DNA from: Aromatoleum toluclasticum ATCC 700605 | GTDB lineage: Bacteria; Pseudomonadota; Gammaproteobacteria; Burkholderiales; Rhodocyclaceae | DNA length: 64,000 nucleotides | Reading direction: 5' to 3' | Assembly: GCF_000378245.1 (NCBI RefSeq) | Contig: NZ_KB899495.1 | Span: 153,113 to 217,112 of the forward strand | In this document: one piece after another, positions 1 to 64,000 of the stretch | Position numbering within the stretch: the first letter of the stretch is position 1 | How the letters are laid out: every line of letters starts with the position of its first letter | Notes under the pieces: model-generated | The model's database searches: none | The model's input: the letters and a program-made list of their open reading frames with translations, nothing else | What the model was told of the DNA's origin: nothing | Program-made: the position numbers and the translations under genes

Positions 1-216
1 GCCGCGCCGGCAGGCCGGTTCGCAGGGACGGTCGCACACCCGGCCGAGGATGCCGGGGAAGACGTTCGAGCGCCAGTTGATGGCATAGGCGTCGGCGTAG
101 CGGCCGGCCGCGACGAGCCGGATGTATTCCGGAACGGGCGTATGCGCGGGACACGCCCACTGGCAGTCGACCACCTTGTGCAGGTAGTCGGGCGCGCCGA
201 GGTCAGTCGGTTTCAA
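1..216 (-). CDS. FAD-dependent oxidoreductase with N-terminal Fe-S domain (5' part only)
   Basis: Only the first 72 codons are in the window; the gene continues past the left edge. I read it from a TTG start at 214-216, preceded at a 7-base spacing by the Shine-Dalgarno AGGTGG (224-229). The peptide begins MKPTDLGAPDYLHKVVDCQW and contains the cysteine pattern DCQWACPAHTPVPEY ... GRVCDRPCEPACRRG. That is typical of the N-terminal di-cluster ferredoxin-like domain (Fer4_20) of the glutamate synthase small subunit, dihydropyrimidine dehydrogenase and related NAD(P)H flavoproteins. The function is therefore probably electron transfer from NAD(P)H; the real substrate is unknown. A copy of the window-wide operator lies 69 bases upstream, so it appears to belong to the same regulon. 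The non-ATG start is unusual but is the only well-placed start I find. Confidence 0.75.
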   Translation of the reverse strand, partial: MKPTDLGAPDYLHKVVDCQWACPAHTPVPEYIRLVAAGRYADAYAINWRSNVFPGILGRVCDRPCEPACRRG

Positions 217-284
217 GGGCAATCCACCTCACAAAATAACGCCTGACCTTTCCAGTCTCCTCCGGTCCGGCCCTGCACTTTATA

Positions 285-303
285 AAACATACGTGTTTGT
301 TTT
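285..303. promoter_or_regulatory. Class 1 inverted-repeat operator before the 216-1 gene
   Basis: AAACATACGTGTTTGTTTT is a near-palindrome matching the repeated operator of this window (AAACCRACRYGTYKGTTTG). It sits in the 141-base gap between the CBS gene and the flavoprotein at 216-1, as expected for control of the latter. An AT-rich TATAAA stretch adjoins it. Being an operator is inferred from recurrence and symmetry. Confidence 0.6.
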
Positions 304-357
304 ATTCTGAAGAGGGAGCGGAGCGCTGTCAAGCGGTTGCCGCCCTCCCCTGTGGTT

Positions 358-822
358 TCAGCTTTCCGTTTCGGGTTCCGGCCAGTCGTTGATGTAGCGT
401 TTGAGCAGCCGGTTCTCGAAACTGCATTCGGTGTAGGCGGCCTTGGCGACGTCCTGCAGCGAGATCACGCCGAGCAGGTGCTCGTCCCCGATCACGGCCA
501 GGTGGCTGATGTGGTTCGCGGTCATCACCCGCCGCACGCAGTCGATCGAATCGTCGGGGCTGCCGAGGATGGGGTTGCCGTTCATGATCTCGCCGACCGG
601 CTGGCCGAGCGCGCCGGCCCCCCGCGCGCTCAACGCGACGAGCACCTCGCGCAGCGTCATCAGGCCGTGCAGCTGATCGTCCTGCAGCACGACCAGCGAC
701 CCGACATCGTGTTGCACCATGAGCTTGAGGGCATCCAGCAGCAGGGTATCCGGGGGAACGCCGTGGATTTGCGAACCGCCCGCCCTGTCGCCCTTGATCT
801 GGAGTATGTCGCGTAACAGCAT
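358..822 (-). CDS. CBS-domain pair protein
   Basis: A 154-residue soluble protein consisting of two CBS motifs: the first around residues 8-65 (PDTLLLDALKLMVQHDVGSL, then LHGLMTLREVL) and the second around 75-135 (GNPILGSPDDSIDCVRRVMT, then HLLGVISLQDVAKAAY). CBS pairs bind adenine nucleotides or S-adenosylmethionine and regulate partner proteins or act alone as energy sensors. The start has a strong AAGGGGGAAACC leader. It is the last gene of the 6212-358 operon, 18 bases after the beta-oxidation fusion protein, so a regulatory role toward that operon is possible but unproven. No membrane segment or catalytic domain is fused to it. Confidence 0.8.
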   Translation of the reverse strand: MLLRDILQIKGDRAGGSQIHGVPPDTLLLDALKLMVQHDVGSLVVLQDDQLHGLMTLREVLVALSARGAGALGQPVGEIMNGNPILGSPDDSIDCVRRVMTANHISHLAVIGDEHLLGVISLQDVAKAAYTECSFENRLLKRYINDWPEPETES

Positions 823-840
823 GGTTTCCCCCTTGATGGT

Positions 841-2997
841 TTAAGCGGGCAGCGGATAGAAGCGCTCGCCGCTTTCAGCCCGTGCCGCCAGCCACGGCGA
901 AGGCTCGAAACGGGCGCCCCAGCGGGCCGCGAGACGCCTGCATTGCGCGACGAAGGGCCGGATGCCGACGGTGTCGATGAACGACAGCGCGCCCCCGGTC
1001 CAGCCCGGATAGCCGACCCCGAGAACCGAGCCGAGGTCGGCGTCCGCCGCCTCGGTGACGATGCCCTGTTCGTAGCAACGCGCGGCCTCGAGCGCCTGGA
1101 CGTAGAGCAGGCGCGTCTTCAGGTCCTCAACGTCCGGCTGCTCGGCCGCCGCCGGGAAGGCGGCGGCGATGCCCGGCCACAGGTGCTTCTTCGCGCCCGC
1201 GGGGTACTCGTACAGCCCGCCGCCCTGGCGCCGGCCCAGACGCTTGTGATCCTCGACGAGCGCGCGCAGCACCTCGCGCCCCGCGGGGTGCGTGAATTGC
1301 GCGGGCAGGCCGTCGGCCTCGGCCTGCTGGATGACTTTCCAGCGCAGCTCCTGCGTGGTCTCGTCGAGCACCGCGAGCGGCCCGATCGGCATGCCGGCGT
1401 TGCGCGCGGCATTCTCGATGAGCGCCGGTTCGACGCCGTCGGCAAGCATCTGCAGGCCCTCGTCGACGTAGGTGCAGAACACGCGCGTGGTGTAGAAGGC
1501 CGGACCGTCGTTGACGACGATCGGGGTCTTGCGCAACTGGCCGACGAGATCGAGCGCGCGGGCGAGCGCGGTGTCGCTGGTCTGCTTGCCGACGATGACC
1601 TCGACCAGCGGCATCTTGTCGACCGGCGAGAAGAAGTGCATGCCGATGAAGTTGGCGGGGCGCGAGGACTTCTCGGCCAACGTGCTGATCATCAGGGTCG
1701 AGGTGTTGCTGGCGAACACGGTGTCGGGGGCGATCACGGCCTCCGCCTTCGCCGTGACGCCGGCCTTGATCGCGCGGTCCTCGAACACTGCCTCGATCAC
1801 GAGATCGCAGCCGTCGAGCGCTTCGTAGCGCGTCACTGGATGGATGCGCGCGAGCAGCGCATCCATTTTTTCCGCAGTGCTGCGGCCGCGTTCGAGGTCC
1901 TTCGCGAGGATGCGGCGCGAATATTCCTTGCCGCGCTCGGCGTTTTCCTGCGCCGAATCGAGCAGGACCACGTCGATGCCCGCAGAGGCCGCACAATACG
2001 CGATGCCGCCGCCCATCGTGCCGGCCCCGAGGATGCCGAGGCGGCGCACGGCCGATTTCGGCACTCCCGCCGGGCGGCGCACGAGCTTGTTGGCCGCGGT
2101 GCGGTTGATGAAGGTGGTGCGCATGATGTTGCGCGCGACGGGGTCGACGAGCAGGCGGCCGAAGTATTTCGCCTCGACCGCGAGGCCGCGGTCGATGGGC
2201 AGCTGCGTGCCTTCGAACACTGCCGACAGGATCGCCTTCGGCGCGGGGTAGTTGTCGAGGTAGCGGCCCCGCACGCCGGCAGTGCCGAGCATGAAGCTCT
2301 GGCTTGCATGCGGGGCGAGGCAGCCGACGCCGCCCGGCACGCGGAAGCCCTTCTTGTCCCACGGCTGCACCGGATCGGGCGATTCCAGCAGCCAGCGGCG
2401 GGCCGTGGCGACGACGTCGGCGAGCGGCGCCAGCGCATGCACGATGCCCAGCTTCGCCGCGGCGGCGGGCTTGACGTGATCGCCGCCGAGGATCAGCGGC
2501 AGCGCCTTCTCGATGCCGATCAGGCGCGACAGGCGTTGCGTACCGCCGGCGCCCGGCAGCAGGCCGATGGTGACTTCGGGCAAGCCGACGACGGCCTTCG
2601 GGTCGTCGGCAAGCACGCGGTAGTGACACGCCAGCGCGAGTTCGAGGCCGCCGCCGAGCGCCAGCCCGTTCATCGCCGCCGCCACCGGCTTGCCGCAGGT
2701 TTCGAGGCGGCGGAACAGCGAGGACAGTTCCCACACGCATTCGACGCCGCGTTGCGGGGTCCAGCCGCGGTCGTGCGCCTCGACCAGATCCTTGAGGTCG
2801 CCGCCGGCGACGAAGCCGTTGCTCTTGCCAGAGCAGATGATCACGCCGCGCACATCGACGCGGGCGACGACTTCGTCGAGCATCAGGCCGAGGTCGGCGA
2901 TCAGTTCGTTGGCCAGCACGTTCATCGGGCGGCCAGGCAGGTCGATGGTGACCAGCGCGATGCCGTCCGCGTCGACTTCCAGTTTCAGTGTATTCAT
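841..2997 (-). CDS. Bifunctional enoyl-CoA hydratase / 3-hydroxyacyl-CoA dehydrogenase
   Basis: A 718-residue FadB/FadJ-type multifunctional beta-oxidation enzyme. Residues about 1-280 are a crotonase domain with the oxyanion-hole segment NGLALGGGLELALA and the catalytic-glutamate segment PEVTIGLLPGAGG. The NAD-binding Rossmann fold starts near residue 320 ([18 protein letters not shown]), followed by the dehydrogenase motif GMHFFSPVDKMPLVEVI and two C-terminal 3HCDH repeats. It would hydrate enoyl-CoA and oxidise the resulting 3-hydroxyacyl-CoA in the cytoplasm. It lies 27 bases after the thiolase, so the two supply the last three steps of a beta-oxidation round. The substrate chain is unknown; in this context it may be a cyclic or branched side chain rather than a straight fatty acid. 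Confidence 0.93.
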   Translation of the reverse strand: MNTLKLEVDADGIALVTIDLPGRPMNVLANELIADLGLMLDEVVARVDVRGVIICSGKSNGFVAGGDLKDLVEAHDRGWTPQRGVECVWELSSLFRRLETCGKPVAAAMNGLALGGGLELALACHYRVLADDPKAVVGLPEVTIGLLPGAGGTQRLSRLIGIEKALPLILGGDHVKPAAAAKLGIVHALAPLADVVATARRWLLESPDPVQPWDKKGFRVPGGVGCLAPHASQSFMLGTAGVRGRYLDNYPAPKAILSAVFEGTQLPIDRGLAVEAKYFGRLLVDPVARNIMRTTFINRTAANKLVRRPAGVPKSAVRRLGILGAGTMGGGIAYCAASAGIDVVLLDSAQENAERGKEYSRRILAKDLERGRSTAEKMDALLARIHPVTRYEALDGCDLVIEAVFEDRAIKAGVTAKAEAVIAPDTVFASNTSTLMISTLAEKSSRPANFIGMHFFSPVDKMPLVEVIVGKQTSDTALARALDLVGQLRKTPIVVNDGPAFYTTRVFCTYVDEGLQMLADGVEPALIENAARNAGMPIGPLAVLDETTQELRWKVIQQAEADGLPAQFTHPAGREVLRALVEDHKRLGRRQGGGLYEYPAGAKKHLWPGIAAAFPAAAEQPDVEDLKTRLLYVQALEAARCYEQGIVTEAADADLGSVLGVGYPGWTGGALSFIDTVGIRPFVAQCRRLAARWGARFEPSPWLAARAESGERFYPLPA

Positions 2998-3024
2998 CGT
3001 TGTTCCCGGAATGTGACAGGCGTC

Positions 3025-4230
3025 TCAGACGCGCTCGATGATGGTGGCGGTGGCCATCCCCGCAGCCGCGCACAGGGTGATGAGCGCCGTATGGAGGTCG
3101 CGCCGCTCGAGTTCGTCGAGGACGATGCCGACCAGCATCGTGCCGGTGGCGCCCAGCGGATGGCCCATCGCGATGGCGCCGCCATTGACGTTCACGCACT
3201 CCGGCCCCACATCCATGTCGCGCATGAAGCGCATCGCGACCGCAGCGAAGGCCTCGTTGATCTCCCACAGGTCGATGTCCTTCGGCGTCATGCCGCAGCG
3301 CGCGAGCAAGCGGTGCGCGAGCGGACCCGGCCCGGTCAGCATGATCGACGGTTCGCTGCCGGCCGACATCCAGCCCCGTACCCGGGCGCGCGGCCGCAGC
3401 CCGCTGTCGCGGCCGAAGCCGGCGCTGCCGACGAGCATCGCCGCGGCGCCGTCGACGATGCCGCTCGAGTTGCCGCCGGTATGCACGTGGTTGATGGTTT
3501 CGATGCGCGGATAGCGGCTGATCATCACCGCGTCGTAACCGGCGTCGCCGGTCGCGACAAAGGCGGGCTTGAGCTTCGCGAGGTCCGCCAGCGAGCAACC
3601 GGGCCGGACGTGTTCGTCGCGGGCGCACACGACGTCGCCGATGACGTCGCGCACCGGTACCACGGAGCGCGCGAACCAGCCCTGCTCCCAGGCGTGGGCG
3701 GCGCGGCGCTGGCTTTCCACCGCGTAGGCGTCGAGCATGTCGCGCGTGTAGCCGTCCATGGTCGCGATCAGGTCCGCGCCGATCCCCTGCGGCACATAGT
3801 GGGTGTTCCACGTGACATCGGGATCGGTGTAGCACGCGCCGCCGTCGGAGAACATCTGCACGCGCGACATCGATTCGACGCCGCCCGCGACCATCGCCTC
3901 CGCCTGCCCCGCGATGACCTGCGCCGCGGCCGCGTTGACCGCCTCCAGGCCGGAGCCGCAGAAGCGGTTGATCTGCAGCCCGGGCACGCCCTGGTCGTAG
4001 CCGGCGACGAGCGCCGCCATGCGCGGCAGGTTGGCCCCCTGGTCGCCCACCGGGGTAACGCAGCCGAGGATCACGTCCCCGACCAGCGCGGTGTCGAGCC
4101 CGCTGCGGTCGCGCAGCGCGGCCAGGGTTTGCGCGGCCAGGCGCGTCGGCGTGATTTCGTGCAGCCCGCCGTCCGGGCGGCCCTTGCCGCGCGGCGTGCG
4201 CACGTGGTCGTAGATGAATGCACCAGTCAT
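3025..4230 (-). CDS. Acetyl-CoA C-acyltransferase (thiolase)
   Basis: A 401-residue thiolase of normal length. The acylated nucleophile is Cys91 in QINRFCGSGLEAVNA; the downstream active-site His is in NGGAIAMGHPLGATGTM, and the C-terminal CAAAGMATATI segment carries the second reactive Cys. It cleaves 3-ketoacyl-CoA to acetyl-CoA (or propionyl-CoA) and a shortened acyl-CoA. The start is supported by AAGGAAGCCGA before the ATG. It precedes the hydratase/dehydrogenase in the same operon and follows two LLM oxidoreductases. A second thiolase at 60564-61751 is a separate, only moderately similar enzyme, so two chain-shortening reactions may be served. Confidence 0.93.
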   Translation of the reverse strand: MTGAFIYDHVRTPRGKGRPDGGLHEITPTRLAAQTLAALRDRSGLDTALVGDVILGCVTPVGDQGANLPRMAALVAGYDQGVPGLQINRFCGSGLEAVNAAAAQVIAGQAEAMVAGGVESMSRVQMFSDGGACYTDPDVTWNTHYVPQGIGADLIATMDGYTRDMLDAYAVESQRRAAHAWEQGWFARSVVPVRDVIGDVVCARDEHVRPGCSLADLAKLKPAFVATGDAGYDAVMISRYPRIETINHVHTGGNSSGIVDGAAAMLVGSAGFGRDSGLRPRARVRGWMSAGSEPSIMLTGPGPLAHRLLARCGMTPKDIDLWEINEAFAAVAMRFMRDMDVGPECVNVNGGAIAMGHPLGATGTMLVGIVLDELERRDLHTALITLCAAAGMATATIIERV

Positions 4231-4264
4231 TCGGCTTCCTTCATGGAGTGGTGTCGCCCGCCGC

Positions 4265-5260
4265 TTACTTGCGGAATTCGGGCAGGACCTTGTTCGAGAA
4301 CAGTTCGAGCTGCACCGGCGGGACGGTGATCGAGTGCACGCCGAGCTGCTCGAAGCGCTTCAGCTCGGTGACCACCATGTCGGGCGTGCCGCACAGCAGG
4401 CTGTCGACGAAGGCGACATAGGCGGGATGGTCGAAGGGCGGGTTGAACAGCGGTTCGCCCTTGTCGTCCATGAGGTAGCCGTAGCAGCGGATGTGCTCGT
4501 TGTAATACACCTCGAGGAACCAGTCGCGGGCGTCGCGCGCCTCGGCCAGCGTGTCGCCGACGAAGACGTCGCGGAACAGCGCATAACGCAGGCGCTCCGC
4601 GGGGCGGCCCGCCTCGCGGGCGAGACCGAGGTAGATGTCGACGATTTCCTTGGTGCGGTCGTAGTCGGAGTTGGCCAGCCAGTAGTCGAATCCGCCCGCC
4701 GCCGCGCGTTGTGCGCCGACGCGCGAGGTGCCGCCGCAAAACCACATGTCGATGGGGCGCTGCAGGGGCCTCGGCGACAGCTGCTGGTCCTTGTACTCGT
4801 AGTGCTTGCCCTGGAAGCTGAAACGCTCCTGGCTGGTGGCGAGGCGGATGATTTCCATCTGCTCCGACAGGCGTGCACCGCGGGTGTTCTTGGCAGTACC
4901 GATGCCGTCGAATTCCATCGGCCGGTAGCCCATGCCGAGCCCGAGCGTGACCCGCCCACCCGACAGGATGTCGACCGTCGCGGCGGCCTCGGCGGCACGG
5001 ATCGGGTCGTACAGCGGCAGCAGCATGGCGCCGGTGATGAGACGGATCTTCGACGTCGCCGCCGCCGCGGCGCCGAGCGCCTGCAGCGGGAAAGGCAGGA
5101 AGCGGTTGTATTCGAAGTGGTGTTCGGAGGCGACGACGCCGTCGAAGCCGAGGCGCTCGGCCTCGACCGCGGTGGCGACGAGCGTGTCGTAGTTTTGCGG
5201 TACGGCGCCGGGTAAGCCGCGCAGCACGAATTGGCCGGCGAATGAGGTCCAGAATTCCAT
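4265..5260 (-). CDS. LLM-class (luciferase-like) flavin/F420-dependent oxidoreductase
   Basis: A 331-residue bacterial-luciferase-fold TIM barrel. I start it at the ATG giving MEFWTSFAGQFVLRG because an AAGGAAAACGAC leader precedes it; the frame stays open further upstream but into the neighbouring gene. Family features include EAERLGFDGVVASEHHFEYN near the N-terminus, IRLITGAMLLPLYDPIRAAE, and GRVTLGLGMGYRPMEFDGIG in the middle. The family holds FMN-dependent monooxygenases and F420-dependent reductases or dehydrogenases. With F420 synthesis genes in the next operon, an F420 client is reasonable, but FMN use cannot be excluded by eye. It is 22 bases from the next LLM gene and 34 bases before the thiolase. 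Confidence 0.85.
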   Translation of the reverse strand: MEFWTSFAGQFVLRGLPGAVPQNYDTLVATAVEAERLGFDGVVASEHHFEYNRFLPFPLQALGAAAAATSKIRLITGAMLLPLYDPIRAAEAAATVDILSGGRVTLGLGMGYRPMEFDGIGTAKNTRGARLSEQMEIIRLATSQERFSFQGKHYEYKDQQLSPRPLQRPIDMWFCGGTSRVGAQRAAAGGFDYWLANSDYDRTKEIVDIYLGLAREAGRPAERLRYALFRDVFVGDTLAEARDARDWFLEVYYNEHIRCYGYLMDDKGEPLFNPPFDHPAYVAFVDSLLCGTPDMVVTELKRFEQLGVHSITVPPVQLELFSNKVLPEFRK

Positions 5261-5282
5261 GTCGTTTTCCTTGCGATCTTTT

Positions 5283-6212
5283 TCAGGCCTGCAGTCTTGT
5301 CTGGACCTCGTTCGCAAAACGCTCGAGGTCGTTCGGGGCGGCATCGCGGTAACGCCACACGAAGTGGCCGATGCGGGTCGCGGCCGCGGCGGCGCGGATG
5401 GCGCAGGTGATGTCGTGGGCGGAGCCGCCGAAGGTGTGCGCGTCGGAGGCGCCGTCGATGGCGACGTTGCGCTCGAGGACGGCTTCGACCTCGTAGCTGT
5501 GGCGCCCGCAGCCGTCGGCGATCGCGCGGTAACGCGCGAGGCGCTCGATCGCCTCGGCCGTCGTCAGGTTGACGCCCGCATAGGGGGAGACGCCGTTGCG
5601 CGCCGCCCATTCGAGCGTTTCGTCGTCGTCGATCGCGACATACACGGGCAGGTGGGTGCTGACGGGCTTGGGCGTCAGCGCGAGGAAGTCGGCGGTCGTG
5701 CGGGTGGCGCCCCATTCCCACTGCGGCAGGTATTCGCCCGTCCACGCGGGGTAGCTCAGGCCGGCCGGCGCGTCGTCGGGGGTGTGCGTCGGAAAGCGCA
5801 CGTACTTGCCGCGGTAGCGCACCTCGTTAGTGGCCCAGGCGCCGCGGATGAACTCGATGGTTTCGTGCACCATCAGCGGATCGACCTTCTGCCGGCTGGC
5901 CGGCGCGTACGCGACCCCGCCGCGGCCATGCGAGAACTGGTCGAGCAGCGTGATCTCCTCGGCCAGACGCACCGGAAACTCGCCCGCCACGCTGCGTGCC
6001 AGGGCGCGGCAGTGAATGCTCTTGGTGCGGCGCGCGGCAAAGGTCATGAATACGGCGGGCTGGGCGCAGCCGGCCTGGCCGGTCTTGCCCTCCGCAACCC
6101 ACGCGCTGTCGAAACCCAGCGCATCGCCGCGCTCGATCTCGCCGATGACCCGGTGCCACTGCGTCGCGGCCGGCTCATCACCGCCCAGATCCCAGCTCAA
6201 GCCTACCTTCAT
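5283..6212 (-). CDS. LLM-class flavin/F420-dependent oxidoreductase, first gene of operon
   Basis: A 309-residue luciferase-fold protein with a GAGGTCAT leader before its ATG. It begins MKVGLSWDLGGDEPAATQWH and shows the usual barrel segments EIERGDALGFDSAWVAEGK, EEITLLDQFSHGRGGVAYA and a long C-terminal helical part. It is only distantly similar to the neighbouring LLM at 4265-5260, so the two are not a recent tandem duplication and may form different enzymes or a heteromer. The class uses FMN or F420; context favours F420. As first gene of the 6212-358 operon it stands directly behind operator 6256-6274. Confidence 0.85.
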   Translation of the reverse strand: MKVGLSWDLGGDEPAATQWHRVIGEIERGDALGFDSAWVAEGKTGQAGCAQPAVFMTFAARRTKSIHCRALARSVAGEFPVRLAEEITLLDQFSHGRGGVAYAPASRQKVDPLMVHETIEFIRGAWATNEVRYRGKYVRFPTHTPDDAPAGLSYPAWTGEYLPQWEWGATRTTADFLALTPKPVSTHLPVYVAIDDDETLEWAARNGVSPYAGVNLTTAEAIERLARYRAIADGCGRHSYEVEAVLERNVAIDGASDAHTFGGSAHDITCAIRAAAAATRIGHFVWRYRDAAPNDLERFANEVQTRLQA

Positions 6213-6255
6213 ATGACCTCCAATTTGGTGATTTGACTGCCGACCGCTCTAATAA

Positions 6256-6274
6256 AAACCAACACGGTCGTTTG
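6256..6274. promoter_or_regulatory. Class 1 operator before the 6212-358 operon
   Basis: AAACCAACACGGTCGTTTG matches the window consensus and lies 43 bases upstream of the first ATG of the LLM/thiolase operon. TATTAG on the minus strand beside it could serve as a -10 element, which would place the operator upstream of or over the RNA polymerase site. Regulator binding is inferred. Confidence 0.65.
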
Positions 6275-6335
6275 TTTCTGAGAGATTAACACAACCGCCC
6301 GGGCTGTAAAGCCTTTCCCCGCGGCAAGCGCAGGC

Positions 6336-7103
6336 TCACGCGAACAGGTCTTCGGCGCGCGGGCGGATCAGCGAGGCCGAACCAGCCGTCGAGGGCCGCA
6401 GCTGCGCGCCGCGCACATGGACGACCGGGATCGCCTCGGCCGCCTGCCCCATCACGAACGACGCGGCCGCGGCGAGCTCGTCGGCCACCGCGACCTTGGT
6501 GATCTGCAGCGCCCTTCCGAAAAGGTCGGACTCGCCGATCATGTCGACCACCGGCTCGAAACCGGCCGTGCCGATTGCGAAGCCGGCGGTGCCGTCGCGC
6601 CACGGCCGGCCGGCGGAGTCGTTGATGATGATGCACAGCTCGGCACCGGTGGCCTCGCGCAGGCGTGCGCGCAGCTGCGCCGCGCTGCGGTCGGGATCGA
6701 CCGGCAGCAGGAGCACGCGCGGGCGTTGCGGGTCGCTGCGGATGTTGGACTGGTCGATGCCGGCGTTGGCATGGACGTAACCGCGGCGGTGACGCACGAT
6801 GACCGCGCCGCGCCGGTGGCGCATGACCTCGACCGATTCCCGCAGCATCAGCTCGACGATGCGCGGGTCCTTGTCCGCCTGCTCCGCCAGGGCCTGCGCC
6901 TCGGCCGACGGCTCGATGTCGTCGAGGTAGGCGTAGCGGTTTTCCGCTTTCGACACCACCTTCTGCGCCAGCACCAGCAGGTCGCCGTCGGCGGGTACGA
7001 TCTGCGCGCGCGCGAGCGCATCGAGAATCATCGGCACCAGATCGTCGCCGGGTTCGACCAGCGGGAAACCGGGCAGTCCCGTCAGCTCCATGCGCGCGCT
7101 CAT
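6336..7103 (-). CDS. cofE: Coenzyme F420-0:L-glutamate ligase
   Basis: A 255-residue protein matching CofE (equal to the N-terminal half of mycobacterial FbiB). It adds L-glutamates to F420-0 using GTP. Recognisable segments are GDLLVLAQKVVSKAENR, RHRRGYVHANAGIDQSN and INDSAGRPWRDGTAGFAIG, which contain metal- and GTP-binding residues conserved in this family. It lacks the C-terminal FMN domain that in FbiB reduces dehydro-F420-0. The start has GGAGCGTAGATC before ATG. It is the last gene of the F420 set, 3 bases after npdG, and the last gene of the 18168-6336 operon. The identification rests on several family-specific motifs plus an unbroken set of F420 neighbours. Confidence 0.93.
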   Translation of the reverse strand: MSARMELTGLPGFPLVEPGDDLVPMILDALARAQIVPADGDLLVLAQKVVSKAENRYAYLDDIEPSAEAQALAEQADKDPRIVELMLRESVEVMRHRRGAVIVRHRRGYVHANAGIDQSNIRSDPQRPRVLLLPVDPDRSAAQLRARLREATGAELCIIINDSAGRPWRDGTAGFAIGTAGFEPVVDMIGESDLFGRALQITKVAVADELAAAASFVMGQAAEAIPVVHVRGAQLRPSTAGSASLIRPRAEDLFA

Positions 7104-7106
7104 GAT

Positions 7107-7793
7107 CTACGCTCCCGCTGCGGCGATGCCGGTGAGGCGAATCCCGGCATGACAGCCATACTGCTTGTTGATGAAGATCAGCGCCGAGGTCAGCGCCTCG
7201 ACCGCCGCCGCATTGGCGATGCTGCCGGCGTGGAAGCCGCGCAGGCCCGCCGCCTCGACGAGGCCGATCACCGTCTGGCGCGCCTCCTTGCTGTCGCCGC
7301 ACACCAGCACGTCGCAGTCGAAACCGTGGCCGTCCTTGAGGTGCTCGGCGGCGACGTTCTGGAAGGCGCTGACGACGCGCACCGACTCGCCGAGCAGGTT
7401 CTGCGCGATCTGCCCGGCCGAGCCTTCCGGCGGCAGCTGCACGCGCGCAACCTTGGGCGGCACCAGCGGCACGGTGACGTCGATGAGGATCTTGCCGGCG
7501 AGGGCGTCGCGGATCGATTCGAGCGTCGCACGCTGGTGGGCGAACGGCACCGTCAGCGCCACGACGTCGGCCTCGCGTGCGGCGGTCGGGTTGTCGGCCG
7601 CATGCACGCTCACGGCCTTGCGGCCGCGTTCGGCCATCACGGCGCGCAGCGCGGCGACCGCTTCTTCGGCCTTGTCCGCCGTGCGCGAGCCGATGATGAC
7701 GTTGTAGCCGGCCTGCGCCCAGCGCCGCGCGAGGCCGGTGCCGAGGTCGCCGGTGCCGCCGATGATCGCGATGGTGGGGAGCTTGTCGGTCAT
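7107..7793 (-). CDS. npdG: NADPH:F420 oxidoreductase
   Basis: A 228-residue Rossmann-fold protein of the Fno/NpdG family, which transfers hydride between NADPH and F420. The N-terminus IAIIGGTGDLGTGLARRW is the dinucleotide-binding loop, followed by NVIIGSRTADKAEEAV, where the SR pair is the usual NADP phosphate contact, and the family segment VDVTVPLVPPKV-like in the middle. It gives the pathway a way to make F420H2 from NADPH; no F420-dependent glucose-6-phosphate dehydrogenase is seen. It sits between fbiC and cofE with a good AGGAGAACCTGC leader, so reductant supply is co-expressed with cofactor synthesis. Confidence 0.92.
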   Translation of the reverse strand: MTDKLPTIAIIGGTGDLGTGLARRWAQAGYNVIIGSRTADKAEEAVAALRAVMAERGRKAVSVHAADNPTAAREADVVALTVPFAHQRATLESIRDALAGKILIDVTVPLVPPKVARVQLPPEGSAGQIAQNLLGESVRVVSAFQNVAAEHLKDGHGFDCDVLVCGDSKEARQTVIGLVEAAGLRGFHAGSIANAAAVEALTSALIFINKQYGCHAGIRLTGIAAAGA

Positions 7794-7860
7794 GCAGGTT
7801 CTCCTGGAATGTCCCGCGCCATGCGCGGGGGATGGGATGGGTTGCAGCGGGTCGTCCGCG

Positions 7861-10320
7861 TCATACGCCGGCAGCGGCGCGCTCGGCGCCCTGTGCCAGC
7901 ACCGGACGCACGACTTTGCGCGGCGGCGTGTTGACGATCTGCGCCAGCGGTGCCGCGGCGAACGAGGCCGCCCGCCGCTCCTCGGCCACGGCGCCGTAAG
8001 CGGTGCTGCGCTGGCGCGGCTCGCGCCCGGCGCTGCGGATCAGGCGCTCCATCTCGGCCGGGGGCTTCTCCTGGCCGTGCTGCGCGCCGGCGGCACGGGT
8101 GATCATCTCGTTCATCAGCGTGCCGCCGAGGTCGTTGGCGCCCGCCGCCAGCGCCACGAGCGCGCCGGCGTCGCCCATCTTCACCCACGAGGTCTGGATG
8201 TTGTCGATGAGGCCGTTGAGCACGAGGCGGGCGACGCTGTGCATCAGCACCGCTTCGCGGAAGGTCGGCCCCTTGCGTGCGCGCCCCTTCAGGTACATGG
8301 GCGCCTGTTCGCCGACGAAGGGCAGCGGCACGAACTCGGTGAAGCCGCCCGTCTGGCGCTGCAGCTCGCGCAGGCGGACGAGATGGCGCGCCCAGTGCAC
8401 GATGCGATCGACATGACCGAACATGATCGTCGAAGTCGTCCTGAGGCCGACGCGGTGCGCGCTGCCGACCACTTCCAGCCACTCGTCGGTGCGCAGCTTG
8501 TCGGGACAGATGACCGCCCGCACCTCGTCGTCGAGCATTTCGGCCGCGGTGCCGGGCAGGGTGTTGAGCCCGGCATCGCGCAGCCGGCGCAGGAAGGTCT
8601 CCACCGGCATGTCGAGCGTACGCGCGCCCTGCGCCACTTCCAGCGGCGAGAAGGCATGCACGTGGATGTTCGGCGCCACGGCGCGGATCGTCGCGAGCAG
8701 GTCGAGGTACTTCTGCCCGGTGTACGCGGGGTGGATGCCGCCCTGCAGGCACACTTCGGTGCCGCCGCGCTCCCACGCCTCGCGCACACGCCGCGCCACC
8801 TCGTCGTGTTCGAGGTCGTAGGGCGCGCCGGCGAGCTTCTCGTTGTGCTTGCCCTTGGAGAAGGCGCAGAACTGGCAGTTGAAATAACAGATGTTGGTGT
8901 AGCTGATGTTGCGATTGACCACGTAGCTGACCGCCTCGCCGCAGCGGTGCCGGCGCAGCTGGTCGGCCGCCTGGCAGACGTAGGCGAACTCCGGGCCGCG
9001 CGCCTGGAACAGGCGCACGATCTCGGCCTCGTCGAGGGCGGCGCCGGCACTGGCGCGCGCGACGATGTCCATCACCTCGGGCGCCACGTCGCCGTCGGCG
9101 ATGGGGGCCTGCGGCGCGGCCGCGGCCTCGGCGGGCAGCGCGCCGCCCTTGCCCGGCAGCCAGTCGTCGAGGCGCGGATAGCCCTCGGCATCGACCATCC
9201 GCAGCACGACCTTGTGCACCGTCGGCGCCAGCCACGTCGCGCCGTCGACGACGTACGACGGATACACCGTGAGGCGCTCGTGCAGGTACTTGCCTGCGGC
9301 GGCGGTCTGGCTTCGCAGCTGTTCCACATGCGGCCACGGCGCCTCGGGATTGACGAAATCCGGCGTCAGCGGCGACACGCCGCCCCAGTCGTTGATGCCG
9401 GCCGCGACCAGATGCGGCAGCTCGCCCGGGCTCAGATTGGGCGGCGCCTGGATGCTCATGTCGGGGCCGAGGACGAGGCGCGCGACGGCGATGGTCCACA
9501 GCATGTCGTCGAGATCCGGCTCGGGCGCGTCGGCCATCTTGGTGCCGGGCTTGGCGCGGAAATTCTGGATGATGATTTCCTGCAGATGGCCATATTGCGC
9601 ATGCAGGTCGCGCAGCGCGAGCAGCGATTCGATGCGCTCGGTGCGCGATTCGCCGATGCCGATCAGGATCCCCGAGGTGAAGGGCACGCGCGCCTCGCCG
9701 GCGAGGCGGATGGTTTCGAGCCGGCGCTCCGGCGCCTTGTCGGGCGATCCGAAGTGCGGTTTGCCCCGCTCGCCCAGCGCTCCCGCGGAGGATTCGAGCA
9801 TCAGGCCCATCGATGCGGAGACCGGACGCAGCACCTCGATGTCGGCCTGCGTCAGGTTGCCCGCGTTGATGTGCGGCAGCACGCCGGTTTCCTCGAGGAC
9901 GCGGCCGGCGACATGCGCGAGATAGTCGATGGTCGACCCGAAGCCGAGCCACGCCAGCGCGTCGCGCGCCTCCTGCCAGCGCTGTTCGGGCTTCTCGCCG
10001 AGCGTGAAGAGCGCCTCCTTGCAGCCCAGCGCGGCCGCCTCGCGCACCGTCGCGAGCACCGATTCGACCGGGAGATAGGCGCGTCCGACGCTCTTCGGCG
10101 TGCCCGCGAAGGCGCAGTAGTGGCACACGTCGCGGCACAGCTGCGTGAGCGGGATGAACACCTTGCGCGACCACGTGACGAGGTTGCGGAAGCCGCGGTC
10201 GCGCACCTGGCGCGCCTCGGCCATCAGGCGTGCGGTATCGGTCTGGGTCGCGAGCGCGAGGGCTTCGGCCCGCGTGGGCAGGCGCCGCTGGGCGAGAAAG
10301 GGCATCTCAATGCGTGACAT
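7861..10320 (-). CDS. fbiC: FO synthase (fused CofG-CofH, radical SAM)
   Basis: An 819-residue fusion that builds the deazaflavin ring FO from tyrosine and 5-amino-6-ribitylaminouracil. Two radical-SAM CxxxCxxC motifs are visible: Cys62, Cys66 and Cys69 in CRDVCHYCAF (CofG half, near the N-terminus) and CYFNCQFCAF near residue 478 (CofH half). This is the actinobacterial FbiC order, whereas many archaea have two separate genes. I start at the ATG of MSRIEMPFLAQR because AGGAA precedes it; an ATG 15 bases upstream lacks a leader. The start overlaps the cofC stop by 14 bases, indicating translational coupling. In a proteobacterium this fusion points to horizontal acquisition of F420 synthesis at some time, though base use here does not differ visibly from its neighbours. 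Confidence 0.95.
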   Translation of the reverse strand: MSRIEMPFLAQRRLPTRAEALALATQTDTARLMAEARQVRDRGFRNLVTWSRKVFIPLTQLCRDVCHYCAFAGTPKSVGRAYLPVESVLATVREAAALGCKEALFTLGEKPEQRWQEARDALAWLGFGSTIDYLAHVAGRVLEETGVLPHINAGNLTQADIEVLRPVSASMGLMLESSAGALGERGKPHFGSPDKAPERRLETIRLAGEARVPFTSGILIGIGESRTERIESLLALRDLHAQYGHLQEIIIQNFRAKPGTKMADAPEPDLDDMLWTIAVARLVLGPDMSIQAPPNLSPGELPHLVAAGINDWGGVSPLTPDFVNPEAPWPHVEQLRSQTAAAGKYLHERLTVYPSYVVDGATWLAPTVHKVVLRMVDAEGYPRLDDWLPGKGGALPAEAAAAPQAPIADGDVAPEVMDIVARASAGAALDEAEIVRLFQARGPEFAYVCQAADQLRRHRCGEAVSYVVNRNISYTNICYFNCQFCAFSKGKHNEKLAGAPYDLEHDEVARRVREAWERGGTEVCLQGGIHPAYTGQKYLDLLATIRAVAPNIHVHAFSPLEVAQGARTLDMPVETFLRRLRDAGLNTLPGTAAEMLDDEVRAVICPDKLRTDEWLEVVGSAHRVGLRTTSTIMFGHVDRIVHWARHLVRLRELQRQTGGFTEFVPLPFVGEQAPMYLKGRARKGPTFREAVLMHSVARLVLNGLIDNIQTSWVKMGDAGALVALAAGANDLGGTLMNEMITRAAGAQHGQEKPPAEMERLIRSAGREPRQRSTAYGAVAEERRAASFAAAPLAQIVNTPPRKVVRPVLAQGAERAAAGV

Positions 10321-11056
10321 TTTCCTGGTCTCCATGGGGTCGGGGGGTACGCTTGCGCCGGTCGCCGTCTCCCGGACAAGCCGGGAGCGCGTGCAGGCGC
10401 CGCGCGATTCTTATGTGTTCGAGATAATTCTGGACGTGCGTGACGGGCTCGGCGCCGGTGCGGGCGACGAGTTCGGCGAGATCCTGCGGCCAGTCGACGT
10501 CGAAGGCGACGCCCGGCAGTTCCACCACGCGCAGGGTCGCCTCCAGCGCCACCGCCTGGCGGACGTGATGGACGAAGCTGTTGCGCCCGTACGCGAAGGT
10601 GAATTCGCGCGCCGGCGAGCAGATCATGCAGTTGGTGCCTTCGCGATGACGGTCCGGTGCGATGGTCACCGCCGGCCGCGACTGCGGCTCGTGGGCCAGC
10701 GCGAGGCGGGTGATTTCCGCCGCCGACAGCAGCGGAATGTCGGCATGCAGCACCAGCACGTCGTCGATGCCGGCGCGGGCGAGCGTGGCGACGGCGGCCT
10801 GCACCGTGCCGTTCAGCCCGCGCGCGCCGAGCGCCGATTCGGGCAGCCAGTCGGCGTGAAAGCGATCGACGAGGGGGCGCGCGCCCGGATCCCCCGCCAC
10901 GACGACGGTCCCCGCCAGACAAGGGTGGTGCGCCAGCACCGCGAGCACGTCGGCGAGCATCGCCTTGACCAGTTCCTCGCGCTCGCGCGGGGACAGGATC
11001 CGGGCGAGGCGCTGCTTGGCGCGCGAAAACTGCTTCACCGGAATCAGGGCATGCAT
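10307..11056 (-). CDS. cofC: Phospholactate/phosphoenolpyruvate/phosphoglycerate guanylyltransferase
   Basis: A 249-residue nucleotidyltransferase of the CofC/FbiD family, which joins GMP to a three-carbon phosphoacid to give the activated donor used by CofD. The N-terminal [18 protein letters not shown] has the glycosyltransferase-A-like nucleotide loop with the family KxxxxAKxRL pattern; VLVLHADIPLLSAAEI carries the metal-binding Asp-x-Pro motif. Its start overlaps the end of cofD by 13 bases and its stop overlaps the start of fbiC by 14 bases. Which acid it uses (2-phospholactate, PEP or 3-phosphoglycerate) is not decided by what I can see, and matters because no dehydro-F420 reductase domain is present in the window. 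Confidence 0.9.
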   Translation of the reverse strand: MHALIPVKQFSRAKQRLARILSPREREELVKAMLADVLAVLAHHPCLAGTVVVAGDPGARPLVDRFHADWLPESALGARGLNGTVQAAVATLARAGIDDVLVLHADIPLLSAAEITRLALAHEPQSRPAVTIAPDRHREGTNCMICSPAREFTFAYGRNSFVHHVRQAVALEATLRVVELPGVAFDVDWPQDLAELVARTGAEPVTHVQNYLEHIRIARRLHALPACPGDGDRRKRTPRPHGDQENVTH

Positions 11057-12018
11057 GGCGCCTCCTCCTCCTCGCGCAGCGCGCGCGCAAAGGCCAGCAC
11101 CCGGCGCGCCAGGCCGACCTTGTCCTGGCGGTTGCGCATCAGCGTCGGCACCACCAGCACCTTGATGCCGAGTGCGCGGATGGCCGGCGCCTGGGCGACG
11201 TCGGCATCGTCGATGACGAAGCCGTCGATCAGCTCGCCGTAGTGGGCCGCCACCGCCTCGGCGGTCTGCGGCAGGTTCAGCTCCTGCATCATCTTCGCCG
11301 CAGGCCCCTTCACCGCCGCCCCGGCGATGATCGGCGACACGGCGATCACCGGGGCGGCGCTGGCGCGCAGCGCGGCCTCTACTCCCGGCAGGCGCAACAT
11401 CGGGGCGACGCTGACGAAGGGATTCGAGGGGCAGATCACCGTCGCCCCGAGCGTAGGCGAGCGCAGGCTTTCGACAAGCTGCGGATGCGGGCGCGCCGCG
11501 TCGATGCCGTCGAAGCGGAAGCCGGCGACGCGCGGCTCGCAGCGGCGCCGCACGAAGTAGTCCTGGAACGGCAACTCGCCCGCTTCGGTCTGCACCATCG
11601 TACGCACCGGATCGTCGCTCATCGGCAGCAAGGTGTGCGCCACGCCCAGCGCGCGGCACAGCCGGCGGGTGACCTGCGACAGCGACTCGCCCGCGCGCAG
11701 GCGCTGGCTGCGCACCAGGTGGGTGGCGATGTCGCGGTCGCCGAGGCGGAACCACGTCTCGGCCCCGTAGCGCCCGAGCGCGTCCATGGCCGCCCAGCTT
11801 TCCCCGGCGAGGCCCCAGCCCTGCTCGGCGTTGCCGATGCCGGCCAGCGTGTACATGACGGTATCGAGGTCGGGGGAAATGCTCAGGCCGAGGTGGTCGA
11901 AGTCGTCCCCGGTGTTGGCGACGATCGTCAGCTCGCCGGGGCGCAGCTCGTCGGCGAGGCCCAGCGCCAGCTTCGCGCCGCCGACCCCGCCCGAAAGTGC
12001 CAGGATTTCCCGTTTCAT
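11044..12018 (-). CDS. cofD: 2-phospho-L-lactate transferase (F420-0 synthesis)
   Basis: A 324-residue protein of the CofD/FbiA family, which transfers the phosphoacid part from its GDP-activated form onto FO. Conserved segments are [18 protein letters not shown] at the N-terminus, [20 protein letters not shown] near residues 35-54 (metal and FO pocket) and [16 protein letters not shown] in the middle. I choose the ATG of [11 protein letters not shown], with GGGAG at 8 bases, over an ATG 21 bases upstream with a weak leader. It follows the acyl-CoA dehydrogenase at 12045 by only 26 bases, so the F420 genes are fused into the catabolic operon rather than having their own promoter. Confidence 0.93.
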
Positions 12019-12044
12019 CGCCTCGCTCCCGTCGCTCATGCCCG

Positions 12045-13160
12045 TCAGGCGTAGCAGTGCGCCATGTGGCGCGCCACCGTTTCGCGGTGCCAGCCCGCAT
12101 CGCCGGCGGTCACGGCGTTGGCCCGCGCGCGCCGCAGATGCAGATGCACGTCCAGTTCCCACGTGTAGCCGATGCCGCCGTGCAGTTGCACCGCCGCCTC
12201 GGCCGCGTCGACCGCGGTCTCGCCGATGAAGGCCTTGGCCGCCGCCACCAGCGCGCCGGCATCGCCGCGCCGTTCGTCGAGCGCGAGGCAGGCGGCGTAC
12301 AGCAGGCTGCGGCCGATCTCGACGTTCACCTGCACGTCGGCGAGGCGGTGGCTGACGGCCTGGAAGCTTCCGATCGCGCGGCCGAACTGCACGCGCTCCT
12401 TCGCGTAGGCGGTCGTCATCGCCAGGGCGGCCCCGGCGCTGCCGAGCAGGTCCGCTGCGACGAGCGCCGTCCATACTGCGTAGGCGTCGTGCGCCGCGCC
12501 GGCGTCCGGCACCATGCGCTGCGCCTCGACCCGCACGCCGTCGAAGCGCAGCTCGACGATGTCCTGCGCGTCGATGCGCTGCATCGGCACCGCTTCCACG
12601 CCGGCCGCGCCGGCTTCGACCGGCAGCAGCCGGACTTCGTCGCCGACCCGCGCGGCGACGAGGAACAGGCCTGCCGTGCTGCCGTCGGCGACGAAGATCT
12701 TGCTGCCCGACAGCCGCAGGCCACCGTCACCGGCCTGCGCCGCCATGACGACGGCATCCGGCCCCCAGGTGCCGTTGGGCTCTTCCACCGCGAGGGTCAC
12801 GGGCAAGCTGCCGGCGATGATCCGCGGCAGCAGTTCGGCCTTCAGCGCCGCGCCGCCGCTGCGGTCGAGCGCGATCGCGCCGGCCAGCGTCGACGTCATC
12901 GCGCCCGGCAGCAGCGCGCGCCCGGCCTCTTCCGCCAGCAGCGCGGCGCCGATCACGCCCAGACCGCTGCCGCCGCCGGCCTCGCTGCAGCCGGCACCGA
13001 ACCAGCCCATCTCCGCCAGCTCGGCCCACAACTGCGCCGGCATCCGCGACGGCGGCGTGTCGAGCGCGCGGCGCGCGGACTCGGCCTTCCAGCGCTGCGC
13101 GAGCAGGTCGCGGGCGATGTCGCGCAGCGCAACCAGTTCTTCGCCAAGTTCGAAATCCAT
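12045..13160 (-). CDS. Acyl-CoA dehydrogenase family subunit (second of a pair)
   Basis: A 371-residue acyl-CoA dehydrogenase fold protein starting [20 protein letters not shown] (an extra ATG one codon upstream is also possible; GGGGAGG precedes both). It shows the N-terminal helical domain, a middle beta domain ([20 protein letters not shown]) that lacks the usual TEPxAGSD flavin-binding sequence, and the C-terminal helices with [20 protein letters not shown] and [20 protein letters not shown]. The stop of its neighbour overlaps its start. Adjacent unequal acyl-CoA dehydrogenase genes are typical of the heterotetrameric FadE pairs of actinobacterial sterol side-chain oxidation; here it would be the partner with a degenerate middle domain. 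The substrate is unknown. Confidence 0.88.
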
Positions 13161-14326
13161 CATGCCTCCCCGGTCGAACGCGGCAGGCCGAGCACGCGCT
13201 CGGCGATGACGTTGTGCATGATTTCGCTGGTGCCGCCGCCGATGCTGTAGCCGAGCGAATCGAAGTAGCCGGCCACGAGCCGCCCCTTGCCGACGACGTG
13301 GGGCGATTTCTTGGTCAGGCAGGCGTAAGGGCCGGCGTTGTCGAGCGCCGCGCGGGCGACCTTCTGCCGCAGCTTCGCGGCGAACAGCTTGCCCACCGAG
13401 GCCGAGGCCCCCGGCTGGCGCCCGGCGAGCTGGTCGCTCAGCGCGCGCAAGCCGAGGTAGCGCAGGCCTTCGAGTTCGATCCAGTACTGCGCCGCCTGCT
13501 GCCGCGCCACGGCGTCGGCGATCTCGCCGCCCGCCGCCGCTTGCCGCCACAGCCGTTCGAGGCTGCCTTCCAGCGAGATGACGCCGGACAGGCCGCTGCG
13601 CTCGTGGTCGAGCGTGCTGCGCGCGATCTTCCAGCCGCCATGCAGCTCGCCGACGAGCTGCTCGCGCGGGATGCGCACGGCATCGAAGAACACCTCGGAG
13701 AAATGCACGCCGCCGCCGGCGTTGCGCAGCGGGCGCACGCTGATGCCCGGCGTATCCATGCGGCAGAGCAGATAGCTGATGCCTTCGCGCTGGGGTGCCG
13801 ACGGATCGGTGCGCACCAGCAGGAAGCACCAGTCGGCGATCGGCCCGAGGCTGGTCCACAACTTCTGCCCGGTAACGACGAAGTCGTCGCCTTCGAGCAC
13901 CGCGCGCGTCGTCAGCGAGGCCAGATCGCTGCCCGCGCCGGGTTCGCTGAAGCCCTGGCACCACAGCTCCTCGCCGGACAGGATGCGCGGCAGGAAGCGG
14001 CGGCGCTGCGCCTCGGTGCCGTGCCGCACCAGCGTCGGACCGAGGATCGACAGGCCGATGGTGTTGATCAGCGGCGGCAATTTGGCGCGGGCCATCTCTT
14101 CCGACACGATCACCTGTTGCGTCAGCGTCGCGTCCTGCCCGCCGTAGGCCTTCGGCCACGCCAGGCCGACGTAGCCGGCCTCCCACAGACGCCGTTGCCA
14201 GTCGCGCGCGGCTTGCACCGGATCGGCCGCCTTCGCCACCGCGGCCGCGTGATGGGCGTTGGCGGCGATCCATTCGCGGCAGCGCAGCCGGTAGGCTTCC
14301 TCGGCGGCAGTGAACTTGAGGTCCAT
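13160..14326 (-). CDS. Acyl-CoA dehydrogenase (first of a pair)
   Basis: A 388-residue acyl-CoA dehydrogenase. The middle domain has the FAD/substrate segment CQGFSEPGAGSDLASLTT; a helix-G segment STLDHERSGLSG carries a glutamate at the place used as base by isovaleryl-CoA dehydrogenase, while the C-terminal IGGGTSEIMHNVIAERVLGL has Gly where medium-chain enzymes have their Glu base. It introduces a double bond alpha-beta to the CoA thioester and passes electrons to ETF. The stop codon overlaps the next acyl-CoA dehydrogenase start (TGATG), supporting an obligate alpha-beta complex. It lies between LLM oxidoreductases and the F420 genes in the same operon. Confidence 0.92.
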   Translation of the reverse strand: MDLKFTAAEEAYRLRCREWIAANAHHAAAVAKAADPVQAARDWQRRLWEAGYVGLAWPKAYGGQDATLTQQVIVSEEMARAKLPPLINTIGLSILGPTLVRHGTEAQRRRFLPRILSGEELWCQGFSEPGAGSDLASLTTRAVLEGDDFVVTGQKLWTSLGPIADWCFLLVRTDPSAPQREGISYLLCRMDTPGISVRPLRNAGGGVHFSEVFFDAVRIPREQLVGELHGGWKIARSTLDHERSGLSGVISLEGSLERLWRQAAAGGEIADAVARQQAAQYWIELEGLRYLGLRALSDQLAGRQPGASASVGKLFAAKLRQKVARAALDNAGPYACLTKKSPHVVGKGRLVAGYFDSLGYSIGGGTSEIMHNVIAERVLGLPRSTGEA

Positions 14327-14329
14327 GGC

Positions 14330-15406
14330 TCAGGCGACGAGGCGGGTATGGAGTTGCGACGCCGCGACGCGGATGCTGTCGAGCACGTCCACATGCGCGC
14401 GCCCCGGCAGGTACATGCGGCACAGCAGGTGGTTGATGCCCACATCGCCCTTCAGGCGCAGCAGCCGCCCCAGCACCTCGTCGTGGCTGCCGTACAGCGC
14501 GCAGCCGGCCAACAGGGCCTCGTCGCTCATGCCGCGGATGACGGCGAGATCCTTCTGGTCCTCGCGCCCCTCGGCGCGCAGCGCGTCGATGCGCGCGCGC
14601 AGGCCCGGCAGCGCCTTTTCGCGGGCGACCTTGCCGTCGGCGGCGAGGAACAGCTCGCGCGCCAGCGCCACCTCGACCTCGCAGCGGTCGCGGCCGGCCT
14701 TCGCCAGCGCCGCGTCGTACCAGCCGACCTTGGCCCTGACCTCGTCCTCGGTTTCCAGCGACGACACCAGCAGGCTGTAGCCGCGCGACGCGGCCCACTC
14801 GATCATGGCGCGCGACGTGGCATTGACCCACAGCGGCGGATGCGGCAGCTGGATCGGGCGCGGCAGCAGGGGCAGGTATTCCGCCTCGGTCTGCCCGCGC
14901 CGCCACTGGTCGACGAACTTCCGCTCGCCGGGCTCGCGACGCCAGCCGCGCTCGCCTTTCGCGTGCAGCGGGAACACGTAGTGTTCGCCGATGTACTGCA
15001 CGTTGCTTTGCGACCATACGGCGCGCACCAGATCGACGGCCTCGCGCAGGCACGCCTCGCGCTGCTCCCACGGCACGCCCGCGGCGGCGAATTCGCCGGC
15101 GCGTTCGCCGGCCGACACGCCCATGATCAGGCGCCCGCGCGACACGATGTCGACCAGCGCGTAGTCCTCGGCGCTATTCACCGGGAAATCCAGCGCCAGC
15201 TGGCGATTGGCCGGGCCGACGCGGATCGAGCGGGTGGCGGCCGCGGCTGCGGCGGCGAGCGGCGCGACTTCCGGCGTGCCGAGCGCGCCGTGGTGTTCCT
15301 CGAACAGCGCCGCGTCGAAGCCCAGGCGGTCGGCCTCGGCGATCTGCGCCAGCGCGTCGTGGTAGGAGCACTGCGGCCCCAGCGAATACAACAGACCCAG
15401 TCTCAT
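14330..15406 (-). CDS. LLM-class flavin/F420-dependent oxidoreductase
   Basis: A 358-residue luciferase-fold enzyme starting MRLGLLYSLGPQCSYHDALA with a GGGCGGAA leader. Segments EADRLGFDAALFEEHHGALG, LALDFPVNSAEDYALVDIVS and RGRLIMGVSAGERAGEF fit the family; the C-terminal part contains GSHDEVLGRLLRLKGDVGIN. It resembles flavin monooxygenase-type LLM proteins more than the short F420 reductases, so either an F420 or an FMN role is possible. Its start overlaps the stop of the upstream LLM by the ATGA sequence, and the acyl-CoA dehydrogenase follows after 3 bases. The tight packing indicates co-translation of two LLM proteins, possibly as a complex. Confidence 0.85.
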   Translation of the reverse strand: MRLGLLYSLGPQCSYHDALAQIAEADRLGFDAALFEEHHGALGTPEVAPLAAAAAAATRSIRVGPANRQLALDFPVNSAEDYALVDIVSRGRLIMGVSAGERAGEFAAAGVPWEQREACLREAVDLVRAVWSQSNVQYIGEHYVFPLHAKGERGWRREPGERKFVDQWRRGQTEAEYLPLLPRPIQLPHPPLWVNATSRAMIEWAASRGYSLLVSSLETEDEVRAKVGWYDAALAKAGRDRCEVEVALARELFLAADGKVAREKALPGLRARIDALRAEGREDQKDLAVIRGMSDEALLAGCALYGSHDEVLGRLLRLKGDVGINHLLCRMYLPGRAHVDVLDSIRVAASQLHTRLVA

Positions 15407-16446
15407 TTCCGCCCCCCCTCGCGCAGCATCGGCATCACTTCCTTGGCAAACAGCTCCATCGACTCCAGCATCCGGTCATTGCGGAAATTGGCCCAGCTCA
15501 GGCGCGCCAGCAGCATGTCGACGCCGTAATCGACGACCGGGCGGAACATCTCGCGCACCCGCGCCGGACCGCCGCGCGGCCGGTTCGGATTGGTGATGAA
15601 CTGCTCCTTCATGCCCGGCGGCGGCTCGGTGACCTGCGAGCCGTCTTCGTTGAACATGCGGAAGAAGCCGAAGCCGATGAACTGGTCGCGCATCGCCGGC
15701 CAGTAGTCCTGCTCGATCGTCACGGCGGCCTCCTCGTCGCTCGCGGCGAGATAGACGTCGACGAACTTGGCCCGCTTCAGGCTGGCCGGGTCGCGGCCGA
15801 ACTCGCGCGCGAACTCGGCGTAGCGGTCGAACACCGTCATGCCGCACTCGGCGTCGCCGGTGGTGCAGTACGGCCAGCCGCGCTTGGCCGCCGCCTTGAC
15901 CGACCAGTCGGCGAAGCCGCCGCACACCCACATCGGCACCTCGCGCTGGACGGGGCGCGTCTTGAGCGAGACGTCCTTGTAGTTGTAGTACTCGCCGCTG
16001 AAGGAGAAGGTCTCCTCGGTCAGCGCGCGGCGCACCACCTCGAAAGCCTCGATGAAGCGCGCACCGATGCGGCCGATCTCGACGCCGTGGCCGTGGAACT
16101 CTTCCGGCCGATAACCGGCGCCGAGGCCCAGCACCAGACGGCCGTTGGAAATGCGGTCGAGCACCGCCGCCTGCTCGGCGACCTTGAGCGGATCGTGCTG
16201 CGGCACCAGCAGCGCGCCGGTGACGAGCTTGATGCGGCTGGTCGCGAGCGCGACCGGCGCGAACGCGGTCAGCAGCGACGGACAGTAGCCGTCATACCAG
16301 AACGAGTGCTCGGTGAGCGCGAAGCCGTCGTAGCCGAGCTCCTCGGCGCGCCGCGCATGCACCACCAGGTCGTCGTACATGTCGGCGTGCGAACGCCGGT
16401 ACGAATGGGGACTCTGCATCCCGTACGGTCCGATCACGATATCCAT
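15403..16446 (-). CDS. LLM-class flavin/F420-dependent oxidoreductase
   Basis: A 347-residue luciferase-fold protein. I start it at the ATG of MDIVIGPYGMQSPHSYRRSH, 11 bases after GAGGAGG; an in-frame GTG three codons upstream is closer to that leader and is the alternative. Family segments are RRAEELGYDGFALTEHSFWY, IKLVTGALLVPQHDPLKVAE and NGRLVLGLGAGYRPEEFHGHG; the last parallels the 4265-5260 protein, and the two share the mid-protein PMWVCGG / DMWFCGG turn, so they are clear paralogues. It is placed second in the operon, behind the acyl-CoA ligase, and is translationally coupled to the next LLM. F420 use is inferred from context. Confidence 0.86.
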   Translation of the reverse strand: MDIVIGPYGMQSPHSYRRSHADMYDDLVVHARRAEELGYDGFALTEHSFWYDGYCPSLLTAFAPVALATSRIKLVTGALLVPQHDPLKVAEQAAVLDRISNGRLVLGLGAGYRPEEFHGHGVEIGRIGARFIEAFEVVRRALTEETFSFSGEYYNYKDVSLKTRPVQREVPMWVCGGFADWSVKAAAKRGWPYCTTGDAECGMTVFDRYAEFAREFGRDPASLKRAKFVDVYLAASDEEAAVTIEQDYWPAMRDQFIGFGFFRMFNEDGSQVTEPPPGMKEQFITNPNRPRGGPARVREMFRPVVDYGVDMLLARLSWANFRNDRMLESMELFAKEVMPMLREGGRK

Positions 16447-16503
16447 GGATTCCACATCCTCCTCAATGCTGTTCGACTGTCGGGAAACGACGGCCCGCAG
16501 CGG

Positions 16504-18168
16504 TCACTGCCCCGCCCGCACCGTTTCCGCCTGCGCGGCCTTCGCGCGGTTCGCGGCGTCCTGCTGCAATGCCACCTTCTGGATCTTGCCGGTGGGCGTC
16601 ATCGGCATCGCGTCGAGCCTGACGAGCACTTCCGGGTACATGTACTTCATCGCCTTGTGTTGGCCGAAGAAGGCCTCCACCTCGGCCAGCGGAATGTCGC
16701 GGCCATCGCGCGTCACGAGGTAGGCGCACACGCGCTCGCCCAGGCGCTCGTCGGGCATGCCGACCACGGCCGAATCGAGCACGTCCGGGTGCTGGCACAG
16801 CAGGTCCTCGATTTCCTTCGGATACACTTTCGAGCCGCCGCGGTTGATGACCTCTTTCGCCCGCCCGGCAAAACACAGGTAGCCGTCGGCATCGACGAAA
16901 CCGAGGTCGCCGGTGTAGAACCAGCCCTCGTCGTCGCGCGTCTCGGCCGTCTTCTGCGGTTGGTTGTGATAGCCGACGAACAGCGTCGGGCCGCGGAAGC
17001 AGATCTCGCCGACCTCGCCCGCCGCCAGGCGGCGCGAGCGGTCCTTCTGGTCCACGATCTTGAGCTGCGCGCCGAACACCGGCCGGCCGACCGAGTCGCG
17101 CACTTTCTCGTCGGGGTCGTCGGGCGAGGTGCGCGTATGCACGATCGTCTCACCCATGCCGTAGGTGTTGGCCGACTTGACGCCCCAGGTGCGCTGCAGC
17201 TCGGCGATCAGCTCGGGCGAGCTGCGCGCGCCGCCGACCGCCACCGACTTGATGCACGAGGTGTCGTGCTTGGCGAAATCGGGGTGGCGCAGGATGCCGT
17301 ACAGGTGGGCCGGCGTTCCCGACAGCATCGTCACGCGCGCCCGCTCGATCATCCCCAGCAGCTCGCCCGGGCTGTAGCGGTCGAGCACCACCATCGGGAA
17401 GCCGCCGAACACGCAGTAGTAGGTCGTGAAATGGCCGAAGCTGTGCGTCATCGGCGAACAGGCCAGCATCACCGTGTCGGCCGCCATGTAGCCGGTCAAC
17501 TGGCGGATCAGCGACATGATGGTGTTGTGGGTGTGCAGGAAGCCTTTGGGGTTGCCCTCGGTGCCGGACGTGAAGTTCAGATAGAACACGTCGTCGGCGC
17601 GCGGCGCGAGGCCCTCGAGGCGCTGCAGGTTGCCGCGCCCCTCCTCGATCAGCGCCGCGAGTGCGCATTCGTCCGCGCCCTTCGGCTCGCCGCGCGCGAC
17701 GATGAAGTGGCGCAGCCCCGGCAGTTGCGGGCGCACCCCGCGGATCATGTCGGCATAGCCGAAATCCTTGAAGGAATCGGCCACGATCACCGCATCGGTG
17801 CCGCAGAACTGGAACAGGTTGGTGATTTCGCGCTCGCGGAACACCGTGTGCGTCGGCTGGATCACCGCGCCGATGCGCGACAGCGCGATCTGCAGGAAGC
17901 AGAACTCCACCCAGTTCGGCAGCTGCACCGCGACGATGTCGCCCGGCCCGATGCCGATCCCCAGGAGGCCCGCGGCGAGCGCGTCCGATTCGGCCTTGAA
18001 CTCGGCGAAGGTGTAGCTGCGCGTCGTCGTGATCAGCGCGGTGCGGTCGGGGCAGCGGGCGACCGTGTCGTCCAGGCCCTGATGCAGGGTGTAGTCGGTC
18101 CACAGGCCGGCATCGCGCCAGGTCTTGCCGTAGGTTTCGGAAAAGCGGGGAAATTGATGTCGAGTCAT
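16504..18168 (-). CDS. Acyl-CoA synthetase / class I adenylate-forming ligase
   Basis: A 554-residue ANL-family ligase that activates a carboxylic acid to its CoA thioester through an acyl-AMP. The phosphate-binding loop is FTSGTEGNPKGFLHTH, the hinge is YTGDLGFVDADGYLCFAGRAK, and the catalytic lysine is in the C-terminal GKIQKVALQ. I place the start at MTRHQFPRFSETYGK because the frame upstream runs through operator DNA and lacks family features; the leader there is weak. Similarity in style to cyclohexanecarboxylate- and short-chain-type ligases is seen, but the acid cannot be named. As first gene of the 18168-6336 operon it would commit the substrate to CoA-bound degradation together with the acyl-CoA dehydrogenases downstream. 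Confidence 0.92.
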   Translation of the reverse strand: MTRHQFPRFSETYGKTWRDAGLWTDYTLHQGLDDTVARCPDRTALITTTRSYTFAEFKAESDALAAGLLGIGIGPGDIVAVQLPNWVEFCFLQIALSRIGAVIQPTHTVFREREITNLFQFCGTDAVIVADSFKDFGYADMIRGVRPQLPGLRHFIVARGEPKGADECALAALIEEGRGNLQRLEGLAPRADDVFYLNFTSGTEGNPKGFLHTHNTIMSLIRQLTGYMAADTVMLACSPMTHSFGHFTTYYCVFGGFPMVVLDRYSPGELLGMIERARVTMLSGTPAHLYGILRHPDFAKHDTSCIKSVAVGGARSSPELIAELQRTWGVKSANTYGMGETIVHTRTSPDDPDEKVRDSVGRPVFGAQLKIVDQKDRSRRLAAGEVGEICFRGPTLFVGYHNQPQKTAETRDDEGWFYTGDLGFVDADGYLCFAGRAKEVINRGGSKVYPKEIEDLLCQHPDVLDSAVVGMPDERLGERVCAYLVTRDGRDIPLAEVEAFFGQHKAMKYMYPEVLVRLDAMPMTPTGKIQKVALQQDAANRAKAAQAETVRAGQ

Positions 18169-18312
18169 GTCCGTCGAAAGCTTCCGTTGATGGTCACAAA
18201 CGGGTCGCACATCCGGACAGACCGCTGCGTACCCGGTCACGGACATCCCTGCCACAGGCAGGAAGCTGCATCCGTTCCGGGGGGTCTCCTGTCCCGGTGA
18301 CCCGTCCTTAAA

Positions 18313-18331
18313 AAACCGACGTGTCTGTTTG
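18313..18331. promoter_or_regulatory. Class 1 operator before the ligase/F420 operon
   Basis: AAACCGACGTGTCTGTTTG, one of the best matches to the window consensus. It lies just downstream of the predicted -10 element at 18343-18348 and 145 bases before the ligase start, a position where a bound repressor would block transcript initiation of the ligase, LLM, acyl-CoA dehydrogenase and F420 genes. Confidence 0.7.
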
Positions 18332-18342
18332 TTGTTGAGGCG

Positions 18343-18370
18343 ATCATATCACACGGTTTACCGTTGTAAA
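18343..18370 (-). promoter_or_regulatory. Predicted sigma-70 promoter of the ligase/F420 operon
   Basis: On the minus strand TTTACA (18365-18370) and TATGAT (18343-18348) are separated by 16 bases and differ from the consensus at one position each. The -35 element falls in a small inverted repeat GTTTACCGTTGTAAAC. The long leader (about 165 bases) and the operator just downstream fit repression. Confidence 0.5.
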
Positions 18371-18385
18371 CGGCTGCACCGCAAA

Positions 18386-18406
18386 TTTCAATCACGTCTG
18401 TTTTTA
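18386..18406. promoter_or_regulatory. Possible operator half-site
   Basis: The stretch reads ATTTCAATCACGTCTGTTTT; only its right half (GTCTGTTTT) matches the window operator. It lies 55 bases upstream of the full site at 18313. It may be a weak secondary site or chance AT-rich sequence. Confidence 0.25.
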
Positions 18407-18436
18407 TTTTCCGCGGGACGCCGCGGCGCAGCCGCT

Positions 18437-18991
18437 TCAGGCGCCGCGGAGCACGCGGTACGAGGGATCGGAGCGGTCGCGCGCGCCGTCGGCGAGAGGA
18501 ATGCCGGGCCGTGCGGGCCGGATCAGGGGAGGTTCGGCAAAATCGGCCAGCGTGCGCTCCACCGGCTCGACACGGTTCCAGTCGAGCACTGACTGGCGAT
18601 GGCGGATCGCCCACACGTCGTCGATGCATTCGAAGCGGTCGAGGTAACGTCCGCCGGCGAGGATGTCATACACGCCGCCGCCCCACGGCACCTGCAGCAC
18701 GAGGTTCCAGTACGTCTCGACGCCGGCCCGGTCGCCGTCAAGTTCGATCAGGATGTTGCTGACCGCATGGCGCGTGACCACCATTGCGGCGTGCACCGGC
18801 CACAGCCAGTCGACGAAACCTTCCGGCGATCCGGCATACAGCGGCCCGTGGTCGTCGGTGCCGCCGGGGTGCCAGCAGGACAGGGTCAGTTCCCTGTCCA
18901 TGCGGTCCATGCCGCGGCAGTAGCGGTGAATCACGTCGGTGATTGCGCAGCGTGCCGCCACTTCGGCGGCCGTGGGTGTTCTGACGCCCAT
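18437..18991 (-). CDS. NTF2-fold (SnoaL/BaiE-type) dehydratase or isomerase candidate
   Basis: A 184-residue protein of the cone-shaped NTF2 fold. The N-terminal helix carries IHRYCRGMDRMD, where Tyr and Asp five positions apart match the Tyr/Asp arrangement of bile-acid 7-alpha-dehydratase BaiE and scytalone dehydratase, and a histidine follows in VVTRHAVSNILIELDGD; GGRYLDRFECIDDVW is the usual central strand. It could dehydrate or isomerise a hydroxy or keto acyl-CoA or steroid-like compound. The AGGGGAGAAGACG leader supports the start. It is the last gene of the 27584-18437 operon, 58 bases after an SDR, so a hydroxyl oxidised by the SDR may be handled next by this enzyme. Confidence 0.75.
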   Translation of the reverse strand: MGVRTPTAAEVAARCAITDVIHRYCRGMDRMDRELTLSCWHPGGTDDHGPLYAGSPEGFVDWLWPVHAAMVVTRHAVSNILIELDGDRAGVETYWNLVLQVPWGGGVYDILAGGRYLDRFECIDDVWAIRHRQSVLDWNRVEPVERTLADFAEPPLIRPARPGIPLADGARDRSDPSYRVLRGA

Positions 18992-19049
18992 CGTCTTCTC
19001 CCCTGTGCGCCGGACCGCTCCGCGGCCCGGCGGTTGGCCGGCGGGCGCG

Positions 19050-19826
19050 TCAGGCCGGCGCGCCGGGTGCGAATTCGAGAAAACCGCCCGCCGTCATGCC
19101 GCCATCGACGGCGATCTCGGCGCCGCACAGGTAGGTCGATTCGTCGCTGGCGAGGAACAGGCTGACGTTGGCGACCTCTTCCGGGCGGCCGATACGCTGG
19201 ATCGGCTGACGACGGAACACCCGCTCCCACACCTCGGCCGGCACCACGTCGGTGCCGGCCATCGGCGTATCGACAGCGCCCGGGTGGATCGAATTGACGC
19301 GCACGCCGCGCGGCCCGAACTCCATCGCGGCGACCTTGGTAAGGCCGCGCAGGCCCCATTTGCTCGAACCGTAGGCCGCCATGCCGTTGGTGCCGTGCAG
19401 GCCCTCGGTCGAGGAGATGTTGATGATCGAGCCCTTGCCGCGCGCGAACATGAGCGGCGCGACCGTCTGCATGCCGAGGAAGGCGCCGCCGAGGTTCACC
19501 GCCAGCACTTTCTGGAAAGTGGCCGGATCGAAGTCGACGATCGTGCCGACGAGACAGATGCCGGCATTGTTCACCAGCACGTCCACGCCGCCGAAGCGAT
19601 CCACCGCCTGCGCCGCACACGCCTTCCACGCGGCCGCGTCGGAGACGTCCAGATGCGCGAAAAGCGCGTTCGCACCCAGTTCGTCGGCCAGCGCGCGCCC
19701 TTCGGCGTCGAGCACGTCGGCAATCACCACGCGCCCGCCTTCCGCAACGAAGCGGCGCACCGTCGCCTCACCCATGCCCCGCGCGCCACCGGTGACGATG
19801 GCGGTCTTTCCCTCGATACGGCCCAT
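19050..19826 (-). CDS. Short-chain dehydrogenase/reductase (hydroxysteroid-dehydrogenase type)
   Basis: A 258-residue classical SDR. Cofactor loop TGGARGMGEATVRRF, Asp of VVIADVLD indicating NAD rather than NADP preference, structural NNAG (VLVNNAGICLVG), catalytic Ser in NISSTEG and YxxxK in YGSSKWGLRGL, plus PGAVDTPM. The overall sequence style is that of 3-alpha/20-beta-hydroxysteroid dehydrogenases. It oxidises or reduces a secondary alcohol or ketone in the cytoplasm. Placed between the amidohydrolase and the NTF2-fold protein in one operon; the leader GGGAAGGGAGACAGC is strong. Substrate specificity cannot be read. Confidence 0.9.
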   Translation of the reverse strand: MGRIEGKTAIVTGGARGMGEATVRRFVAEGGRVVIADVLDAEGRALADELGANALFAHLDVSDAAAWKACAAQAVDRFGGVDVLVNNAGICLVGTIVDFDPATFQKVLAVNLGGAFLGMQTVAPLMFARGKGSIINISSTEGLHGTNGMAAYGSSKWGLRGLTKVAAMEFGPRGVRVNSIHPGAVDTPMAGTDVVPAEVWERVFRRQPIQRIGRPEEVANVSLFLASDESTYLCGAEIAVDGGMTAGGFLEFAPGAPA

Positions 19827-19886
19827 GCTGTCTCCCTTCCCGTCGTTGTCGTAGTGAAGCGCCCGCGCGCTTCCGGTCGCGCTGCG

Positions 19887-20822
19887 TCAGCCGCGGTCGA
19901 GCGCCAGAAAGCGGCGGGCGTTGTCGTAGAGCACCTTGCGTTTCGTCGATTCGGCGATGTCGAGCTGCAGGAACTCCTCCTTGCAGCGGCGCAGGCCGAG
20001 GCCGTTGGTGCCGAACAGCACCTTGTCGCGGCCGCGGCCGGAATCCATGAACTTCACCAGACGGTCGTCCAGCCCCTTCGGGAAATAGCCCGAGATGTCG
20101 CCATACACGTTGGGATGGCGCCACAGCATCGAGCACCACTCGTCGACCCACGGCCACCCGGTGTGCGACAGGTTGATGCGCAGGTCGGGGAACTCGATCG
20201 CGACGTCGTCCGCGAGCATCGGGCGGCCGCAGTCGGAGGGCAGCACTTCGGCCGAATGCCCGACCTGGAAGCCCACCGCGATGTCCAGCTCGACGCACTT
20301 GGCGTAGAGCGGATAGAAGCGCCGGTCGTTGGGCGGCAAACCGTAGGACAGCGGATGGAACCACACGTAGTTGAAGCCGTATTCGCGCACGACGTGTTCG
20401 ATCTCGCGCAGGCTCTCGCTGATGCGGAACGGGTCGTAGCTGGCCGCGCCCATGATGCGGCCGCCCGATTCGCGGATCGCCTCGCCGATCGGCTCGACCG
20501 GGCTGTTGAGGATGAAGTCGCGGTGGTAGTAGTACGACCACATCTTGGTCGCGCACACCGACACCTGCTCGTAGCCGTACTCGTCCATGCTCGCGAGGCA
20601 GGCCGCGACCGAGCGGTGACCGGCCAGCGTATCGCCCGCTTCGCCCTCCTTCACCTCCTTGCGCCGCCCCGACTCGTCGGCGAGCGACTTGAAGGTCGTG
20701 CGCAGCATGATCTGGAATTCGCGATACTCGAACGGCACGGTCGCGAGATCGCTACGGATCTCGCGCAGGTGATTCATGATGTCGATCGTCGGATAGTCGT
20801 TGAGATTGCTCATGTCGCTCAC
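19887..20822 (-). CDS. Amidohydrolase-2 family protein with altered metal site
   Basis: A 311-residue TIM-barrel protein of the amidohydrolase-2 family (decarboxylases, hydratases and lactonases). I use GTG 20820-20822, at a 7-base spacing from GAGG; ATG at 20813 is the alternative. The usual N-terminal metal motif D-x-H-x-H appears as DIMNHL, so the first His is Met16, and the late F-G-T/S-D motif reads FGTNGLG, so the metal- and proton-handling Asp is Asn. The barrel histidines WFHPLSYGL, VGHSAEV and LSHTGWPW are kept. It may bind metal differently, or bind a ligand without hydrolysis. Family members act on carbonyl or lactone compounds. It follows the phosphatase gene after 72 bases. Confidence 0.8.
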   Translation of the reverse strand: MSDMSNLNDYPTIDIMNHLREIRSDLATVPFEYREFQIMLRTTFKSLADESGRRKEVKEGEAGDTLAGHRSVAACLASMDEYGYEQVSVCATKMWSYYYHRDFILNSPVEPIGEAIRESGGRIMGAASYDPFRISESLREIEHVVREYGFNYVWFHPLSYGLPPNDRRFYPLYAKCVELDIAVGFQVGHSAEVLPSDCGRPMLADDVAIEFPDLRINLSHTGWPWVDEWCSMLWRHPNVYGDISGYFPKGLDDRLVKFMDSGRGRDKVLFGTNGLGLRRCKEEFLQLDIAESTKRKVLYDNARRFLALDRG

Positions 20823-20894
20823 CGGGCCACCTCTGGGTGGTCCTCGTCGTTCAGTGTTGCGGGGCCGGCGATCCCCTGCCGGTCGTGTCGCGCC

Positions 20895-21701
20895 TCATGC
20901 CAGCAGCCTCGCCTGCAGGCCGGCGCGCGTGTCGTCGTCCAGGCCGCCCGCCACCCTGAGGTAGCGGTCGACCGAACCGTATTCCTGGTCGATGCGCCGC
21001 AGGGCCGCGTCGAGGTATTCCGCCTCGACACCGAACAGCGCGTCCAACATGGCGGCATCGGGTTCGCGGCCCACCTGGCTGCGCACGATGTCGCCGAGCG
21101 TTTCTTCGAGGCGCGGATTGCGTGCCACGCGTGCGGTGTGCAGGTAGTCCTCGTACACCACCTCGCGCGGCATGCCGAGCGCGAACAGCAGCATCGCCGC
21201 GACGAAGCCGGTGCGGTCCTTGCCCACCGTGCAGTGCAGTACGGCGGGCGGGCAGTCGCTCCGGGCGAGCCGCGCGAACAGGCCGGCGAGATGCCCCGCG
21301 AACGCTGCCGGCATCACCGCGTAGGTCGTGCGCAGCATCGCGCGCGCGCCTTCGCGATCGGGCCGTGCGCGCAGAATGGAAATCAGCGGTTGGGTACCTG
21401 CGCGCAGGTCGGCGTCGATGTCGCACGACAGCACTTCGGGCGGGCTGCCCGCATGCCAGCGGCTGGGCTGGGTATGCTTCTCGTGCGCGCTGCGCACGTC
21501 GATCACCAGCCCGATCCCCAGCTCGCGCAGGATGCCGAGGTCGCGGTCGGTGAGCCAGGTCAGCGCGTCGGAGCGGTACACCTGGCCGTGACGCACCACC
21601 CGCCCCTCGCCGTTGCGGTAACCGCCCAGGTCGCGGAAATTGGGCGCGCCGTCGAGGCCGATGCGCCGTTGGCCCACTGCGCCCACCGTGTCGGCGCTCA
21701 C
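20895..21701 (-). CDS. Tyrosine/serine protein phosphatase family protein
   Basis: A 268-residue protein with the dual-specificity/tyrosine phosphatase signature HCTVGKDRTGF: nucleophile Cys157 and arginine Arg163 in the Cx5R loop. The N-terminal NFRDLGGYRNGEGRVVRHGQ is typical of the bacterial Tyr_phosphatase_3 group (LipA/MptpB-like), which dephosphorylates phosphoprotein or phosphoinositide substrates. The start is a GTG whose GTGA overlaps the stop of the upstream SDR. No signal peptide is visible. A phosphatase in a catabolic operon is unusual; since kinases of the APH family are also encoded (30264, 57408), it could act on a small phosphorylated intermediate rather than on protein, but this is speculation. 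Confidence 0.88.
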   Translation of the reverse strand: MSADTVGAVGQRRIGLDGAPNFRDLGGYRNGEGRVVRHGQVYRSDALTWLTDRDLGILRELGIGLVIDVRSAHEKHTQPSRWHAGSPPEVLSCDIDADLRAGTQPLISILRARPDREGARAMLRTTYAVMPAAFAGHLAGLFARLARSDCPPAVLHCTVGKDRTGFVAAMLLFALGMPREVVYEDYLHTARVARNPRLEETLGDIVRSQVGREPDAAMLDALFGVEAEYLDAALRRIDQEYGSVDRYLRVAGGLDDDTRAGLQARLLA

Positions 21702-22441
21702 GGCTTCTGCACCGCTCCGCCGTCGACGATGAAGCCCTGGCCGCTGACGAAACCGGCGCCGTCCGACGCCAGGAACACCGCCACCGGGGCGATGTCGTCG
21801 GGCTGGCCGAGCCGCCCGAGCGCCGCCTTGCCTTCCCAGAAGGTGCGGAAGGCGTCGTCCTGGGCGAACGCATCGCGGGTGATCCCGGTCACCACCGCAC
21901 CCGGCTGGATCAGGTTGGCCGTGATGCCGTATAGGCCCAGCTCGCTGGCGAGGCACTTCGTCAGGCCGGCGACGCCGTGCTTCGTCGTCGCGTAGGCCGA
22001 CAGGCCGGCCGAACCGAAGGACGACATCACCGAGCCGATGTTGATGATGCGCCCCGACTTGCTCGACTTGAGCAGCGGCAGCGCGCCGCGGCACAGGCGA
22101 AACACCAGCGTCAGGTTGATCAGCACGGTCTGGTCCCACAGCTCGTCGCTGGTTTCCTCCAGCAGCGCATAGGGCGCCACGCCGGCGTTATTCACCAGCA
22201 CATCGAGCCGTCCCCAGCGTTCTGCGGCGGTTTTCACGATCTGTTCGACCGCGCCGGGTGCGGTCAGGTCGGCCTGCATTGTCACCAGACCGGGCCGGCG
22301 CGCATCCTCCGCCGAGAACGCACTGCGGTCGACCGCCAACACTTCGGCACCGGCCTCGATATACGCATGGGCAATGGCCTGGCCGATGCCCGATGCCGCC
22401 CCCGTCACCAGCGCGACACGTTTTTCCAGCACTTTTTCCAC
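21698..22441 (-). CDS. Short-chain dehydrogenase/reductase
   Basis: A 247-residue classical SDR. GTG 22439-22441 is chosen as start (GGAG 8 bases upstream, giving MEKVLEKRVALVTGAASGIG); a GTG six codons earlier is the alternative. It has the TGAASGIG loop, Asp of VLAVDRSAF (NAD-type), NNAG in VLVNNAGVAP, and the YxxxK site YATTKHGVAGL; the substrate loop PGAVVTGITRDAFAQ is usual for beta-keto or cyclic-alcohol dehydrogenases. It probably interconverts a hydroxyl and a ketone on a pathway intermediate. It is translationally coupled to the phosphatase and 25 bases after another SDR, so two different stereo- or regio-specific steps are likely. Confidence 0.9.
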   Translation of the reverse strand: MEKVLEKRVALVTGAASGIGQAIAHAYIEAGAEVLAVDRSAFSAEDARRPGLVTMQADLTAPGAVEQIVKTAAERWGRLDVLVNNAGVAPYALLEETSDELWDQTVLINLTLVFRLCRGALPLLKSSKSGRIINIGSVMSSFGSAGLSAYATTKHGVAGLTKCLASELGLYGITANLIQPGAVVTGITRDAFAQDDAFRTFWEGKAALGRLGQPDDIAPVAVFLASDGAGFVSGQGFIVDGGAVQKP

Positions 22442-22466
22442 GTTCAGCTCTCCACGCACAGGGGAT

Positions 22467-23264
22467 TCAGATCGAGGTGCCGCCGTTCACATCGAGCATC
22501 GCGCCGGTAATGCCGCCGCCTTCCTCGGACGCCAGCAGCACTGCCATCGCCGCGACCTCGCCGACGGTGTTCAGGCGCTTGATCGCTGCGTTCTTGGCGT
22601 ACTCGACCTTGTATTCCTCGTACGAAATCCCGTGCGTCTCGGCGACCTTCGGACCGACGGTCATCATCAGGTCGGTCTCGACCGCACCGGCGAGGATGGC
22701 GTTGCAGGTGATCCCGATCGGCCCGTTCTCGAACGCCACCGCCTTCGTGAAGCCGTTGATGGCGTGCTTGTTGGTGATGTAGTGGGACACGGCGATCTTG
22801 TTGGCCTGGCGCCCCTCGACCGAGGAGATGTTGATGATGCGGCCCCACTTCTTCGGGATCATGTGGCGCAGCGCGCGCCGCGTGCCCCAGAAGGTCGCGT
22901 TGAGCATCCAGTTGAGCGCCTCGTTCCACGCCTCGTCGGAGAGATCCACGACCGGGTTGAAGCCCGACGAGCCGCCGGCGTTGTTCACCAGGATGTCGAT
23001 GGTGCCGTAGCGTTCGACGGTCTTGTCGATGAAGGCTTCGACATCGGCCTGCTTGGTGACGTCACCGGCGATGAAATACGCGTTGTCGCCGGCATCGAGC
23101 TCCTCGATCGCCTGGCGCCCCTTGACTTCCGAGCGCCCGCTGATGGCGACCTTCGCGCCCTCGGCGAGGTAGGCCTCGGCGATGCCGCGCCCGATCCCGC
23201 GCGTCGCGCCGGTGATCGCCACCACCTTGCCGGCGAGCTTGCCGGCCTTCGCTGCGTTACTCAT
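22467..23264 (-). CDS. Short-chain dehydrogenase/reductase
   Basis: A 265-residue SDR starting MSNAAKAGKLAGKVVAITGA after AGAGGAAGCACTC. It has TGATRGIGRG as cofactor loop, AISGRSEVKGRQ (Ser-Gly-Arg, suggesting NADP), VLVNNAGGSSG, INISSVEG and the catalytic YITNK in VSHYITNKHAING. The segment GAVETDLMMTVGPKVAETHG forms a longer substrate lid than in its neighbours. It resembles ketoacyl reductase/gluconate-type SDRs. It sits between an NTF2-fold gene (13 bases) and the next SDR. The exact alcohol or ketone substrate is unknown. Confidence 0.9.
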   Translation of the reverse strand: MSNAAKAGKLAGKVVAITGATRGIGRGIAEAYLAEGAKVAISGRSEVKGRQAIEELDAGDNAYFIAGDVTKQADVEAFIDKTVERYGTIDILVNNAGGSSGFNPVVDLSDEAWNEALNWMLNATFWGTRRALRHMIPKKWGRIINISSVEGRQANKIAVSHYITNKHAINGFTKAVAFENGPIGITCNAILAGAVETDLMMTVGPKVAETHGISYEEYKVEYAKNAAIKRLNTVGEVAAMAVLLASEEGGGITGAMLDVNGGTSI

Positions 23265-23277
23265 GAGTGCTTCCTCT

Positions 23278-23694
23278 TCAGGTCTTGGCGATGCCAAGTG
23301 ATTTATGGATGGCGCCGCTGTCGTGATAGTCGGCTTCGCGCGTGACCACGCCGTTGCTGATCTCGAGGAAGCTCATCCCCTCGGAACGCCACTTCTTCCC
23401 GCGCGCCACGGGGCCGAACATGTCGTCCCGCACCGTCGCGCTCATGACCCAGCTCAGCGCGACCCCCTGGTCGTTCACCCAGTACCGGTCGGGCAGCAGC
23501 ACGAGGTCGGGCCACAGCGCGAGGCCCTCGGCAAAGAACTTGCGGATCGTGTCCCAGCCGCGGTGTTCGCCGCCGACGATGTCGTACAGCACGCAGTCCG
23601 GGGCGAGATACGGCTTCGGCGCATCGGCGTTGCCGCTGCTCCAGGCGGCAAACAGCTTTTCGGCCAGGTCGATGCGCGAATCGCGTTGACTCAT
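23278..23694 (-). CDS. NTF2-fold SnoaL-like protein
   Basis: A 138-residue small alpha+beta barrel of the SnoaL/ester-cyclase type: helix MSQRDSRIDLAEKLFAAWSS, YLAPDCVLYDIVGGEHRGW, and strands ending in READYHDSGAIHKSLGI. It lacks the Tyr-x4-Asp pair of the BaiE-like members in this window, so it probably has another role such as a cyclase, isomerase or binding protein. It is very like the protein at 31726-32217 in layout (FFAEGLALWPDL versus DFWGWAAGKLRV; GMSFLEISNG versus GMSRLEFRDG), indicating paralogy. It lies between an SDR and an extended SDR in one operon. Confidence 0.72.
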   Translation of the reverse strand: MSQRDSRIDLAEKLFAAWSSGNADAPKPYLAPDCVLYDIVGGEHRGWDTIRKFFAEGLALWPDLVLLPDRYWVNDQGVALSWVMSATVRDDMFGPVARGKKWRSEGMSFLEISNGVVTREADYHDSGAIHKSLGIAKT

Positions 23695-23743
23695 GAATGG
23701 CTTCTCCTTGTCAGGCAGTAAGGGGCGTCGTGCGGTCGGGCGC

Positions 23744-24781
23744 TCACTTCCAGCGGTCGGGTCCGGACAGCACCGCCTTGATGCGCCGCGCGACCTCGGC
23801 CTCGTAGTCGAAATCCCAGGTCGCCTGCCACATCGCGTCGACGCGCGGGGTCGCGTCGTCGGCCAGCCCCTGCCGCAGGAACCACTCGTAGGTGTGCACG
23901 TGGCCGGTCCGGAAGTCGTAGCGCGGCTTGAAACCGAGCAGGCGACCGGCCTTCTCGATGCTCAGCGCGCTGTGGAAGAAGCTCCCGAACAGGTGTCCGA
24001 AGGCCGGCTTCGTCAGGTGCGGCAGCAGGTCGTCGGGCACCGGCACGATCTCGGGCGTCGCGCCGGCGATTTCCGCGAGCGTGCGCACGTACTCGTTCAC
24101 CGTCACGGCCTCGCCGGTGATGTTGAAGATCTCGCCGGCCGCCGCGCGCTTGCCGACGCAGCTCGTCATCGCCTCGCACAGGTCGTCGACATGCCCGTAG
24201 GACACGGTCACCAGCCCGCCATGCGGCACGAGGATCGGCCGCCGCTGGCGCAGGCGGATGAACATCGGCGCTTCCATGTCGAAGATGTTGTTGTCCGGGC
24301 CGTAGATCGCCGCCGGGCGGATCACCGTCGCCGGAAAGCCGGTCTTCGCGTGACGCGCGATCAGCAGCCGCTCCATCGCCGCCTTGAAGCCGCCGTAGGT
24401 CTCCGGCCCTTCGATCGAATCGGGGTCCTCCTCGCGCCACGGCATGACGCCGCGGCCCTGCTTGTAGGCCATCACCGAGCTCGTATAGACGTAGCTGCCG
24501 GTGTGGCCGTCGAAGAGATCGATCAGCGTCTGCGCGTCCTCGCCGCCCGAGGCCATGACGAAGCCCGACACGTCGAACACCGCGTCCCAGTCCTTGCCGC
24601 CGAGCGCGGCGCGCATCGAGGCGGCGTTGGTGCGGTCGGCCGCGAGGTGCTTGACCCCGGGCGGCAGCGCCGACGGCGTCTTGCCGCGGTTGAGCACGGT
24701 GACGTCGTGGCCGCCCGCGACCAGCGTCTGCACCATGTGCTTGCCCACGAAAACCGAACCGCCCAGTACCAGTGCCTTCAT
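23744..24781 (-). CDS. NAD-dependent epimerase/dehydratase (extended SDR)
   Basis: A 345-residue extended SDR. The N-terminal loop MKALVLGGSVFVGKHMVQTL is a G-x2-G-x2-G variant, followed by VTVLNRGKTP (Asn-Arg, NADP-like), VYTSSVMAYKQGRG and the catalytic YGGFK (residues near 140). The late region has NITGEAVTVNEYVRTLAEIAG, as in sugar epimerases and 3-beta-hydroxysteroid dehydrogenase relatives. It could oxidise a hydroxyl with isomerisation (3-beta-HSD type) or act on a nucleotide-linked group; the context favours the former. GGAGACGAGACG before ATG supports the start. Confidence 0.82.
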   Translation of the reverse strand: MKALVLGGSVFVGKHMVQTLVAGGHDVTVLNRGKTPSALPPGVKHLAADRTNAASMRAALGGKDWDAVFDVSGFVMASGGEDAQTLIDLFDGHTGSYVYTSSVMAYKQGRGVMPWREEDPDSIEGPETYGGFKAAMERLLIARHAKTGFPATVIRPAAIYGPDNNIFDMEAPMFIRLRQRRPILVPHGGLVTVSYGHVDDLCEAMTSCVGKRAAAGEIFNITGEAVTVNEYVRTLAEIAGATPEIVPVPDDLLPHLTKPAFGHLFGSFFHSALSIEKAGRLLGFKPRYDFRTGHVHTYEWFLRQGLADDATPRVDAMWQATWDFDYEAEVARRIKAVLSGPDRWK

Positions 24782-24849
24782 CGTCTCGTCTCCATTTGTA
24801 TTCTTGTGCCGCGGGGCGGCGCACGCGCCACCCCGCGTTCGCGCTCCGG

Positions 24850-26808
24850 TCAGATCGTGCGGCCGGCGCGGTCGCCTTCGCGGAAGGCTTCCATCGCGGA
24901 GCGCGCTGCGACGACGTCGCCCGCGGTGACGACCTTCCCGTATTTCTTCAGCATCCCCAGCAGCTCGTCGGCGGGCGTCGGCGCGATGCCGGCGACGACG
25001 AAGTCGAACGCCTCCTCGACGACCTCGCCGCTATAGACGTCGCGGTAGGCTGCCTTGCCGTCGCGGATGCCGGTGAAGACGGTGTTCGGGCGCAGCTGGA
25101 CGCCGAGCTTGGGGAACAGGTTCAGGTAGTCGTTGAGGTTCGTGAAGCCCATGTTGGCGCCGAAGTGCAGGAAGGGCGTGACGACCGTGACCGCGCTGCC
25201 GCGCTGGGCGAGGCTCTCGGTGACGAGCGCCGTCTCGTAGTTGGCGCGCATATCGACCACCAGCGAGCGCGTGCCCTTGAGGTCGAACTTCTGGCCGTTG
25301 AAGAGCCCCTGCGCGGCGTCGTCCGACGAGATGACCGGCACCGAGTCGTCGCTCGGCGCGCCCAGCTGCGTGTTCGGCTTCGCGCCGGTCGCCAGCACGA
25401 TCACGTCGGGCGCGAACGCCTTGACGAAGGCCTCGTCGACACGGGTCTGCGTCTGGACCTTCACCTTGAGGATCTGCAGCTCCTGCTCGATCCACGCCGT
25501 CGAGGACAGCAGGTTGGCCGCCGCGCCCATCGTCTCGACCTGGTTGAGCCGCCCGCCCAGGCGCCCCGACGCTTCGGCGAGCGTGACGTCGTGGCCGCGG
25601 CGCGCCGCGATCTCGGCCGCCTTCATGCCGGCCGGCCCGCCGCCGATCACCAGCACCCGCTTCGGCTCGGTCTTGACCGCATCGAGCGCCTTGAAGCGGT
25701 TCTCCTCGTTGACTTCGGGATTGTGGAAGCAGCTGATGTTGAAGTAGATCGCGCGGTCGATGCAGCCCTGCTGCGCCCCGGTACAGGTGCGGATGCGGTG
25801 CGCCTGGCCGGCCTCGAGCTTCTTGACGATGTCGGGATCGGCGATCTGGGCGCGCGTCATGCCGACGAGGTCGCAGTCGCCGGCCTGCAGCGCCTGTTCG
25901 GCCAGGTCGGTGGTGGGGATCTTGCCGACGCCAATGACCGGCACGCGCCCGCCGATCGCTTCCTTGAGGCCGCGCGTGAGCGGCAGGAATTCGCCGAACG
26001 GGTGGCGGTAGGAGCCGATGGCGCGGGCGTAATGCACGCCGCCGGCGCCCTCGGAATGGTTCAGGTAATCGAACAGCCCCGTGCCGACCAGCTCCGAGGC
26101 GACCTTGCACAGCCCCTCATGGCCGAGGCCGCCGTCTTCCGGCCGGATGAAGTCGTCCGACGACAGACGGAAACCCATCACGGCCTTCGATCCGATCGCA
26201 TTGCGCACCCGCTTCGCCAACGTCTTGGCGAAATACATCGGCTCGCCCCACTTGTCGGTGCGCTTGTTGCCCCACGGGCTGAACGACTGCTGGATCAGGT
26301 AGCCGTGCGTGCCATGCAGCTCGACGCCGTCGATGCCGCTCTCGACGGCCACCACCGCGGTGCGCACGAACGAGTCGATGACCTCCTCGATCTCGTCGTC
26401 GCTCATCTTGTGCGAACCTTCGCCCTCCGACGAAGGCTGGCCGGAGAAGCCCCACAGCGGCTGGAAGTCCGCACGGCAGTCGGACTTGCCCGTCACGCCG
26501 TAGTGGAACAACTGCGAGATGCACTTCGTGCCGTGCCGGTGCAGGCGAGTGGAGATCTGCGCGAACTTCTTGCGGATGTCCTTTTCCTCGTAGAGGAAGT
26601 GGAACAGGTTGGGCGAAGTTTCGTGAACGTGCATCGCCGTGAAGATGATCAGGCCGGTGCCGCCTTCGGCACGCCGCTCCTGGTAAGCCATGTAGCCCTC
26701 GCCGCTCGAGCCGGGCTGGAAAAAACTCACGTCCGCAGCGTGCGCCGTCGACACGACGCGGTTCTTCAGTTCGATCGACCCCAGTTGCAAGGGACTCAGG
26801 ATTTTCAC
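24850..26808 (-). CDS. OYE-family FMN/FAD oxidoreductase (2,4-dienoyl-CoA reductase / BaiCD type) lacking one Fe-S cysteine
   Basis: A 652-residue protein: an N-terminal FMN TIM barrel (1-335), a linker that normally holds a 4Fe-4S cluster, and an FAD/NAD(P)H domain starting with KRVLVIGGGPAGMKAAEIAA near 381. The barrel has the active segment ELHGTHGYLIQQSFSPWGNK with the proton-donor Tyr170. The cluster motif, usually C-x2-C-x3-C-x11-C, reads TCTGAQQGCI ... SCFHNPEV: Cys342, Cys349 and Cys360 are present but the second ligand is Ala345. Relatives reduce enoyl or dienoyl bonds of CoA esters or 3-oxo-delta-4 steroids. The start is GTG with GGAGGAGTGAAAC. It is second in its operon, behind an NTF2-fold protein. 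Confidence 0.9.
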   Translation of the reverse strand: MKILSPLQLGSIELKNRVVSTAHAADVSFFQPGSSGEGYMAYQERRAEGGTGLIIFTAMHVHETSPNLFHFLYEEKDIRKKFAQISTRLHRHGTKCISQLFHYGVTGKSDCRADFQPLWGFSGQPSSEGEGSHKMSDDEIEEVIDSFVRTAVVAVESGIDGVELHGTHGYLIQQSFSPWGNKRTDKWGEPMYFAKTLAKRVRNAIGSKAVMGFRLSSDDFIRPEDGGLGHEGLCKVASELVGTGLFDYLNHSEGAGGVHYARAIGSYRHPFGEFLPLTRGLKEAIGGRVPVIGVGKIPTTDLAEQALQAGDCDLVGMTRAQIADPDIVKKLEAGQAHRIRTCTGAQQGCIDRAIYFNISCFHNPEVNEENRFKALDAVKTEPKRVLVIGGGPAGMKAAEIAARRGHDVTLAEASGRLGGRLNQVETMGAAANLLSSTAWIEQELQILKVKVQTQTRVDEAFVKAFAPDVIVLATGAKPNTQLGAPSDDSVPVISSDDAAQGLFNGQKFDLKGTRSLVVDMRANYETALVTESLAQRGSAVTVVTPFLHFGANMGFTNLNDYLNLFPKLGVQLRPNTVFTGIRDGKAAYRDVYSGEVVEEAFDFVVAGIAPTPADELLGMLKKYGKVVTAGDVVAARSAMEAFREGDRAGRTI

Positions 26809-26965
26809 GTTTCACTCCTCCGTTTCGCTTCCTGCGGGTCGTCATGGCCCGCGGGGGATGGGCTCTGCCTCTCTGTTGCGGTTGCCTTTTCTTGTGTTCC
26901 CTGCCGGCGACCCGGCCTCCCGCCGCCGCGAACCAACGCACCGTGCTTGGCCCGCGCGAACCCGC

Positions 26966-26987
26966 CCGCAGGCCTCACGGCCTGCGG
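26966..26987. other. Perfect 9-bp stem-loop between NTF2-fold gene and OYE gene
   Basis: CCGCAGGCC and GGCCTGCGG flank the loop TCAC. It lies in the 248-base gap between the gene ending at 27057 and the GTG at 26808. There is no T-run on either side, so it is not a standard intrinsic terminator; it may protect or separate the upstream message. The rest of the gap shows nothing I can name. Confidence 0.5.
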
Positions 26988-27056
26988 CGATCAAGGGGAA
27001 CGAAACGGGGAAACAGGCGCGCCGACGGCGGCCGAAGCGAAGGCCGCGGCCGGCTT

Positions 27057-27584
27057 TCAGCCGAGCAGCGCCCAGGACGGGTCGCCCTTGCCGTACTGGC
27101 CGCGCTTGGTGATCTCGCCGATGAGGCGCTTCTCCTCGACCATCGCGCTGACGGGCTGGTTGATGTCCCAGTCGAAAACGAAAGTGCGACGGGCGATCTT
27201 CCACACGCCGCCGCTGCGCCGGTATTCGTCGAGGTAGCGTCCGCCGATCAACTGGTCGAGGCGCTCGCCGTCGAGCTTCACGGTGCTCGCCGCGAACACG
27301 TACACCTCGCCGCGGGCGCTGTCGCCATCGAGGCGGAAGTGATGATTGGTGACGGTATGAAAGCTGCGCTCGCGCAGCTCGCTGGGAGTCGTCACGATGC
27401 GCACGAATTCGCTCGCCGGGCCCTGGAAGCCGCCGCAATCGACCTGCGCGTCGGCGGTCCATACCGAGCCGAACAGGTCCGCGTCGCCCCGGTCCGCGCC
27501 GCGGCAGTAGGTGACGCTCAGTTCGTATAGCGCCTGCTTCGATGCCAGCTCGTCGAGCAGGCGGTTGGCCGAATCCACGTTCAT
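27057..27584 (-). CDS. NTF2-fold (BaiE-type) dehydratase or isomerase candidate, first gene of operon
   Basis: A 175-residue NTF2-fold protein starting MNVDSANRLLDELASKQALY after GGAGACAGCA. The active-site pattern is LSVTYCRGADRGDADLF: Tyr and Asp five apart, as in bile-acid dehydratase BaiE, with histidines following in FHTVTNHHFRLDGD, and GGRYLDEYRRSGGVWKI as the central strand. It is a paralogue of the protein at 18437-18991, and both end the same family way (FDWDINQP versus LDWNRVEP). It may eliminate water from a beta-hydroxy-keto or hydroxy-enone intermediate, which would supply the conjugated alkene for the OYE reductase encoded next. Confidence 0.75.
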   Translation of the reverse strand: MNVDSANRLLDELASKQALYELSVTYCRGADRGDADLFGSVWTADAQVDCGGFQGPASEFVRIVTTPSELRERSFHTVTNHHFRLDGDSARGEVYVFAASTVKLDGERLDQLIGGRYLDEYRRSGGVWKIARRTFVFDWDINQPVSAMVEEKRLIGEITKRGQYGKGDPSWALLG

Positions 27585-27682
27585 TGCTGTCTCCATCCCT
27601 GGTGTTGTCGTTGCAACCCGTCCGGCGTCATCGTGCCGCGTCACCGGCGTTACCGGCTGCCATGCGGCTGTTCCTTCCGGGC

Positions 27683-27718
27683 AAGTTACGCCCGCATAAC
27701 AAACAAGTCAACTTGTTT
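27683..27718 (-). promoter_or_regulatory. Promoter with operator over the -35 element (27584-18437 operon)
   Basis: On the minus strand TTGACT (27706-27711) and TAACTT (27683-27688) are 17 bases apart. The -35 lies inside the perfect 8+8 inverted repeat AAACAAGTCAACTTGTTT (27701-27718). About 92 bases of leader follow before the first gene. A near-identical arrangement occurs at 33321-33356. A protein on the repeat would exclude RNA polymerase. Confidence 0.7.
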
Positions 27719-27782
27719 TTTTCTATCCTGTGAAACGCCCGCGGATGCCTGTCTGCAGCCGCATTGCGGGCCTCGTCCCGCC

Positions 27783-28922
27783 TCACCGCAGCTCGTCCGA
27801 AAAGCCCGGATACGGCCCCGAGACGACGCATTCGAGGTGGCCGATACCGATCTCGGCGGGGTTGTCGCGGTTGGTGAAGCGGCCGAAATTCTCCGCCCAC
27901 GCATCGGCACGCGCCTTCACCCGCCCGGCCGGATCGACCAGCCGCCCCGGCTGCGAGACGTCCCACACCTCGCCCTCGTGATGGTCGTCGCCACGGTAGA
28001 TGCCGCGCCCGAGGTGGTCGTCGAAGCCCTGCCAGTAACCGCCCCCTTCGAGGTACACCGGATCGGTGATGACTTCGGCGAGAAAGCGCTCCCACACCCC
28101 GTCGGGCCGCTGCAGCGACACCGTGCCACGCCGCAGCCGCCGTGTTCCCGGCGCGAAGTCGAGTTCATGCTCCACGTTGACATAGGCGAACGGTTCGCGC
28201 GCGTCGCCGCGGGGATACAGACACACCGCCTCGAACATCGTCAACACTCCGGCCGCGCTGCGGTGAAACTGCCAGAAGACGCTGCGGTCCGGAAAGCGGA
28301 TCCACACCCACTGGCGCAGCCCGATCGGTGCCGACGGCCGCCCCGGCGCAGCGTGCGCCAGCACGGGACCTCCGGTGGCGCCCAGCCCCCAGGAGTGGTC
28401 GCGCACGCCGGTCCAGCGCGTGGCGTCGACTTCGTGGCGCTCGCCGCCGACCTCCAGCCACCCCGTTACCGTGCACACCTGCGCGTAGTTGCTGCGCTCG
28501 CCGACCAGCCGGCCGCCGGACCACTGGCGCACGTATTCTTCGTTGTAAGGTTCGGTGACGCCTTCCCACACGAGGTCGTAGCGGATCCCGTACGGATTGT
28601 CGCCGGCGCGAATGCGCAGCCGCCGCAGCCCCTCGACGATCACCACCGCCATCGCGCCGCAGTCGAGATCGTCGATGCGCGGCCGCAGCCGGCGCGAAAA
28701 GCGCATGTTGTGCTGCCGCCCGCCCGATGCCACGCAGGTGAACGCGTCCATGACGTCGTTGTTGGCGTAGAGGCGCAGCCCGGAAAAGAAACCGACGCGC
28801 CCCGCGGCGTCGCCGAGCGCGAAGTAGTAGCCGTCGTTCCAGTGCGGCGAGCTGGTGCCGACGCTGTCGAAGGTCAGCCCCAGCTGGTGCCGCGGATATT
28901 CGTCCAGTTTCGTCAGTTTCAC
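27783..28922 (-). CDS. Conserved protein of unknown function with RDHSWG motif (CrtC/AttH-like barrel candidate)
   Basis: A 379-residue protein I cannot name firmly. I use GTG 28920-28922, which gives MKLTKLDEYPRHQLGLTFDS, matching the beginning of its neighbour (RLTEMDEWPRHQTLDTFDVV). It is rich in beta-strands and carries TGVRDHSWGLGATGG, a motif seen in lipocalin-like CrtC/AttH-type proteins (carotenoid hydratase relatives) that bind or modify hydrophobic isoprenoids. There is no signal peptide, membrane helix or Cys cluster. It is a diverged tandem paralogue of the next gene, which has the same layout and the late GGGYWQGFDDHLGRGIYRG segment. Binding or hydrating a hydrophobic pathway intermediate is a guess from the motif. 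Confidence 0.6.
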   Translation of the reverse strand: MKLTKLDEYPRHQLGLTFDSVGTSSPHWNDGYYFALGDAAGRVGFFSGLRLYANNDVMDAFTCVASGGRQHNMRFSRRLRPRIDDLDCGAMAVVIVEGLRRLRIRAGDNPYGIRYDLVWEGVTEPYNEEYVRQWSGGRLVGERSNYAQVCTVTGWLEVGGERHEVDATRWTGVRDHSWGLGATGGPVLAHAAPGRPSAPIGLRQWVWIRFPDRSVFWQFHRSAAGVLTMFEAVCLYPRGDAREPFAYVNVEHELDFAPGTRRLRRGTVSLQRPDGVWERFLAEVITDPVYLEGGGYWQGFDDHLGRGIYRGDDHHEGEVWDVSQPGRLVDPAGRVKARADAWAENFGRFTNRDNPAEIGIGHLECVVSGPYPGFSDELR

Positions 28923-28960
28923 GGCGAATGCCCTATCTAAGGGGTGGGGACGGCGGCGCG

Positions 28961-30178
28961 TCAGGGATTCGTGATGCCGTCGAATTCGCCGATGATCGCC
29001 GCCTCCAGCATCCCCAGCCCGACCTCGCCGGGAGCGTCGAGATTGGTGAAGCGCGCGAACTGCTCGGCGTATTCCGCTCCCGGCGGCGCGGGAACCTCGT
29101 TCCCCTGCAGGTCGAACACCCGCACCGGATGCGAGACGTCCCACACTTCGCCTTCGAGCACGTCCTCACCGCGATACACGCCGCGCCCGAGCTTGTCGTT
29201 CCAGCCGCCCCAATAACCGCCGCCCTGCATGTACACCGGCTTGCTCAGCACGTCGATGCGGAAACGGTCGGCGCCGCCGTCCGGCCGGACGAGATCGACA
29301 CGCCCGCTCTCCAGGCGCGGGAAGCAGCCCTGCCAGGTATGCTCGCCGATGCGCACGTCGCGGTAGGCCCAGCCCTCGCGGCCGGACTCGTACGGGTAAT
29401 CGACGCGGCTGTGGATCGTGCTGGCGTCCTGGAAACCGGTGCCCGATGCCGAGTAGCTGCCGTCCTGGTTGCGTTTGAAGCCGTAAAACAGCGACCGTTC
29501 GGGGAAGCGCACCAGCGCCCAATGGCGCATGCCGGCCGAGCCCCACAGCGACTGGCTGCCCGCCGCCAGCGGCGGTGCTGCGTAGCGGTTGGGCTTCTCG
29601 CCTTCGCCGGTGTGGCCCATGCCCCACGAATGGTCGCGCGCACCGACCCAGCCGTCCTGCGGACCGAACGTCCACGAACGGTCGCCGATGCGCACCGTGC
29701 CGGAGACGTAGCCGAGCTGCACGTAGTTGGAACGCGCGCTGACCAGCCTGCCGTCGGCGAAATGCTGCACCGCCGGCGCCTCGTAGTACGGCGGCGCCGC
29801 GCTCTCCCAGCGGATGTCGAAAGCGATGCCGTGGCGGTTTTCCTCGCAGCCGAACTCGATCGTGCGCAGGCCGCGCACGATGCGCTGCCAGAACGGCCCG
29901 ACGCGGACGTCGTCGATCGCCGGGCGCAGGCGGCGGCTCGCGCGCAGGTTGTGCTGCCGCCCGTCGCCGGTGCTGGCGATCACGTAGGCGTCCATCACGT
30001 TGGTGTTGTGATAGAGCCGGATCGCGGTGATGAGGTTGACCTCGCCTTTCGGGTCACCGATGCAGAACCAGTAGCCGTCGCTCCAGCCGGGGCTGGGGTT
30101 GGCCACCACGTCGAAGGTGTCCAGCGTCTGGTGGCGCGGCCACTCGTCCATCTCGGTCAGCCTGCACTGTCTGCTCAT
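28961..30178 (-). CDS. Conserved protein of unknown function, paralogue of 27783-28922
   Basis: A 405-residue protein starting MSRQCRLTEMDEWPRHQTLD, with AGGAGACGCTGC before ATG. It shares with its downstream neighbour the N-terminal block (GWSDGYWFCIGD versus HWNDGYYFALGD), GARDHSWGMGHTGEG (versus GVRDHSWGLGATGG), the RFPERSLFYGFKRN-type strand and GGGYWGGWNDKLGRGVYRGE near the C-terminus. The pair may form a heterodimer. Predicted all-beta and cytoplasmic. The gap between the two is 38 bases. No catalytic motif I can identify; a CrtC/AttH-like hydratase or lipid-binding role is only suggested by RDHSWG. Confidence 0.6.
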   Translation of the reverse strand: MSRQCRLTEMDEWPRHQTLDTFDVVANPSPGWSDGYWFCIGDPKGEVNLITAIRLYHNTNVMDAYVIASTGDGRQHNLRASRRLRPAIDDVRVGPFWQRIVRGLRTIEFGCEENRHGIAFDIRWESAAPPYYEAPAVQHFADGRLVSARSNYVQLGYVSGTVRIGDRSWTFGPQDGWVGARDHSWGMGHTGEGEKPNRYAAPPLAAGSQSLWGSAGMRHWALVRFPERSLFYGFKRNQDGSYSASGTGFQDASTIHSRVDYPYESGREGWAYRDVRIGEHTWQGCFPRLESGRVDLVRPDGGADRFRIDVLSKPVYMQGGGYWGGWNDKLGRGVYRGEDVLEGEVWDVSHPVRVFDLQGNEVPAPPGAEYAEQFARFTNLDAPGEVGLGMLEAAIIGEFDGITNP

Positions 30179-30263
30179 GCAGCGTCTCCTGCGAATATAG
30201 ATAGGGGCCGGCGCCCGCCGCCCGGCCACGATGCCGGACCAGGCGCCGGCCCCGCCGCGGCGC

Positions 30264-31229
30264 TCAGCCTTCGAGCACCGTCTCGCAGAGCTTCTTGACG
30301 ACGTCCAGATGCACCGCGGTGGCGATTGCCAGCAGGTTCGGCGCCGGATTGACGCCGTCGACGTAGAGCTTGTGCGAGGTCTGGTCGAGGCACACCCCTT
30401 TCAGGATGTTCACCGCCTTCCAGAAGTGCAGGCGGCTGCGGTCGAGCGGCTTGCCGATGGTGCGCTCGATGCGCGCGATCCAGTCTTCCTCGGGCAGGTA
30501 CGGCGCGCCGCGCATCCAGATCACGTAAGCCCAGTCGTCGTATGGATCGCCCAGCGCGGTGAACTCCCAGTCGTTGAGGATCGCGATGCGCCCGTCGTGG
30601 TGCATATAGTTGCCCGGCCCGGGGTCGCCGTGCACGAGGGTGATTTCCTCGGCCGCCACCGCGTTGTTGCGCAGCCACTGCACGCACTCGGCCACGAGCG
30701 GCGACGGCTCGCCGACCACGTGGGCGCAATACACGCCGTACAAGTGGTCGACCGCGCGGCGCGCCGGCGCGGCCAGGGACTCCGGACGCTCCAGGTGGTC
30801 GAAGTTCGCCGTCTTGTAGTCGACGCGATGCAGCTTGTGCAGCAACTGCAGGTACTCGTCGACGACCTCCTCGGAGAACACGCTCGATCCGGGCACGAAA
30901 TCCATCGTGAAGAAGGGCTGCCCGAGGACGTCGTTGGTGGTCTCGTAGGACAGCACCTTCGCCACGGGGAAGTCGACCTTGTGCAGGGCGCGCATCGTCG
31001 CGACCTCGTTGCGGCTGTCGGAGCCGAGGTGTCCCCACTGCTCGATGCGCGCGACGACCTTCTTCTCGACCGGCCCTTCCTCACCCTCGTAGGCGACGTC
31101 GAGGATGTACATCGCCCGCGACTGCCCCATGGTGATGCGCTTCTCGCCGCACAGCCTGAGCTCGCCCTTCGCCTTCAGGGTCCGGGCGAGATAGGCCTTC
31201 AGTTCCTTTTCGCGTTTCTTCAGGCTCAT
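30264..31229 (-). CDS. Aminoglycoside-phosphotransferase-fold kinase
   Basis: A 321-residue APH/choline-kinase-fold protein. The catalytic loop is LVHGDPGPGNYM (HxDxxxxN pattern) and the metal-binding segment ILNDWEFTALGDPYDDWAY replaces the DFG of kinases. The N-lobe has GQSRAMYILDVAY and the lysine-bearing strand VEKKVVARIEQW. Such proteins phosphorylate hydroxyl groups of small molecules; human ACAD10/11 carry this domain and phosphorylate 4-hydroxyacyl-CoAs. A separate paralogue is at 57408-58418. It starts inside the stop of the small upstream gene (ATGA overlap), so both proteins are probably made together. Confidence 0.85.
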   Translation of the reverse strand: MSLKKREKELKAYLARTLKAKGELRLCGEKRITMGQSRAMYILDVAYEGEEGPVEKKVVARIEQWGHLGSDSRNEVATMRALHKVDFPVAKVLSYETTNDVLGQPFFTMDFVPGSSVFSEEVVDEYLQLLHKLHRVDYKTANFDHLERPESLAAPARRAVDHLYGVYCAHVVGEPSPLVAECVQWLRNNAVAAEEITLVHGDPGPGNYMHHDGRIAILNDWEFTALGDPYDDWAYVIWMRGAPYLPEEDWIARIERTIGKPLDRSRLHFWKAVNILKGVCLDQTSHKLYVDGVNPAPNLLAIATAVHLDVVKKLCETVLEG

Positions 31230-31669
31230 ATCTCACCCGCCATGCCACGTACAAATGCACCCATCATCGGCGCGGCGGCGCCGATTTCCTCGTCGAGCTG
31301 CGCGTACAGTTCGGCGCGCAGGGTCTTCTGGATCGCCGCGGCGGTGTCGCCGGGGTTGTTCTGCCCCCACACCAGCATCTGCGACGCCGCCACGAACGGC
31401 GACTTCTCGGCGAACGCGGCGAGCAGGTCCTTGTCGCCGCGCTTGTCGACGACCGCTTGCAGGCTCGCCACCTTGGCCGCCAGCGCGCTGCGGTGTTCGG
31501 CGCCGCGGTCGCGGCCAAGGCCGCCCAGCGCGTATTCGAGGGCGCCGATCAGCAGGCTGGCGTTGAAGCGCGCCCATTCGTCCTCGGCCAGCGGCGCGAC
31601 CACCTCGCGCAGGGTGACGATGCTGTTTTGAATGATCACCCGGGGGTCGGGTGGGACAGGTAAGGTCAT
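31226..31669 (-). CDS. Small helical partner of the APH kinase (DUF6285-like)
   Basis: A 147-residue, almost entirely helical protein starting MTLPVPPDPRVIIQNSIVTL. No catalytic motif is visible; helices include EDEWARFNASLLIGALEYAL and KDLLAAFAEKSPFVAASQML. It overlaps the kinase gene by four bases. The same two-gene arrangement of an APH kinase with a small helical protein of about 135-150 residues occurs again at 57004/57408, although gene order is reversed there. It is probably an accessory or regulatory subunit of the kinase. The family name is my best guess. Confidence 0.55.
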   Translation of the reverse strand: MTLPVPPDPRVIIQNSIVTLREVVAPLAEDEWARFNASLLIGALEYALGGLGRDRGAEHRSALAAKVASLQAVVDKRGDKDLLAAFAEKSPFVAASQMLVWGQNNPGDTAAAIQKTLRAELYAQLDEEIGAAAPMMGAFVRGMAGEI

Positions 31670-31725
31670 GTTCCGGTACTCCGCGACATGCGTTGGATTC
31701 GTGTGTGAGCGGCGGCCGATGCCGG

Positions 31726-32217
31726 TCAGGCGCCGGTGATGGCGCCCCGTTCGGGACGGGTCATCTTGCGGCGGCGGGCGAAGTGCGCTTCCCAGTCGTC
31801 GCAGATGCCCTGCGGGCCGGACCAGTAATCGATTTCGAGGCACACCTTGCCGTCGCGGAACTCCAGCCGCGACATGCCTTCGCCGCAATGCCAGCGCCCG
31901 CGGTTTTCCGGCCCCTTGCTGTCGTCGGTGATCTGCAGGTACATCATCCACGACAGCGCCATGCCGTTATCGCCATTGACATAGACCTCTTCCGGCACCA
32001 CGCGCAGCTTGCCCGCGGCCCAGCCCCAGAAGTCCATCACCTGCTTGTGGCCGCGCATCGGCTCGGCGTGTCCCGCCAGCTCGCCCGAATGCGACAGCGT
32101 GTCGCGCATGACGAAATCCTCGGTGACGAAGGGCACGAACGAGTCCGGCGTACTGCCGCACCAACCTTCGAGGAAAAGCCGCTTGCCAATCTCGATTTCC
32201 GCCTCGGTAACCGCCAT
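31726..32217 (-). CDS. NTF2-fold SnoaL-like protein
   Basis: A 163-residue NTF2-fold protein. ATG 32215-32217 is favoured by GGAG six bases upstream; a GTG one codon earlier exists. Segments EAEIEIGKRLFLEGWCGSTP, FVTEDFVMRDTLSHSG, KQVMDFWGWAAGKLRVVPEE and GEGMSRLEFRDGKVCLEIDY fit the SnoaL family. It lacks the Tyr-x4-Asp pair found in the BaiE-like proteins here. It is paralogous to 23278-23694. Possible roles are isomerase, cyclase or non-catalytic binding protein. It lies between an SDR (81 bases) and the kinase pair (56 bases) in the 33108-27783 operon. Confidence 0.7.
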   Translation of the reverse strand: MAVTEAEIEIGKRLFLEGWCGSTPDSFVPFVTEDFVMRDTLSHSGELAGHAEPMRGHKQVMDFWGWAAGKLRVVPEEVYVNGDNGMALSWMMYLQITDDSKGPENRGRWHCGEGMSRLEFRDGKVCLEIDYWSGPQGICDDWEAHFARRRKMTRPERGAITGA

Positions 32218-32298
32218 CACACACTCCGTTCAGTAGTCATTAGAAAGTGCGGCGGTCCGCCACGCGACGCGGCGGACCGCCCCCGCTGCAGGCAAGCC

Positions 32299-33108
32299 TC
32301 AGGTCGCGGGTTCCGAGCTGACGTCCGGCAGGCGCAACAGGTGGTTGCCGCAGTCGACCGGCAGCACCTGGCCGGTCATCGACGAGGACAGGTCGCTGGC
32401 GAGGAACAGCGCGACGTCGGCGCAGTCATCCACCGTGGTGATTCGACCCAGCGGCGACTCCTTGATGAAGGCGACGCCGATCGGGGTGTTCTGCGTCGAC
32501 ATGTCGACACGCGTCTCGTCGATCGGGGTCATGCCGCCGTAGCTGTTCATCGCGGTCGGCACGAAGGTCGGCGCGAGGCAGTTGAAGCGCACCTTGGCGT
32601 GGCCGTACTCGCGCGCGGCGATCTTCGACACGAAGTGCATCGCCGCCTTGCAAGCGGAGTAGCTGGAGATGCCCACCGGCACCATCACGGCAGTCGCCGA
32701 GGTGACGCTGATCACCGAGCCGCCCCCGGTGGCCGCATGGGCATTGCCGAAATGCTTGAGGAAGTAGAAGGCGCCGTTGAGCTGGACATCGGTCACTTCC
32801 TTGATGCCTTCCGGGGTGAGCTCGGAAATCATCGCCGGGCGCACCACACCCGAGGAGTTGATGCTGAAGTCGATGCGTCCCCAGCGCTTCACCGCGGCGT
32901 CCGCCAGGGCCTTGACGTCATCGTATTTGGTGATGTCGCAACGCATCGGAATCGCGCCGGTCTTGGCCGCGAGCTTTTCGAGGTTGTCCATGCGGCGCGC
33001 CGCGATGATCAGCTTCGCGCCCTCTTCCGCGAAACGCTCCGCCATGCGCCAGCCGATGCCGCTCGAGGCACCGATGATCACGCCGACCTTGCCATCCAGA
33101 ATACCCAT
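32299..33108 (-). CDS. Short-chain dehydrogenase/reductase with atypical NNAG motif
   Basis: A 269-residue SDR, first gene of its operon. The cofactor loop GASSGIGWRM and LIIAARRMDN (Arg-Arg, NADP-like) are normal; the usual NNAG is replaced by SINSSGVVRPA, where Asn and Gly are kept but Ala and one Asn are not. The catalytic residues are Ser in VTSATAVMVPVG and YSACK in SSYSACKAAMHFV. A long lid (NSYGGMTPIDETRVDMST) covers the substrate site. The start follows a GGAGGAAGACA-like leader. It probably acts on a hydroxyl or keto group of a bulky compound. A leader of about 205 bases separates it from the promoter at 33321-33349. Confidence 0.87.
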   Translation of the reverse strand: MGILDGKVGVIIGASSGIGWRMAERFAEEGAKLIIAARRMDNLEKLAAKTGAIPMRCDITKYDDVKALADAAVKRWGRIDFSINSSGVVRPAMISELTPEGIKEVTDVQLNGAFYFLKHFGNAHAATGGGSVISVTSATAVMVPVGISSYSACKAAMHFVSKIAAREYGHAKVRFNCLAPTFVPTAMNSYGGMTPIDETRVDMSTQNTPIGVAFIKESPLGRITTVDDCADVALFLASDLSSSMTGQVLPVDCGNHLLRLPDVSSEPAT

Positions 33109-33433
33109 TGTCTTCCTCCGGTGTTTTGAGTGGTTACGAAAGCTTTCGCCGCGATCGGCGGCGCACTTCCGGTCTGAAAAGAAACGCGTCCTGCAAACAT
33201 CCCGGCAAGGGCGGGAGGCAGCCGGGACATGCTGTCCGCCGCACCGCCTGCCCTGTCGCCGGGCCGGTCAGGGTAGGCGCATAAACAATATTGATTCGTT
33301 CATGTACCAGCCATATACCCAAGTTACGCCCCGAAAACAAACAAGTCAACTTGTTTTTTTAAAGCCCGTAAAGCCTCCTTACGGCCTTCCCCGGCGCCGT
33401 CGCGCCACCGCGATCCAGGCCCGCGGAAACCGC
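33109..33433. other. 325-base intergenic region with promoter and 200-base leader
   Basis: Non-coding gap holding, from right to left, a weak stem CCGTAA/TTACGG (33366-33384), the operator-promoter at 33321-33356 and then about 200 bases of leader before the SDR at 33108. I see no gene in it. The leader contains AAAGCTTTC and short GC stems but no riboswitch I can recognise. Confidence 0.5.
33321..33356 (-). promoter_or_regulatory. Promoter with operator over the -35 element (33108-27783 operon)
   Basis: TTGACT (33344-33349) and TAACTT (33321-33326) on the minus strand are 17 bases apart, and the -35 lies in the inverted repeat AAACAAGTCAACTTGTTT (33339-33356). It is identical in elements and spacing to the promoter at 27683-27718, with about 40 bases shared almost fully, so both operons should respond together. 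Confidence 0.7.
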
Positions 33434-34192
33434 TCAGCAGGCCCCCCAGCCGCCGTCGACCGACACCAGCGCCCCGTGCAGGAACGCGGCCCGGTCCGAG
33501 GCGAGCCACAGCACGCAGTCCGCGACCTCTTCGGCCGTCCCCAGCCGCCCCAGCGGATGCAGCGCTACCAGGCGCCGCTCGCGCTCGGGGTCGCGCGTGC
33601 GGCCGTCCAGCATCGGTGTGCGGATCATGCCGGGGCACACCGCGTTGATGCGGATGTTGCGGCCGCCATACTCGACTGCGCAGGTCTTCGTCAGCCCCGC
33701 CACCGCGTGCTTGCTCGCGACATACGCCGACCCGCCCGCGCGGCCACGGAAACTCAGCGCCGACGCGGTATTCACGATCACTCCGCCGCCCTGGCGCAGC
33801 ATCTGCGCGATGCCGTATTTCATGCACAGCCACACGCCCTTCTGGTTGACGGCGATCACGCGGTCGAAATCGGCCTCCGACAGCTCCGTGATCGGCGTGG
33901 AGGGCAGCGTCACCCCGGCATTGTTGTGCATCACGTCGATGCGGCCCCAACGCGCGGCGACCTGCGCAACCAGCCCTTCGACCTCCGGGGCGCGGCTGAC
34001 ATCGACCTTGAAGAACGATGCACGGCCGCCCTCGCCAAGGATGCGCGCGGCCGTATCCTGCCCTTCGCGCTCCGCGACATCCGCCACGGCAACCCGCGCC
34101 CCGGCGCGCGCGAACGCGAGCGCCGTGGCCTGCCCGATGCCGGTGCCGGCGCCGGTGACCACCACCACCCGGCCTTCGAACTCCGCGTTCAC
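33434..34192 (-). CDS. Short-chain dehydrogenase/reductase
   Basis: A 252-residue SDR. There is no ATG near the N-terminus; GTG 34190-34192, with GGGAGG four bases upstream, gives MNAEFEGRVVVVTGAGTGIG. Cofactor loop TGAGTGIGQ, Asp in VAVADVAERE (NAD), HNNAG in VMHNNAGVTLP, NTASALS, and YVASK in AYVASKHAVAGL. It is a typical cyclic-alcohol or 3-ketoacyl-type SDR. It is the last gene of the operon that begins with the envelope module at 44438, 23 bases after the MDR reductase. A weak hairpin and the next promoter follow. Confidence 0.9.
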   Translation of the reverse strand: MNAEFEGRVVVVTGAGTGIGQATALAFARAGARVAVADVAEREGQDTAARILGEGGRASFFKVDVSRAPEVEGLVAQVAARWGRIDVMHNNAGVTLPSTPITELSEADFDRVIAVNQKGVWLCMKYGIAQMLRQGGGVIVNTASALSFRGRAGGSAYVASKHAVAGLTKTCAVEYGGRNIRINAVCPGMIRTPMLDGRTRDPERERRLVALHPLGRLGTAEEVADCVLWLASDRAAFLHGALVSVDGGWGAC

Positions 34193-34215
34193 GCGCCCTC
34201 CCTGCTCCGCTCCCG

Positions 34216-35274
34216 TCAGTCCGGCACCTTCACGACCAGGCGCCCGTCGTTGCCGCCGCTGAATAGTTGATTGAAGATCTCGGGGACCTTGTCGAAGTCG
34301 TCGCGCACGTCGACCTTCGCCACCATCCTGCCGTCGCGGATCCACTCGCCGATCTCGCGGTAGGCCGCCTCGCAGGCCGGCGTGCCGAAATAGTCGGACA
34401 CGAGGAAGCCCTCGATGCGCGCGGTCTTGACCAGCAGGTTCCACATGTTGCGCGGCCCCGGCGGCGCTTCCAGGGCGTTGTACTGGGAAATCATGCCGCA
34501 CACCGGGATGCGCGCCCACTTCGCCAGATTGCCCATCGCCGCATCGAGGATCTCGCCGCCGACGTTGTCGAAATACACGTCGATGCCGTCGGGAAACTCT
34601 TTCGCGATCGCCGCGGCGATGTTGTCGGAAGCCTTGTAGTCGATGCACACGTCGCAGCCGTAATCGCGCACCGCCTCGGCGCACTTGGCCGCGCCGCCGG
34701 CAATGCCGACCACCTTCGCCGCCCCCTTGAGGCGCGCCATCTGCGTCACCAGCGAGCCGACGCTGCCGGCCGCGCCGCTCACCAGCACCTTGTCGCCGGC
34801 CTTCATGCCCGCGATCGTCATCAGCCCGTACCACGCGGTGCCGCCGCTGGTGCCCAGCGCGTGCAGGTACATCGGCAGGTCGAAGCCGTGCGAAGTATCC
34901 ATCGGCGACAGGACGCCGAGGTTGCCGCAACGCACCGGCGAAATCTGGCGCTCGCTGGCGATCATGTACTTCGCCCAGTGGCCGACGCCGGCGACGACCG
35001 TGCCGGGTTCCATCTGCGGATTGCGCGACGCCACGACGCGGCCGATCGTCACCCCCATCACCGGCCCGCCCAACGGCAACGGCTCGGTATAGCCGCCGCC
35101 GGGCGCCATCCACCCGCGCGTGGCGGGGTCCATGGCGAGGTAGAGCATCTTCACCAGCGTCTCGCCGGCTTCCAGCGGGCGTAGCGGCGACTCGCGCAAC
35201 TCCATGTCGCTGCGCCGGACGGCCCCCTCCGGCCGCCGCACCAGAATCCACTGCTTGTTCATTTCGACGCCCAT
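34216..35274 (-). CDS. MDR-family NADPH-dependent alkenone/alkenal reductase
   Basis: A 352-residue medium-chain dehydrogenase/reductase of the zinc-free leukotriene-B4-dehydrogenase / CurA type. Start MGVEMNKQWILVRRPEGAVR has GGGGGGACAAG before it; the internal ATG four codons later is an alternative. It shows YLAMDPATRGWM (family hallmark), GTSGGTAWYGLM, the Rossmann loop VSGAAGSVGSLVTQMA and IDVYFDNVGGEILDAAM. The family reduces the C=C bond of alpha,beta-unsaturated ketones with NADPH. A second member is at 61967-62998, about the same length. It lies 16 bases after an SDR and could saturate an enone produced by that enzyme. Confidence 0.9.
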   Translation of the reverse strand: MGVEMNKQWILVRRPEGAVRRSDMELRESPLRPLEAGETLVKMLYLAMDPATRGWMAPGGGYTEPLPLGGPVMGVTIGRVVASRNPQMEPGTVVAGVGHWAKYMIASERQISPVRCGNLGVLSPMDTSHGFDLPMYLHALGTSGGTAWYGLMTIAGMKAGDKVLVSGAAGSVGSLVTQMARLKGAAKVVGIAGGAAKCAEAVRDYGCDVCIDYKASDNIAAAIAKEFPDGIDVYFDNVGGEILDAAMGNLAKWARIPVCGMISQYNALEAPPGPRNMWNLLVKTARIEGFLVSDYFGTPACEAAYREIGEWIRDGRMVAKVDVRDDFDKVPEIFNQLFSGGNDGRLVVKVPD

Positions 35275-35290
35275 CTTGTCCCCCCGCCGC

Positions 35291-36061
35291 TCAGCGGCTG
35301 ACGTAGCCGGCATCGACGCTCAGCGTCGCCCCGGTCACGTAGGAAGCGAGATCCGAAGCGAGCCACAGGCTCGCTTGCGCCACTTCGTCGGCGCGTCCGA
35401 AACGGTTGAGCAGGCTCAACTGCGGCGCGAACTGCTCTTCGGTCAGGTTGTTGTCGCGCAGCGCCCCGCGCAGCATCGGCGTATCGATCGCGCCGGGCGC
35501 AACCGCGTTGACGCGGATGTTGTGGGCACCGTTTTCCAGCGCCGCAACCTTGGTCAGGCCGATGACGCCGTGTTTGGCGGCAACGTAGACACCGTTGGTC
35601 GGCTGCGGCCGGAAGGAGCTCACCGAACCGATGTTGATGATCGAGCCGCCGTGCCCTTGGCGGATCATCTGCGACAGTTCGTATTTCAGGCACAGCGCGA
35701 CGCCCTTGAGGTCCACGGCGATGACGCGGTCGAACTGCGCCTCGTCCATTTCCGCCAGCGGGTGCGAGTCGGGCGACACCGCCGCGTTGTTGACCGCGAC
35801 GTCGAGCTTGCCGAAGCGCTCCACCGTCGCCTTCACCAGCGCCTCGACCTCGGCCGCGACGGCGACGTTGGCCTTGTAGAAGATCGCCACGCCACCGGCG
35901 CGTTCGATCTCGGCGACCACCTCGCGCCCGGTCTTCTCATCCACATCCGCGACCACGACCCGCGCGCCGGCTTCGGCGAACAGCTTTGCCGTGGCGGCCC
36001 CCATTCCCATCGCGGCGCCGGTGACGACCGCCACCTTGCCATCCAGCGTCAATGCAACCAT
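35291..36061 (-). CDS. Short-chain dehydrogenase/reductase
   Basis: A 256-residue SDR starting MVALTLDGKVAVVTGAAMGM, with GAGGGAAAGACG before ATG. TGAAMGMGAAT loop, Asp in VVVADVDEKT (NAD), NNAAVSP in place of NNAG, GSVSSFR with catalytic Ser, and YVAAK in VYVAAKHGVIGL. PGAIDTPM follows. Relatives include cyclohexanol and 3-alpha-hydroxysteroid dehydrogenases. It is located between the MDR reductase and the EthD-like gene in the 44438-33434 operon. Confidence 0.9.
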   Translation of the reverse strand: MVALTLDGKVAVVTGAAMGMGAATAKLFAEAGARVVVADVDEKTGREVVAEIERAGGVAIFYKANVAVAAEVEALVKATVERFGKLDVAVNNAAVSPDSHPLAEMDEAQFDRVIAVDLKGVALCLKYELSQMIRQGHGGSIINIGSVSSFRPQPTNGVYVAAKHGVIGLTKVAALENGAHNIRVNAVAPGAIDTPMLRGALRDNNLTEEQFAPQLSLLNRFGRADEVAQASLWLASDLASYVTGATLSVDAGYVSR

Positions 36062-36119
36062 CGTCTTTCCCTCGCAGTTTGCCCTATTGCGGCGTGCCGG
36101 CCCTTCCGCCACGCCCCGC

Positions 36120-36845
36120 TCATGCCACGCCCGCCCGGGCATACCACCCGGCGGGCACCACCACCTCCTCGCGCACCAGCATGCCGCGCGTAGCCGACGG
36201 ATCGACCAGCGGCTGCCCGCGCGCCGCGTCGCGCAGCGCCCACTCGCCCCGCAGGCTGTCGAGACTGTCCCACCAGCTGCACTCGACCGCATCGAAGGGC
36301 GGCTCGCCCGCCCCGTCGACGGCCACGTACCGCGTCAGCCGCAGCGGTTCGGCCTCGGGCAGCAGCAGCGGCGTCTCCCCGTCCAGCCAGCGCGCCGCAA
36401 AGGCGTCCGCCGCAAACCGCGGATTGCGCCGGAACACCAGGATCAGCTTGACCGCGTCGCCGGGGAGCTCGCCCGCCGCCTCGCGCAACACCCGTTCGCG
36501 CGCGACACAGGCCACCGCCGGCGGCACCATGAAACGCGCCTCGTCGGGCCCCGCCCCGTGCAGGTATTCGGGACTCGCCACCAGCCGCTGCAGCGCGCCG
36601 ATGTCGTCGATCCACAGCTCCGGCGCCCCGTCCGCCATCCACGCGAAACCGTCGAGGTGCGTGTCGATACGGTGATTCTGGATGTAGCCGCGCAGGTAGC
36701 CGGCCTCGACGAGCCGCAGCGCGTGCGCCTTGTGCACCGTGCGCCAGTACTGGCTGAAAGCCTCCAGCGTGAAATCCGGCCGCCGCAGCAGAAAGCTCAT
36801 CACCTTCAACGCGTCGCCGCCCCCGCCTGCCGGCCGCCCGTTCAC
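36120..36845 (-). CDS. EthD-domain protein (two dimeric alpha/beta barrel repeats)
   Basis: A 241-residue protein with two ferredoxin-like EthD-type repeats: KVMSFLLRRPDFTLEAFSQY (residues about 15-110) and KLILVFRRNPRFAADAFAAR (about 120-220). EthD proteins accompany degradation pathways for ethers, alkyl compounds and polyketides; their exact chemistry is usually unknown. The start is uncertain: GTG 36843-36845 overlaps the SDR stop as GTGA, but its first 14 residues are Gly-rich, and TTG at 36809 or ATG at 36800 would begin right at the domain. It sits between two SDRs. Confidence 0.7.
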   Translation of the reverse strand: MNGRPAGGGGDALKVMSFLLRRPDFTLEAFSQYWRTVHKAHALRLVEAGYLRGYIQNHRIDTHLDGFAWMADGAPELWIDDIGALQRLVASPEYLHGAGPDEARFMVPPAVACVARERVLREAAGELPGDAVKLILVFRRNPRFAADAFAARWLDGETPLLLPEAEPLRLTRYVAVDGAGEPPFDAVECSWWDSLDSLRGEWALRDAARGQPLVDPSATRGMLVREEVVVPAGWYARAGVA

Positions 36846-37588
36846 CGGCTGGTCTCGCCGTTGTCGATGACGATCTGCGAGCCGGTGATGTGGCGCGACT
36901 CGTCCGAAGCGAGAAACACCACCAGGTTGGCGACGTCCTCGGGCCGCCCCTGACCGTGGTGGCGCACCTGATCGAGGCCCGCCGACCCGGCATCGAGCGA
37001 GCTGATCGCCGAGGCCGTCATCGGCGTGTCGTGCGCCCCCGGCAGCACCGCGTTGCAGCGGATGTGGTAGCTCTGCTCCTGGCAGTGGGCGGCCACGCTG
37101 CGCGTCATCGACACGATCGCGCCCTTGGCCGCGGCGTAGGAAACGATCGGGCTCAGCCCCTTGATCGCCGCCACCGACGAGATGTTGATGATCGACCCGC
37201 CGCCGCTCTTCGCCATCGCCGGAATCGCGTGCTTGCAGCCCAGGAAGGTTCCCTCCGTCATGACTGCGCCGTGAAGGCGGAACTCCTCCAGCGAGGTGTC
37301 CTCGACGGTGCCGAAACGAACCAGCCCGGCATTGTTCACCAGCACGTCGAGGCGGCCGAACTTCTCGACCGTCTGCGCGATCACCGACTTCCACTGCGCC
37401 TCGTCGCGCACGTCGTGGGCGATGAAGATGGCGCCGGGGATTTCGGCGGCGACGCGCTGCCCCTGCGCCGCGTTCACGTCCGTCAGCACCACCTTCGCCC
37501 CTTCCGCCGCCATCAGGCGCGCATCCGCCGCGCCCAGCCCCGACGCTGCGCCGGTAACGATTGCGACCTTCCCTTCCAGTCTCTTCAT
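36842..37588 (-). CDS. Short-chain dehydrogenase/reductase
   Basis: A 248-residue SDR starting MKRLEGKVAIVTGAASGLGA, with GGAGAGCGCA before ATG (a GTG four codons upstream is possible). Loop TGAASGLGA, Asp in VVLTDVNAAQG (NAD), VNNAGLVRFG, NISSVAAI and YAAAK in VSYAAAKGAIVSM; PGAHDTPM follows. It has the sequence style of 3-beta/17-beta-hydroxysteroid dehydrogenases of Comamonas type, but specificity is not provable here. It follows the MMPL pump after 58 bases in the same operon. Confidence 0.9.
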   Translation of the reverse strand: MKRLEGKVAIVTGAASGLGAADARLMAAEGAKVVLTDVNAAQGQRVAAEIPGAIFIAHDVRDEAQWKSVIAQTVEKFGRLDVLVNNAGLVRFGTVEDTSLEEFRLHGAVMTEGTFLGCKHAIPAMAKSGGGSIINISSVAAIKGLSPIVSYAAAKGAIVSMTRSVAAHCQEQSYHIRCNAVLPGAHDTPMTASAISSLDAGSAGLDQVRHHGQGRPEDVANLVVFLASDESRHITGSQIVIDNGETSR

Positions 37589-37646
37589 TGCGCTCTCCAC
37601 TCAGGACGAACAAGCCGCCCGCGGCTGCCGCGGGCGATCGAACCGG

Positions 37647-40133
37647 TCATGCCGCAGCGGCGGCGGTTTGCGCCACGCATTCCGCGGGCGCCGGCGTCGC
37701 CGCATCGGTCCCGGCGGACGCCGCGCCGGCCGGCGCCGACACCCCGCGCAGCAGCAGGTGCGACAGCGCCGGCACCAGGATCAGCGCGCCGAGCATGTTC
37801 CAAAGGAACATGAAGGTCAGCAGAATGCCCATGTCGGCCTGGAACTTGATCGGCGACCACGCCCACGTCACGACTCCGGCCGCGAGCGTCACGCCGACCA
37901 GCGCAACGACCTTGCCGGTGGTCGCCAGCGCCCGCCGATAGGCCTCGCCGACGCTGTGGCCGGAGCGCTGGAACACCAGCTGCACGCTCAACAGGTAGAT
38001 CGCGTAGTCGACCCCGATCCCCACCCCCAGCGCCACCACCGGCAGCGTCGCCACCTTGACGCCGATGCCCAGGTACACCATCAGGGCCTCGGCCAGCACC
38101 GACGTGAGCACCAGCGGCACCAGCGCGACGATGACCGCGCGCCAGTTGCGGAAAGTGATCAGGCACAGCAGCGCGACTGCGGCATACACGTAGAACAGCA
38201 TCTTGCGGTTGGCCTCGCGCACGACCATGTTGGTCACCGCGTCGACGCCCGCATTGCCCGCGGCGAGCAGGATCTCGCGCTCGTCGCCGCCGTGGCGTTG
38301 CGCGAACGCGGTAGCCGCCTGCACCACGCCGTCCAGCGTCGCCGCCTTGTGGTCGGCGAGGTAGGCCAGCACCGGGCTGAGCGAGCAGTTCGAGTTGAGG
38401 AACTCGGAGTTCCACGACACCGCGTTGTTGATCTGCGGGTCGATCAGGCTCTGGTTGTCGCTGATCGTGCCCCACTTGGGGCTGCCCTCGAACATGCCGG
38501 CCATGTAGCTGCGCACCGTACCGGCCAGCGAGGCAGTCCGCTGCACACCAGGCACCTGTGCCAGGGCCCAGTCGAGGCGGTCGATCTCGACCAGCGTCTC
38601 GTAGCTGCGGCAGCCGTCGTCGGGCGTCTTCACCATCACCGCGAACACGTCGCTGGAAATGCCGTAGTTGGTCGTGATGAAGGCGTTGTCGCGGTTGTAG
38701 CGCGAATCCGCGCGCAGTTCGGGGGCGCCCGGATCGAGGTCGCCGATCTGCAGCTTCAGTGACGCGGCGAACCCCGCCAGGCCGAGCACCAGCGCCACTG
38801 CCAGGCTGCCGACCGCCCAGCGCCGCTGCGTGAAGTTCTCCAGCCCGCGCCACACCAGATCGAAGCCCCGCGGTGTGCGGCCGGCGGCCTGCTCGACCGC
38901 GAGACTGCGTTTCGCCGCGGCGGGCGTCACGCCGATGAAGGACAGCATCACCGGGATCAGGATCAGGTTGGTGAAGATCAGCACGCCGACGCCGATACTG
39001 GCCGTCAGCGCCAGTTCGCGGATCACGGGAATGTCGATGATCATCAGCACCGCGAAGCCCACCACGTCCGCGAGCAGCGCGGTCATGCCGGCGAGGAAGA
39101 GCCGCCGGAAGGTGTAGCGCGCGGCCACCAGGCGGTGCGTGCCGCGACCGATGTCCTGCATGATGCCGTTCATCTTCTGCGCGCCGTGGCTCACCCCGAT
39201 CGCGACGACGAGGAACGGCACCAGCATCGAATACGGGTCGAGCTGGTAGCCGAACAGCGACACCAGGCCGAGCTGCCAGACCACCGCCATGATCGAGCAG
39301 CCCAGCACCAGCACCGTGCTGCGGATGCAGCGCGTGTAGCTGTAGATGATGGAAACCGCGATCACCACCGCGATGAGGAAGAACAGGGCGACCTTCTCGA
39401 GGCCGGAGATCAGGTCGCCGATCAGCTTGGCGAAGCCGATCACGTACACCCGCACTTTCGCCCCGTCGCCGCTCGTGTAACGGCTGCGGATGTCCTCCAA
39501 GCTGTCGGACAGCTTCTTGTAGTCGACCGGCTTGCCCTCGGCATCGAGCGGACGCAGCGGCACCACGATCATGCTGGAGCGGTAGTCGTTGGCCACCAGA
39601 CTGCCGACGACGTTGGCGCGCGCGATGTTGATGCGCAGGTCCTCGATGGTGCGCGGGCTGCCGTCATAGTCGTGCGGCAGCACCGGCCCGCCGGCGAAGC
39701 CTTCCTCGGTGACCTCGGTCCAGCGCACCACCGGCGTGAAGATCGACTTCATCCACGGCCGGTCGACGCCGGGCAGCAGGAACACCTCGTCGTTGATCTT
39801 CGCCAGTTGCTGCAGGTAGTCGGCGTTGAAGATGTCGCCGTCGACGGCTTCCACGACGATGCGCACCGAATCGCCGAGACCGCGCAACTCGTCGCGGTTC
39901 TGCAGGTAGTTCTGCACGAAGGGATGGCCCTGCGGCAGCATCTTGTCGTAGCTCGCGCTGACCTTCAGGCTGCTCGCCTGATAGCCGAGAAACGCCGTCA
40001 ACAACAGGCACACGAGGATCAGCACGAGGCGGTTGTTGAAGATGATCCGCTCGAGGAAACTGCCGGATTGGTGGTCGAAATTGCGCGGGTCGCTGATCAC
40101 CGCCATCTCGACGCTCTTGTAATGGGCTGCCAT
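37647..40133 (-). CDS. RND/MMPL-family membrane transporter
   Basis: An 828-residue inner-membrane protein of the hydrophobe/MMPL branch of the RND superfamily. It has one N-terminal helix (LVLILVCLLLTAFLGY), a large periplasmic loop, five helices (VALFFLIAVVIAVSIIY through LIFTNLILIPVMLSFIG), then a repeat with a helix at AVGSLAVALVLGLAGF, another large loop and a final set ending LLTFMFLWNMLGALILVPAL, so 12 helices in two equal halves. The conserved GVGIGVDYAIYLL motif in the second half marks the proton path. It moves hydrophobic compounds or lipids using the proton gradient. It is encoded with a Ycf48-like protein, DUF1329 and DUF1302, a set often found together in degraders of hydrophobic compounds. 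Confidence 0.92.
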   Translation of the reverse strand: MAAHYKSVEMAVISDPRNFDHQSGSFLERIIFNNRLVLILVCLLLTAFLGYQASSLKVSASYDKMLPQGHPFVQNYLQNRDELRGLGDSVRIVVEAVDGDIFNADYLQQLAKINDEVFLLPGVDRPWMKSIFTPVVRWTEVTEEGFAGGPVLPHDYDGSPRTIEDLRINIARANVVGSLVANDYRSSMIVVPLRPLDAEGKPVDYKKLSDSLEDIRSRYTSGDGAKVRVYVIGFAKLIGDLISGLEKVALFFLIAVVIAVSIIYSYTRCIRSTVLVLGCSIMAVVWQLGLVSLFGYQLDPYSMLVPFLVVAIGVSHGAQKMNGIMQDIGRGTHRLVAARYTFRRLFLAGMTALLADVVGFAVLMIIDIPVIRELALTASIGVGVLIFTNLILIPVMLSFIGVTPAAAKRSLAVEQAAGRTPRGFDLVWRGLENFTQRRWAVGSLAVALVLGLAGFAASLKLQIGDLDPGAPELRADSRYNRDNAFITTNYGISSDVFAVMVKTPDDGCRSYETLVEIDRLDWALAQVPGVQRTASLAGTVRSYMAGMFEGSPKWGTISDNQSLIDPQINNAVSWNSEFLNSNCSLSPVLAYLADHKAATLDGVVQAATAFAQRHGGDEREILLAAGNAGVDAVTNMVVREANRKMLFYVYAAVALLCLITFRNWRAVIVALVPLVLTSVLAEALMVYLGIGVKVATLPVVALGVGIGVDYAIYLLSVQLVFQRSGHSVGEAYRRALATTGKVVALVGVTLAAGVVTWAWSPIKFQADMGILLTFMFLWNMLGALILVPALSHLLLRGVSAPAGAASAGTDAATPAPAECVAQTAAAAA

Positions 40134-40148
40134 GTCTTTTATCCGTTC

Positions 40149-41273
40149 TCAGTTCGAACCACGTGCGGACGACGGCGTCGCGCCGGCCGGCCCGAGTCCC
40201 TGCGGCGCCGCCAGCGCCGCAGAGCGCACGCCCTCCGCCCCGACCAGCGCCAGGTTGCGCTCCCCGAATGCCGCCACCCCGCCGTAGGACATGGGGCGCG
40301 GCAGGCTCAGGGGACTGAAGGACTGTCCGTTGTTGCTGCTGATGAAGGCCGTGCCGGCCATGCTGACGAGCACGACGTCGTCGTTGCCGAGCAAGGCCGC
40401 GCCGGTCATCCCGGCGCTGCTGCCGAGATCGATGCGCTGCCACGTCTTGCCCGCATCCGCGCTGCGGAAGACGCTCCCGCGCATGCCGTGGGCCATCACC
40501 ACCTTGCCCCCGACGGCGATGCCGAACAGGGTGCCGTCGTAGCCGACGTTGCCGGCGACGAAGCGGTCGGCGCCCGGGTCGTACTTCCACACGCTGCCGG
40601 TCTCGCCGACCAGGAACAGTCCCGACGCCCCGGCACCGATGTTGAAGAAATTGAGTTCGCGCGGGTTGTCCACCTTGTGCATCAGCGGCACCCAGCTCTT
40701 GCCGCCGTCGGTGGTGCGCAGGATGCGGTTGAACGTGCCGGCGACATAGCCGCGCTGCGCGTTCTCGAAATACACCCCGAGGAACGGCTGCGTGCCCCCC
40801 ATCGCGACCACGTTCTTCTCGCGCGTGGCATATTCCCCGGCCTGCGCCAGGCTGCCGTCGGCCGCCGCGCGGTCGTAGTAGTCCACGATCAGCTGCGAGG
40901 CCGACTTGCCGTCGAGCTGGCGCGTCCAGCTCTTGCCGCCGTCGGCGCTGTGGATCACCACGCCGCCGTGGCCGACTGCCCATCCCAGCTCGGGCGACGG
41001 GAAATGCACCGCGAGCAGATCGCTGCTGACCGGCACCTGCGCCTGCGTCCAGCTGCTGCCGCCGTCGTCGCTGAATACGACATGACCCCGCTGCCCGACC
41101 GCCACCAGTCGCCGGCCTGCCGTCGCCACCGCCGTCAGCGGGCTCTTCGCCGCAAGGCTGCTCGCCTGCGCCGGAACCTCCGAGGGGTCCTGAAACCCCG
41201 CCGCCAGCGGTCCCGCCGCCAGCGCGAGGACCAATACGAGCAATCTCCCGCCCGCCCTTCCTGGACATTTCAT
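40149..41273 (-). CDS. Exported Ycf48/BNR-type beta-propeller protein
   Basis: A 374-residue protein with a signal peptide (MKCPGRAGGRLLVLVLALAA then GPLAAG). I prefer ATG 41271-41273, with GGAG 7 bases upstream, over the ATG two codons earlier. The mature part has repeated blades of the type VVFSDDGGSSWTQAQ, VVIHSADGGKSWTRQL, ILRTTDGGKSWVPL, VFRSADAGKTWQRI and AFISSNNGQSFSPL, which are BNR/Asp-box repeats of the Ycf48/Hcf136 fold. In photosynthetic organisms this fold helps assemble membrane complexes; here it probably supports the MMPL pump or DUF1302/1329 proteins in the periplasm. It ends 15 bases before the pump gene. Confidence 0.88.
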   Translation of the reverse strand: MKCPGRAGGRLLVLVLALAAGPLAAGFQDPSEVPAQASSLAAKSPLTAVATAGRRLVAVGQRGHVVFSDDGGSSWTQAQVPVSSDLLAVHFPSPELGWAVGHGGVVIHSADGGKSWTRQLDGKSASQLIVDYYDRAAADGSLAQAGEYATREKNVVAMGGTQPFLGVYFENAQRGYVAGTFNRILRTTDGGKSWVPLMHKVDNPRELNFFNIGAGASGLFLVGETGSVWKYDPGADRFVAGNVGYDGTLFGIAVGGKVVMAHGMRGSVFRSADAGKTWQRIDLGSSAGMTGAALLGNDDVVLVSMAGTAFISSNNGQSFSPLSLPRPMSYGGVAAFGERNLALVGAEGVRSAALAAPQGLGPAGATPSSARGSN

Positions 41274-41352
41274 GTTCATGCTCCGGAGTGCGCGTGCCGC
41301 GCGTGAAACCCAGACAAAAAGCGAGGCCGTGCCACGCACGGCCTCTCCGCTG

Positions 41353-42738
41353 CTAGCGCACGCCGCCCTGGCTCAGCGCGGACGACTCGTAGAAGTTCAC
41401 CGGCTTGGCCTCGGACTCCTTGGTCACCACCATCATCCCGCCTCCGGCCGGCGTGTAGGCCTGACGCACGTAGGCGCCGTTGGTCAGGTCATGCACCACG
41501 AACTCGTGGGTGTTGTGGCCGGTGGTCTCGTAGAAGGGATAGAAGTTGGTCTGGCTCACGCGGTAAATCTTGCCCGCGTCGTCGTAGTTCTCCGCCATGC
41601 CAACTGCGGGGATGTCCTCGTCCCAGTAGATCACGCGGCGCGGATAGACGTGGCGCTTGCCCGGCTTGAGCGTGGCCTCGACCACCCAGACGCGGTGCAG
41701 CTCCCAGCGCACGCAATCGGGATTGAGGTGGTTGGGCGCGAACACCTTTTCCGACGAGCACTGCTTCTCGTCGTGCAGGCGGAAGGTGTTGTAGGGAATG
41801 AGCATCTCCTTCTTGCCCACCAGCTTGTAGTCGTAGCGGTCCTGCGAGCCGTAGAACACCTGGGTGTCATCGACGGTGCCGACGCCGCCGCCGGCCGGGC
41901 TGGGCGTGTCGTAGGCGACGTCGGGCGAGAGCTTCACGCGGCGCTGGCCGGGCAGATAAGTCCATGCGCGGCGGCCGACGTTGACCATGTCGACCGAGTC
42001 GTGCAGCACGAGAATCTCACCCGCCTTACGCGCCGGACCGGTCCAGTCGACGCGCCCGTACTCGAGGATCTCGTCGGCCGCGATCGGGGTGGTCCGCGCC
42101 GGGTTGAGCGTCGGGAAGGTCTGCCAGTACACGAAGGCACCGGTCTGGATCACGCGTCCGCGTGCATCGACCAGCGTCGAGGTCTGCGCCGGCGAATAGT
42201 ACGCATACTGGTCGTACTTCATCGTGCGGTTCCACATCAGCTCCGAGCCGTTCTTCGGAATCGGGAACGGCACTCCGCCGTAGCACGTACCTGCCAGCTG
42301 CAGCAGGTTGTCGGCCAGCTTGCAGGTGGCCGCGTTCTTCAGCGTGTTGTCGACGACGTATTTCGGATACTTGGCGGTACGGTGGGTCGGATAGACATCC
42401 ATGCGGAAGGTCGGGTACTTCTTCAGCAGCTCCTTCGAGCCCTCGGTGAGCTTGTCCGCGTACTGCGCCGCGTTCGCCGCGGTGACGCTGTAGAGCGGCT
42501 TCTCGGCGGCGAACGGATCGGGGCGGAAGCCCGGCTTGGCGGGGTCATAGCCGGCCGGCGGCTGGATGCCTCCGGCATATTCCGGAATGCTCTTGTCGGC
42601 GTTGCCGGCCTTGATCGCGCCCCACGGGGTCAGCGTGGTGCCCAGCTGCTTGATCTCGTCCGCCGTCAACCCCGCGGCGGCATTGCCGGCCATGCCCATC
42701 GCGACGATCAATGCCGCAGTCTTGCCATGCAGTTTCAT
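41353..42738 (-). CDS. DUF1329 exported protein
   Basis: A 461-residue exported protein: signal MKLHGKTAALIVAMGMAGNA with an A-A-x-A-type cleavage region, then LTADEIKQLGTTLTPWGAIK, the typical DUF1329 opening. The DUF1329 fold resembles the lipoprotein carriers LolA/LolB, with a hydrophobic groove; members probably carry hydrophobic ligands between membranes. GGAGCTGACAA precedes the ATG. It is next to DUF1302 (35 bases) and before the Ycf48-like protein, the standard order of this envelope module. The ligand is unknown but is likely the pathway substrate or its precursor. Confidence 0.9.
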   Translation of the reverse strand: MKLHGKTAALIVAMGMAGNAAAGLTADEIKQLGTTLTPWGAIKAGNADKSIPEYAGGIQPPAGYDPAKPGFRPDPFAAEKPLYSVTAANAAQYADKLTEGSKELLKKYPTFRMDVYPTHRTAKYPKYVVDNTLKNAATCKLADNLLQLAGTCYGGVPFPIPKNGSELMWNRTMKYDQYAYYSPAQTSTLVDARGRVIQTGAFVYWQTFPTLNPARTTPIAADEILEYGRVDWTGPARKAGEILVLHDSVDMVNVGRRAWTYLPGQRRVKLSPDVAYDTPSPAGGGVGTVDDTQVFYGSQDRYDYKLVGKKEMLIPYNTFRLHDEKQCSSEKVFAPNHLNPDCVRWELHRVWVVEATLKPGKRHVYPRRVIYWDEDIPAVGMAENYDDAGKIYRVSQTNFYPFYETTGHNTHEFVVHDLTNGAYVRQAYTPAGGGMMVVTKESEAKPVNFYESSALSQGGVR

Positions 42739-42773
42739 TTGTCAGCTCCAGTGTCTTGCCGCTGCGAGGCGGC

Positions 42774-44438
42774 TCAGAATACGGTCTTGAAGGTCAGCGA
42801 CACCCAGCCACGGTCGCGCAGGATGCCCGCGCCGTTGGTGGCTTCCCACGTTCTTGCCCCCACCCCCGGCACCGGCGTGATGTTCGGGCCGGTGGTGAAG
42901 TTGCCGATGTAGTCGTTGTAAGTGAGGTTCACGTTGTATTTGGAATAGATGTCGAGGCCGAGGCCGATACTCCACGCACCCGCATCCTGGGCGGCACCCA
43001 GCGGTGTCGGCGAGTTGCCCTTGAGGCCGATGCCGAAGTTCACCGGCATGGTCAGGTCGATGCCCGGCATCACCTGGAACCAGGTCGGGGTGATGCCCAG
43101 GTTGAACCCCCATGCCTCGTCGCTCGCACAGCCGGCCTTGATGCCGCCGCTGCAACCGCCGTACTTCGACCCCTTGTGCTTGAAGAAGGCCCGCGTCGAG
43201 TCGTTGACGTCGTCGAGTCGGCTGTACGAGATTTCCGCCGTCACTGCGGCCGAATCGAACAGCGGCGTCTGGCCGATGTAGGCGATCATGTTGAGCAGGC
43301 CGTGCCAGGTGCTGCCGAGCGCGAGCCCCGCGGCGTTGGACGTCAGCGGCGTATCCTCGCGGCGCGACACCTCGCCGCTCACCGACACGGCGCCCACCAG
43401 GCGGGAGAAGCTCACGCCCCACAGTTTGACGTCCTCGGCATAAGCATTGACGAGGCCCTGCGGGGTGGCGATCATCGTCGGGTAGCGGTCGTCGAAACGG
43501 CGGTAGTAGAGGCCGAGATCGCCGCCGAGCGTGTCCGACTTGATCTTCGTCATCACGCCCCAGCTACCGGTGTCGCCGGGCTTCTTGTGGGGACCGTGGT
43601 CGCGGTCGCCGAGCACCGGGAAACCGAGGAAATTGGTGCCCCCCAGAAAGCTCAGGTCCGCCCCGCCGAGATAGGTGCCGCCTTCGGGCAGGCGATGCGG
43701 ATCCCATTCCAGGTAATAGTTCGCTGCGACGCTGATCTTGTCGGTCAGCTGTCCCGCGGCGGAGATCTGGTTCTGCGGCAGGAACAGTTCCTTCGCCTCG
43801 ATACCGGGCGTCGAGGTCGCCTTGCGCAGGTCGAGCGGCCCCTGGCCGTAGGCGATGCTGTTGCCGAAGGTATACAGGGACTCGCCCCAATACACGTTGT
43901 GCCGGCCGGCGCGGATATTCACCGGCACGGAACCGAGATCGACGCGGGTGAAGGCGAAGGCGTCCAGCAGTTCGCCGGAGGTTCCGTACCAGCGCTTCAC
44001 GTCGTTGGTGAACTTGTTGTGCGGATAGGCGGTGCCCAAGCCCGCGCGCTGGTAGGCCGGATGCCCCTTGACGTCCTCGTCGAAGGCCATGTCGCTCCAG
44101 CCCGTCGCCGAGACGCGGAAGCCATGGTTCAGCTTGTAGACCAGGTCGAATTCCGAGAGCAGGTCCAACCGATTGGTCACCACGTCGCCCTTGTCCCAGC
44201 CGTGGTTCGTCGCCTGCGACACCCACGCGTCACCCAGCCTGTTGTCGCGCTCCTCGACACGCCAACCGATGTTGTACTTGACCGTGTTGTCCCAGCGCAC
44301 CACCAGGTCGTCACTGCCGGTGTCGAACTTGAACGCGCTTGCCGGCGACGCCGCACAGGCCATCGCCACCGCCGCCGCGACGCCAGCAACGCGCCTGCCA
44401 CCCGCCCCGCACCCCGCACCTGTCCTGCTTCTTCTCAT
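42774..44438 (-). CDS. DUF1302 outer-membrane protein
   Basis: A 554-residue protein, first of the envelope operon, with a signal peptide (VAGVAAAVAMACAASPASA) and a long beta-strand-rich body: alternating strands such as DDLVVRWDNTVKYNIGWRVE and ISVAANYYLEWDPHRLPEGG, ending in VSLTFKTVF with the C-terminal Phe recognised by the BAM machinery. DUF1302 proteins are predicted porin-like barrels commonly encoded with DUF1329. It may admit the hydrophobic substrate. GGAGGAATGAC precedes ATG. Operator 44511-44529 lies 73 bases upstream. Confidence 0.9.
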   Translation of the reverse strand: MRRSRTGAGCGAGGRRVAGVAAAVAMACAASPASAFKFDTGSDDLVVRWDNTVKYNIGWRVEERDNRLGDAWVSQATNHGWDKGDVVTNRLDLLSEFDLVYKLNHGFRVSATGWSDMAFDEDVKGHPAYQRAGLGTAYPHNKFTNDVKRWYGTSGELLDAFAFTRVDLGSVPVNIRAGRHNVYWGESLYTFGNSIAYGQGPLDLRKATSTPGIEAKELFLPQNQISAAGQLTDKISVAANYYLEWDPHRLPEGGTYLGGADLSFLGGTNFLGFPVLGDRDHGPHKKPGDTGSWGVMTKIKSDTLGGDLGLYYRRFDDRYPTMIATPQGLVNAYAEDVKLWGVSFSRLVGAVSVSGEVSRREDTPLTSNAAGLALGSTWHGLLNMIAYIGQTPLFDSAAVTAEISYSRLDDVNDSTRAFFKHKGSKYGGCSGGIKAGCASDEAWGFNLGITPTWFQVMPGIDLTMPVNFGIGLKGNSPTPLGAAQDAGAWSIGLGLDIYSKYNVNLTYNDYIGNFTTGPNITPVPGVGARTWEATNGAGILRDRGWVSLTFKTVF

Positions 44439-44510
44439 GTCATTCCTCCTCGCCTCTTTTTAATATTCCGGCCCAGGCAGACCGGAGATCCTGTCAACAA
44501 CACATAAAAC

Positions 44511-44529
44511 AAACCATCAGGTCGGTTTT
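44511..44529. promoter_or_regulatory. Class 1 operator before the envelope operon
   Basis: AAACCATCAGGTCGGTTTT, matching the window consensus with a slightly altered centre. It lies between the DUF1302 start (44438) and the cytochrome gene end (44652). The rest of that gap is GC-rich with no gene; a TTGACA is seen on the minus strand near 44489-44494 but without a well-spaced -10. Confidence 0.6.
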
Positions 44530-44651
44530 AACATTGTCCAGCTTTCTCCCTTGATGCTTCGTACTGCAACCCCCTTTGCAACCTTCTTTGCAACCTCGGC
44601 GCGGACCCGCTCCCGCCCGCCCCGGCGCGCGCGGGCCCGCGTCAACCGGTT

Positions 44652-45053
44652 TCAGTTGTCCCTTGCGCCGTCGGCGATCCAGGCATGAATCCGCTCGCGC
44701 GTTTCGTCCTCCAGCGGCGGCTGCGCGAACGGCATGCGCACCCCGTTGCCGCCCGCTTCCAAGTGCGTCCCCTCGATCTTGTGCAACAGGTAACTGCCGG
44801 CCGGGTCTCCCGGCGCGACGAGTTGCAAGGGACTCTCTTTCGACTGGACCTTGACGATGCTGCGGTACGCCGCGGCGGGATAGAGCCTCATCCCGCCCGG
44901 CTCGTCACCGGTGAGATGGCAGGTAGCGCAGCGGGTACGCAACACCGGCACGATGTCGCGCGCAAAACTCACCTGCTGCGCCTGGGCCGCCGCGGCCCCC
45001 GCGAACGCGGTGGCCATCGCGGCGGCCACGGCCGCCCAGCCGCGCGCTTTCAT
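44652..45053 (-). CDS. Periplasmic c-type cytochrome
   Basis: A 133-residue exported mono-haem cytochrome. Signal: MKARGWAAVAAAMATAFAGA with AAAQAQ cleavage region. The haem site is RTRCATCHLTG (Cys42, Cys45, His46), preceded by SFARDIVPVLRTRC, as in planctomycete-type and other small cytochromes c; the axial Met is probably in NGVRMPFAQPP. It starts inside the stop codon of the KstD-like flavoprotein (ATGA overlap), so the two are made together and the cytochrome is the probable electron acceptor of that dehydrogenase in the periplasm. Confidence 0.9.
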   Translation of the reverse strand: MKARGWAAVAAAMATAFAGAAAAQAQQVSFARDIVPVLRTRCATCHLTGDEPGGMRLYPAAAYRSIVKVQSKESPLQLVAPGDPAGSYLLHKIEGTHLEAGGNGVRMPFAQPPLEDETRERIHAWIADGARDN

Positions 45054-46810
45054 GCCTTCTGAGCAGCCGCGTGCCGGCCGGCCAGATAGCCGAACGTCAG
45101 CGCCAGCCCGATCGTCCCGCCCGCGCCGAGATAGGCCGGCCCCGACGGACTGGCGATGCAGTTGCCGGCGCCATACAGGCCGGGAATCGGCTTGCCGTTC
45201 GCCGCCAGCACCTGGCCGTTCTCGTTGATCGCCGGCCCGCCATTGGTGTCCAGCGCGCCCGGCGCGAGGATCACCGCGTACAGCGACCCCTTGCGGTCGA
45301 TCGGGTACATGGTGCTGTTCGGCTTGTCGTTGTCCGCGTAGGTGTTCTTCTTGCTGACGGGCGAAAACACCTTCTGCCATTGCCGGTCGTAGTCGTGCAG
45401 GCCGCGGTCGAAATCCTCGTCGCGTCCCGCCTCGGCGAAGCGGTTGAAACGTTCGATGGTGGCGTCGAGGTTCTCGGCGAAGTTATCTACGATGCGGTAG
45501 TTGCCCACCGCCGCCGACAGCGACGTCAGGCGCTTGCGGATGTTGTCGGCGAGCTCGCGCGAGTCGCGCCCCTCGATCAGCCATTTCGATTCGCGCTTGT
45601 CCAGCGGCAGCGGCAGCGCGCCGGCATAGCGGTTGAGGGTGCGGTCGTCGAACACCATGAACATGAACTGGTTCGGGTACTCGGCATTCACCGGATCGAA
45701 GCCGAAGTGCGCGCGCGTGCGGTCGTTGTAATTGCGCTTCTCGTTCACCACGCGCTTGCCGTACTTGTTCACGTGGATCATCGAGTCGCCCGGCGCGAAG
45801 AACACGCCGTGTCCGATGGCGCGGTTGTTGAGCGCGTCCTCAAGGATCACCGGCGTGCGCCATGCCGTGCCCAGCGAGCCCATCTTCGCCCCCGCCTGCT
45901 GCGCGATCGAGATGAAGTCGCCGGTCGAGCCGACCGCTGCGCAGGCGCCGTACACGCCCGGCTGGTGCAGCCGGACCAGTTCGAGGTTGTGTGCATAGCC
46001 GCCGGTGCCGAAGATCACGCCCTTGCGTGCCCGGATGCGCAGCGTCTTGTCCTTGTTGCGCACTTCCAGTCCGACCACGCGCTCGCCGTCCTTGATCAGT
46101 CCGACCGCGCGATGCTCGAGCAGGAAGGGCACCTTGTGCTGGGTCAGCCACTGCTCCAGTTGATAGGCGAGGCTGTTGCCCCCCGTCGTCGACCCCGCCC
46201 CGACCGCCGGCTCCAGGGCGCGCACGTTGTTGGCCTTGTTCTCCGCCAGGTGGTCGCCGTAGTCGGGCGGGAAGATGTTGACGTCCCACACCTTGAACTC
46301 GCGGAATTTCGTCGCCCCGATCTCCTCCATCCATTCGACCATCTTCGAGCCGTTGTCGTAGAAGGCCTCGAGCAGGCGGTAGGCCTCCGGGGCGAGCCCG
46401 AGCGTGGGGCTGTTGACGTCGTAGCACTCGGGATGCGAATAGCGGGCCATGTAGCGCAGGCAGTCGGCACGGTTGTCCTGCATGTTCTTGGCGGCGATGA
46501 AGCGGTTGTTGGGAATCCACGTCACGCCGCCCGACTTGCCGGTCGTGCCGCCCGCCATCGGCAGCTTTTCGACAACGACGACCTTGGCCCCCGACGCCAC
46601 CGCGGTCACGGCGGCCGAACACGCCGCCGCGCCCGAGCCGACGCAGATCACGTCGGTCTCCATGTCCCACTTCTGCTCATCGCGGCTGCGCGTGGCGGCA
46701 CTCGCCGGCATGGCCGCGACTGCCGCCGCGCCCGCCGCCGCCCCGGCCCCCAGCAGCACCTTGCGGCGCGCCAACAGTTTCCCCAGATCCTTCTCTTCCT
46801 TGCCGTTCAT
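45050..46810 (-). CDS. Tat-exported FAD dehydrogenase of the 3-ketosteroid dehydrogenase / flavocytochrome c family
   Basis: A 586-residue flavoprotein starting MNGKEEKDLGKLLARRKVLL (GGGGAGTTGGC before ATG). Residues 14-40 are a twin-arginine signal: ARRKVLLG, a long Ala-rich stretch, then MPASAA. FAD binding begins at DVICVGSGAAACSAAVTAV. The C-terminus has GPAYLGAGGTIGLALTFGYL, where Tyr560 and Gly564 have the Y-x3-G spacing that in 3-ketosteroid delta-1-dehydrogenases anchors the 3-keto group. It may desaturate a cyclic ketone in the periplasm and pass electrons to the cytochrome encoded next. Alternatives are fumarate- or urocanate-reductase-like enzymes or the BaiJ type. Export of a KstD-like enzyme is the unusual feature. 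Confidence 0.85.
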   Translation of the reverse strand: MNGKEEKDLGKLLARRKVLLGAGAAAGAAAVAAMPASAATRSRDEQKWDMETDVICVGSGAAACSAAVTAVASGAKVVVVEKLPMAGGTTGKSGGVTWIPNNRFIAAKNMQDNRADCLRYMARYSHPECYDVNSPTLGLAPEAYRLLEAFYDNGSKMVEWMEEIGATKFREFKVWDVNIFPPDYGDHLAENKANNVRALEPAVGAGSTTGGNSLAYQLEQWLTQHKVPFLLEHRAVGLIKDGERVVGLEVRNKDKTLRIRARKGVIFGTGGYAHNLELVRLHQPGVYGACAAVGSTGDFISIAQQAGAKMGSLGTAWRTPVILEDALNNRAIGHGVFFAPGDSMIHVNKYGKRVVNEKRNYNDRTRAHFGFDPVNAEYPNQFMFMVFDDRTLNRYAGALPLPLDKRESKWLIEGRDSRELADNIRKRLTSLSAAVGNYRIVDNFAENLDATIERFNRFAEAGRDEDFDRGLHDYDRQWQKVFSPVSKKNTYADNDKPNSTMYPIDRKGSLYAVILAPGALDTNGGPAINENGQVLAANGKPIPGLYGAGNCIASPSGPAYLGAGGTIGLALTFGYLAGRHAAAQKA

Positions 46811-46923
46811 GCCAACTCCCCGCATTTTCAAGCCCGAACCGAAAAATCCGCCTCACGCGCGCTCCTGCGAAACTTAGTCGCGCGCACATGCGGCTCCAGA
46901 TCCATCCGTGGCGAACAACACGA

Positions 46924-46935
46924 CCGACCGGTCGG
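46924..46935. promoter_or_regulatory. Class 3 operator (CCGACCGGTCGG)
   Basis: A perfect 12-base palindrome CCGACCGGTCGG, 114 bases before the KstD-like start. It equals the core of the class 1 repeat without the outer AAA/TTT, and recurs at 63125-63136. Palindromes of this kind are typical TetR-family sites. Confidence 0.55.
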
Positions 46936-47130
46936 CTTGGTTTCGCCCGGATGCAGAATTAACGCATTCCGGTGAAACGGTCAACACAGGGATGTGCGGC
47001 GGTCGCGACGCAGCCGCCGGACACGAGAACGCGGGCCGAACGGCGCCGAGGAAATGTTCATGAACTGTCTCCTGTATCGTTGTGACCGGATCGACGCCGC
47101 TGCGGCGTTCCCGCGACCGGGATCCACCGC

Positions 47131-47150
47131 AAACAGACATGACCGGTTTT
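47131..47150. promoter_or_regulatory. Class 1 operator-like repeat
   Basis: AAACAGACATGACCGGTTTT fits the window repeat with a one-base longer centre. It is the middle of three sites before the KstD-like operon; ATTTTAC follows, which may be part of a promoter. Confidence 0.5.
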
Positions 47151-47256
47151 ATTTTACCGCGCAAACCCCGCGTGCCCGCCCCTGTCCGAGCCACCCCGAG
47201 ACGGCCGCGTCCGGCCCCTGCACTCTGGAGACCGCGCCGCCGCGCTCGACATAAAA

Positions 47257-47275
47257 GAACCGACACGTTGGTTTG
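47257..47275. promoter_or_regulatory. Class 1 operator
   Basis: GAACCGACACGTTGGTTTG, the most symmetrical class 1 site (AACC-AC--GT-GGTT). It lies 447 bases before the KstD-like start and about 50 bases past the MFS terminator, so it may mark the true promoter of the 46810-44652 operon, giving a long leader. Confidence 0.6.
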
Positions 47276-47322
47276 TTTTTATGAGACTACGCCGAAAGAC
47301 CAAGTTTGCCAAGTGCCCTTCC

Positions 47323-47360
47323 AAAAAAATTTCGCACTGCCGGCAGGGCTCCGCCGTCAG
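47323..47360 (-). terminator. Probable intrinsic terminator of the MFS gene
   Basis: On the minus strand CTGACGGC and GCCGGCAG (one mismatch) flank an 8-base loop and overlap the stop codon; after TGCGAAA seven T residues follow (complement of 47323-47329). The stem is modest, but the position at the end of the 55045-47357 operon is right. Confidence 0.5.
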
Positions 47361-48541
47361 GGGCGCAGGCGCGCGCGGGCGAGCAGGATGACAGCGAATG
47401 CCGCCCCGCTGGCCGTCAAGGCGGCGGTGGTCCCGAAGCGCTCGGCGACGCTTCCCCACAACACGCTGCCAAACGCGCCCGATCCCTGAAAGACCACCAG
47501 GAAGACGCCCAACGCGCGAGCGCGCGCCGCGTCGGGAATATCCGCCTGCATCGCACCGATGCCGGCATTGACGACCATGACCCACGCCGCGCCGGTCATC
47601 CACACGAGCACGAGAAGCGCCTCCCTGCCGTGCGCGCGCGCGATGACGAGGGTGGTCGCGGCGCAAACCAGGATGGCGCATCCCACCACCGTCTCGCGTC
47701 CGTAACGGCGCGACAAGGCGCCCAGCAGCGCGGCGCCGGTCGCCGCACCGACGCCGGAGGCCGCCACCAGGAATCCGTACGCGGGCGCATCGCCTCCGAG
47801 GCGTTCGCGCACCAGCGCGGGCAACAGCGCGATCAGGCCCGCCCCGCTGGCAACGAACAGTCCGACCCGCAACAGCTGCGGGCGGCAACCGCGCGAGGCG
47901 CGCGCGAGGCCGACGATGTCGTCCGTGCCTGCGGCCCGCGCGGCAGGGGACGCAGGCGCGATGTGGCCCAGCGGGTCGAGAAAACGGATCATCGCGATGA
48001 CGGCGCCGAAACCGGCCACCGCGCAGCCGAACACGGCGCTGCTGCCGTATCCCGCGATCACCATGCCGGCTGTCGCGGGCGCCGCGGCGCGGGCGAGGTT
48101 GTAGGGAATCGTCGCCAGGGTGATCGCATCGGAAAGGTGCTCCGGCGCCGCCGCGCGGCAATGACCGGAATGCCACGCCGGCGCCAGCAGCGCCGACAGA
48201 CAGCCGAACAGGAAGGTCAAGCCCAGCAAGGCGGCCGGATGCACCTGCGGCGACAGGCTGACCGTCCACAACAAGGCCGCCGATGCCAGCATGCAGCACT
48301 GCACGCTCAGCACGTAACGCCGCAGGGCGAACCTGTCGGCCATGATTCCGCCGGCCAGCGCGAACAGGCACGCCGCGAGGCTGCTTGCGGCCGGCACCAG
48401 CGCAACCAGCAGCGGCGACGGCGTCAGCGAAGCCATCAGCCACGAAACGCCGACCGTCTGCATCCACACCGCGAAATACATGACGCACCCGCTCGTCCAC
48501 AGCAGGCGGAAATTGCGCTCGCGCAGGGGAGCAAAACTCAT
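47357..48541 (-). CDS. MFS transporter (EntS/MFS_3-like exporter)
   Basis: A 394-residue major-facilitator protein with about 12 hydrophobic helices, starting MSFAPLRERNFRLLWTSGCV, the usual opening of the MFS_3 (enterobactin-exporter-like) group. The loop between helices 2 and 3 has GGIMADRFALRRYVLS, the family GxxxDRxxRR motif. It would move a small organic compound across the inner membrane with the proton gradient, as uptake or efflux. The leader is weak. It ends the 55045-47357 operon, 59 bases after the TetR gene; a regulator-plus-exporter pair is a common arrangement. Confidence 0.88.
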   Translation of the reverse strand: MSFAPLRERNFRLLWTSGCVMYFAVWMQTVGVSWLMASLTPSPLLVALVPAASSLAACLFALAGGIMADRFALRRYVLSVQCCMLASAALLWTVSLSPQVHPAALLGLTFLFGCLSALLAPAWHSGHCRAAAPEHLSDAITLATIPYNLARAAAPATAGMVIAGYGSSAVFGCAVAGFGAVIAMIRFLDPLGHIAPASPAARAAGTDDIVGLARASRGCRPQLLRVGLFVASGAGLIALLPALVRERLGGDAPAYGFLVAASGVGAATGAALLGALSRRYGRETVVGCAILVCAATTLVIARAHGREALLVLVWMTGAAWVMVVNAGIGAMQADIPDAARARALGVFLVVFQGSGAFGSVLWGSVAERFGTTAALTASGAAFAVILLARARLRP

Positions 48542-48600
48542 CGCGCGGGCTCAGTCACCGAGCGGCCCGGACATGTCGCGCGCGACGGCGCGCCACCGCC

Positions 48601-49344
48601 TCAGGCCCGGGAGGCGAGATCGAGCGCCTCTATCGCTGCCTTGTCATGCGCCATAAGCGCCAGCAAACGCTCCATCCGCGAGATGCGCTCGGGGTCGAGA
48701 TCGTCCATGTGGCTCATCGCCACGCCGCGGAAGGTGAAGTGGGCGATGTCGGTCAACAGCAGCAGCAGGTCGGACGACTTGTCGGCCCAGAACGGGAACA
48801 CGCGCAGGATGATCGGCGCGATGCCGTCGTTGAGGATGTCCTGCGCCCGGCGCACGACCTTGGCGAGTTTCTTGTCGGTCCGCGCAGCCATCAGCAATTC
48901 GTGCGCAGCGGCAAACGACGGCAGCGAGTAGTAGGTGCGTACCAGCTCCATCGCCTTCAGCGTATGCGAAAGCTGCGCCTCGGCGCCGGCCGGCAGCGGC
49001 GGAACGATGGTCCGTGCCAGTTGCTCGAATTCCTCGAGCCGCCGCTCGGCGAGGTAGATCGCCGCCTTTTCGATGACGTCGGCACGCGAACTGAAATGGT
49101 GCATCATCGCGCCGCGCGAAACCTTGCCGCATTTAGCCACCAGCTCCATGGTGGTCTTCGCATACCCCTTGTCGATCAGGCACTTGATGACCGCCTCGAG
49201 AATGACGGTCTGCGTTACGAGGCTCTTCTCGGCCTGCTTGCCCGACGCGCGCACGGTCGCGAGCACGCGCGAATTCTTCCTGCCTATGCCGGGGCTGCCG
49301 GCGCTGCGCGAACGCACACTGCCGGGGGTGGTGGTTTTGCTCAT
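48601..49344 (-). CDS. TetR-family transcriptional regulator
   Basis: A 247-residue TetR-type regulator. Its first 40 residues are a basic, flexible extension; the helix-turn-helix covers about 45-90 (TQTVILEAVIKCLIDKGYAK, then VAKCGKVSRGAMMHHFSSRA). The C-terminal ligand domain is helical (LTDIAHFTFRGVAMSH near the end) and would bind an effector such as an acyl-CoA or the substrate. It is the only transcription factor in the window, so it is the best candidate for the operators found before most operons. Its own gene lies 45 bases after the CoA-transferase and has TATAAT (49374-49379) upstream, so it may be transcribed both with the operon and alone. The ATG has a poor leader. Confidence 0.92.
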   Translation of the reverse strand: MSKTTTPGSVRSRSAGSPGIGRKNSRVLATVRASGKQAEKSLVTQTVILEAVIKCLIDKGYAKTTMELVAKCGKVSRGAMMHHFSSRADVIEKAAIYLAERRLEEFEQLARTIVPPLPAGAEAQLSHTLKAMELVRTYYSLPSFAAAHELLMAARTDKKLAKVVRRAQDILNDGIAPIILRVFPFWADKSSDLLLLLTDIAHFTFRGVAMSHMDDLDPERISRMERLLALMAHDKAAIEALDLASRA

Positions 49345-49389
49345 GTGAAGTTATCGCCGCGATTGTTTTTTTAAATTATAACACTCTGA

Positions 49390-51762
49390 TCAAACAAGGA
49401 CTTGCGCATCCTTCAGATTGGCGATGGTGTTTTCGTCGAGTCCCAGCAGTTCGCGATAGACGTAGTCGTTGTGCTCACCGATCGCCGGAGTGGGCCGGCT
49501 CACCGCGGGCGGCGTGCGCGTCAGCAGCCACGGCGTCGCGTAGATCTCGCACGCCTCGAAGCTGCCGCCGTCATGCCTCACCTTCAGGCCCCGGCCGTCG
49601 AACACCTCATGGCCGTCGCGTTCGCCGAGCTCCAGCACCGGCGCGGCCGGCACTCCGGCGGCGGCCAGCGCAGCGACTGCCTCGTCGCGGTCGGCGGCCT
49701 CGCACCACGCGCGAACGGCGGCCCCGATCTCCCCTGCCCGTGCGCGCCGCGCCGCGGCCTCGCACAAACCTTCGTCCGCTGCCCAGTCGCCACGCCCCAT
49801 CAGGCGGCACAGCGCCCGCCAGTCGCCGTCGTTGCGCACCGCCAGCGCCAGCCATTTTCCGCCGCCGCGCGCGGCAAAGATGCCGTGCGGGAAATAGTGC
49901 GGATGGGTATCGCCCTGTATGCCCGCTTCGCGTCCGTTGAGTTGGAAGTCCACCAGCGGCTCGCCGGTCGTGGCGCACATCGATGCCGTCTGTCCGAGGT
50001 CGACGAACTGCCCCGCGCCGGTGCGGTCGCGATAGGCGAGCGCCGCCAGCGCGCCGACGGCGCCCTGGATGGCCTGGGTGGTGTCGCCGAGGCCGAAACA
50101 CATGAAGCCGGTGGCGTCGCCGTTGTCGGGATAGCCGACCACGCTGTCGAGACCGGCGTAGCCCGAGGCGATCGCCGCGAAACCCCGCATGTCGCGCTTG
50201 GGCCCTTCCTGCCCGGCCATGCTCATCGACACCACGATGATCCCGGGATTCTCCTTCGCCAGATCGGCATAGCCGAGGCCGTTCTTCGCCATCACGCCGG
50301 CGGCGAAGTTGTCCATCACGATGTCGCAACGGGCCGCCAGCTTGCGCACCAGTTCGGCGCCGCGCGGATCGGCGATGTTGAAGGTGGCAGACTTCTTGGA
50401 GCGGTTGTTGTGGCAGAAGAAATATGAGTTGTGCGCGTACAGGCGCATGTTGTCGGGGCGCAGCGTGGTCTCGATGCGGATCACCTCGGCGCCCATGTCG
50501 GCGAGCAGCTGGGCGGCCATCGGTCCGGCCCAGTTCCAGCCGAAATCGAGCACCCGCACCCCGTCGAGCGCGGCGCGCCCGCTGCCCGTTCCATGCAGCG
50601 CCCGCCGGCCGCCGCCCGCGGCACGCACCGCAGGACCATCCGCATCGAGCGCCGGCGCGGGCGCACGTATTGCCGTCGGCGTGCGCGAGAAGCGGTAGCC
50701 AGGCTTGGGGATGCGTACGTCGCGCCCGCCGATGGCGACATGCCCCCATTGGTCGCGGAACGCCAGCTGGCTGCTGCCGAGCACCTCGGGGAAGTCGTTC
50801 ACCGAACCGATGATGAGCCCGTTCGCGTTGGCCAGCTCCTGCAATTGGGCGCGCGTATGCTGCTTGAGCCAGCCGCGGAAGGCGAGGTCCACCTCGCCCC
50901 CCTCGTCGAGCGCGCCGAGGTACAACGAATCGCGGTTCTGGCCCTCGTCGGCCCACGCCGGATCGCCCATCAGGCGGAGGTAGGAATGCCACTGTTTGCC
51001 ATGGATCGTGGCGATGCAGACGTAGCCGTCCGCGGCCGCGAAGAAGCCGGTCGGGTACAGCGCGCCCTTGATCGTCCTGCCCGCCCGCTTCCATTCGATG
51101 CGGCGCTTGGCGGTGACCAGCGCCATGCCGCCCACCTGGTAGGCGAGCACCTGCGCCGACGAAATGTCGATGCCCTGGCCGCGCCCCGAGCGGCCGCGCT
51201 CGTGCAACGCGCACAGGGCCGCGGCGAGGCCGTGAAAACCTGCCTGGTAGTCCGCTTGGTCGAAGGGCAGCGGCAGCGGCGCGCGGTCCGGGCGGCCGAT
51301 CGCGACCGGGAGCGCGCTGACGGCCTGAACGGTCAGCTCCGTGCCGGCGCGCTCCGCCCATTTCCCGGTGCGCCCGTACGGCGACAGCGACACGATGACC
51401 AGGTGCGGATGGCGCGCCTGCAGCGCGTCGAAGTCGAGCCCGTGGCGGCGGCGCGCGTCGGTGTCGAGATTTTCGACCAGCACGTCGGCGCCGGCCAGCA
51501 GCGAATGAAAGAATTCCAGCTCCGCGGCGTCATCAAGGTCGGCGACGATGCCCTTCTTGCCGGCGTTGAGCAAGTGGAAGAAGCCGCTGCGCTCCGGGTG
51601 CGGCAGATCCTGCGGAAAAGGGCCGCGCCGGCGCGCGGCGTCCCCCTGCGGCGGTTCGACCTTCACCACGTCGGCGCCCAGGTCCGCGAACAGACGGGCG
51701 CAGAACGGGGCGGCGACGCCGCTGCCGTACTCGATGACGCGCAGGTGGGCGAGCGCGCTCAC
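49390..51762 (-). CDS. Fused two-domain family III CoA-transferase (CaiB/BaiF type)
   Basis: A 790-residue protein made of two CaiB/BaiF halves: about 1-385 (HLRVIEYGSGVAAPFCARLF ... GRGQGIDISSAQVLAY) and 398-790 (LDGVRVLDFGWNWAGPMAAQ ... GAGQFVDLGQTASMCA). Such fusions, as in DddD, move CoA between carboxylic acids. At the position of the usual catalytic Asp (Asp169 of formyl-CoA transferase) I see Gln204 in the first half and Ala593 in the second, so the nucleophile is not where expected. The start is GTG, overlapping the dehydratase stop as GTGA. It may load the substrate or a pathway acid with CoA; with the Asp missing, another acyl-CoA reaction is possible. Confidence 0.88.
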   Translation of the reverse strand: MSALAHLRVIEYGSGVAAPFCARLFADLGADVVKVEPPQGDAARRRGPFPQDLPHPERSGFFHLLNAGKKGIVADLDDAAELEFFHSLLAGADVLVENLDTDARRRHGLDFDALQARHPHLVIVSLSPYGRTGKWAERAGTELTVQAVSALPVAIGRPDRAPLPLPFDQADYQAGFHGLAAALCALHERGRSGRGQGIDISSAQVLAYQVGGMALVTAKRRIEWKRAGRTIKGALYPTGFFAAADGYVCIATIHGKQWHSYLRLMGDPAWADEGQNRDSLYLGALDEGGEVDLAFRGWLKQHTRAQLQELANANGLIIGSVNDFPEVLGSSQLAFRDQWGHVAIGGRDVRIPKPGYRFSRTPTAIRAPAPALDADGPAVRAAGGGRRALHGTGSGRAALDGVRVLDFGWNWAGPMAAQLLADMGAEVIRIETTLRPDNMRLYAHNSYFFCHNNRSKKSATFNIADPRGAELVRKLAARCDIVMDNFAAGVMAKNGLGYADLAKENPGIIVVSMSMAGQEGPKRDMRGFAAIASGYAGLDSVVGYPDNGDATGFMCFGLGDTTQAIQGAVGALAALAYRDRTGAGQFVDLGQTASMCATTGEPLVDFQLNGREAGIQGDTHPHYFPHGIFAARGGGKWLALAVRNDGDWRALCRLMGRGDWAADEGLCEAAARRARAGEIGAAVRAWCEAADRDEAVAALAAAGVPAAPVLELGERDGHEVFDGRGLKVRHDGGSFEACEIYATPWLLTRTPPAVSRPTPAIGEHNDYVYRELLGLDENTIANLKDAQVLV

Positions 51763-52970
51763 GACACGGCTCCCGGACGCGCCGGCAGACACACCGTGGC
51801 GCTGCCGACCGAGGTCTTCTCGCCGCGCGGGTGGCTGACGCTCCAGATCTCCAGATCCACCAGATGGTCGTTCCCGACCACGCGCTTGCCGGTGACTTTG
51901 GCATGCAGGCGGATCGCGTCGCCCTGCCAGTGGAAGGCGAGGAAGCGCACCTGCAGGCGCCGCAAGCAGCCGTGGTCGCCCGCCCACGAAGTGAGCAGCT
52001 GGCTGTACCACGCGAGCCGCTCGAACCCGGCCTCGTACGCCGCCGGCATGCCAAGGTATTTCTGGCAGCGCTCGTTGGTCCAGTGAATCGCCACCGGCGG
52101 CTCGGGAACGTTCTCCTCGTTGCGGATCGCCAGCGCCGGGTAGCGGTCGTAGAGTTCGAGCGCCATCTCGTGCCCGACGAACCAGCCGCCGGGGCCGCGC
52201 ACGAATTCGAAAGCGAGCTTGCTGGTCAGCGTCACCGGGCCCTTGATGATGTGCGGAATCTCGCCGCCGACCTCGACATCGCCGAACCAGCGCGGCTCGG
52301 CGCCGCGCCGGTTGGCGAGATTCTGGCGGCGATACTCGTCCCACACCGCCTCCAGCGCCTCATTGGTCCACTGCACCGGCTCGATCTTGCCGTACTTGGA
52401 CGAGCCGGTGGCCTTCTTGCGCGAAAAGCGGTGCCACGAGGTGCGGTAGGTGGCGACGTCCTCGCCGGCGAGCGTGCGGATGGACGTCTCGTAGTCCTGG
52501 ATGCCGGCCTTGCCGCCGGCGAACTCGCTGTCGACGATGCGCGCGCCGGTCAGGCTCGTCGCCACCTTCATCGGATCGTCCGCGAACAGCGGCCGCGTCC
52601 ATTCGAACTCGCATTCGCGCCAGATCGCATGACAGCCCGGGAAGCCGTCGGTGGCGCCGTTCATCGCCTCGGTGTAGGCGAGCAGCGTCGGCGGCGCGAG
52701 CATGCGTCCCCACGGCGAACGGCGGGCGTAGGCGAGATCGGTATAGAGCGGATTCTCGTCGGCGAAGCCGCGCGCGAAGCGGCCGGCGGTTTCGAGGCTG
52801 ATGAAGAAGTTCGACTCGCCGTAACCGGCGTCCCACTGGTTGGGCACCAGAAAACCGCGCATCAGCGAACCGCGCTCGGAGCGCTCCACGCCCCGGCGCT
52901 GCAGCAGCCGCTCCAGGTGCCCCTCGGTAACCTCACCCCACCCCTCTGCGGGCTTCTTCAATGCCGTCAT
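51759..52970 (-). CDS. MaoC-like double-hotdog dehydratase/hydratase
   Basis: A 403-residue protein with two hotdog domains: N-terminal MaoC_dehydrat_N / FAS1-like part (FFISLETAGRFARGFADENP; SPWGRMLAPPTLLAYTEAMN) and a C-terminal part (PGGWFVGHEMALELYDRYPA; LTSWAGDHGCLRRLQVRFLA). I start at MTALKKPAEGWGEVTEGHLE with GAGGAGCAAGC. Members hydrate enoyl-CoAs or dehydrate hydroxyacyl-CoAs, and the sterol side-chain and bile-acid hydratases of actinobacteria include similar two-domain proteins. The D-x4-H of classic MaoC appears only in altered form (ADENPLYTD), so its activity is uncertain. It lies between the OYE flavoenzyme and the CoA-transferase, and all three are tightly linked. Confidence 0.8.
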   Translation of the reverse strand: MTALKKPAEGWGEVTEGHLERLLQRRGVERSERGSLMRGFLVPNQWDAGYGESNFFISLETAGRFARGFADENPLYTDLAYARRSPWGRMLAPPTLLAYTEAMNGATDGFPGCHAIWRECEFEWTRPLFADDPMKVATSLTGARIVDSEFAGGKAGIQDYETSIRTLAGEDVATYRTSWHRFSRKKATGSSKYGKIEPVQWTNEALEAVWDEYRRQNLANRRGAEPRWFGDVEVGGEIPHIIKGPVTLTSKLAFEFVRGPGGWFVGHEMALELYDRYPALAIRNEENVPEPPVAIHWTNERCQKYLGMPAAYEAGFERLAWYSQLLTSWAGDHGCLRRLQVRFLAFHWQGDAIRLHAKVTGKRVVGNDHLVDLEIWSVSHPRGEKTSVGSATVCLPARPGAVS

Positions 52971-53053
52971 GCTTGCTCCTCGTTCCTGTTGGTGTCGTCG
53001 GGCCGCCCTGCCAGGGCGTCTTCCGGCGTGTGTCATACCTGCATACCTGGCGC

Positions 53054-55045
53054 CTAGATCTCCAGCGCCACCATGGCGCCATGTCGGGTCGCCTCGGCGA
53101 TGCGCCGCGGCACCCATGCCGAGCCGGCCAGATAGATTTCAGCGATGCTGCCGTCGGCCTTGAGTTGTTCGTAGAGCGACGCCTCGGGCACCGAACCGCA
53201 CACCAGCACGACACTGTCGAAGCCGGTGTGGCGCAAGGGGCGCCCGCCGAAAGCCGAGACGAAATCGAGGCCTTCAGCGTCGATGGCCGCCAGGCGCAGG
53301 TTCGTGTGGATGCGGATACCGTGGCGTTCGAGCCGCTCGAACACGCTGCCGAGCGAATAGCGGTCGATGGCGGTGCCGAGTTGCGGCGACTTGTGGAAGA
53401 TCTCCACCTCGCGACCCGATTCGGCGATGAATTCGGCGACATTGGGCGTCTCGAAGTAATCCTCCTGCGCGACCAGCGCGACCCGCCGCCCCGGCACGGC
53501 CCTGCCCTGCAACACGTCCCAGCCCTGCATCACGTGCGGCAGTCCGGTGCCGGGGATGCCCTGCGGCACCCGCGGCAGCGAACCGGTCGCCACGATCACC
53601 GCGTCGGGCGACAGCTTCCTGATCGCCTCGACGGTGGCGGGAGTCTCCAGGCGCAGATCCACGCCCAGACGGGCCATCTCGTTTTCCTGGAAGTAGATCT
53701 GGTCGCCGAAGGAGTCGCGCCCCGGCGCGTTGGCGGCGATGCGCAACTGGCCGCCGACTTTTTTGCCCTGTTCCAGCACCGTCACGCGGTGACCGCGCAG
53801 CGCCGCCACGCGCGCAGCCTCGAGCCCCGCCGCGCCGGCCCCGGCAACGACGACTTTCTTCGCCACCGGTGCGGGCCGGAAAGCGGATTTCCAGTGCAGC
53901 TCGTTGCCGATCGCGGGGTTCACCGAGCACATCGGCGCGCGCAACGAGTCGGGTACGTAGCTGTGCACGGCCTCGGCGATGCACCGGTTGCAGCCGATGC
54001 AGCGGCGGATCTCGATGAGCCGGCCCTCGCGCGCCTTGTTGGCGAACTCCGGATCGGCAATGCCGGCGCGGGTCATGCCGACGAGGTCGCAGCAACCTTC
54101 GCGCAGCAATTCCTCGGCCAGCACGGGGTCGTTGACGCGGCCGCTGAACAGCACCGCCACCTTGCCGTCGAGGTCGGCGCGCGCCGCCTTGCCGGCCTCG
54201 CGGTAGTCGGCGTGGCCGTGAAAGGATGGCGGCACGTAGGCATGCACGCCCCAGCCGTGGCCGACATCGATATTGACGAAGTCGAGCAGCCCCGTTTCGC
54301 CGAGATAGTAGGTCATCTCGCGCATCGCCATGTGGTCGTAACCGCCCTGGCGCGACTCGCAGCCGTTGATGCGTATGCCCACCGCCAGCCTGTTGCCGGT
54401 GCGGCTGCGGATGCGTTCCAGCGCCTCGACAACGAAGCGGATGCGCTCGCGCGCGCCGCCGCCCCAACGGTCGTTCCTGAGATTGGTGACCGGCGAAAGG
54501 AAGGTGTGCGGCAGCGTCTCGTGCGCACAATGCAGCTCGATGCCATCTGCGCCCGCGGCCTGGGCCGCGGCGGCGGCGTCCGCATAGGTGTCGAGAATGA
54601 ACTCGATCATCGCGTCATCGAGCTGGTGCGGGACGTAATCGTAGGTCTCGGTCACCGGAACCGGCGACGCCGCCATTGCGTGGTTGAGGTGGGTGAGCTG
54701 GAAGACGGCCACCGCGCCGGCCTTGTGCACCTCGTCGCAGAAGCGGCCGACGGAACCGAGGAAGGCCGGCACCTGCCACAGCGCGGTCCGCACCGCCGCA
54801 GCGCCCGGGTAGAACTCGTCGCGCGCCCCGGCCGGCAGCGGCGAATTGAGCAGCCACGTCTCGCTGCCGATCCAGCCGGTACCGCCGCGCGCCTTGGCGA
54901 CATGGTGCTCAATGAAGCGCTCGTCGAGCAGCCCGCCTGTGGCCGAGGCGCCGATCGAATTGGTGGTTTCGCAAATGCGGTTGGGCACCCGCATCGGGCC
55001 GACTTGAAGCGGCGAAAACAGGCGATCGAACCGCACACTGCTCAT
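53054..55045 (-). CDS. OYE-family FMN/4Fe-4S/FAD oxidoreductase with altered catalytic Tyr
   Basis: A 663-residue flavoenzyme of the same architecture as that at 24850: FMN barrel (1-340), 4Fe-4S motif RRCIGCNRCI ... PMCSVNPAIG (Cys349, Cys352, Cys355, Cys373, all ligands present) and an FAD/NAD(P)H domain from KKVVVAGAGAAGLEAARVAA. The barrel's active segment reads ELHCAHETLPHTFLSPVTNL; the Tyr used as proton donor in 2,4-dienoyl-CoA reductases is Thr177. Relatives are BaiH/BaiCD and trimethylamine dehydrogenase. It may act in the oxidative direction or use another donor. First gene of the 55045-47357 operon, 71 bases after operator 55116-55134. Confidence 0.9.
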   Translation of the reverse strand: MSSVRFDRLFSPLQVGPMRVPNRICETTNSIGASATGGLLDERFIEHHVAKARGGTGWIGSETWLLNSPLPAGARDEFYPGAAAVRTALWQVPAFLGSVGRFCDEVHKAGAVAVFQLTHLNHAMAASPVPVTETYDYVPHQLDDAMIEFILDTYADAAAAAQAAGADGIELHCAHETLPHTFLSPVTNLRNDRWGGGARERIRFVVEALERIRSRTGNRLAVGIRINGCESRQGGYDHMAMREMTYYLGETGLLDFVNIDVGHGWGVHAYVPPSFHGHADYREAGKAARADLDGKVAVLFSGRVNDPVLAEELLREGCCDLVGMTRAGIADPEFANKAREGRLIEIRRCIGCNRCIAEAVHSYVPDSLRAPMCSVNPAIGNELHWKSAFRPAPVAKKVVVAGAGAAGLEAARVAALRGHRVTVLEQGKKVGGQLRIAANAPGRDSFGDQIYFQENEMARLGVDLRLETPATVEAIRKLSPDAVIVATGSLPRVPQGIPGTGLPHVMQGWDVLQGRAVPGRRVALVAQEDYFETPNVAEFIAESGREVEIFHKSPQLGTAIDRYSLGSVFERLERHGIRIHTNLRLAAIDAEGLDFVSAFGGRPLRHTGFDSVVLVCGSVPEASLYEQLKADGSIAEIYLAGSAWVPRRIAEATRHGAMVALEI

Positions 55046-55115
55046 GCTCTACCCCTCCCTTGCCGACCCGGCGATGCTGCCCGGCACCTTGCCCGGGCCG
55101 CCCGCCGGATAATAT

Positions 55116-55134
55116 AAACCGACGTGTTTGTTTG
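55116..55134. promoter_or_regulatory. Class 1 operator before the OYE/CoA-transferase/TetR operon
   Basis: AAACCGACGTGTTTGTTTG, a top match to the consensus. A minus-strand TATATTAT adjoins it downstream and could be the -10. If the TetR protein at 48601 binds here, it regulates its own operon. Confidence 0.7.
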
Positions 55135-55148
55135 TTACGATGGTATGA

Positions 55149-55177
55149 AAAGCACGCGCGAAAGTAAAGCGTGCTTT
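55149..55177. terminator. Probable terminator stem-loop, 9-bp perfect stem
   Basis: AAAGCACGC and GCGTGCTTT flank an 11-base loop. T-rich on both sides of the stem, so it could work in both directions; it separates the stress-protein operon ending at 55208 from the promoter of the next operon. Confidence 0.6.
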
Positions 55178-55190
55178 CCCGGGAAGGCGG

Positions 55191-55208
55191 AAAAACCGGC
55201 CATCCGGT
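55191..55208 (-). terminator. Short hairpin with T-run at the end of the stress-protein gene
   Basis: On the minus strand ACCGG, loop ATGG, CCGGT and then TTTT (complement of 55191-55194), overlapping the stop codon. It is a small stem, probably the first of two tandem terminators with 55149-55177. Confidence 0.45.
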
Positions 55209-55651
55209 CAGCGGTACACGAGCACCGGGAACTTCGAGTGCAGCAGCACCTTCTGCGTCTGCGACCCGAGCAACAGCCCCTTGATGCCCCGGTGTCCGTG
55301 CGAAGCCATCAGGATCAGGTCGCAGCCGCACTCCTCGGCCGTGGCGATGATCGCCTCCCACGGCTCCTGGGCTGGCCGCGACCGCACCTGCGCGTCGACG
55401 CGGCCGTCGGCAGCGACCTTCGCCGCGCGCTCCAGCACCTCGCGCGCAATCTGCGCGCGCCGTGCCTGGTACTCCTGAGGATCGATGGTGCGCAGCAGCT
55501 CTTCCTCGCCATAGATCGAAGAGCCGGTATCCGGCGTGGCATAGAAGAAGGTGATCTTCGCGTCGGCTTCGCCGGCGAACGACACGGCTTTGCGGACCGC
55601 ACCGTCAGAGAGGGAGGAACCGTCGATGGGAACGAGCAGATGACGAAACAC
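55208..55651 (-). CDS. Universal stress protein (UspA family)
   Basis: A 147-residue single-domain UspA protein, with a GTG start after GGAATCCTGCATC. It has HLLVPIDGSSLSDGAVRKAV at the N-terminus and the ATP-binding pattern ILMASHGHRGIKGLLLGSQTQKVLLHS (Gly-x2-Gly-x9-Gly-Ser), so it is likely an ATP-binding form. Such proteins help survival under stress or low energy and are often near catabolic genes. It forms a small operon with the cache-domain protein (54 bases apart). Confidence 0.9.
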   Translation of the reverse strand: MFRHLLVPIDGSSLSDGAVRKAVSFAGEADAKITFFYATPDTGSSIYGEEELLRTIDPQEYQARRAQIAREVLERAAKVAADGRVDAQVRSRPAQEPWEAIIATAEECGCDLILMASHGHRGIKGLLLGSQTQKVLLHSKFPVLVYR

Positions 55652-55705
55652 GATGCAGGATTCCTTTAACCGTTACAGAAAGGGATTGGCACTGCCACAC
55701 CCGGT

Positions 55706-56560
55706 TCAGGGCTGGTAGGCACCGACGGCGACAAGATATTTATCGACGCGGACGAAGAACGAGCGCTTGCGTTCGGTCTTGCGTGTCACCGGATTGAGCC
55801 AAAGGTAGTCGACTTCGCCTTCGCTCTTCGTTTTCGCGGTCTTGAGCATGGGTGCGATGACAGGCTTTCCGTCCGCATCCGTCAACCCGCGGACATCCTT
55901 GCCGACGAGGCGCGGCAACGCGCCGTGGGCGCGCATGCGGCCGTCCTCGGTACTCACGACGAAGACGTACAGGTCATCCTGGACGAAACCGCCGTTGAGG
56001 TCGTTGAAGCTCGCAAACGCTTTGCCGCCTTCCTGCTTCAGCTCGTGGACCGCACGCCACAGCAAGGCCTTCGCCTGCTCCTCCGAGGCGCGCGGCAGGT
56101 AGTAGCCCGCAACGAAGACGCGGTCGCCGACGGGCCGGAAATACGCCACCTTGCGCTCGATGCGTGCGTGCTGACGGTTGAGCCAGCGATATTCCACGTT
56201 GCCCGGACGTCCTGTCCGCGCCATTTCGAGAATTTCGCGCACGAACGGTTTGCCTTCCGCGTCGCGCAGGTCGCCGATGTCCCGCCCGACCAGAATCAGG
56301 GACGGGCCGCCGCTGATCTGCAGCACACCGTCCATGCCTACAACATAGACGTAGAGATCGTCGGTAACGAACTCACCCGGGCGGGTGAAGGCGCCGAAGG
56401 CGAGTTCGCCATCCTTCTCGAAGCGCGCCACGGCGCGGTCGAGCAGGTTCTGAACGCGGACCGAGTCCGCCGTCGGGGCGTCATCGGCGGCGCGGGCAAC
56501 CGTCGTCGCGGCCAGGAACACGCCCAGACAGCACGTCAGCAAGAATCGAACAGGGTTCAT
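55706..56560 (-). CDS. Periplasmic double-cache-domain protein
   Basis: A 284-residue exported protein. Signal: MNPVRFLLTCCLGVFLAATT then VARAAD. The mature part is two cache-like repeats with matching strand patterns: FTRPGEFVTDDLYVYVVGMD ... LDGV-type turn with GGPSLILVGRDIGDLRDAEG, and FNDLNGGFVQDDLYVFVVST ... GALPRLVGKDVRGLTDADGK. Each has an extracellular small-molecule-binding fold usually found in chemoreceptors and sensor kinases, but no membrane helix, kinase or receptor part follows, so it is a free periplasmic ligand-binding protein. It may sense or bind a pathway compound. Operators 56812 and 56901 lie upstream. Confidence 0.85.
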   Translation of the reverse strand: MNPVRFLLTCCLGVFLAATTVARAADDAPTADSVRVQNLLDRAVARFEKDGELAFGAFTRPGEFVTDDLYVYVVGMDGVLQISGGPSLILVGRDIGDLRDAEGKPFVREILEMARTGRPGNVEYRWLNRQHARIERKVAYFRPVGDRVFVAGYYLPRASEEQAKALLWRAVHELKQEGGKAFASFNDLNGGFVQDDLYVFVVSTEDGRMRAHGALPRLVGKDVRGLTDADGKPVIAPMLKTAKTKSEGEVDYLWLNPVTRKTERKRSFFVRVDKYLVAVGAYQP

Positions 56561-56811
56561 CGCATCAGCCTCACAAGTTTTCTCTGCAGTCACCGTTGCA
56601 AGTGCCGGCGGCACTCCGGAATATGCCGTCAATGATGCCGGAAAAAATGGGCGTCGCGAACAAATGCACGATCGAGAGGAGAGGAGTCCCATCACGCAGA
56701 CGATGACATCGCGACGCCCTACCACGGGAAAGCTGTTCCTCCGCGCACTAACCCAAAGCATGCGGAGCACCCGGCAAACGCACTGAATTGCCAAGGTTAG
56801 TGCAATATTAC

Positions 56812-56830
56812 AAACAGACACGTTCGTTTG
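56812..56830. promoter_or_regulatory. Class 1 operator before the cache/stress-protein operon
   Basis: AAACAGACACGTTCGTTTG, flanked symmetrically by AC and TC so that ACAAAC ... GTTTGT extends the palindrome. It is 252 bases upstream of the cache-domain ATG. GCAATATTA just left of it could be promoter sequence. Confidence 0.65.
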
Positions 56831-56900
56831 TCAATTGTTCGTTTGGCCAATTCGCCGAGCATTGCAAAGGCACGGCGTCGCCCATCCGGCATCATTCGTT

Positions 56901-56919
56901 AAACCAGCCTTGTCTGTTT
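56901..56919. promoter_or_regulatory. Second, weaker operator-like site
   Basis: AAACCAGCCTTGTCTGTTT keeps both outer arms of the class 1 repeat but not the centre. It lies 89 bases (about 8.5 helical turns) from the site at 56812, in the same gap. Confidence 0.45.
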
Positions 56920-56938
56920 TTTTGATTGATGGCGGCGC

Positions 56939-56956
56939 GGGGCGGCGTACCGCCCC
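56939..56956. other. GC-rich stem-loop after the kinase operon
   Basis: GGGGCGG, loop CGTA, CCGCCCC: a perfect 7-base stem 48 bases beyond the stop of the operon ending at 57004. No T-run follows, so it is at most a weak or Rho-assisted transcript end. Confidence 0.35.
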
Positions 56957-57003
56957 CGGGAGGACGACGCGCCGGCGCCGAGCAGCGGGAGCGGTACCCG
57001 CGC

Positions 57004-57408
57004 TCATCCCCCCTGCCCCGCCAGATATTTCGGATTGCTTTCCATGACCTTGGTGCGGACGGTTTCGAGCAGGTGCCGGCGCGCGGCGTCCCGCCACGGG
57101 CCGGCGTCGCCCCGGCCGGCGCGGATCGCGTGCGCGAACTCGCGCTCGAGGCCGATGAGCCGGCGCCGCAGTTCGGCCCCGTCCGCCGGCCCGTCCCCCG
57201 CCGGGTGACCGAGCAGGCGCTGCAGCGAGTCCAGTTCGCGGCGCTCGCCGTCCTCGCCGTTTTGCAGCTGGCGCATGGCGATGATCATGGCGTTGGCGAT
57301 CATCAGCGCTGCGTGCCGGTGCTCTGCGGCGAGCGCGGGCAGGAGCGCTTCGCGCAGCACCGTGCGCGCGGTTTCGAGCAATTGGGCGCCGGTCGGTTCG
57401 TCGCGCAT
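57004..57408 (-). CDS. Small helical partner of the APH kinase (DUF6285-like)
   Basis: A 134-residue, highly charged, all-helical protein: MRDEPTGAQLLETARTVLRE, AALMIANAMIIAMRQLQNGE, and a C-terminal basic helix. There is no catalytic motif. Its start overlaps the stop of the kinase gene (TGATG), so it is translated with it. A comparable small helical gene is coupled to the other APH kinase (31226-31669). I assign DUF6285 from memory of this association; an accessory subunit role for the kinase is inferred. It is the last gene of the 61751-57004 operon. Confidence 0.6.
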   Translation of the reverse strand: MRDEPTGAQLLETARTVLREALLPALAAEHRHAALMIANAMIIAMRQLQNGEDGERRELDSLQRLLGHPAGDGPADGAELRRRLIGLEREFAHAIRAGRGDAGPWRDAARRHLLETVRTKVMESNPKYLAGQGG

Positions 57409-58418
57409 CAGCGAGTCTCCGTCAGGGTGAGGATTTCGTATTCGAGTTCCGGCACGATGTGACCGGTAAGCGCGAGCATCAGCGAGCTCTCTTCGCCGCA
57501 CAGGTGGCGTTCGGCCTGCTGCACGGCGATCACGGCCCAGTTCAGATGCGCCATCACTTCCCAGTAGTGGATGTCCTCGCCTTCGAGGCGCCGGCCGGTG
57601 ACGCTCGCATAGCCGCGGTAGAAGTCTGCGCGCGCGCCGATGCCGCCCGCTTCGCCCTGTCCGCCGAAACGCCAGCACTTGGCGCAGAACCAGCCGACGT
57701 CCTCGAGCGCGTCGCCCCAGCCGGTGAATTCCCAGTCGAGGATCGCGGTGAGGCCGTTCTCGTCGACCATGTAGTTGCCGGTGCGGAAATCGCGGTGGCA
57801 CAGGACGAGTTCGCCGCGCTCGGGGGCATGGATTTCGAGCCAGCGCAGGCCCCATTCGAGCGCGGGGTGGGTGCTGCGGTGGCCGTCGAGGAAGCGGCGC
57901 ATGCGCGCGACGTGCTGCAGCGCGGGCGAGGAGCCGGGCGCGGGCAGGAAGGCGAGGTCCGTGCGCGGCGGGCGGATCGAGTGGATGCGCCCGAGCTCGG
58001 CGCCGAGGCGTTCGAGCAGCGCGCGCCGGTCGCCGCCGAGCGTCGCGTCGCGCACGACGAGGTGGGAGGCGGCGACGCCGCCGACGAAGCGCATGACGAA
58101 GAACTGTTTGCCGATGAGCGTCGCGTCGCGGCACAGCCACAGCGGCTCGGGCACGGTGACGCCGGCGGCGTGGGCGGCCTTGAGGAGCGCGAACTCTTCG
58201 GCGCGGCCGTGGCTGTTGGCGACGCCCGAGGGGGCGTCAGTGCGCACGACCAGCTTCAGTTCGGGGGCGAAGGGGCCGCCGCTGACGGCGGCGCGGATGA
58301 ACCAGTTTTCCTGGATCGAGCCGCCGGAGAGGAGCTTCGCTTCCTCGATCGCGACGCGCTCGGCGCCGGCCTGCTGCCCGATGAATGCTTCCAGCGCGCT
58401 GCGCATCGGTTCGTTCAT
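57408..58418 (-). CDS. APH-fold kinase, ACAD10/11-type
   Basis: A 336-residue APH-fold protein. It has the catalytic loop LVLCHRDFRTGNYM (HxDxxxxN) and the metal segment AILDWEFTGWGDALEDVGWF; N-lobe EAKLLSGGSIQENWFIRAAV with nucleotide loop, LKLVVRTDAP with the ATP lysine position taken by Arg in VVRTD, and ALLKAAHAAGVTVPEPLWLC. These segments follow the kinase part of ACAD10/11. The adjacent gene encodes an acyl-CoA dehydrogenase; in animals both are one protein that phosphorylates a 4-hydroxyacyl-CoA and then eliminates phosphate. Start: ATG of MNEPMRSALEAFIGQQ; a GTG three codons upstream is possible. Confidence 0.87.
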   Translation of the reverse strand: MNEPMRSALEAFIGQQAGAERVAIEEAKLLSGGSIQENWFIRAAVSGGPFAPELKLVVRTDAPSGVANSHGRAEEFALLKAAHAAGVTVPEPLWLCRDATLIGKQFFVMRFVGGVAASHLVVRDATLGGDRRALLERLGAELGRIHSIRPPRTDLAFLPAPGSSPALQHVARMRRFLDGHRSTHPALEWGLRWLEIHAPERGELVLCHRDFRTGNYMVDENGLTAILDWEFTGWGDALEDVGWFCAKCWRFGGQGEAGGIGARADFYRGYASVTGRRLEGEDIHYWEVMAHLNWAVIAVQQAERHLCGEESSLMLALTGHIVPELEYEILTLTETR

Positions 58419-58457
58419 GGTGTGCACACTCGTCGGTGGTTCGGAAATGGGTTCGTC

Positions 58458-59630
<1,173 letters not shown>

Positions 59631-59666
59631 GGTTTGGTTCGCTCCCTCGCGATGTGGCGCCAGTGG

Positions 59667-60518
59667 TCAGGCGTAGTTGAAGAAGCCGCGCCCGCTCTTG
59701 CGCCCGAGGAAGCCGGCATCGACCATTTCCTTGAGCAGCGGCGCGGGCCGGTATTTCGGGTCGTTGAAACCGGCCTGGAACATTTGCAGCACCGACAGCA
59801 TCGTGTCGAGGCCGATGAGGTCGGCGAGCGCGAGCGGGCCGATCGGCTGGTTGCAGCCGAGCTTCATGCCGGCGTCGATCTCCTCGGCCGACGCGAGCCC
59901 TTCCTGCAGCGCGAAAATCGCTTCGTTGATCATCGGGCACAGGATGCGGTTCACGGCGAAGCCGGGGCTGTTTTTGGCGACGATCGCGCTCTTGCCGATC
60001 GCGGCGACAAAGCTGCGCGCGGCGTCCACGGTTTCGGGCGCGGTGCATAGCCCCGGCACCAGTTCGACCAGCGCCATGACCGGCACCGGGTTGAAGAAGT
60101 GCATGCCGATGAAGCGCGCGGGACGTTTCGTCGCCGCGGCGAGGCGCGTCACCGACAGCGACGAGGTGTTGGTGGCGATCAGCGCGTCGGGGCCGACGAT
60201 CTCATCCACCTGGGCGAGGATCTTCAGCTTGAGCGCTTCGTTCTCGGTCGCCGCCTCGATCACGAGGTCGACGCGCGCGAGCGCGGCGTAGTCGGTGCTG
60301 CCGCGGATGCGGTCGAGGCACGCGGCCTTCTGCGCGGCCGTGAGCTGCCCTTTCTTGATCAGGCGCTCCAGGCTGCCGCCGATCGTCGCGATCGCCTTGT
60401 CCACCGCGTCTGCCGAGATGTCGACCAGGACGACGGACAGGCCCGCCGCCGCGCACACCTGGGCAATGCCGTTGCCCATCGTTCCCGCCCCGAGGATGCC
60501 TACCGTACCGATACCCAT
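59667..60518 (-). CDS. 3-hydroxyacyl-CoA (3-hydroxybutyryl-CoA type) dehydrogenase
   Basis: A 283-residue single-function dehydrogenase starting [20 protein letters not shown], with GGGAGCGAAAC before ATG. NAD loop GAGTMGNG, substrate segment [19 protein letters not shown] with the catalytic His, and [20 protein letters not shown] in the C-domain. It oxidises 3-hydroxyacyl-CoA to 3-ketoacyl-CoA with NAD. It lies between the thiolase and the ACAD10/11-type pair, so it performs the third step of a beta-oxidation round here. Its N-terminal part resembles the dehydrogenase half of the fusion at 841-2997. Confidence 0.94.
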
Positions 60519-60563
60519 GTTTCGCTCCCACAATGAATGCTGCAGATGTCCGCCCGCCGCGGC

Positions 60564-61751
60564 TTACAGCCGCTCGAAGATCGCGGCGATGCCCTGTCCG
60601 CCGCCGATGCACATCGTCACCAGCGCGTAGCGCCCGCCCGTACGGTGCAGTTCGTAGATGGCCTTGGTGGTGATGATCGCGCCGGTCCCACCGACCGGAT
60701 GGCCGAGCGAGATGCCCGAGCCGTTGGGATTGACCTTGCGCGGATCGAAGCCCAGTTCGCGCGTCACGGCGCAGGCCTGGGCCGCAAAGGCCTCGTTCGA
60801 TTCGATGACGTCAAGGTCCTCGACCTTCAGGCCGGTGCGCTCCAGCACCAGACGCGTCGCGGGCACCGGGCCGATGCCCATGTAGAGCGGCTCGACGCCG
60901 GCATGGGCGTAGCCGACCAGGCGCGCGAGGGGCTTGAGGCCCAGCGCCGCAGCCCTGCCCGCTTCGGCGAGCACCACGGCGGCGGCGCCGTCGTTGAGGC
61001 CCGAGGCGTTGCCGGCGGTCACCGTGCCGCCGTCCTTGCGGAAGGCCGGCTTCATCGCCGCGAGCGACTCCATCGTCACGCCGGTGCGCACATGCTCGTC
61101 GGTATCGAACAGCGCAGTGCCGCCCTTGGTCTTCACTTGGACGGGGACGATCTGGTCCTTGAAGTAGCCCTCGACGATGGCGACCGCGGCACGGCGCTGG
61201 CTCTCCAGCGCGAGCGTGTCCTGCATCTCGCGCGTGATGCCGTAGCGCTCGGCGACGTTCTCCGCGGTGATGCCCATGTGCACCGGCTTCCACGGGTCGT
61301 GCAGGATGCCGTTCATGTAGTCGACGAGGCGCGCGTCGAGCATGCGCGCGCCCCAGCGCAGGTTCGGCACGGTGTAGGGGCCGCGGCTCATCGATTCGGC
61401 GCCCGCACCGATCGCGAGGTCGCAGTCGCCCAGGCGGATCGCCTGCGCCGCCGACACGATGGCCTGCAGGCCGGAGCCGCACAGGCGATTGACGTTGAAC
61501 GCCGGCACGGTCTCCGGGATGCCCGCATCCATCGCCGCGACGCGGCTCAGGTAGGCATCGCGCGGCTCGGTCGGGATCACGTTGCCCATCACGACGTGGC
61601 CGATCGCATCCGGCGCTGCGCCCGAACGCTCCAGCGCCGCCTTCACCGCGACCGTCGCCAGGTCCCCCAGCGGAATGTCCTTCAGCGACCCGCCGTAGGT
61701 TCCGATGGGAGTCCGGGCAGCTCCAAGCACGACTACTTCACGTTGCGACAT
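60564..61751 (-). CDS. Acetyl-CoA acetyltransferase / thiolase
   Basis: A 395-residue thiolase, first gene of its operon (AGGTGAAGAT before ATG). Nucleophile Cys in [16 protein letters not shown], His in [16 protein letters not shown] and the second reactive Cys in [17 protein letters not shown]. The CIGGGQG ending is of the biosynthetic/acetoacetyl-CoA thiolase type, unlike the CAAAGMA ending of the thiolase at 3025-4230. It cleaves a 3-ketoacyl-CoA, or acetoacetyl-CoA at the end of degradation. Operator 61818-61837 lies 67 bases upstream. Confidence 0.94.
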
Positions 61752-61817
61752 ATCTTCACCTGCCTCGCGTATGGGTTATGACAATGTCGCCCGGCGCCGC
61801 GGCGACCGGACCGACAA

Positions 61818-61837
61818 AAACAATACTGTCTTGTTTG
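61818..61837. promoter_or_regulatory. Operator before the thiolase/kinase operon
   Basis: AAACAATACTGTCTTGTTTG, with outer arms as in class 1 and the inner CTTGTTTG as in class 2. It is intermediate between the two forms, which suggests a single regulator family reads them all. Confidence 0.5.
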
Positions 61838-61966
61838 TTTTACACATGGTAAGCCAGAACGGCCGTCCCAACAAGCCGCAGCGGCGTGCCGGATGCAGGG
61901 CCGGAAACGAACCCGCACCCGCTGCCACACCTGCCGGACCGGCAGACGGGCAGCACCGCGGCCCGT

Positions 61967-62998
61967 TCAGGCGCCCAGCGTCGCCACGTCGTCGTCGAGG
62001 CGCACCACCGTCTTGCCGGTGGTCTCGCCCGACATCAGGCGGATGAAGGCGGCCGGCGTATTCTCCAGACCGGTGGTGACGTTCTCGAGCGCCTTCAGCT
62101 GCCCGGACTTGATCCAGCCGGCGATACTCTCCTCGGCCTCGGCAAGAATCTCGGGATGCTCGAAGGCGAGAAAGCCGCGCATCGTGATGCGATGGACCAG
62201 CACCTGCCACAGGTTGCGCAGCGGATAGGGATCGCCCGCATTGTTGTAGTTGGCGACCATGCCGCACACGACGACGCGTCCGAAGTCGGCCATCAGCGGC
62301 AGCATCGTGTCGAGGACCCGTCCGCCGACGTTGTCGAAGTAGATATTCGCCCCGCCCGGGCAGGCCGCGCGGATCGCCCCGGCGAGGTCGTCGGTGGCGC
62401 GGTAATTCACCGCGGCGTCCATGCCGAGGCCGGTGACGATGTCCGCCTTGGCGGCACTGCCGACGATGCCGACGACCCGGTTGCCGCGCAGTTTGGCGAT
62501 CTGCCCGGCGACGCTGCCGACCGCTCCGGCCGCCGCGCTCACCACCACGGTTTCGCCGGAACGCATCTCGCCGATCTTCTGCAGGCCGATGTAGGCCGTA
62601 ATGCCCGACCAGCCCAGTGCGCCCATGTAGGCGGTGAGCGGGATCTGCGGGTCGACGCGAAGGTTCTCCATCGCGATGTTCGACGGGTTGAGGATCGAAT
62701 AACGCTCCCAGCCGACATAGCCGCGGCCGTAGTCGCCTTCGCGGAAAACGGGATTGCGCGACTTCACGACGCGGCCCAGCACCATCGTCGGAATCAGGCC
62801 GCCGATCTCGACCGGTTTCATGTAGCTCTCGCGGTCATCGAGCATCCCGCGCGTAGCCGGATCGATGGCGAACACCTTGTTCTCGATCAGCACCTCACCG
62901 TCCGCCAGTTCCCTCACCGGCTCCTCGACGAGGCGGAAGTTTTCCGGCACCGGCACCCCGGTCGGACGCGAATTCAGCACCACCCTGCGATTCAACAT
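61967..62998 (-). CDS. MDR-family NADPH-dependent alkenone/alkenal reductase
   Basis: A 343-residue zinc-free MDR enzyme starting MLNRRVVLNSRPTGVPVPEN with GGAGAAATGAC. It has VFAIDPATRGMLDD, GWSGITAYIGLQKIG, the loop VSAAAGAVGSVAGQIAKLRG, NIYFDNVGGRVLDTMLP and VVCGMVANYNN, as in CurA/LTB4DH enzymes that reduce the C=C of alpha,beta-unsaturated carbonyls. It is a paralogue of 34216-35274. It stands as a single gene with its own promoter region containing TATAAT (63113-63118 complement) and a class 3 operator, so it may respond to a different but related signal. Confidence 0.92.
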   Translation of the reverse strand: MLNRRVVLNSRPTGVPVPENFRLVEEPVRELADGEVLIENKVFAIDPATRGMLDDRESYMKPVEIGGLIPTMVLGRVVKSRNPVFREGDYGRGYVGWERYSILNPSNIAMENLRVDPQIPLTAYMGALGWSGITAYIGLQKIGEMRSGETVVVSAAAGAVGSVAGQIAKLRGNRVVGIVGSAAKADIVTGLGMDAAVNYRATDDLAGAIRAACPGGANIYFDNVGGRVLDTMLPLMADFGRVVVCGMVANYNNAGDPYPLRNLWQVLVHRITMRGFLAFEHPEILAEAEESIAGWIKSGQLKALENVTTGLENTPAAFIRLMSGETTGKTVVRLDDDVATLGA

Positions 62999-63112
62999 GT
63001 CATTTCTCCGTCGCGGTCCGGTCGCTGCGACCCGGCGCCTCATCAAAGTTTTTCCGGTGCGGGGATAACGGTCACGCGGCTGCATGGTGCGCCGAAAAAA
63101 CCCTGCCGACGG

Positions 63113-63136
63113 ATTATAATCCAGCCGACCGGTCGG
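63113..63136 (-). promoter_or_regulatory. Promoter -10 TATAAT with class 3 operator
   Basis: TATAAT on the minus strand (63113-63118) lies 7 bases from the perfect palindrome CCGACCGGTCGG (63125-63136). The palindrome would sit between -10 and -35, where a bound repressor blocks RNA polymerase; no good -35 is seen. Located 115 bases before the MDR reductase. Confidence 0.6.
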
Positions 63137-63151
63137 TCGTATATTTTTTGC

Positions 63152-63185
63152 TGTGCAGCGGACGCTTGCCTGCGCGCGCTGCACA
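63152..63185. other. 9-bp stem-loop after the SDR gene
   Basis: TGTGCAGCG and CGCTGCACA flank a 16-base loop just beyond the stop of the SDR ending at 63195. It is followed on the minus strand by GCAAAAAATAT rather than T residues, so it is not a textbook terminator, but may end or protect that transcript. Confidence 0.4.
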
Positions 63186-63194
63186 ACCATTTCG

Positions 63195-63989
63195 TCAGCG
63201 CGACGTGTCGGTCCCGTCCGCGAGCGCCGCGGCGATCTCGCTCATGCGCGGATTGCGCCGCAGCGTCAGGCCGCCATTGACCTGCAGGTTCTGACCGGTG
63301 ACGAAGCATTCGTCCGCTGCCAGCCACAGCGCCGCCTCGGCGACGTCGTCGGCGGTGCCGACGCGGCCGAGCGGATATTCGCGCCGGAACAGCTCGACCA
63401 GCGCCGGACTGGCGAAGGCGGACGCCGCCATGGGGGTGTCGGTGATCCCGGGCGAGATCGAGTTGGCGCGGATGCCCCGCTCGCCGAACTCGTTGGCGAC
63501 GCAGCGGATGACGTGGTCGATGCCGGCCTTGGTGCCCATGTAGGCGGCATGGTTGTCGAGCATGATGGTCGCCGTCGCCGACGAGATCTGGATGATCGAG
63601 CCGCCCTGCGTCATCGCCCGCACCGCTTCCTGGATGAACTGGAACGGTCCGGTGAATTGCACCGCGTTCATGTAGTCGAGGTCCTCGCGCGTGGTGTCGA
63701 GAAACGGTTTCAGCAGCCCGTAACCGGTGGCGTTGATGGCGACGTCGAGCCGTCCGAAACGCTTGACGGTGGCGTCGATCAGCGCCGCGACATCCGCCTC
63801 GCGCGTGATGTCGCACAGCGCATACGCGCCGCCGACCTCTTCGGCAAGCTGCTGCAGCGCCGCCGCACGACGGCCGGCCACCATCACCTTTGCCCCTTCG
63901 CGCGCGAAGCGCCGCGCGATCACCTGCCCCATGTTGTTGGCCCCCGCGGCCCCCAGCACCACCACCACCTTGCCCGCAACGCTGCCCAT
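63195..63989 (-). CDS. Short-chain dehydrogenase/reductase
   Basis: A 264-residue SDR starting MGSVAGKVVVVLGAAGANNM near the right edge (GCGAAAGGC before ATG). The cofactor loop GAAGANNMGQ is a G-x2-G-x4-G variant, followed by VMVAGRRAAAL (Arg-Arg, NADP-like); NNAG is changed to INATGYGL; SSATATI carries the Ser and YMGTK in AAYMGTKAGIDHV the Tyr/Lys. It is therefore complete in catalytic residues but unusual around the cofactor. Its upstream region is outside the window. Confidence 0.87.
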   Translation of the reverse strand: MGSVAGKVVVVLGAAGANNMGQVIARRFAREGAKVMVAGRRAAALQQLAEEVGGAYALCDITREADVAALIDATVKRFGRLDVAINATGYGLLKPFLDTTREDLDYMNAVQFTGPFQFIQEAVRAMTQGGSIIQISSATATIMLDNHAAYMGTKAGIDHVIRCVANEFGERGIRANSISPGITDTPMAASAFASPALVELFRREYPLGRVGTADDVAEAALWLAADECFVTGQNLQVNGGLTLRRNPRMSEIAAALADGTDTSR

Positions 63990-64000
63990 GCCTTTCGCTC

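What the first reader, a model, noticed from the sequence alone, without database searches (positions are those of the whole stretch)
6336..18168. Complete coenzyme F420 gene set built into a catabolic operon of a proteobacterium
cofD, cofC, fbiC, npdG and cofE follow, with overlaps or very small gaps, the acyl-CoA ligase, two LLM oxidoreductases and two acyl-CoA dehydrogenases. cofD begins only 26 bases after an acyl-CoA dehydrogenase. F420 is known mainly from archaea and actinobacteria, with sporadic proteobacterial occurrence. Here cofactor synthesis appears to be switched on together with the pathway that needs it (operator at 18313), instead of being constitutive. This suggests an F420-dependent degradation pathway in a Gram-negative organism.
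Basis: partly seen in the sequence, partly recalled or inferred. Interest (0 to 1): 0.85.

Follow-up and report, generated by a model that had tools for sequence, protein, structure and literature searches.

The report
Catabolic operon carrying its own cofactor genes
A soil and water bacterium carries all the genes for a rare redox helper molecule, F420, inside the same operon as the enzymes that probably use it to break down a ring-shaped acid, so cofactor and pathway could be switched on together.

Summary
Four F420 synthesis genes (cofD, cofC, fbiC, cofE) and npdG pass NCBI's curated cut-offs and lie between ACAD2 and LLM3 in one codirectional run; the 26-base gap before cofD is exact. The host is an Aromatoleum. 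The order is kept in A. tolulyticum and Azoarcus sp. Aa7. Acidimicrobiia carry the same catabolic genes together without F420 genes, and trees put the window's FbiC and CofD with Proteobacteria, so the F420 block probably joined a mobile catabolic operon inside Proteobacteria. F420 use is supported by co-occurrence: all 5 genomes with an LLM1 relative have CofD, against 14 of 369 overall. In A. tolulyticum this operon holds the only CofD and FbiC over cut-off. Cof genes listed among steroid genes of a betaproteobacterium are already in print, in a figure legend.

The parts
18356..18371 (-). perfect palindrome GTTTACAACGGTAAAC, candidate operator overlapping the -35 region
   Evidence: only match in the window with up to 2 mismatches (mean 0.19 in shuffles, 17 of 100 shuffles had one or more) and only exact match in the 5.92-Mb genome; identical in 2 of 2 other species carrying the operon
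18343..18370 (-). promoter-like site TTTACA-16-TATGAT with TG before the second hexamer
   Evidence: only promoter-like site found in 4000-19100; 0.7 expected in shuffles, so suggestive only
16504..18168 (-). acyl-CoA ligase (ACL)
   Evidence: AMP-ligase families; best NF004758 394.5 bits and cyclohexanecarboxylate-CoA ligase 380.5 bits; none of the 25 models shown is over cut-off
15403..16446 (-). LLM1, luciferase-like oxidoreductase
   Evidence: TIGR03619 145 bits, below cut-off 166.9; AlphaFold model pLDDT 86
14330..15406 (-). LLM2, luciferase-like oxidoreductase; paired with LLM1
   Evidence: TIGR03619 102 bits, below cut-off; LLM1 is followed by LLM2 in 18 of 22 LLM1 loci
13160..14326 (-). 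ACAD1, acyl-CoA dehydrogenase subunit
   Evidence: PimC-like 239.9 bits, below cut-off
12045..13160 (-). ACAD2, acyl-CoA dehydrogenase subunit, PimD- or IpdE2-like
   Evidence: 142.6 bits, below cut-off
11044..12018 (-). cofD, 2-phospho-L-lactate transferase
   Evidence: TIGR01819 298 bits, over cut-off
10307..11053 (-). cofC, guanylyltransferase; Gly-x-x-Ser motif predicts 2-PL/PEP rather than 3-PG
   Evidence: TIGR03552 153 bits, over cut-off; alignment to 6bwg and 7p97; residue rule from PMC8764529
7861..10320 (-). fbiC, FO synthase (CofG and CofH domains)
   Evidence: NF006687 1117.5 bits, over cut-off; two CX3CX2C motifs seen in the translation
7107..7793 (-). npdG, NADPH:F420 reductase
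   Evidence: TIGR01915 213 bits, over cut-off
6336..7103 (-). cofE, F420-0:L-glutamate ligase, without an FbiB C-terminal domain
   Evidence: TIGR01916 262 bits, over cut-off; the bifunctional model NF009810 matches only its positions 11-242 of 449
5283..6212 (-). LLM3, divergent luciferase-like protein
   Evidence: below all cut-offs, best 51.7 bits; 50-52% identical in Halieaceae and Acidimicrobiia
4265..5272 (-). LLM4, luciferase-like oxidoreductase
   Evidence: TIGR03619 153.9 bits, below cut-off 166.9
3025..4230 (-). acetyl-CoA C-acetyltransferase (thiolase)
   Evidence: NF006090 624.8 bits, over cut-off
841..2997 (-). FadJ-like enoyl-CoA hydratase / 3-hydroxyacyl-CoA dehydrogenase
   Evidence: NF008363 548.7 bits, below cut-off
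358..822 (-). CBS-domain protein, last gene of the run seen in the window
   Evidence: partial CBS-type matches; 18-base gap
19887..20822 (-). amidohydrolase, member of the cross-phylum backbone
   Evidence: PF04909; 75-76% identical in Acidimicrobiia and Halieaceae
53054..55045 (-). OYE/BaiCD-like flavin reductase, member of the backbone
   Evidence: PF00724; 61-64% identical in Acidimicrobiia and Halieaceae
51759..53117 (-). FAS1-like dehydratase (MaoC-type, recalled), member of the backbone
   Evidence: PF13452; 57-61% identical in Halieaceae and Acidimicrobiia
48601..49344 (-). TetR-family regulator, candidate for the operator
   Evidence: PF00440; two 32-33% identical regulators adjoin ACL-ACAD1-ACAD2 in Halieaceae L135; about 30 kb from the operator, no direct link shown

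Best explanation
The run ACL-LLM1-LLM2-ACAD1-ACAD2-cofD-cofC-fbiC-npdG-cofE-LLM3-LLM4-thiolase-FadJ is one transcription unit that makes both a catabolic pathway and its redox cofactor. Steps: (1) ACL activates a hydrophobic, probably alicyclic or steroid-like, carboxylic acid with CoA (inferred). (2) The ACAD1/ACAD2 pair, probably a heteromer, desaturates it (inferred from PimC/PimD likeness). (3) FbiC, CofC, CofD and CofE make F420 from 2-phospho-lactate or PEP (enzymes shown by profile; product inferred). (4) NpdG exchanges electrons between NADPH and F420 (family shown; direction inferred). (5) One or both LLM pairs use F420 to move a hydride on a CoA-bound or released ring intermediate (inferred from co-occurrence and linkage). 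(6) The amidohydrolase, OYE reductase, dehydratase, thiolase and FadJ-like protein open the ring and finish beta-oxidation (inferred). A local repressor, perhaps the TetR protein at 48601-49344, binds the palindrome at 18356-18371 and releases pathway and cofactor together (inferred). The catabolic backbone crossed phyla; the F420 block was added to it in a proteobacterial lineage (inferred from gene order and trees).
For: Curated profiles. Tight spacing and no promoter-like site found from 4000 up to the ACL start. The ten backbone genes lie together in Acidimicrobiia L059 and L060, and in L061 with an extra SDR and LLM3 not called apart; no F420 gene matched in these loci. Backbone proteins are about as close to Acidimicrobiia as to Halieaceae (10 genes, differences of -4 to +7 points), while CofD, FbiC and CofE are 11, 7 and 15 points closer to Halieaceae. 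Trees of FbiC (34 rows) and CofD (32 rows) put the window with Gammaproteobacteria and Halieaceae, apart from the genus's other F420 lineages and from Acidimicrobiia. LLM1 relatives at E<=1e-40 occur in 5 of 369 genomes of the class, all 5 among the 14 with CofD over cut-off (Fisher P 3.6e-8, or 9.5e-7 without the own genome). Of 19 genomes holding LLM1 relatives, 18 have CofD and 16 FbiC/CofG over cut-off. 5 of 6 LLM-family matches of the own genome lie within 3.6 kb of F420 genes. A. tolulyticum's only CofD and FbiC over cut-off are in this operon. NCBIfam showed no flavin reductase among the genes of the run.
Confidence: 0.68

Rival explanations
1. The LLM proteins are FMNH2-dependent monooxygenases of luciferase or type II Baeyer-Villiger kind. 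The F420 genes sit in the operon for other enzymes, such as the FDOR or the sixth LLM elsewhere in the genome.
For: Foldseek and VIA-align rank FMN-type luciferases and RslO1 above F420 enzymes for LLM1, and Foldseek does the same for LLM2; RslO1 is described as FMN-dependent (PMC8093152, passages); best PDB sequence hits are alkanal monooxygenases and RslO1; one PF04075 F420 reductase is at C17.
Against: Co-occurrence of the LLM1 family with F420 synthesis; no flavin reductase seen in the run; A. tolulyticum has no PF04075 match yet keeps the operon; the fold is shared by both cofactor classes, so rank is weak evidence.
Confidence: 0.18
2. The F420 block is a mobile passenger that landed in the operon, expressed from its own promoter and supplying F420 to the whole cell; co-induction with the pathway is an illusion.
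For: F420 genes travel on plasmids: CofD matches in 39 records, 17 of them typed conjugative; cofE-LLM3 is the widest gap of the run (123 bases); a second set exists in the own genome.
Against: cofD, cofC and fbiC overlap and no promoter-like site was found before cofD; the junctions are kept in three species; two of four plasmid F420 loci that I opened also adjoin an annotated LLM gene, which passengers would not be expected to do.
Confidence: 0.12

Closest known systems
F420 biosynthesis gene sets of Proteobacteria (Paracoccus, Oligotropha, Paraburkholderia/Mycetohabitans rhizoxinica; PMC8498797, passages and section 23 read)
   Same: F420 made through the FbiC fusion; in Betaproteobacteria only Fno (NpdG) for F420 reduction
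   Different: here embedded in a catabolic operon; CofC has the Gly of 2-PL/PEP enzymes, not the Ser of 3PG-F420 producers
Cholesterol gene cluster of Sterolibacterium denitrificans (Figure 11 legend of PMC6678751, passages read)
   Same: cofC-cofD-cofE listed beside acyl-CoA synthetase 3, a steroid delta-isomerase, an SDR and two acyl-CoA dehydrogenases
   Different: no LLM, FbiC or NpdG in the listed stretch; homology to the window not tested (genome not retrieved)
Picrate degradation by Rhodococcus, Nocardia and Nocardioides
   Same: LLM-type F420H2 reductases used for biodegradation (review passages); an npdG-type F420 reductase in the pathway (recalled)
   Different: actinobacterial; F420 biosynthesis genes not part of that operon as far as I recall
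Sinorhizobium meliloti pSymA and Paraburkholderia sp. PGU19 plasmid F420 loci
   Same: NpdG, CofD, CofC, FbiC near a TIGR03619 LLM and CoA-transferase or NTF2-like genes
   Different: other substrate genes; no ACL-LLM1-LLM2-ACAD1-ACAD2 order annotated in the 15-18 kb seen
Acidimicrobiia LLM/ACAD operon (L059, L060, L061)
   Same: same ten backbone genes (LLM3 not called apart in L061)
   Different: no F420 genes inside; F420 genes elsewhere in those genomes

Membership tests
Complete bacterial F420 biosynthesis set | FbiC (CofG+CofH), CofC, CofD and CofE all present above curated cut-offs | tested here: met
Complete bacterial F420 biosynthesis set | dehydro-F420 reductase (FbiB C-terminal domain), expected if PEP is the CofC substrate | tested here: not met
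   TIGR03553 over cut-off in 0 of 6 genomes incl. own (best own 53.8 vs 249.55 bits; also over cut-off in 0 of 14 control genomes); another reductase or 2-PL use remains possible
3PG-F420 producers | Ser/Thr at the CofC position of Mrhiz S162 | tested here: not met
   Gly in the Gly-x-x-Ser motif (alignment read by eye around a gap); rule from PMC8764529
F420-dependent LLM oxidoreductases (TIGR03619) | score over the curated cut-off | tested here: not met
   LLM1-4: 145, 102, 49 and 154 bits vs 166.9; the LLM of the second F420 locus scores 193
F420-dependent LLM oxidoreductases (as a working class) | occurs only with F420 biosynthesis | tested here: met
   5 of 5 in the class sample; CofD in 18 of 19 LLM1-bearing genomes; the exception, G079, holds a 25%-identical relative
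F420-dependent LLM oxidoreductases (as a working class) | binds and reduces or oxidises F420 | not testable with these tools
   needs protein and cofactor; the fold comparison does not decide
Proteobacterial steroid-degradation clusters | steroid ring-degradation equivalogs over cut-off in the window | tested here: inconclusive
   KstD-like 45050-46831 scores 288 vs 789; BaiCD-like proteins 263 and 314 vs 825; SnoaL and DUF1302/DUF1329/MMPL genes present; not every window gene was scanned against NCBIfam

The most novel reading that the evidence does not exclude
F420 is a substrate-induced, pathway-dedicated cofactor in denitrifying Aromatoleum: the LLM pairs do an oxygen-independent, F420-dependent hydride transfer on a steroid- or terpenoid-like CoA ester. 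Proteobacteria repeatedly gained F420 by building cof genes into such catabolic islands, which would answer why they make this cofactor at all.
Probability: 0.3. Interest if true: 0.85.

Novelty: new variant of a known kind. Interest (0 to 1): 0.62.

Why it matters
A 2021 review lists why Proteobacteria make F420 among the open questions and says that no F420H2-dependent reductase had been studied experimentally in the newly found producers outside Actinobacteria (PMC8498797). This operon turns that into a bench test: A. tolulyticum has its only CofD and FbiC over cut-off inside one catabolic operon, so growth substrate, cofactor level and pathway can be tied together with one deletion and one LC-MS run.

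Tried and rejected
Transfer of the F420 block together with the pathway from Acidimicrobiia: rejected, because FbiC and CofD trees keep Acidimicrobiia outside the proteobacterial group that holds the window (midpoint root, so direction is inferred; rows covering under 80% of the window protein were left out, among them split or partial FbiC frames of L087 and L097).

Descent of the operon's F420 genes from the genus's other sets: rejected; most other Aromatoleum loci form their own clades (FbiC 11 rows, CofD 7 rows, both 100/99), and the EbN1 plasmid set (G005) lies outside both. The best match over 15 such loci is 49-61% identical to the window's protein.

3PG-F420 as product: not supported by the CofC residue. 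FMN versus F420 by fold comparison: no decision (the LLM2 model has mean pLDDT 78 with a weak stretch at 135-185).

Exact substrate: not settled. NCBIfam matches point to alicyclic or steroid-like acids, but those equivalogs are below cut-off. Literature: searches on F420 with Thauera, Betaproteobacteria/fbiC, steroid degradation, LLM/acyl-CoA dehydrogenase clusters, luciferase-like/cycloalkane, Aromatoleum/Azoarcus, degradation gene clusters and Rhodocyclaceae listed no paper that I recognised as treating F420 in Aromatoleum. Lists were capped: 15 of 119 papers were shown, all with 0 F420 mentions, and, 15 of 200, all with 0 mentions of F420 biosynthesis. Passages of PMC9795900 (Aromatoleum sp. 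CIB) have no F420. Only the Sterolibacterium figure legend linked cof genes to catabolism. Warnke et al. 2018 on ACS3 was not held.

Errors of mine: one search used a wrong cofD start (12019), so its 'no match' is void; one search repeats it correctly. One search had cofD and ACL out of frame, ACL with stops; corrected. In some searches several proteins carried 3 to 72 extra bases at the start of the frame.
Full report
What is there. The window is G000:C5:153113-217112 of a 5.92-Mb genome. The nearest named carriers of the same operon are Aromatoleum tolulyticum ATCC 51758 and Azoarcus sp. Aa7; genus members G016 and G004 hold it on contigs of the same lengths, 72,822 and 156,325 bases, so I take G016 and G004 to be these strains and the host to be an Aromatoleum, a betaproteobacterium. 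Of 48 frames that pass a codon-position GC filter, 47 are on the minus strand; the other lies antisense to cofC and fbiC and I dropped it. CofE, NpdG, FbiC, CofC and CofD each exceed the curated cut-off of their equivalog model. They lie between ACAD2 and LLM3 in a run of 15 codirectional genes from ACL (start 18168) to a CBS-domain gene (end 358), with gaps of -14 to 123 bases.

Conservation. 47 of 49 window proteins have a counterpart at 70% identity or more on the A. tolulyticum contig and 49 of 49 on the Aa7 contig, in the same order across the operon and most of the island, mostly at 90-98% identity (only parts of the Aa7 contig were searched; block 57408-61751 is matched at another place, and two proteins were not found in A. 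tolulyticum, whose contig ends there). I infer that the F420 junctions predate the split of these species.

A second F420 set. The own genome has a second CofD and CofE (C12:22-24 kb) and a second NpdG-CofC-FbiC block (C12:148-151 kb), the latter divergent from an ACAD-ACAD-LLM group. Of 61 genomes searched (own plus 60 relatives), CofD is over cut-off in 12 and CofG/FbiC in 14. I count only over-cut-off matches, because weaker ones also ring in controls such as E. coli. G002 has FbiC but no CofD match. A. tolulyticum (G016) has one CofD and one FbiC over cut-off, both in the window-type operon.

Backbone without F420 genes. LLM1 was used to scan genome contigs: 22 loci. In Acidimicrobiia L059 and L060 the order is ACL-LLM3-LLM4-LLM1-LLM2-ACAD1-ACAD2-OYE-amidohydrolase-dehydratase. 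L061 has this order with an SDR added after ACAD2 and LLM3 not called apart; L062 is partial and interrupted. No F420 gene matched in these four loci. A Halieaceae MAG has the same genes in three pieces (L058, L135, L136), some twice, and its F420 genes on an 11-kb contig (L122). Identities, Halieaceae/Acidimicrobiia: ACL 68/63, LLM1 68/61, LLM2 65/59, ACAD1 71/66, ACAD2 54/58, LLM3 50/52, LLM4 59/57, amidohydrolase 76/75, OYE 64/61, dehydratase 57/61; but CofD 59/48, FbiC 62/55, CofE 61/46. CofC had no Acidimicrobiia match of 60% coverage, and NpdG none in either group (the best hit by score is shown, and L060 reaches 67% for LLM1). FbiC's gap is thus no wider than LLM1's; CofD and CofE carry the contrast. 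In trees the window FbiC groups with G018 (99/95), then Halieaceae (94/84) and two Gammaproteobacteria (97/95), and CofD with a gammaproteobacterium (97/89) and Halieaceae (91/81). The other Aromatoleum sets and Acidimicrobiia are separate. I infer that the backbone moved between phyla and the F420 block joined it within Proteobacteria. The root is a midpoint, so direction is not proved.

Regulation. One promoter-like site was found in 4000-19100, upstream of ACL, overlapped by the palindrome GTTTACAACGGTAAAC, which occurs once in the genome and is identical in the two other species. One promoter-like site is about what shuffles give (0.7), so position and conservation carry the argument, and the whole intergenic stretch is well conserved. 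Four terminator-like sites were found, fewer than in shuffles (6.7); the one on the minus strand lies inside ACL. Positions below 4000 were not scanned. A TetR gene lies in the island, and related TetR genes adjoin ACL-ACAD1-ACAD2 in Halieaceae. Inducibility is a prediction.

Cofactor form. CofC has Gly where 3PG-type enzymes have Ser, so 2-PL or PEP is predicted. An FbiB C-terminal reductase is over cut-off in 0 of 6 genomes, so the reduction of dehydro-F420, if made, is unexplained.

Substrate. Profiles hint at an alicyclic or steroid-like acid: cyclohexanecarboxylate ligase and dehydrogenase, KstD-like and BaiCD-like proteins, SnoaL folds, DUF1302/DUF1329/MMPL genes. None of those NCBIfam equivalogs passes its cut-off. 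Azoarcus sp. Aa7 degrades bile acids with and without oxygen (PMC8399759, passages read; 0 occurrences of F420). The own genome's C12 CofD and CofE lie within about 7 kb of a lipid-transfer protein/thiolase over cut-off and a sub-cut-off HsaD-like hydrolase. Sterolibacterium denitrificans has cofC-cofD-cofE in its cholesterol gene list (PMC6678751 figure legend).

Wider pattern. Of 76 plasmid records with FbiC matches, which also include actinobacteria and haloarchaea, I opened four: S. meliloti pSymA and Paraburkholderia sp. PGU19 have F420 genes near an annotated LLM gene; the A. aromaticum EbN1 plasmid set adjoins a PNPOx-family and a crotonase gene, no LLM in the stretch; a Sphingobium plasmid has fbiC near CoA genes, with no other cof gene in the stretch.

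Verdict. Real, conserved and testable. The embedded F420 set is a new arrangement of known parts rather than a new kind of system.

Noticed in passing
window 57408-61751 and L033:6128-10476 (about C5:139.4-143.8 kb): A four-gene block (APH-family, acyl-CoA dehydrogenase, one not scanned, thiolase) is present twice in the genome at 88-94% protein identity, on either side of the F420 operon.
   Followed up: no
G002:C1:1684.6-1686.6 kb (L049): A one-contig Aromatoleum genome has FbiC over cut-off beside CofC and a split NpdG match but no CofD match: possibly an FO-only maker or a decaying set.
   Followed up: partly
window 27783-29144 and 28961-30229: Two adjacent genes of the Rv3169 family, both over cut-off, in the catabolic island.
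   Followed up: no
window 18437-18991, 23278-23694, 27057-27644, 31726-32220: Four separate SnoaL-like proteins in one island.
   Followed up: no
window 20851-21873: Open frame without a Pfam match and only 75% identical between species while its neighbours are 95-96%: the frame may be wrong or the gene fast-evolving.
   Followed up: no
G005:C3 (same length as A. aromaticum EbN1 plasmid 2, L157): A third F420 lineage of the genus sits on a conjugative plasmid among several insertion sequences.
   Followed up: partly
L058:5361-6797: Upstream of the Halieaceae LLM genes lies a protein that looks like a carotenoid oxygenase (judged by eye, from recall; sequence start).
   Followed up: no
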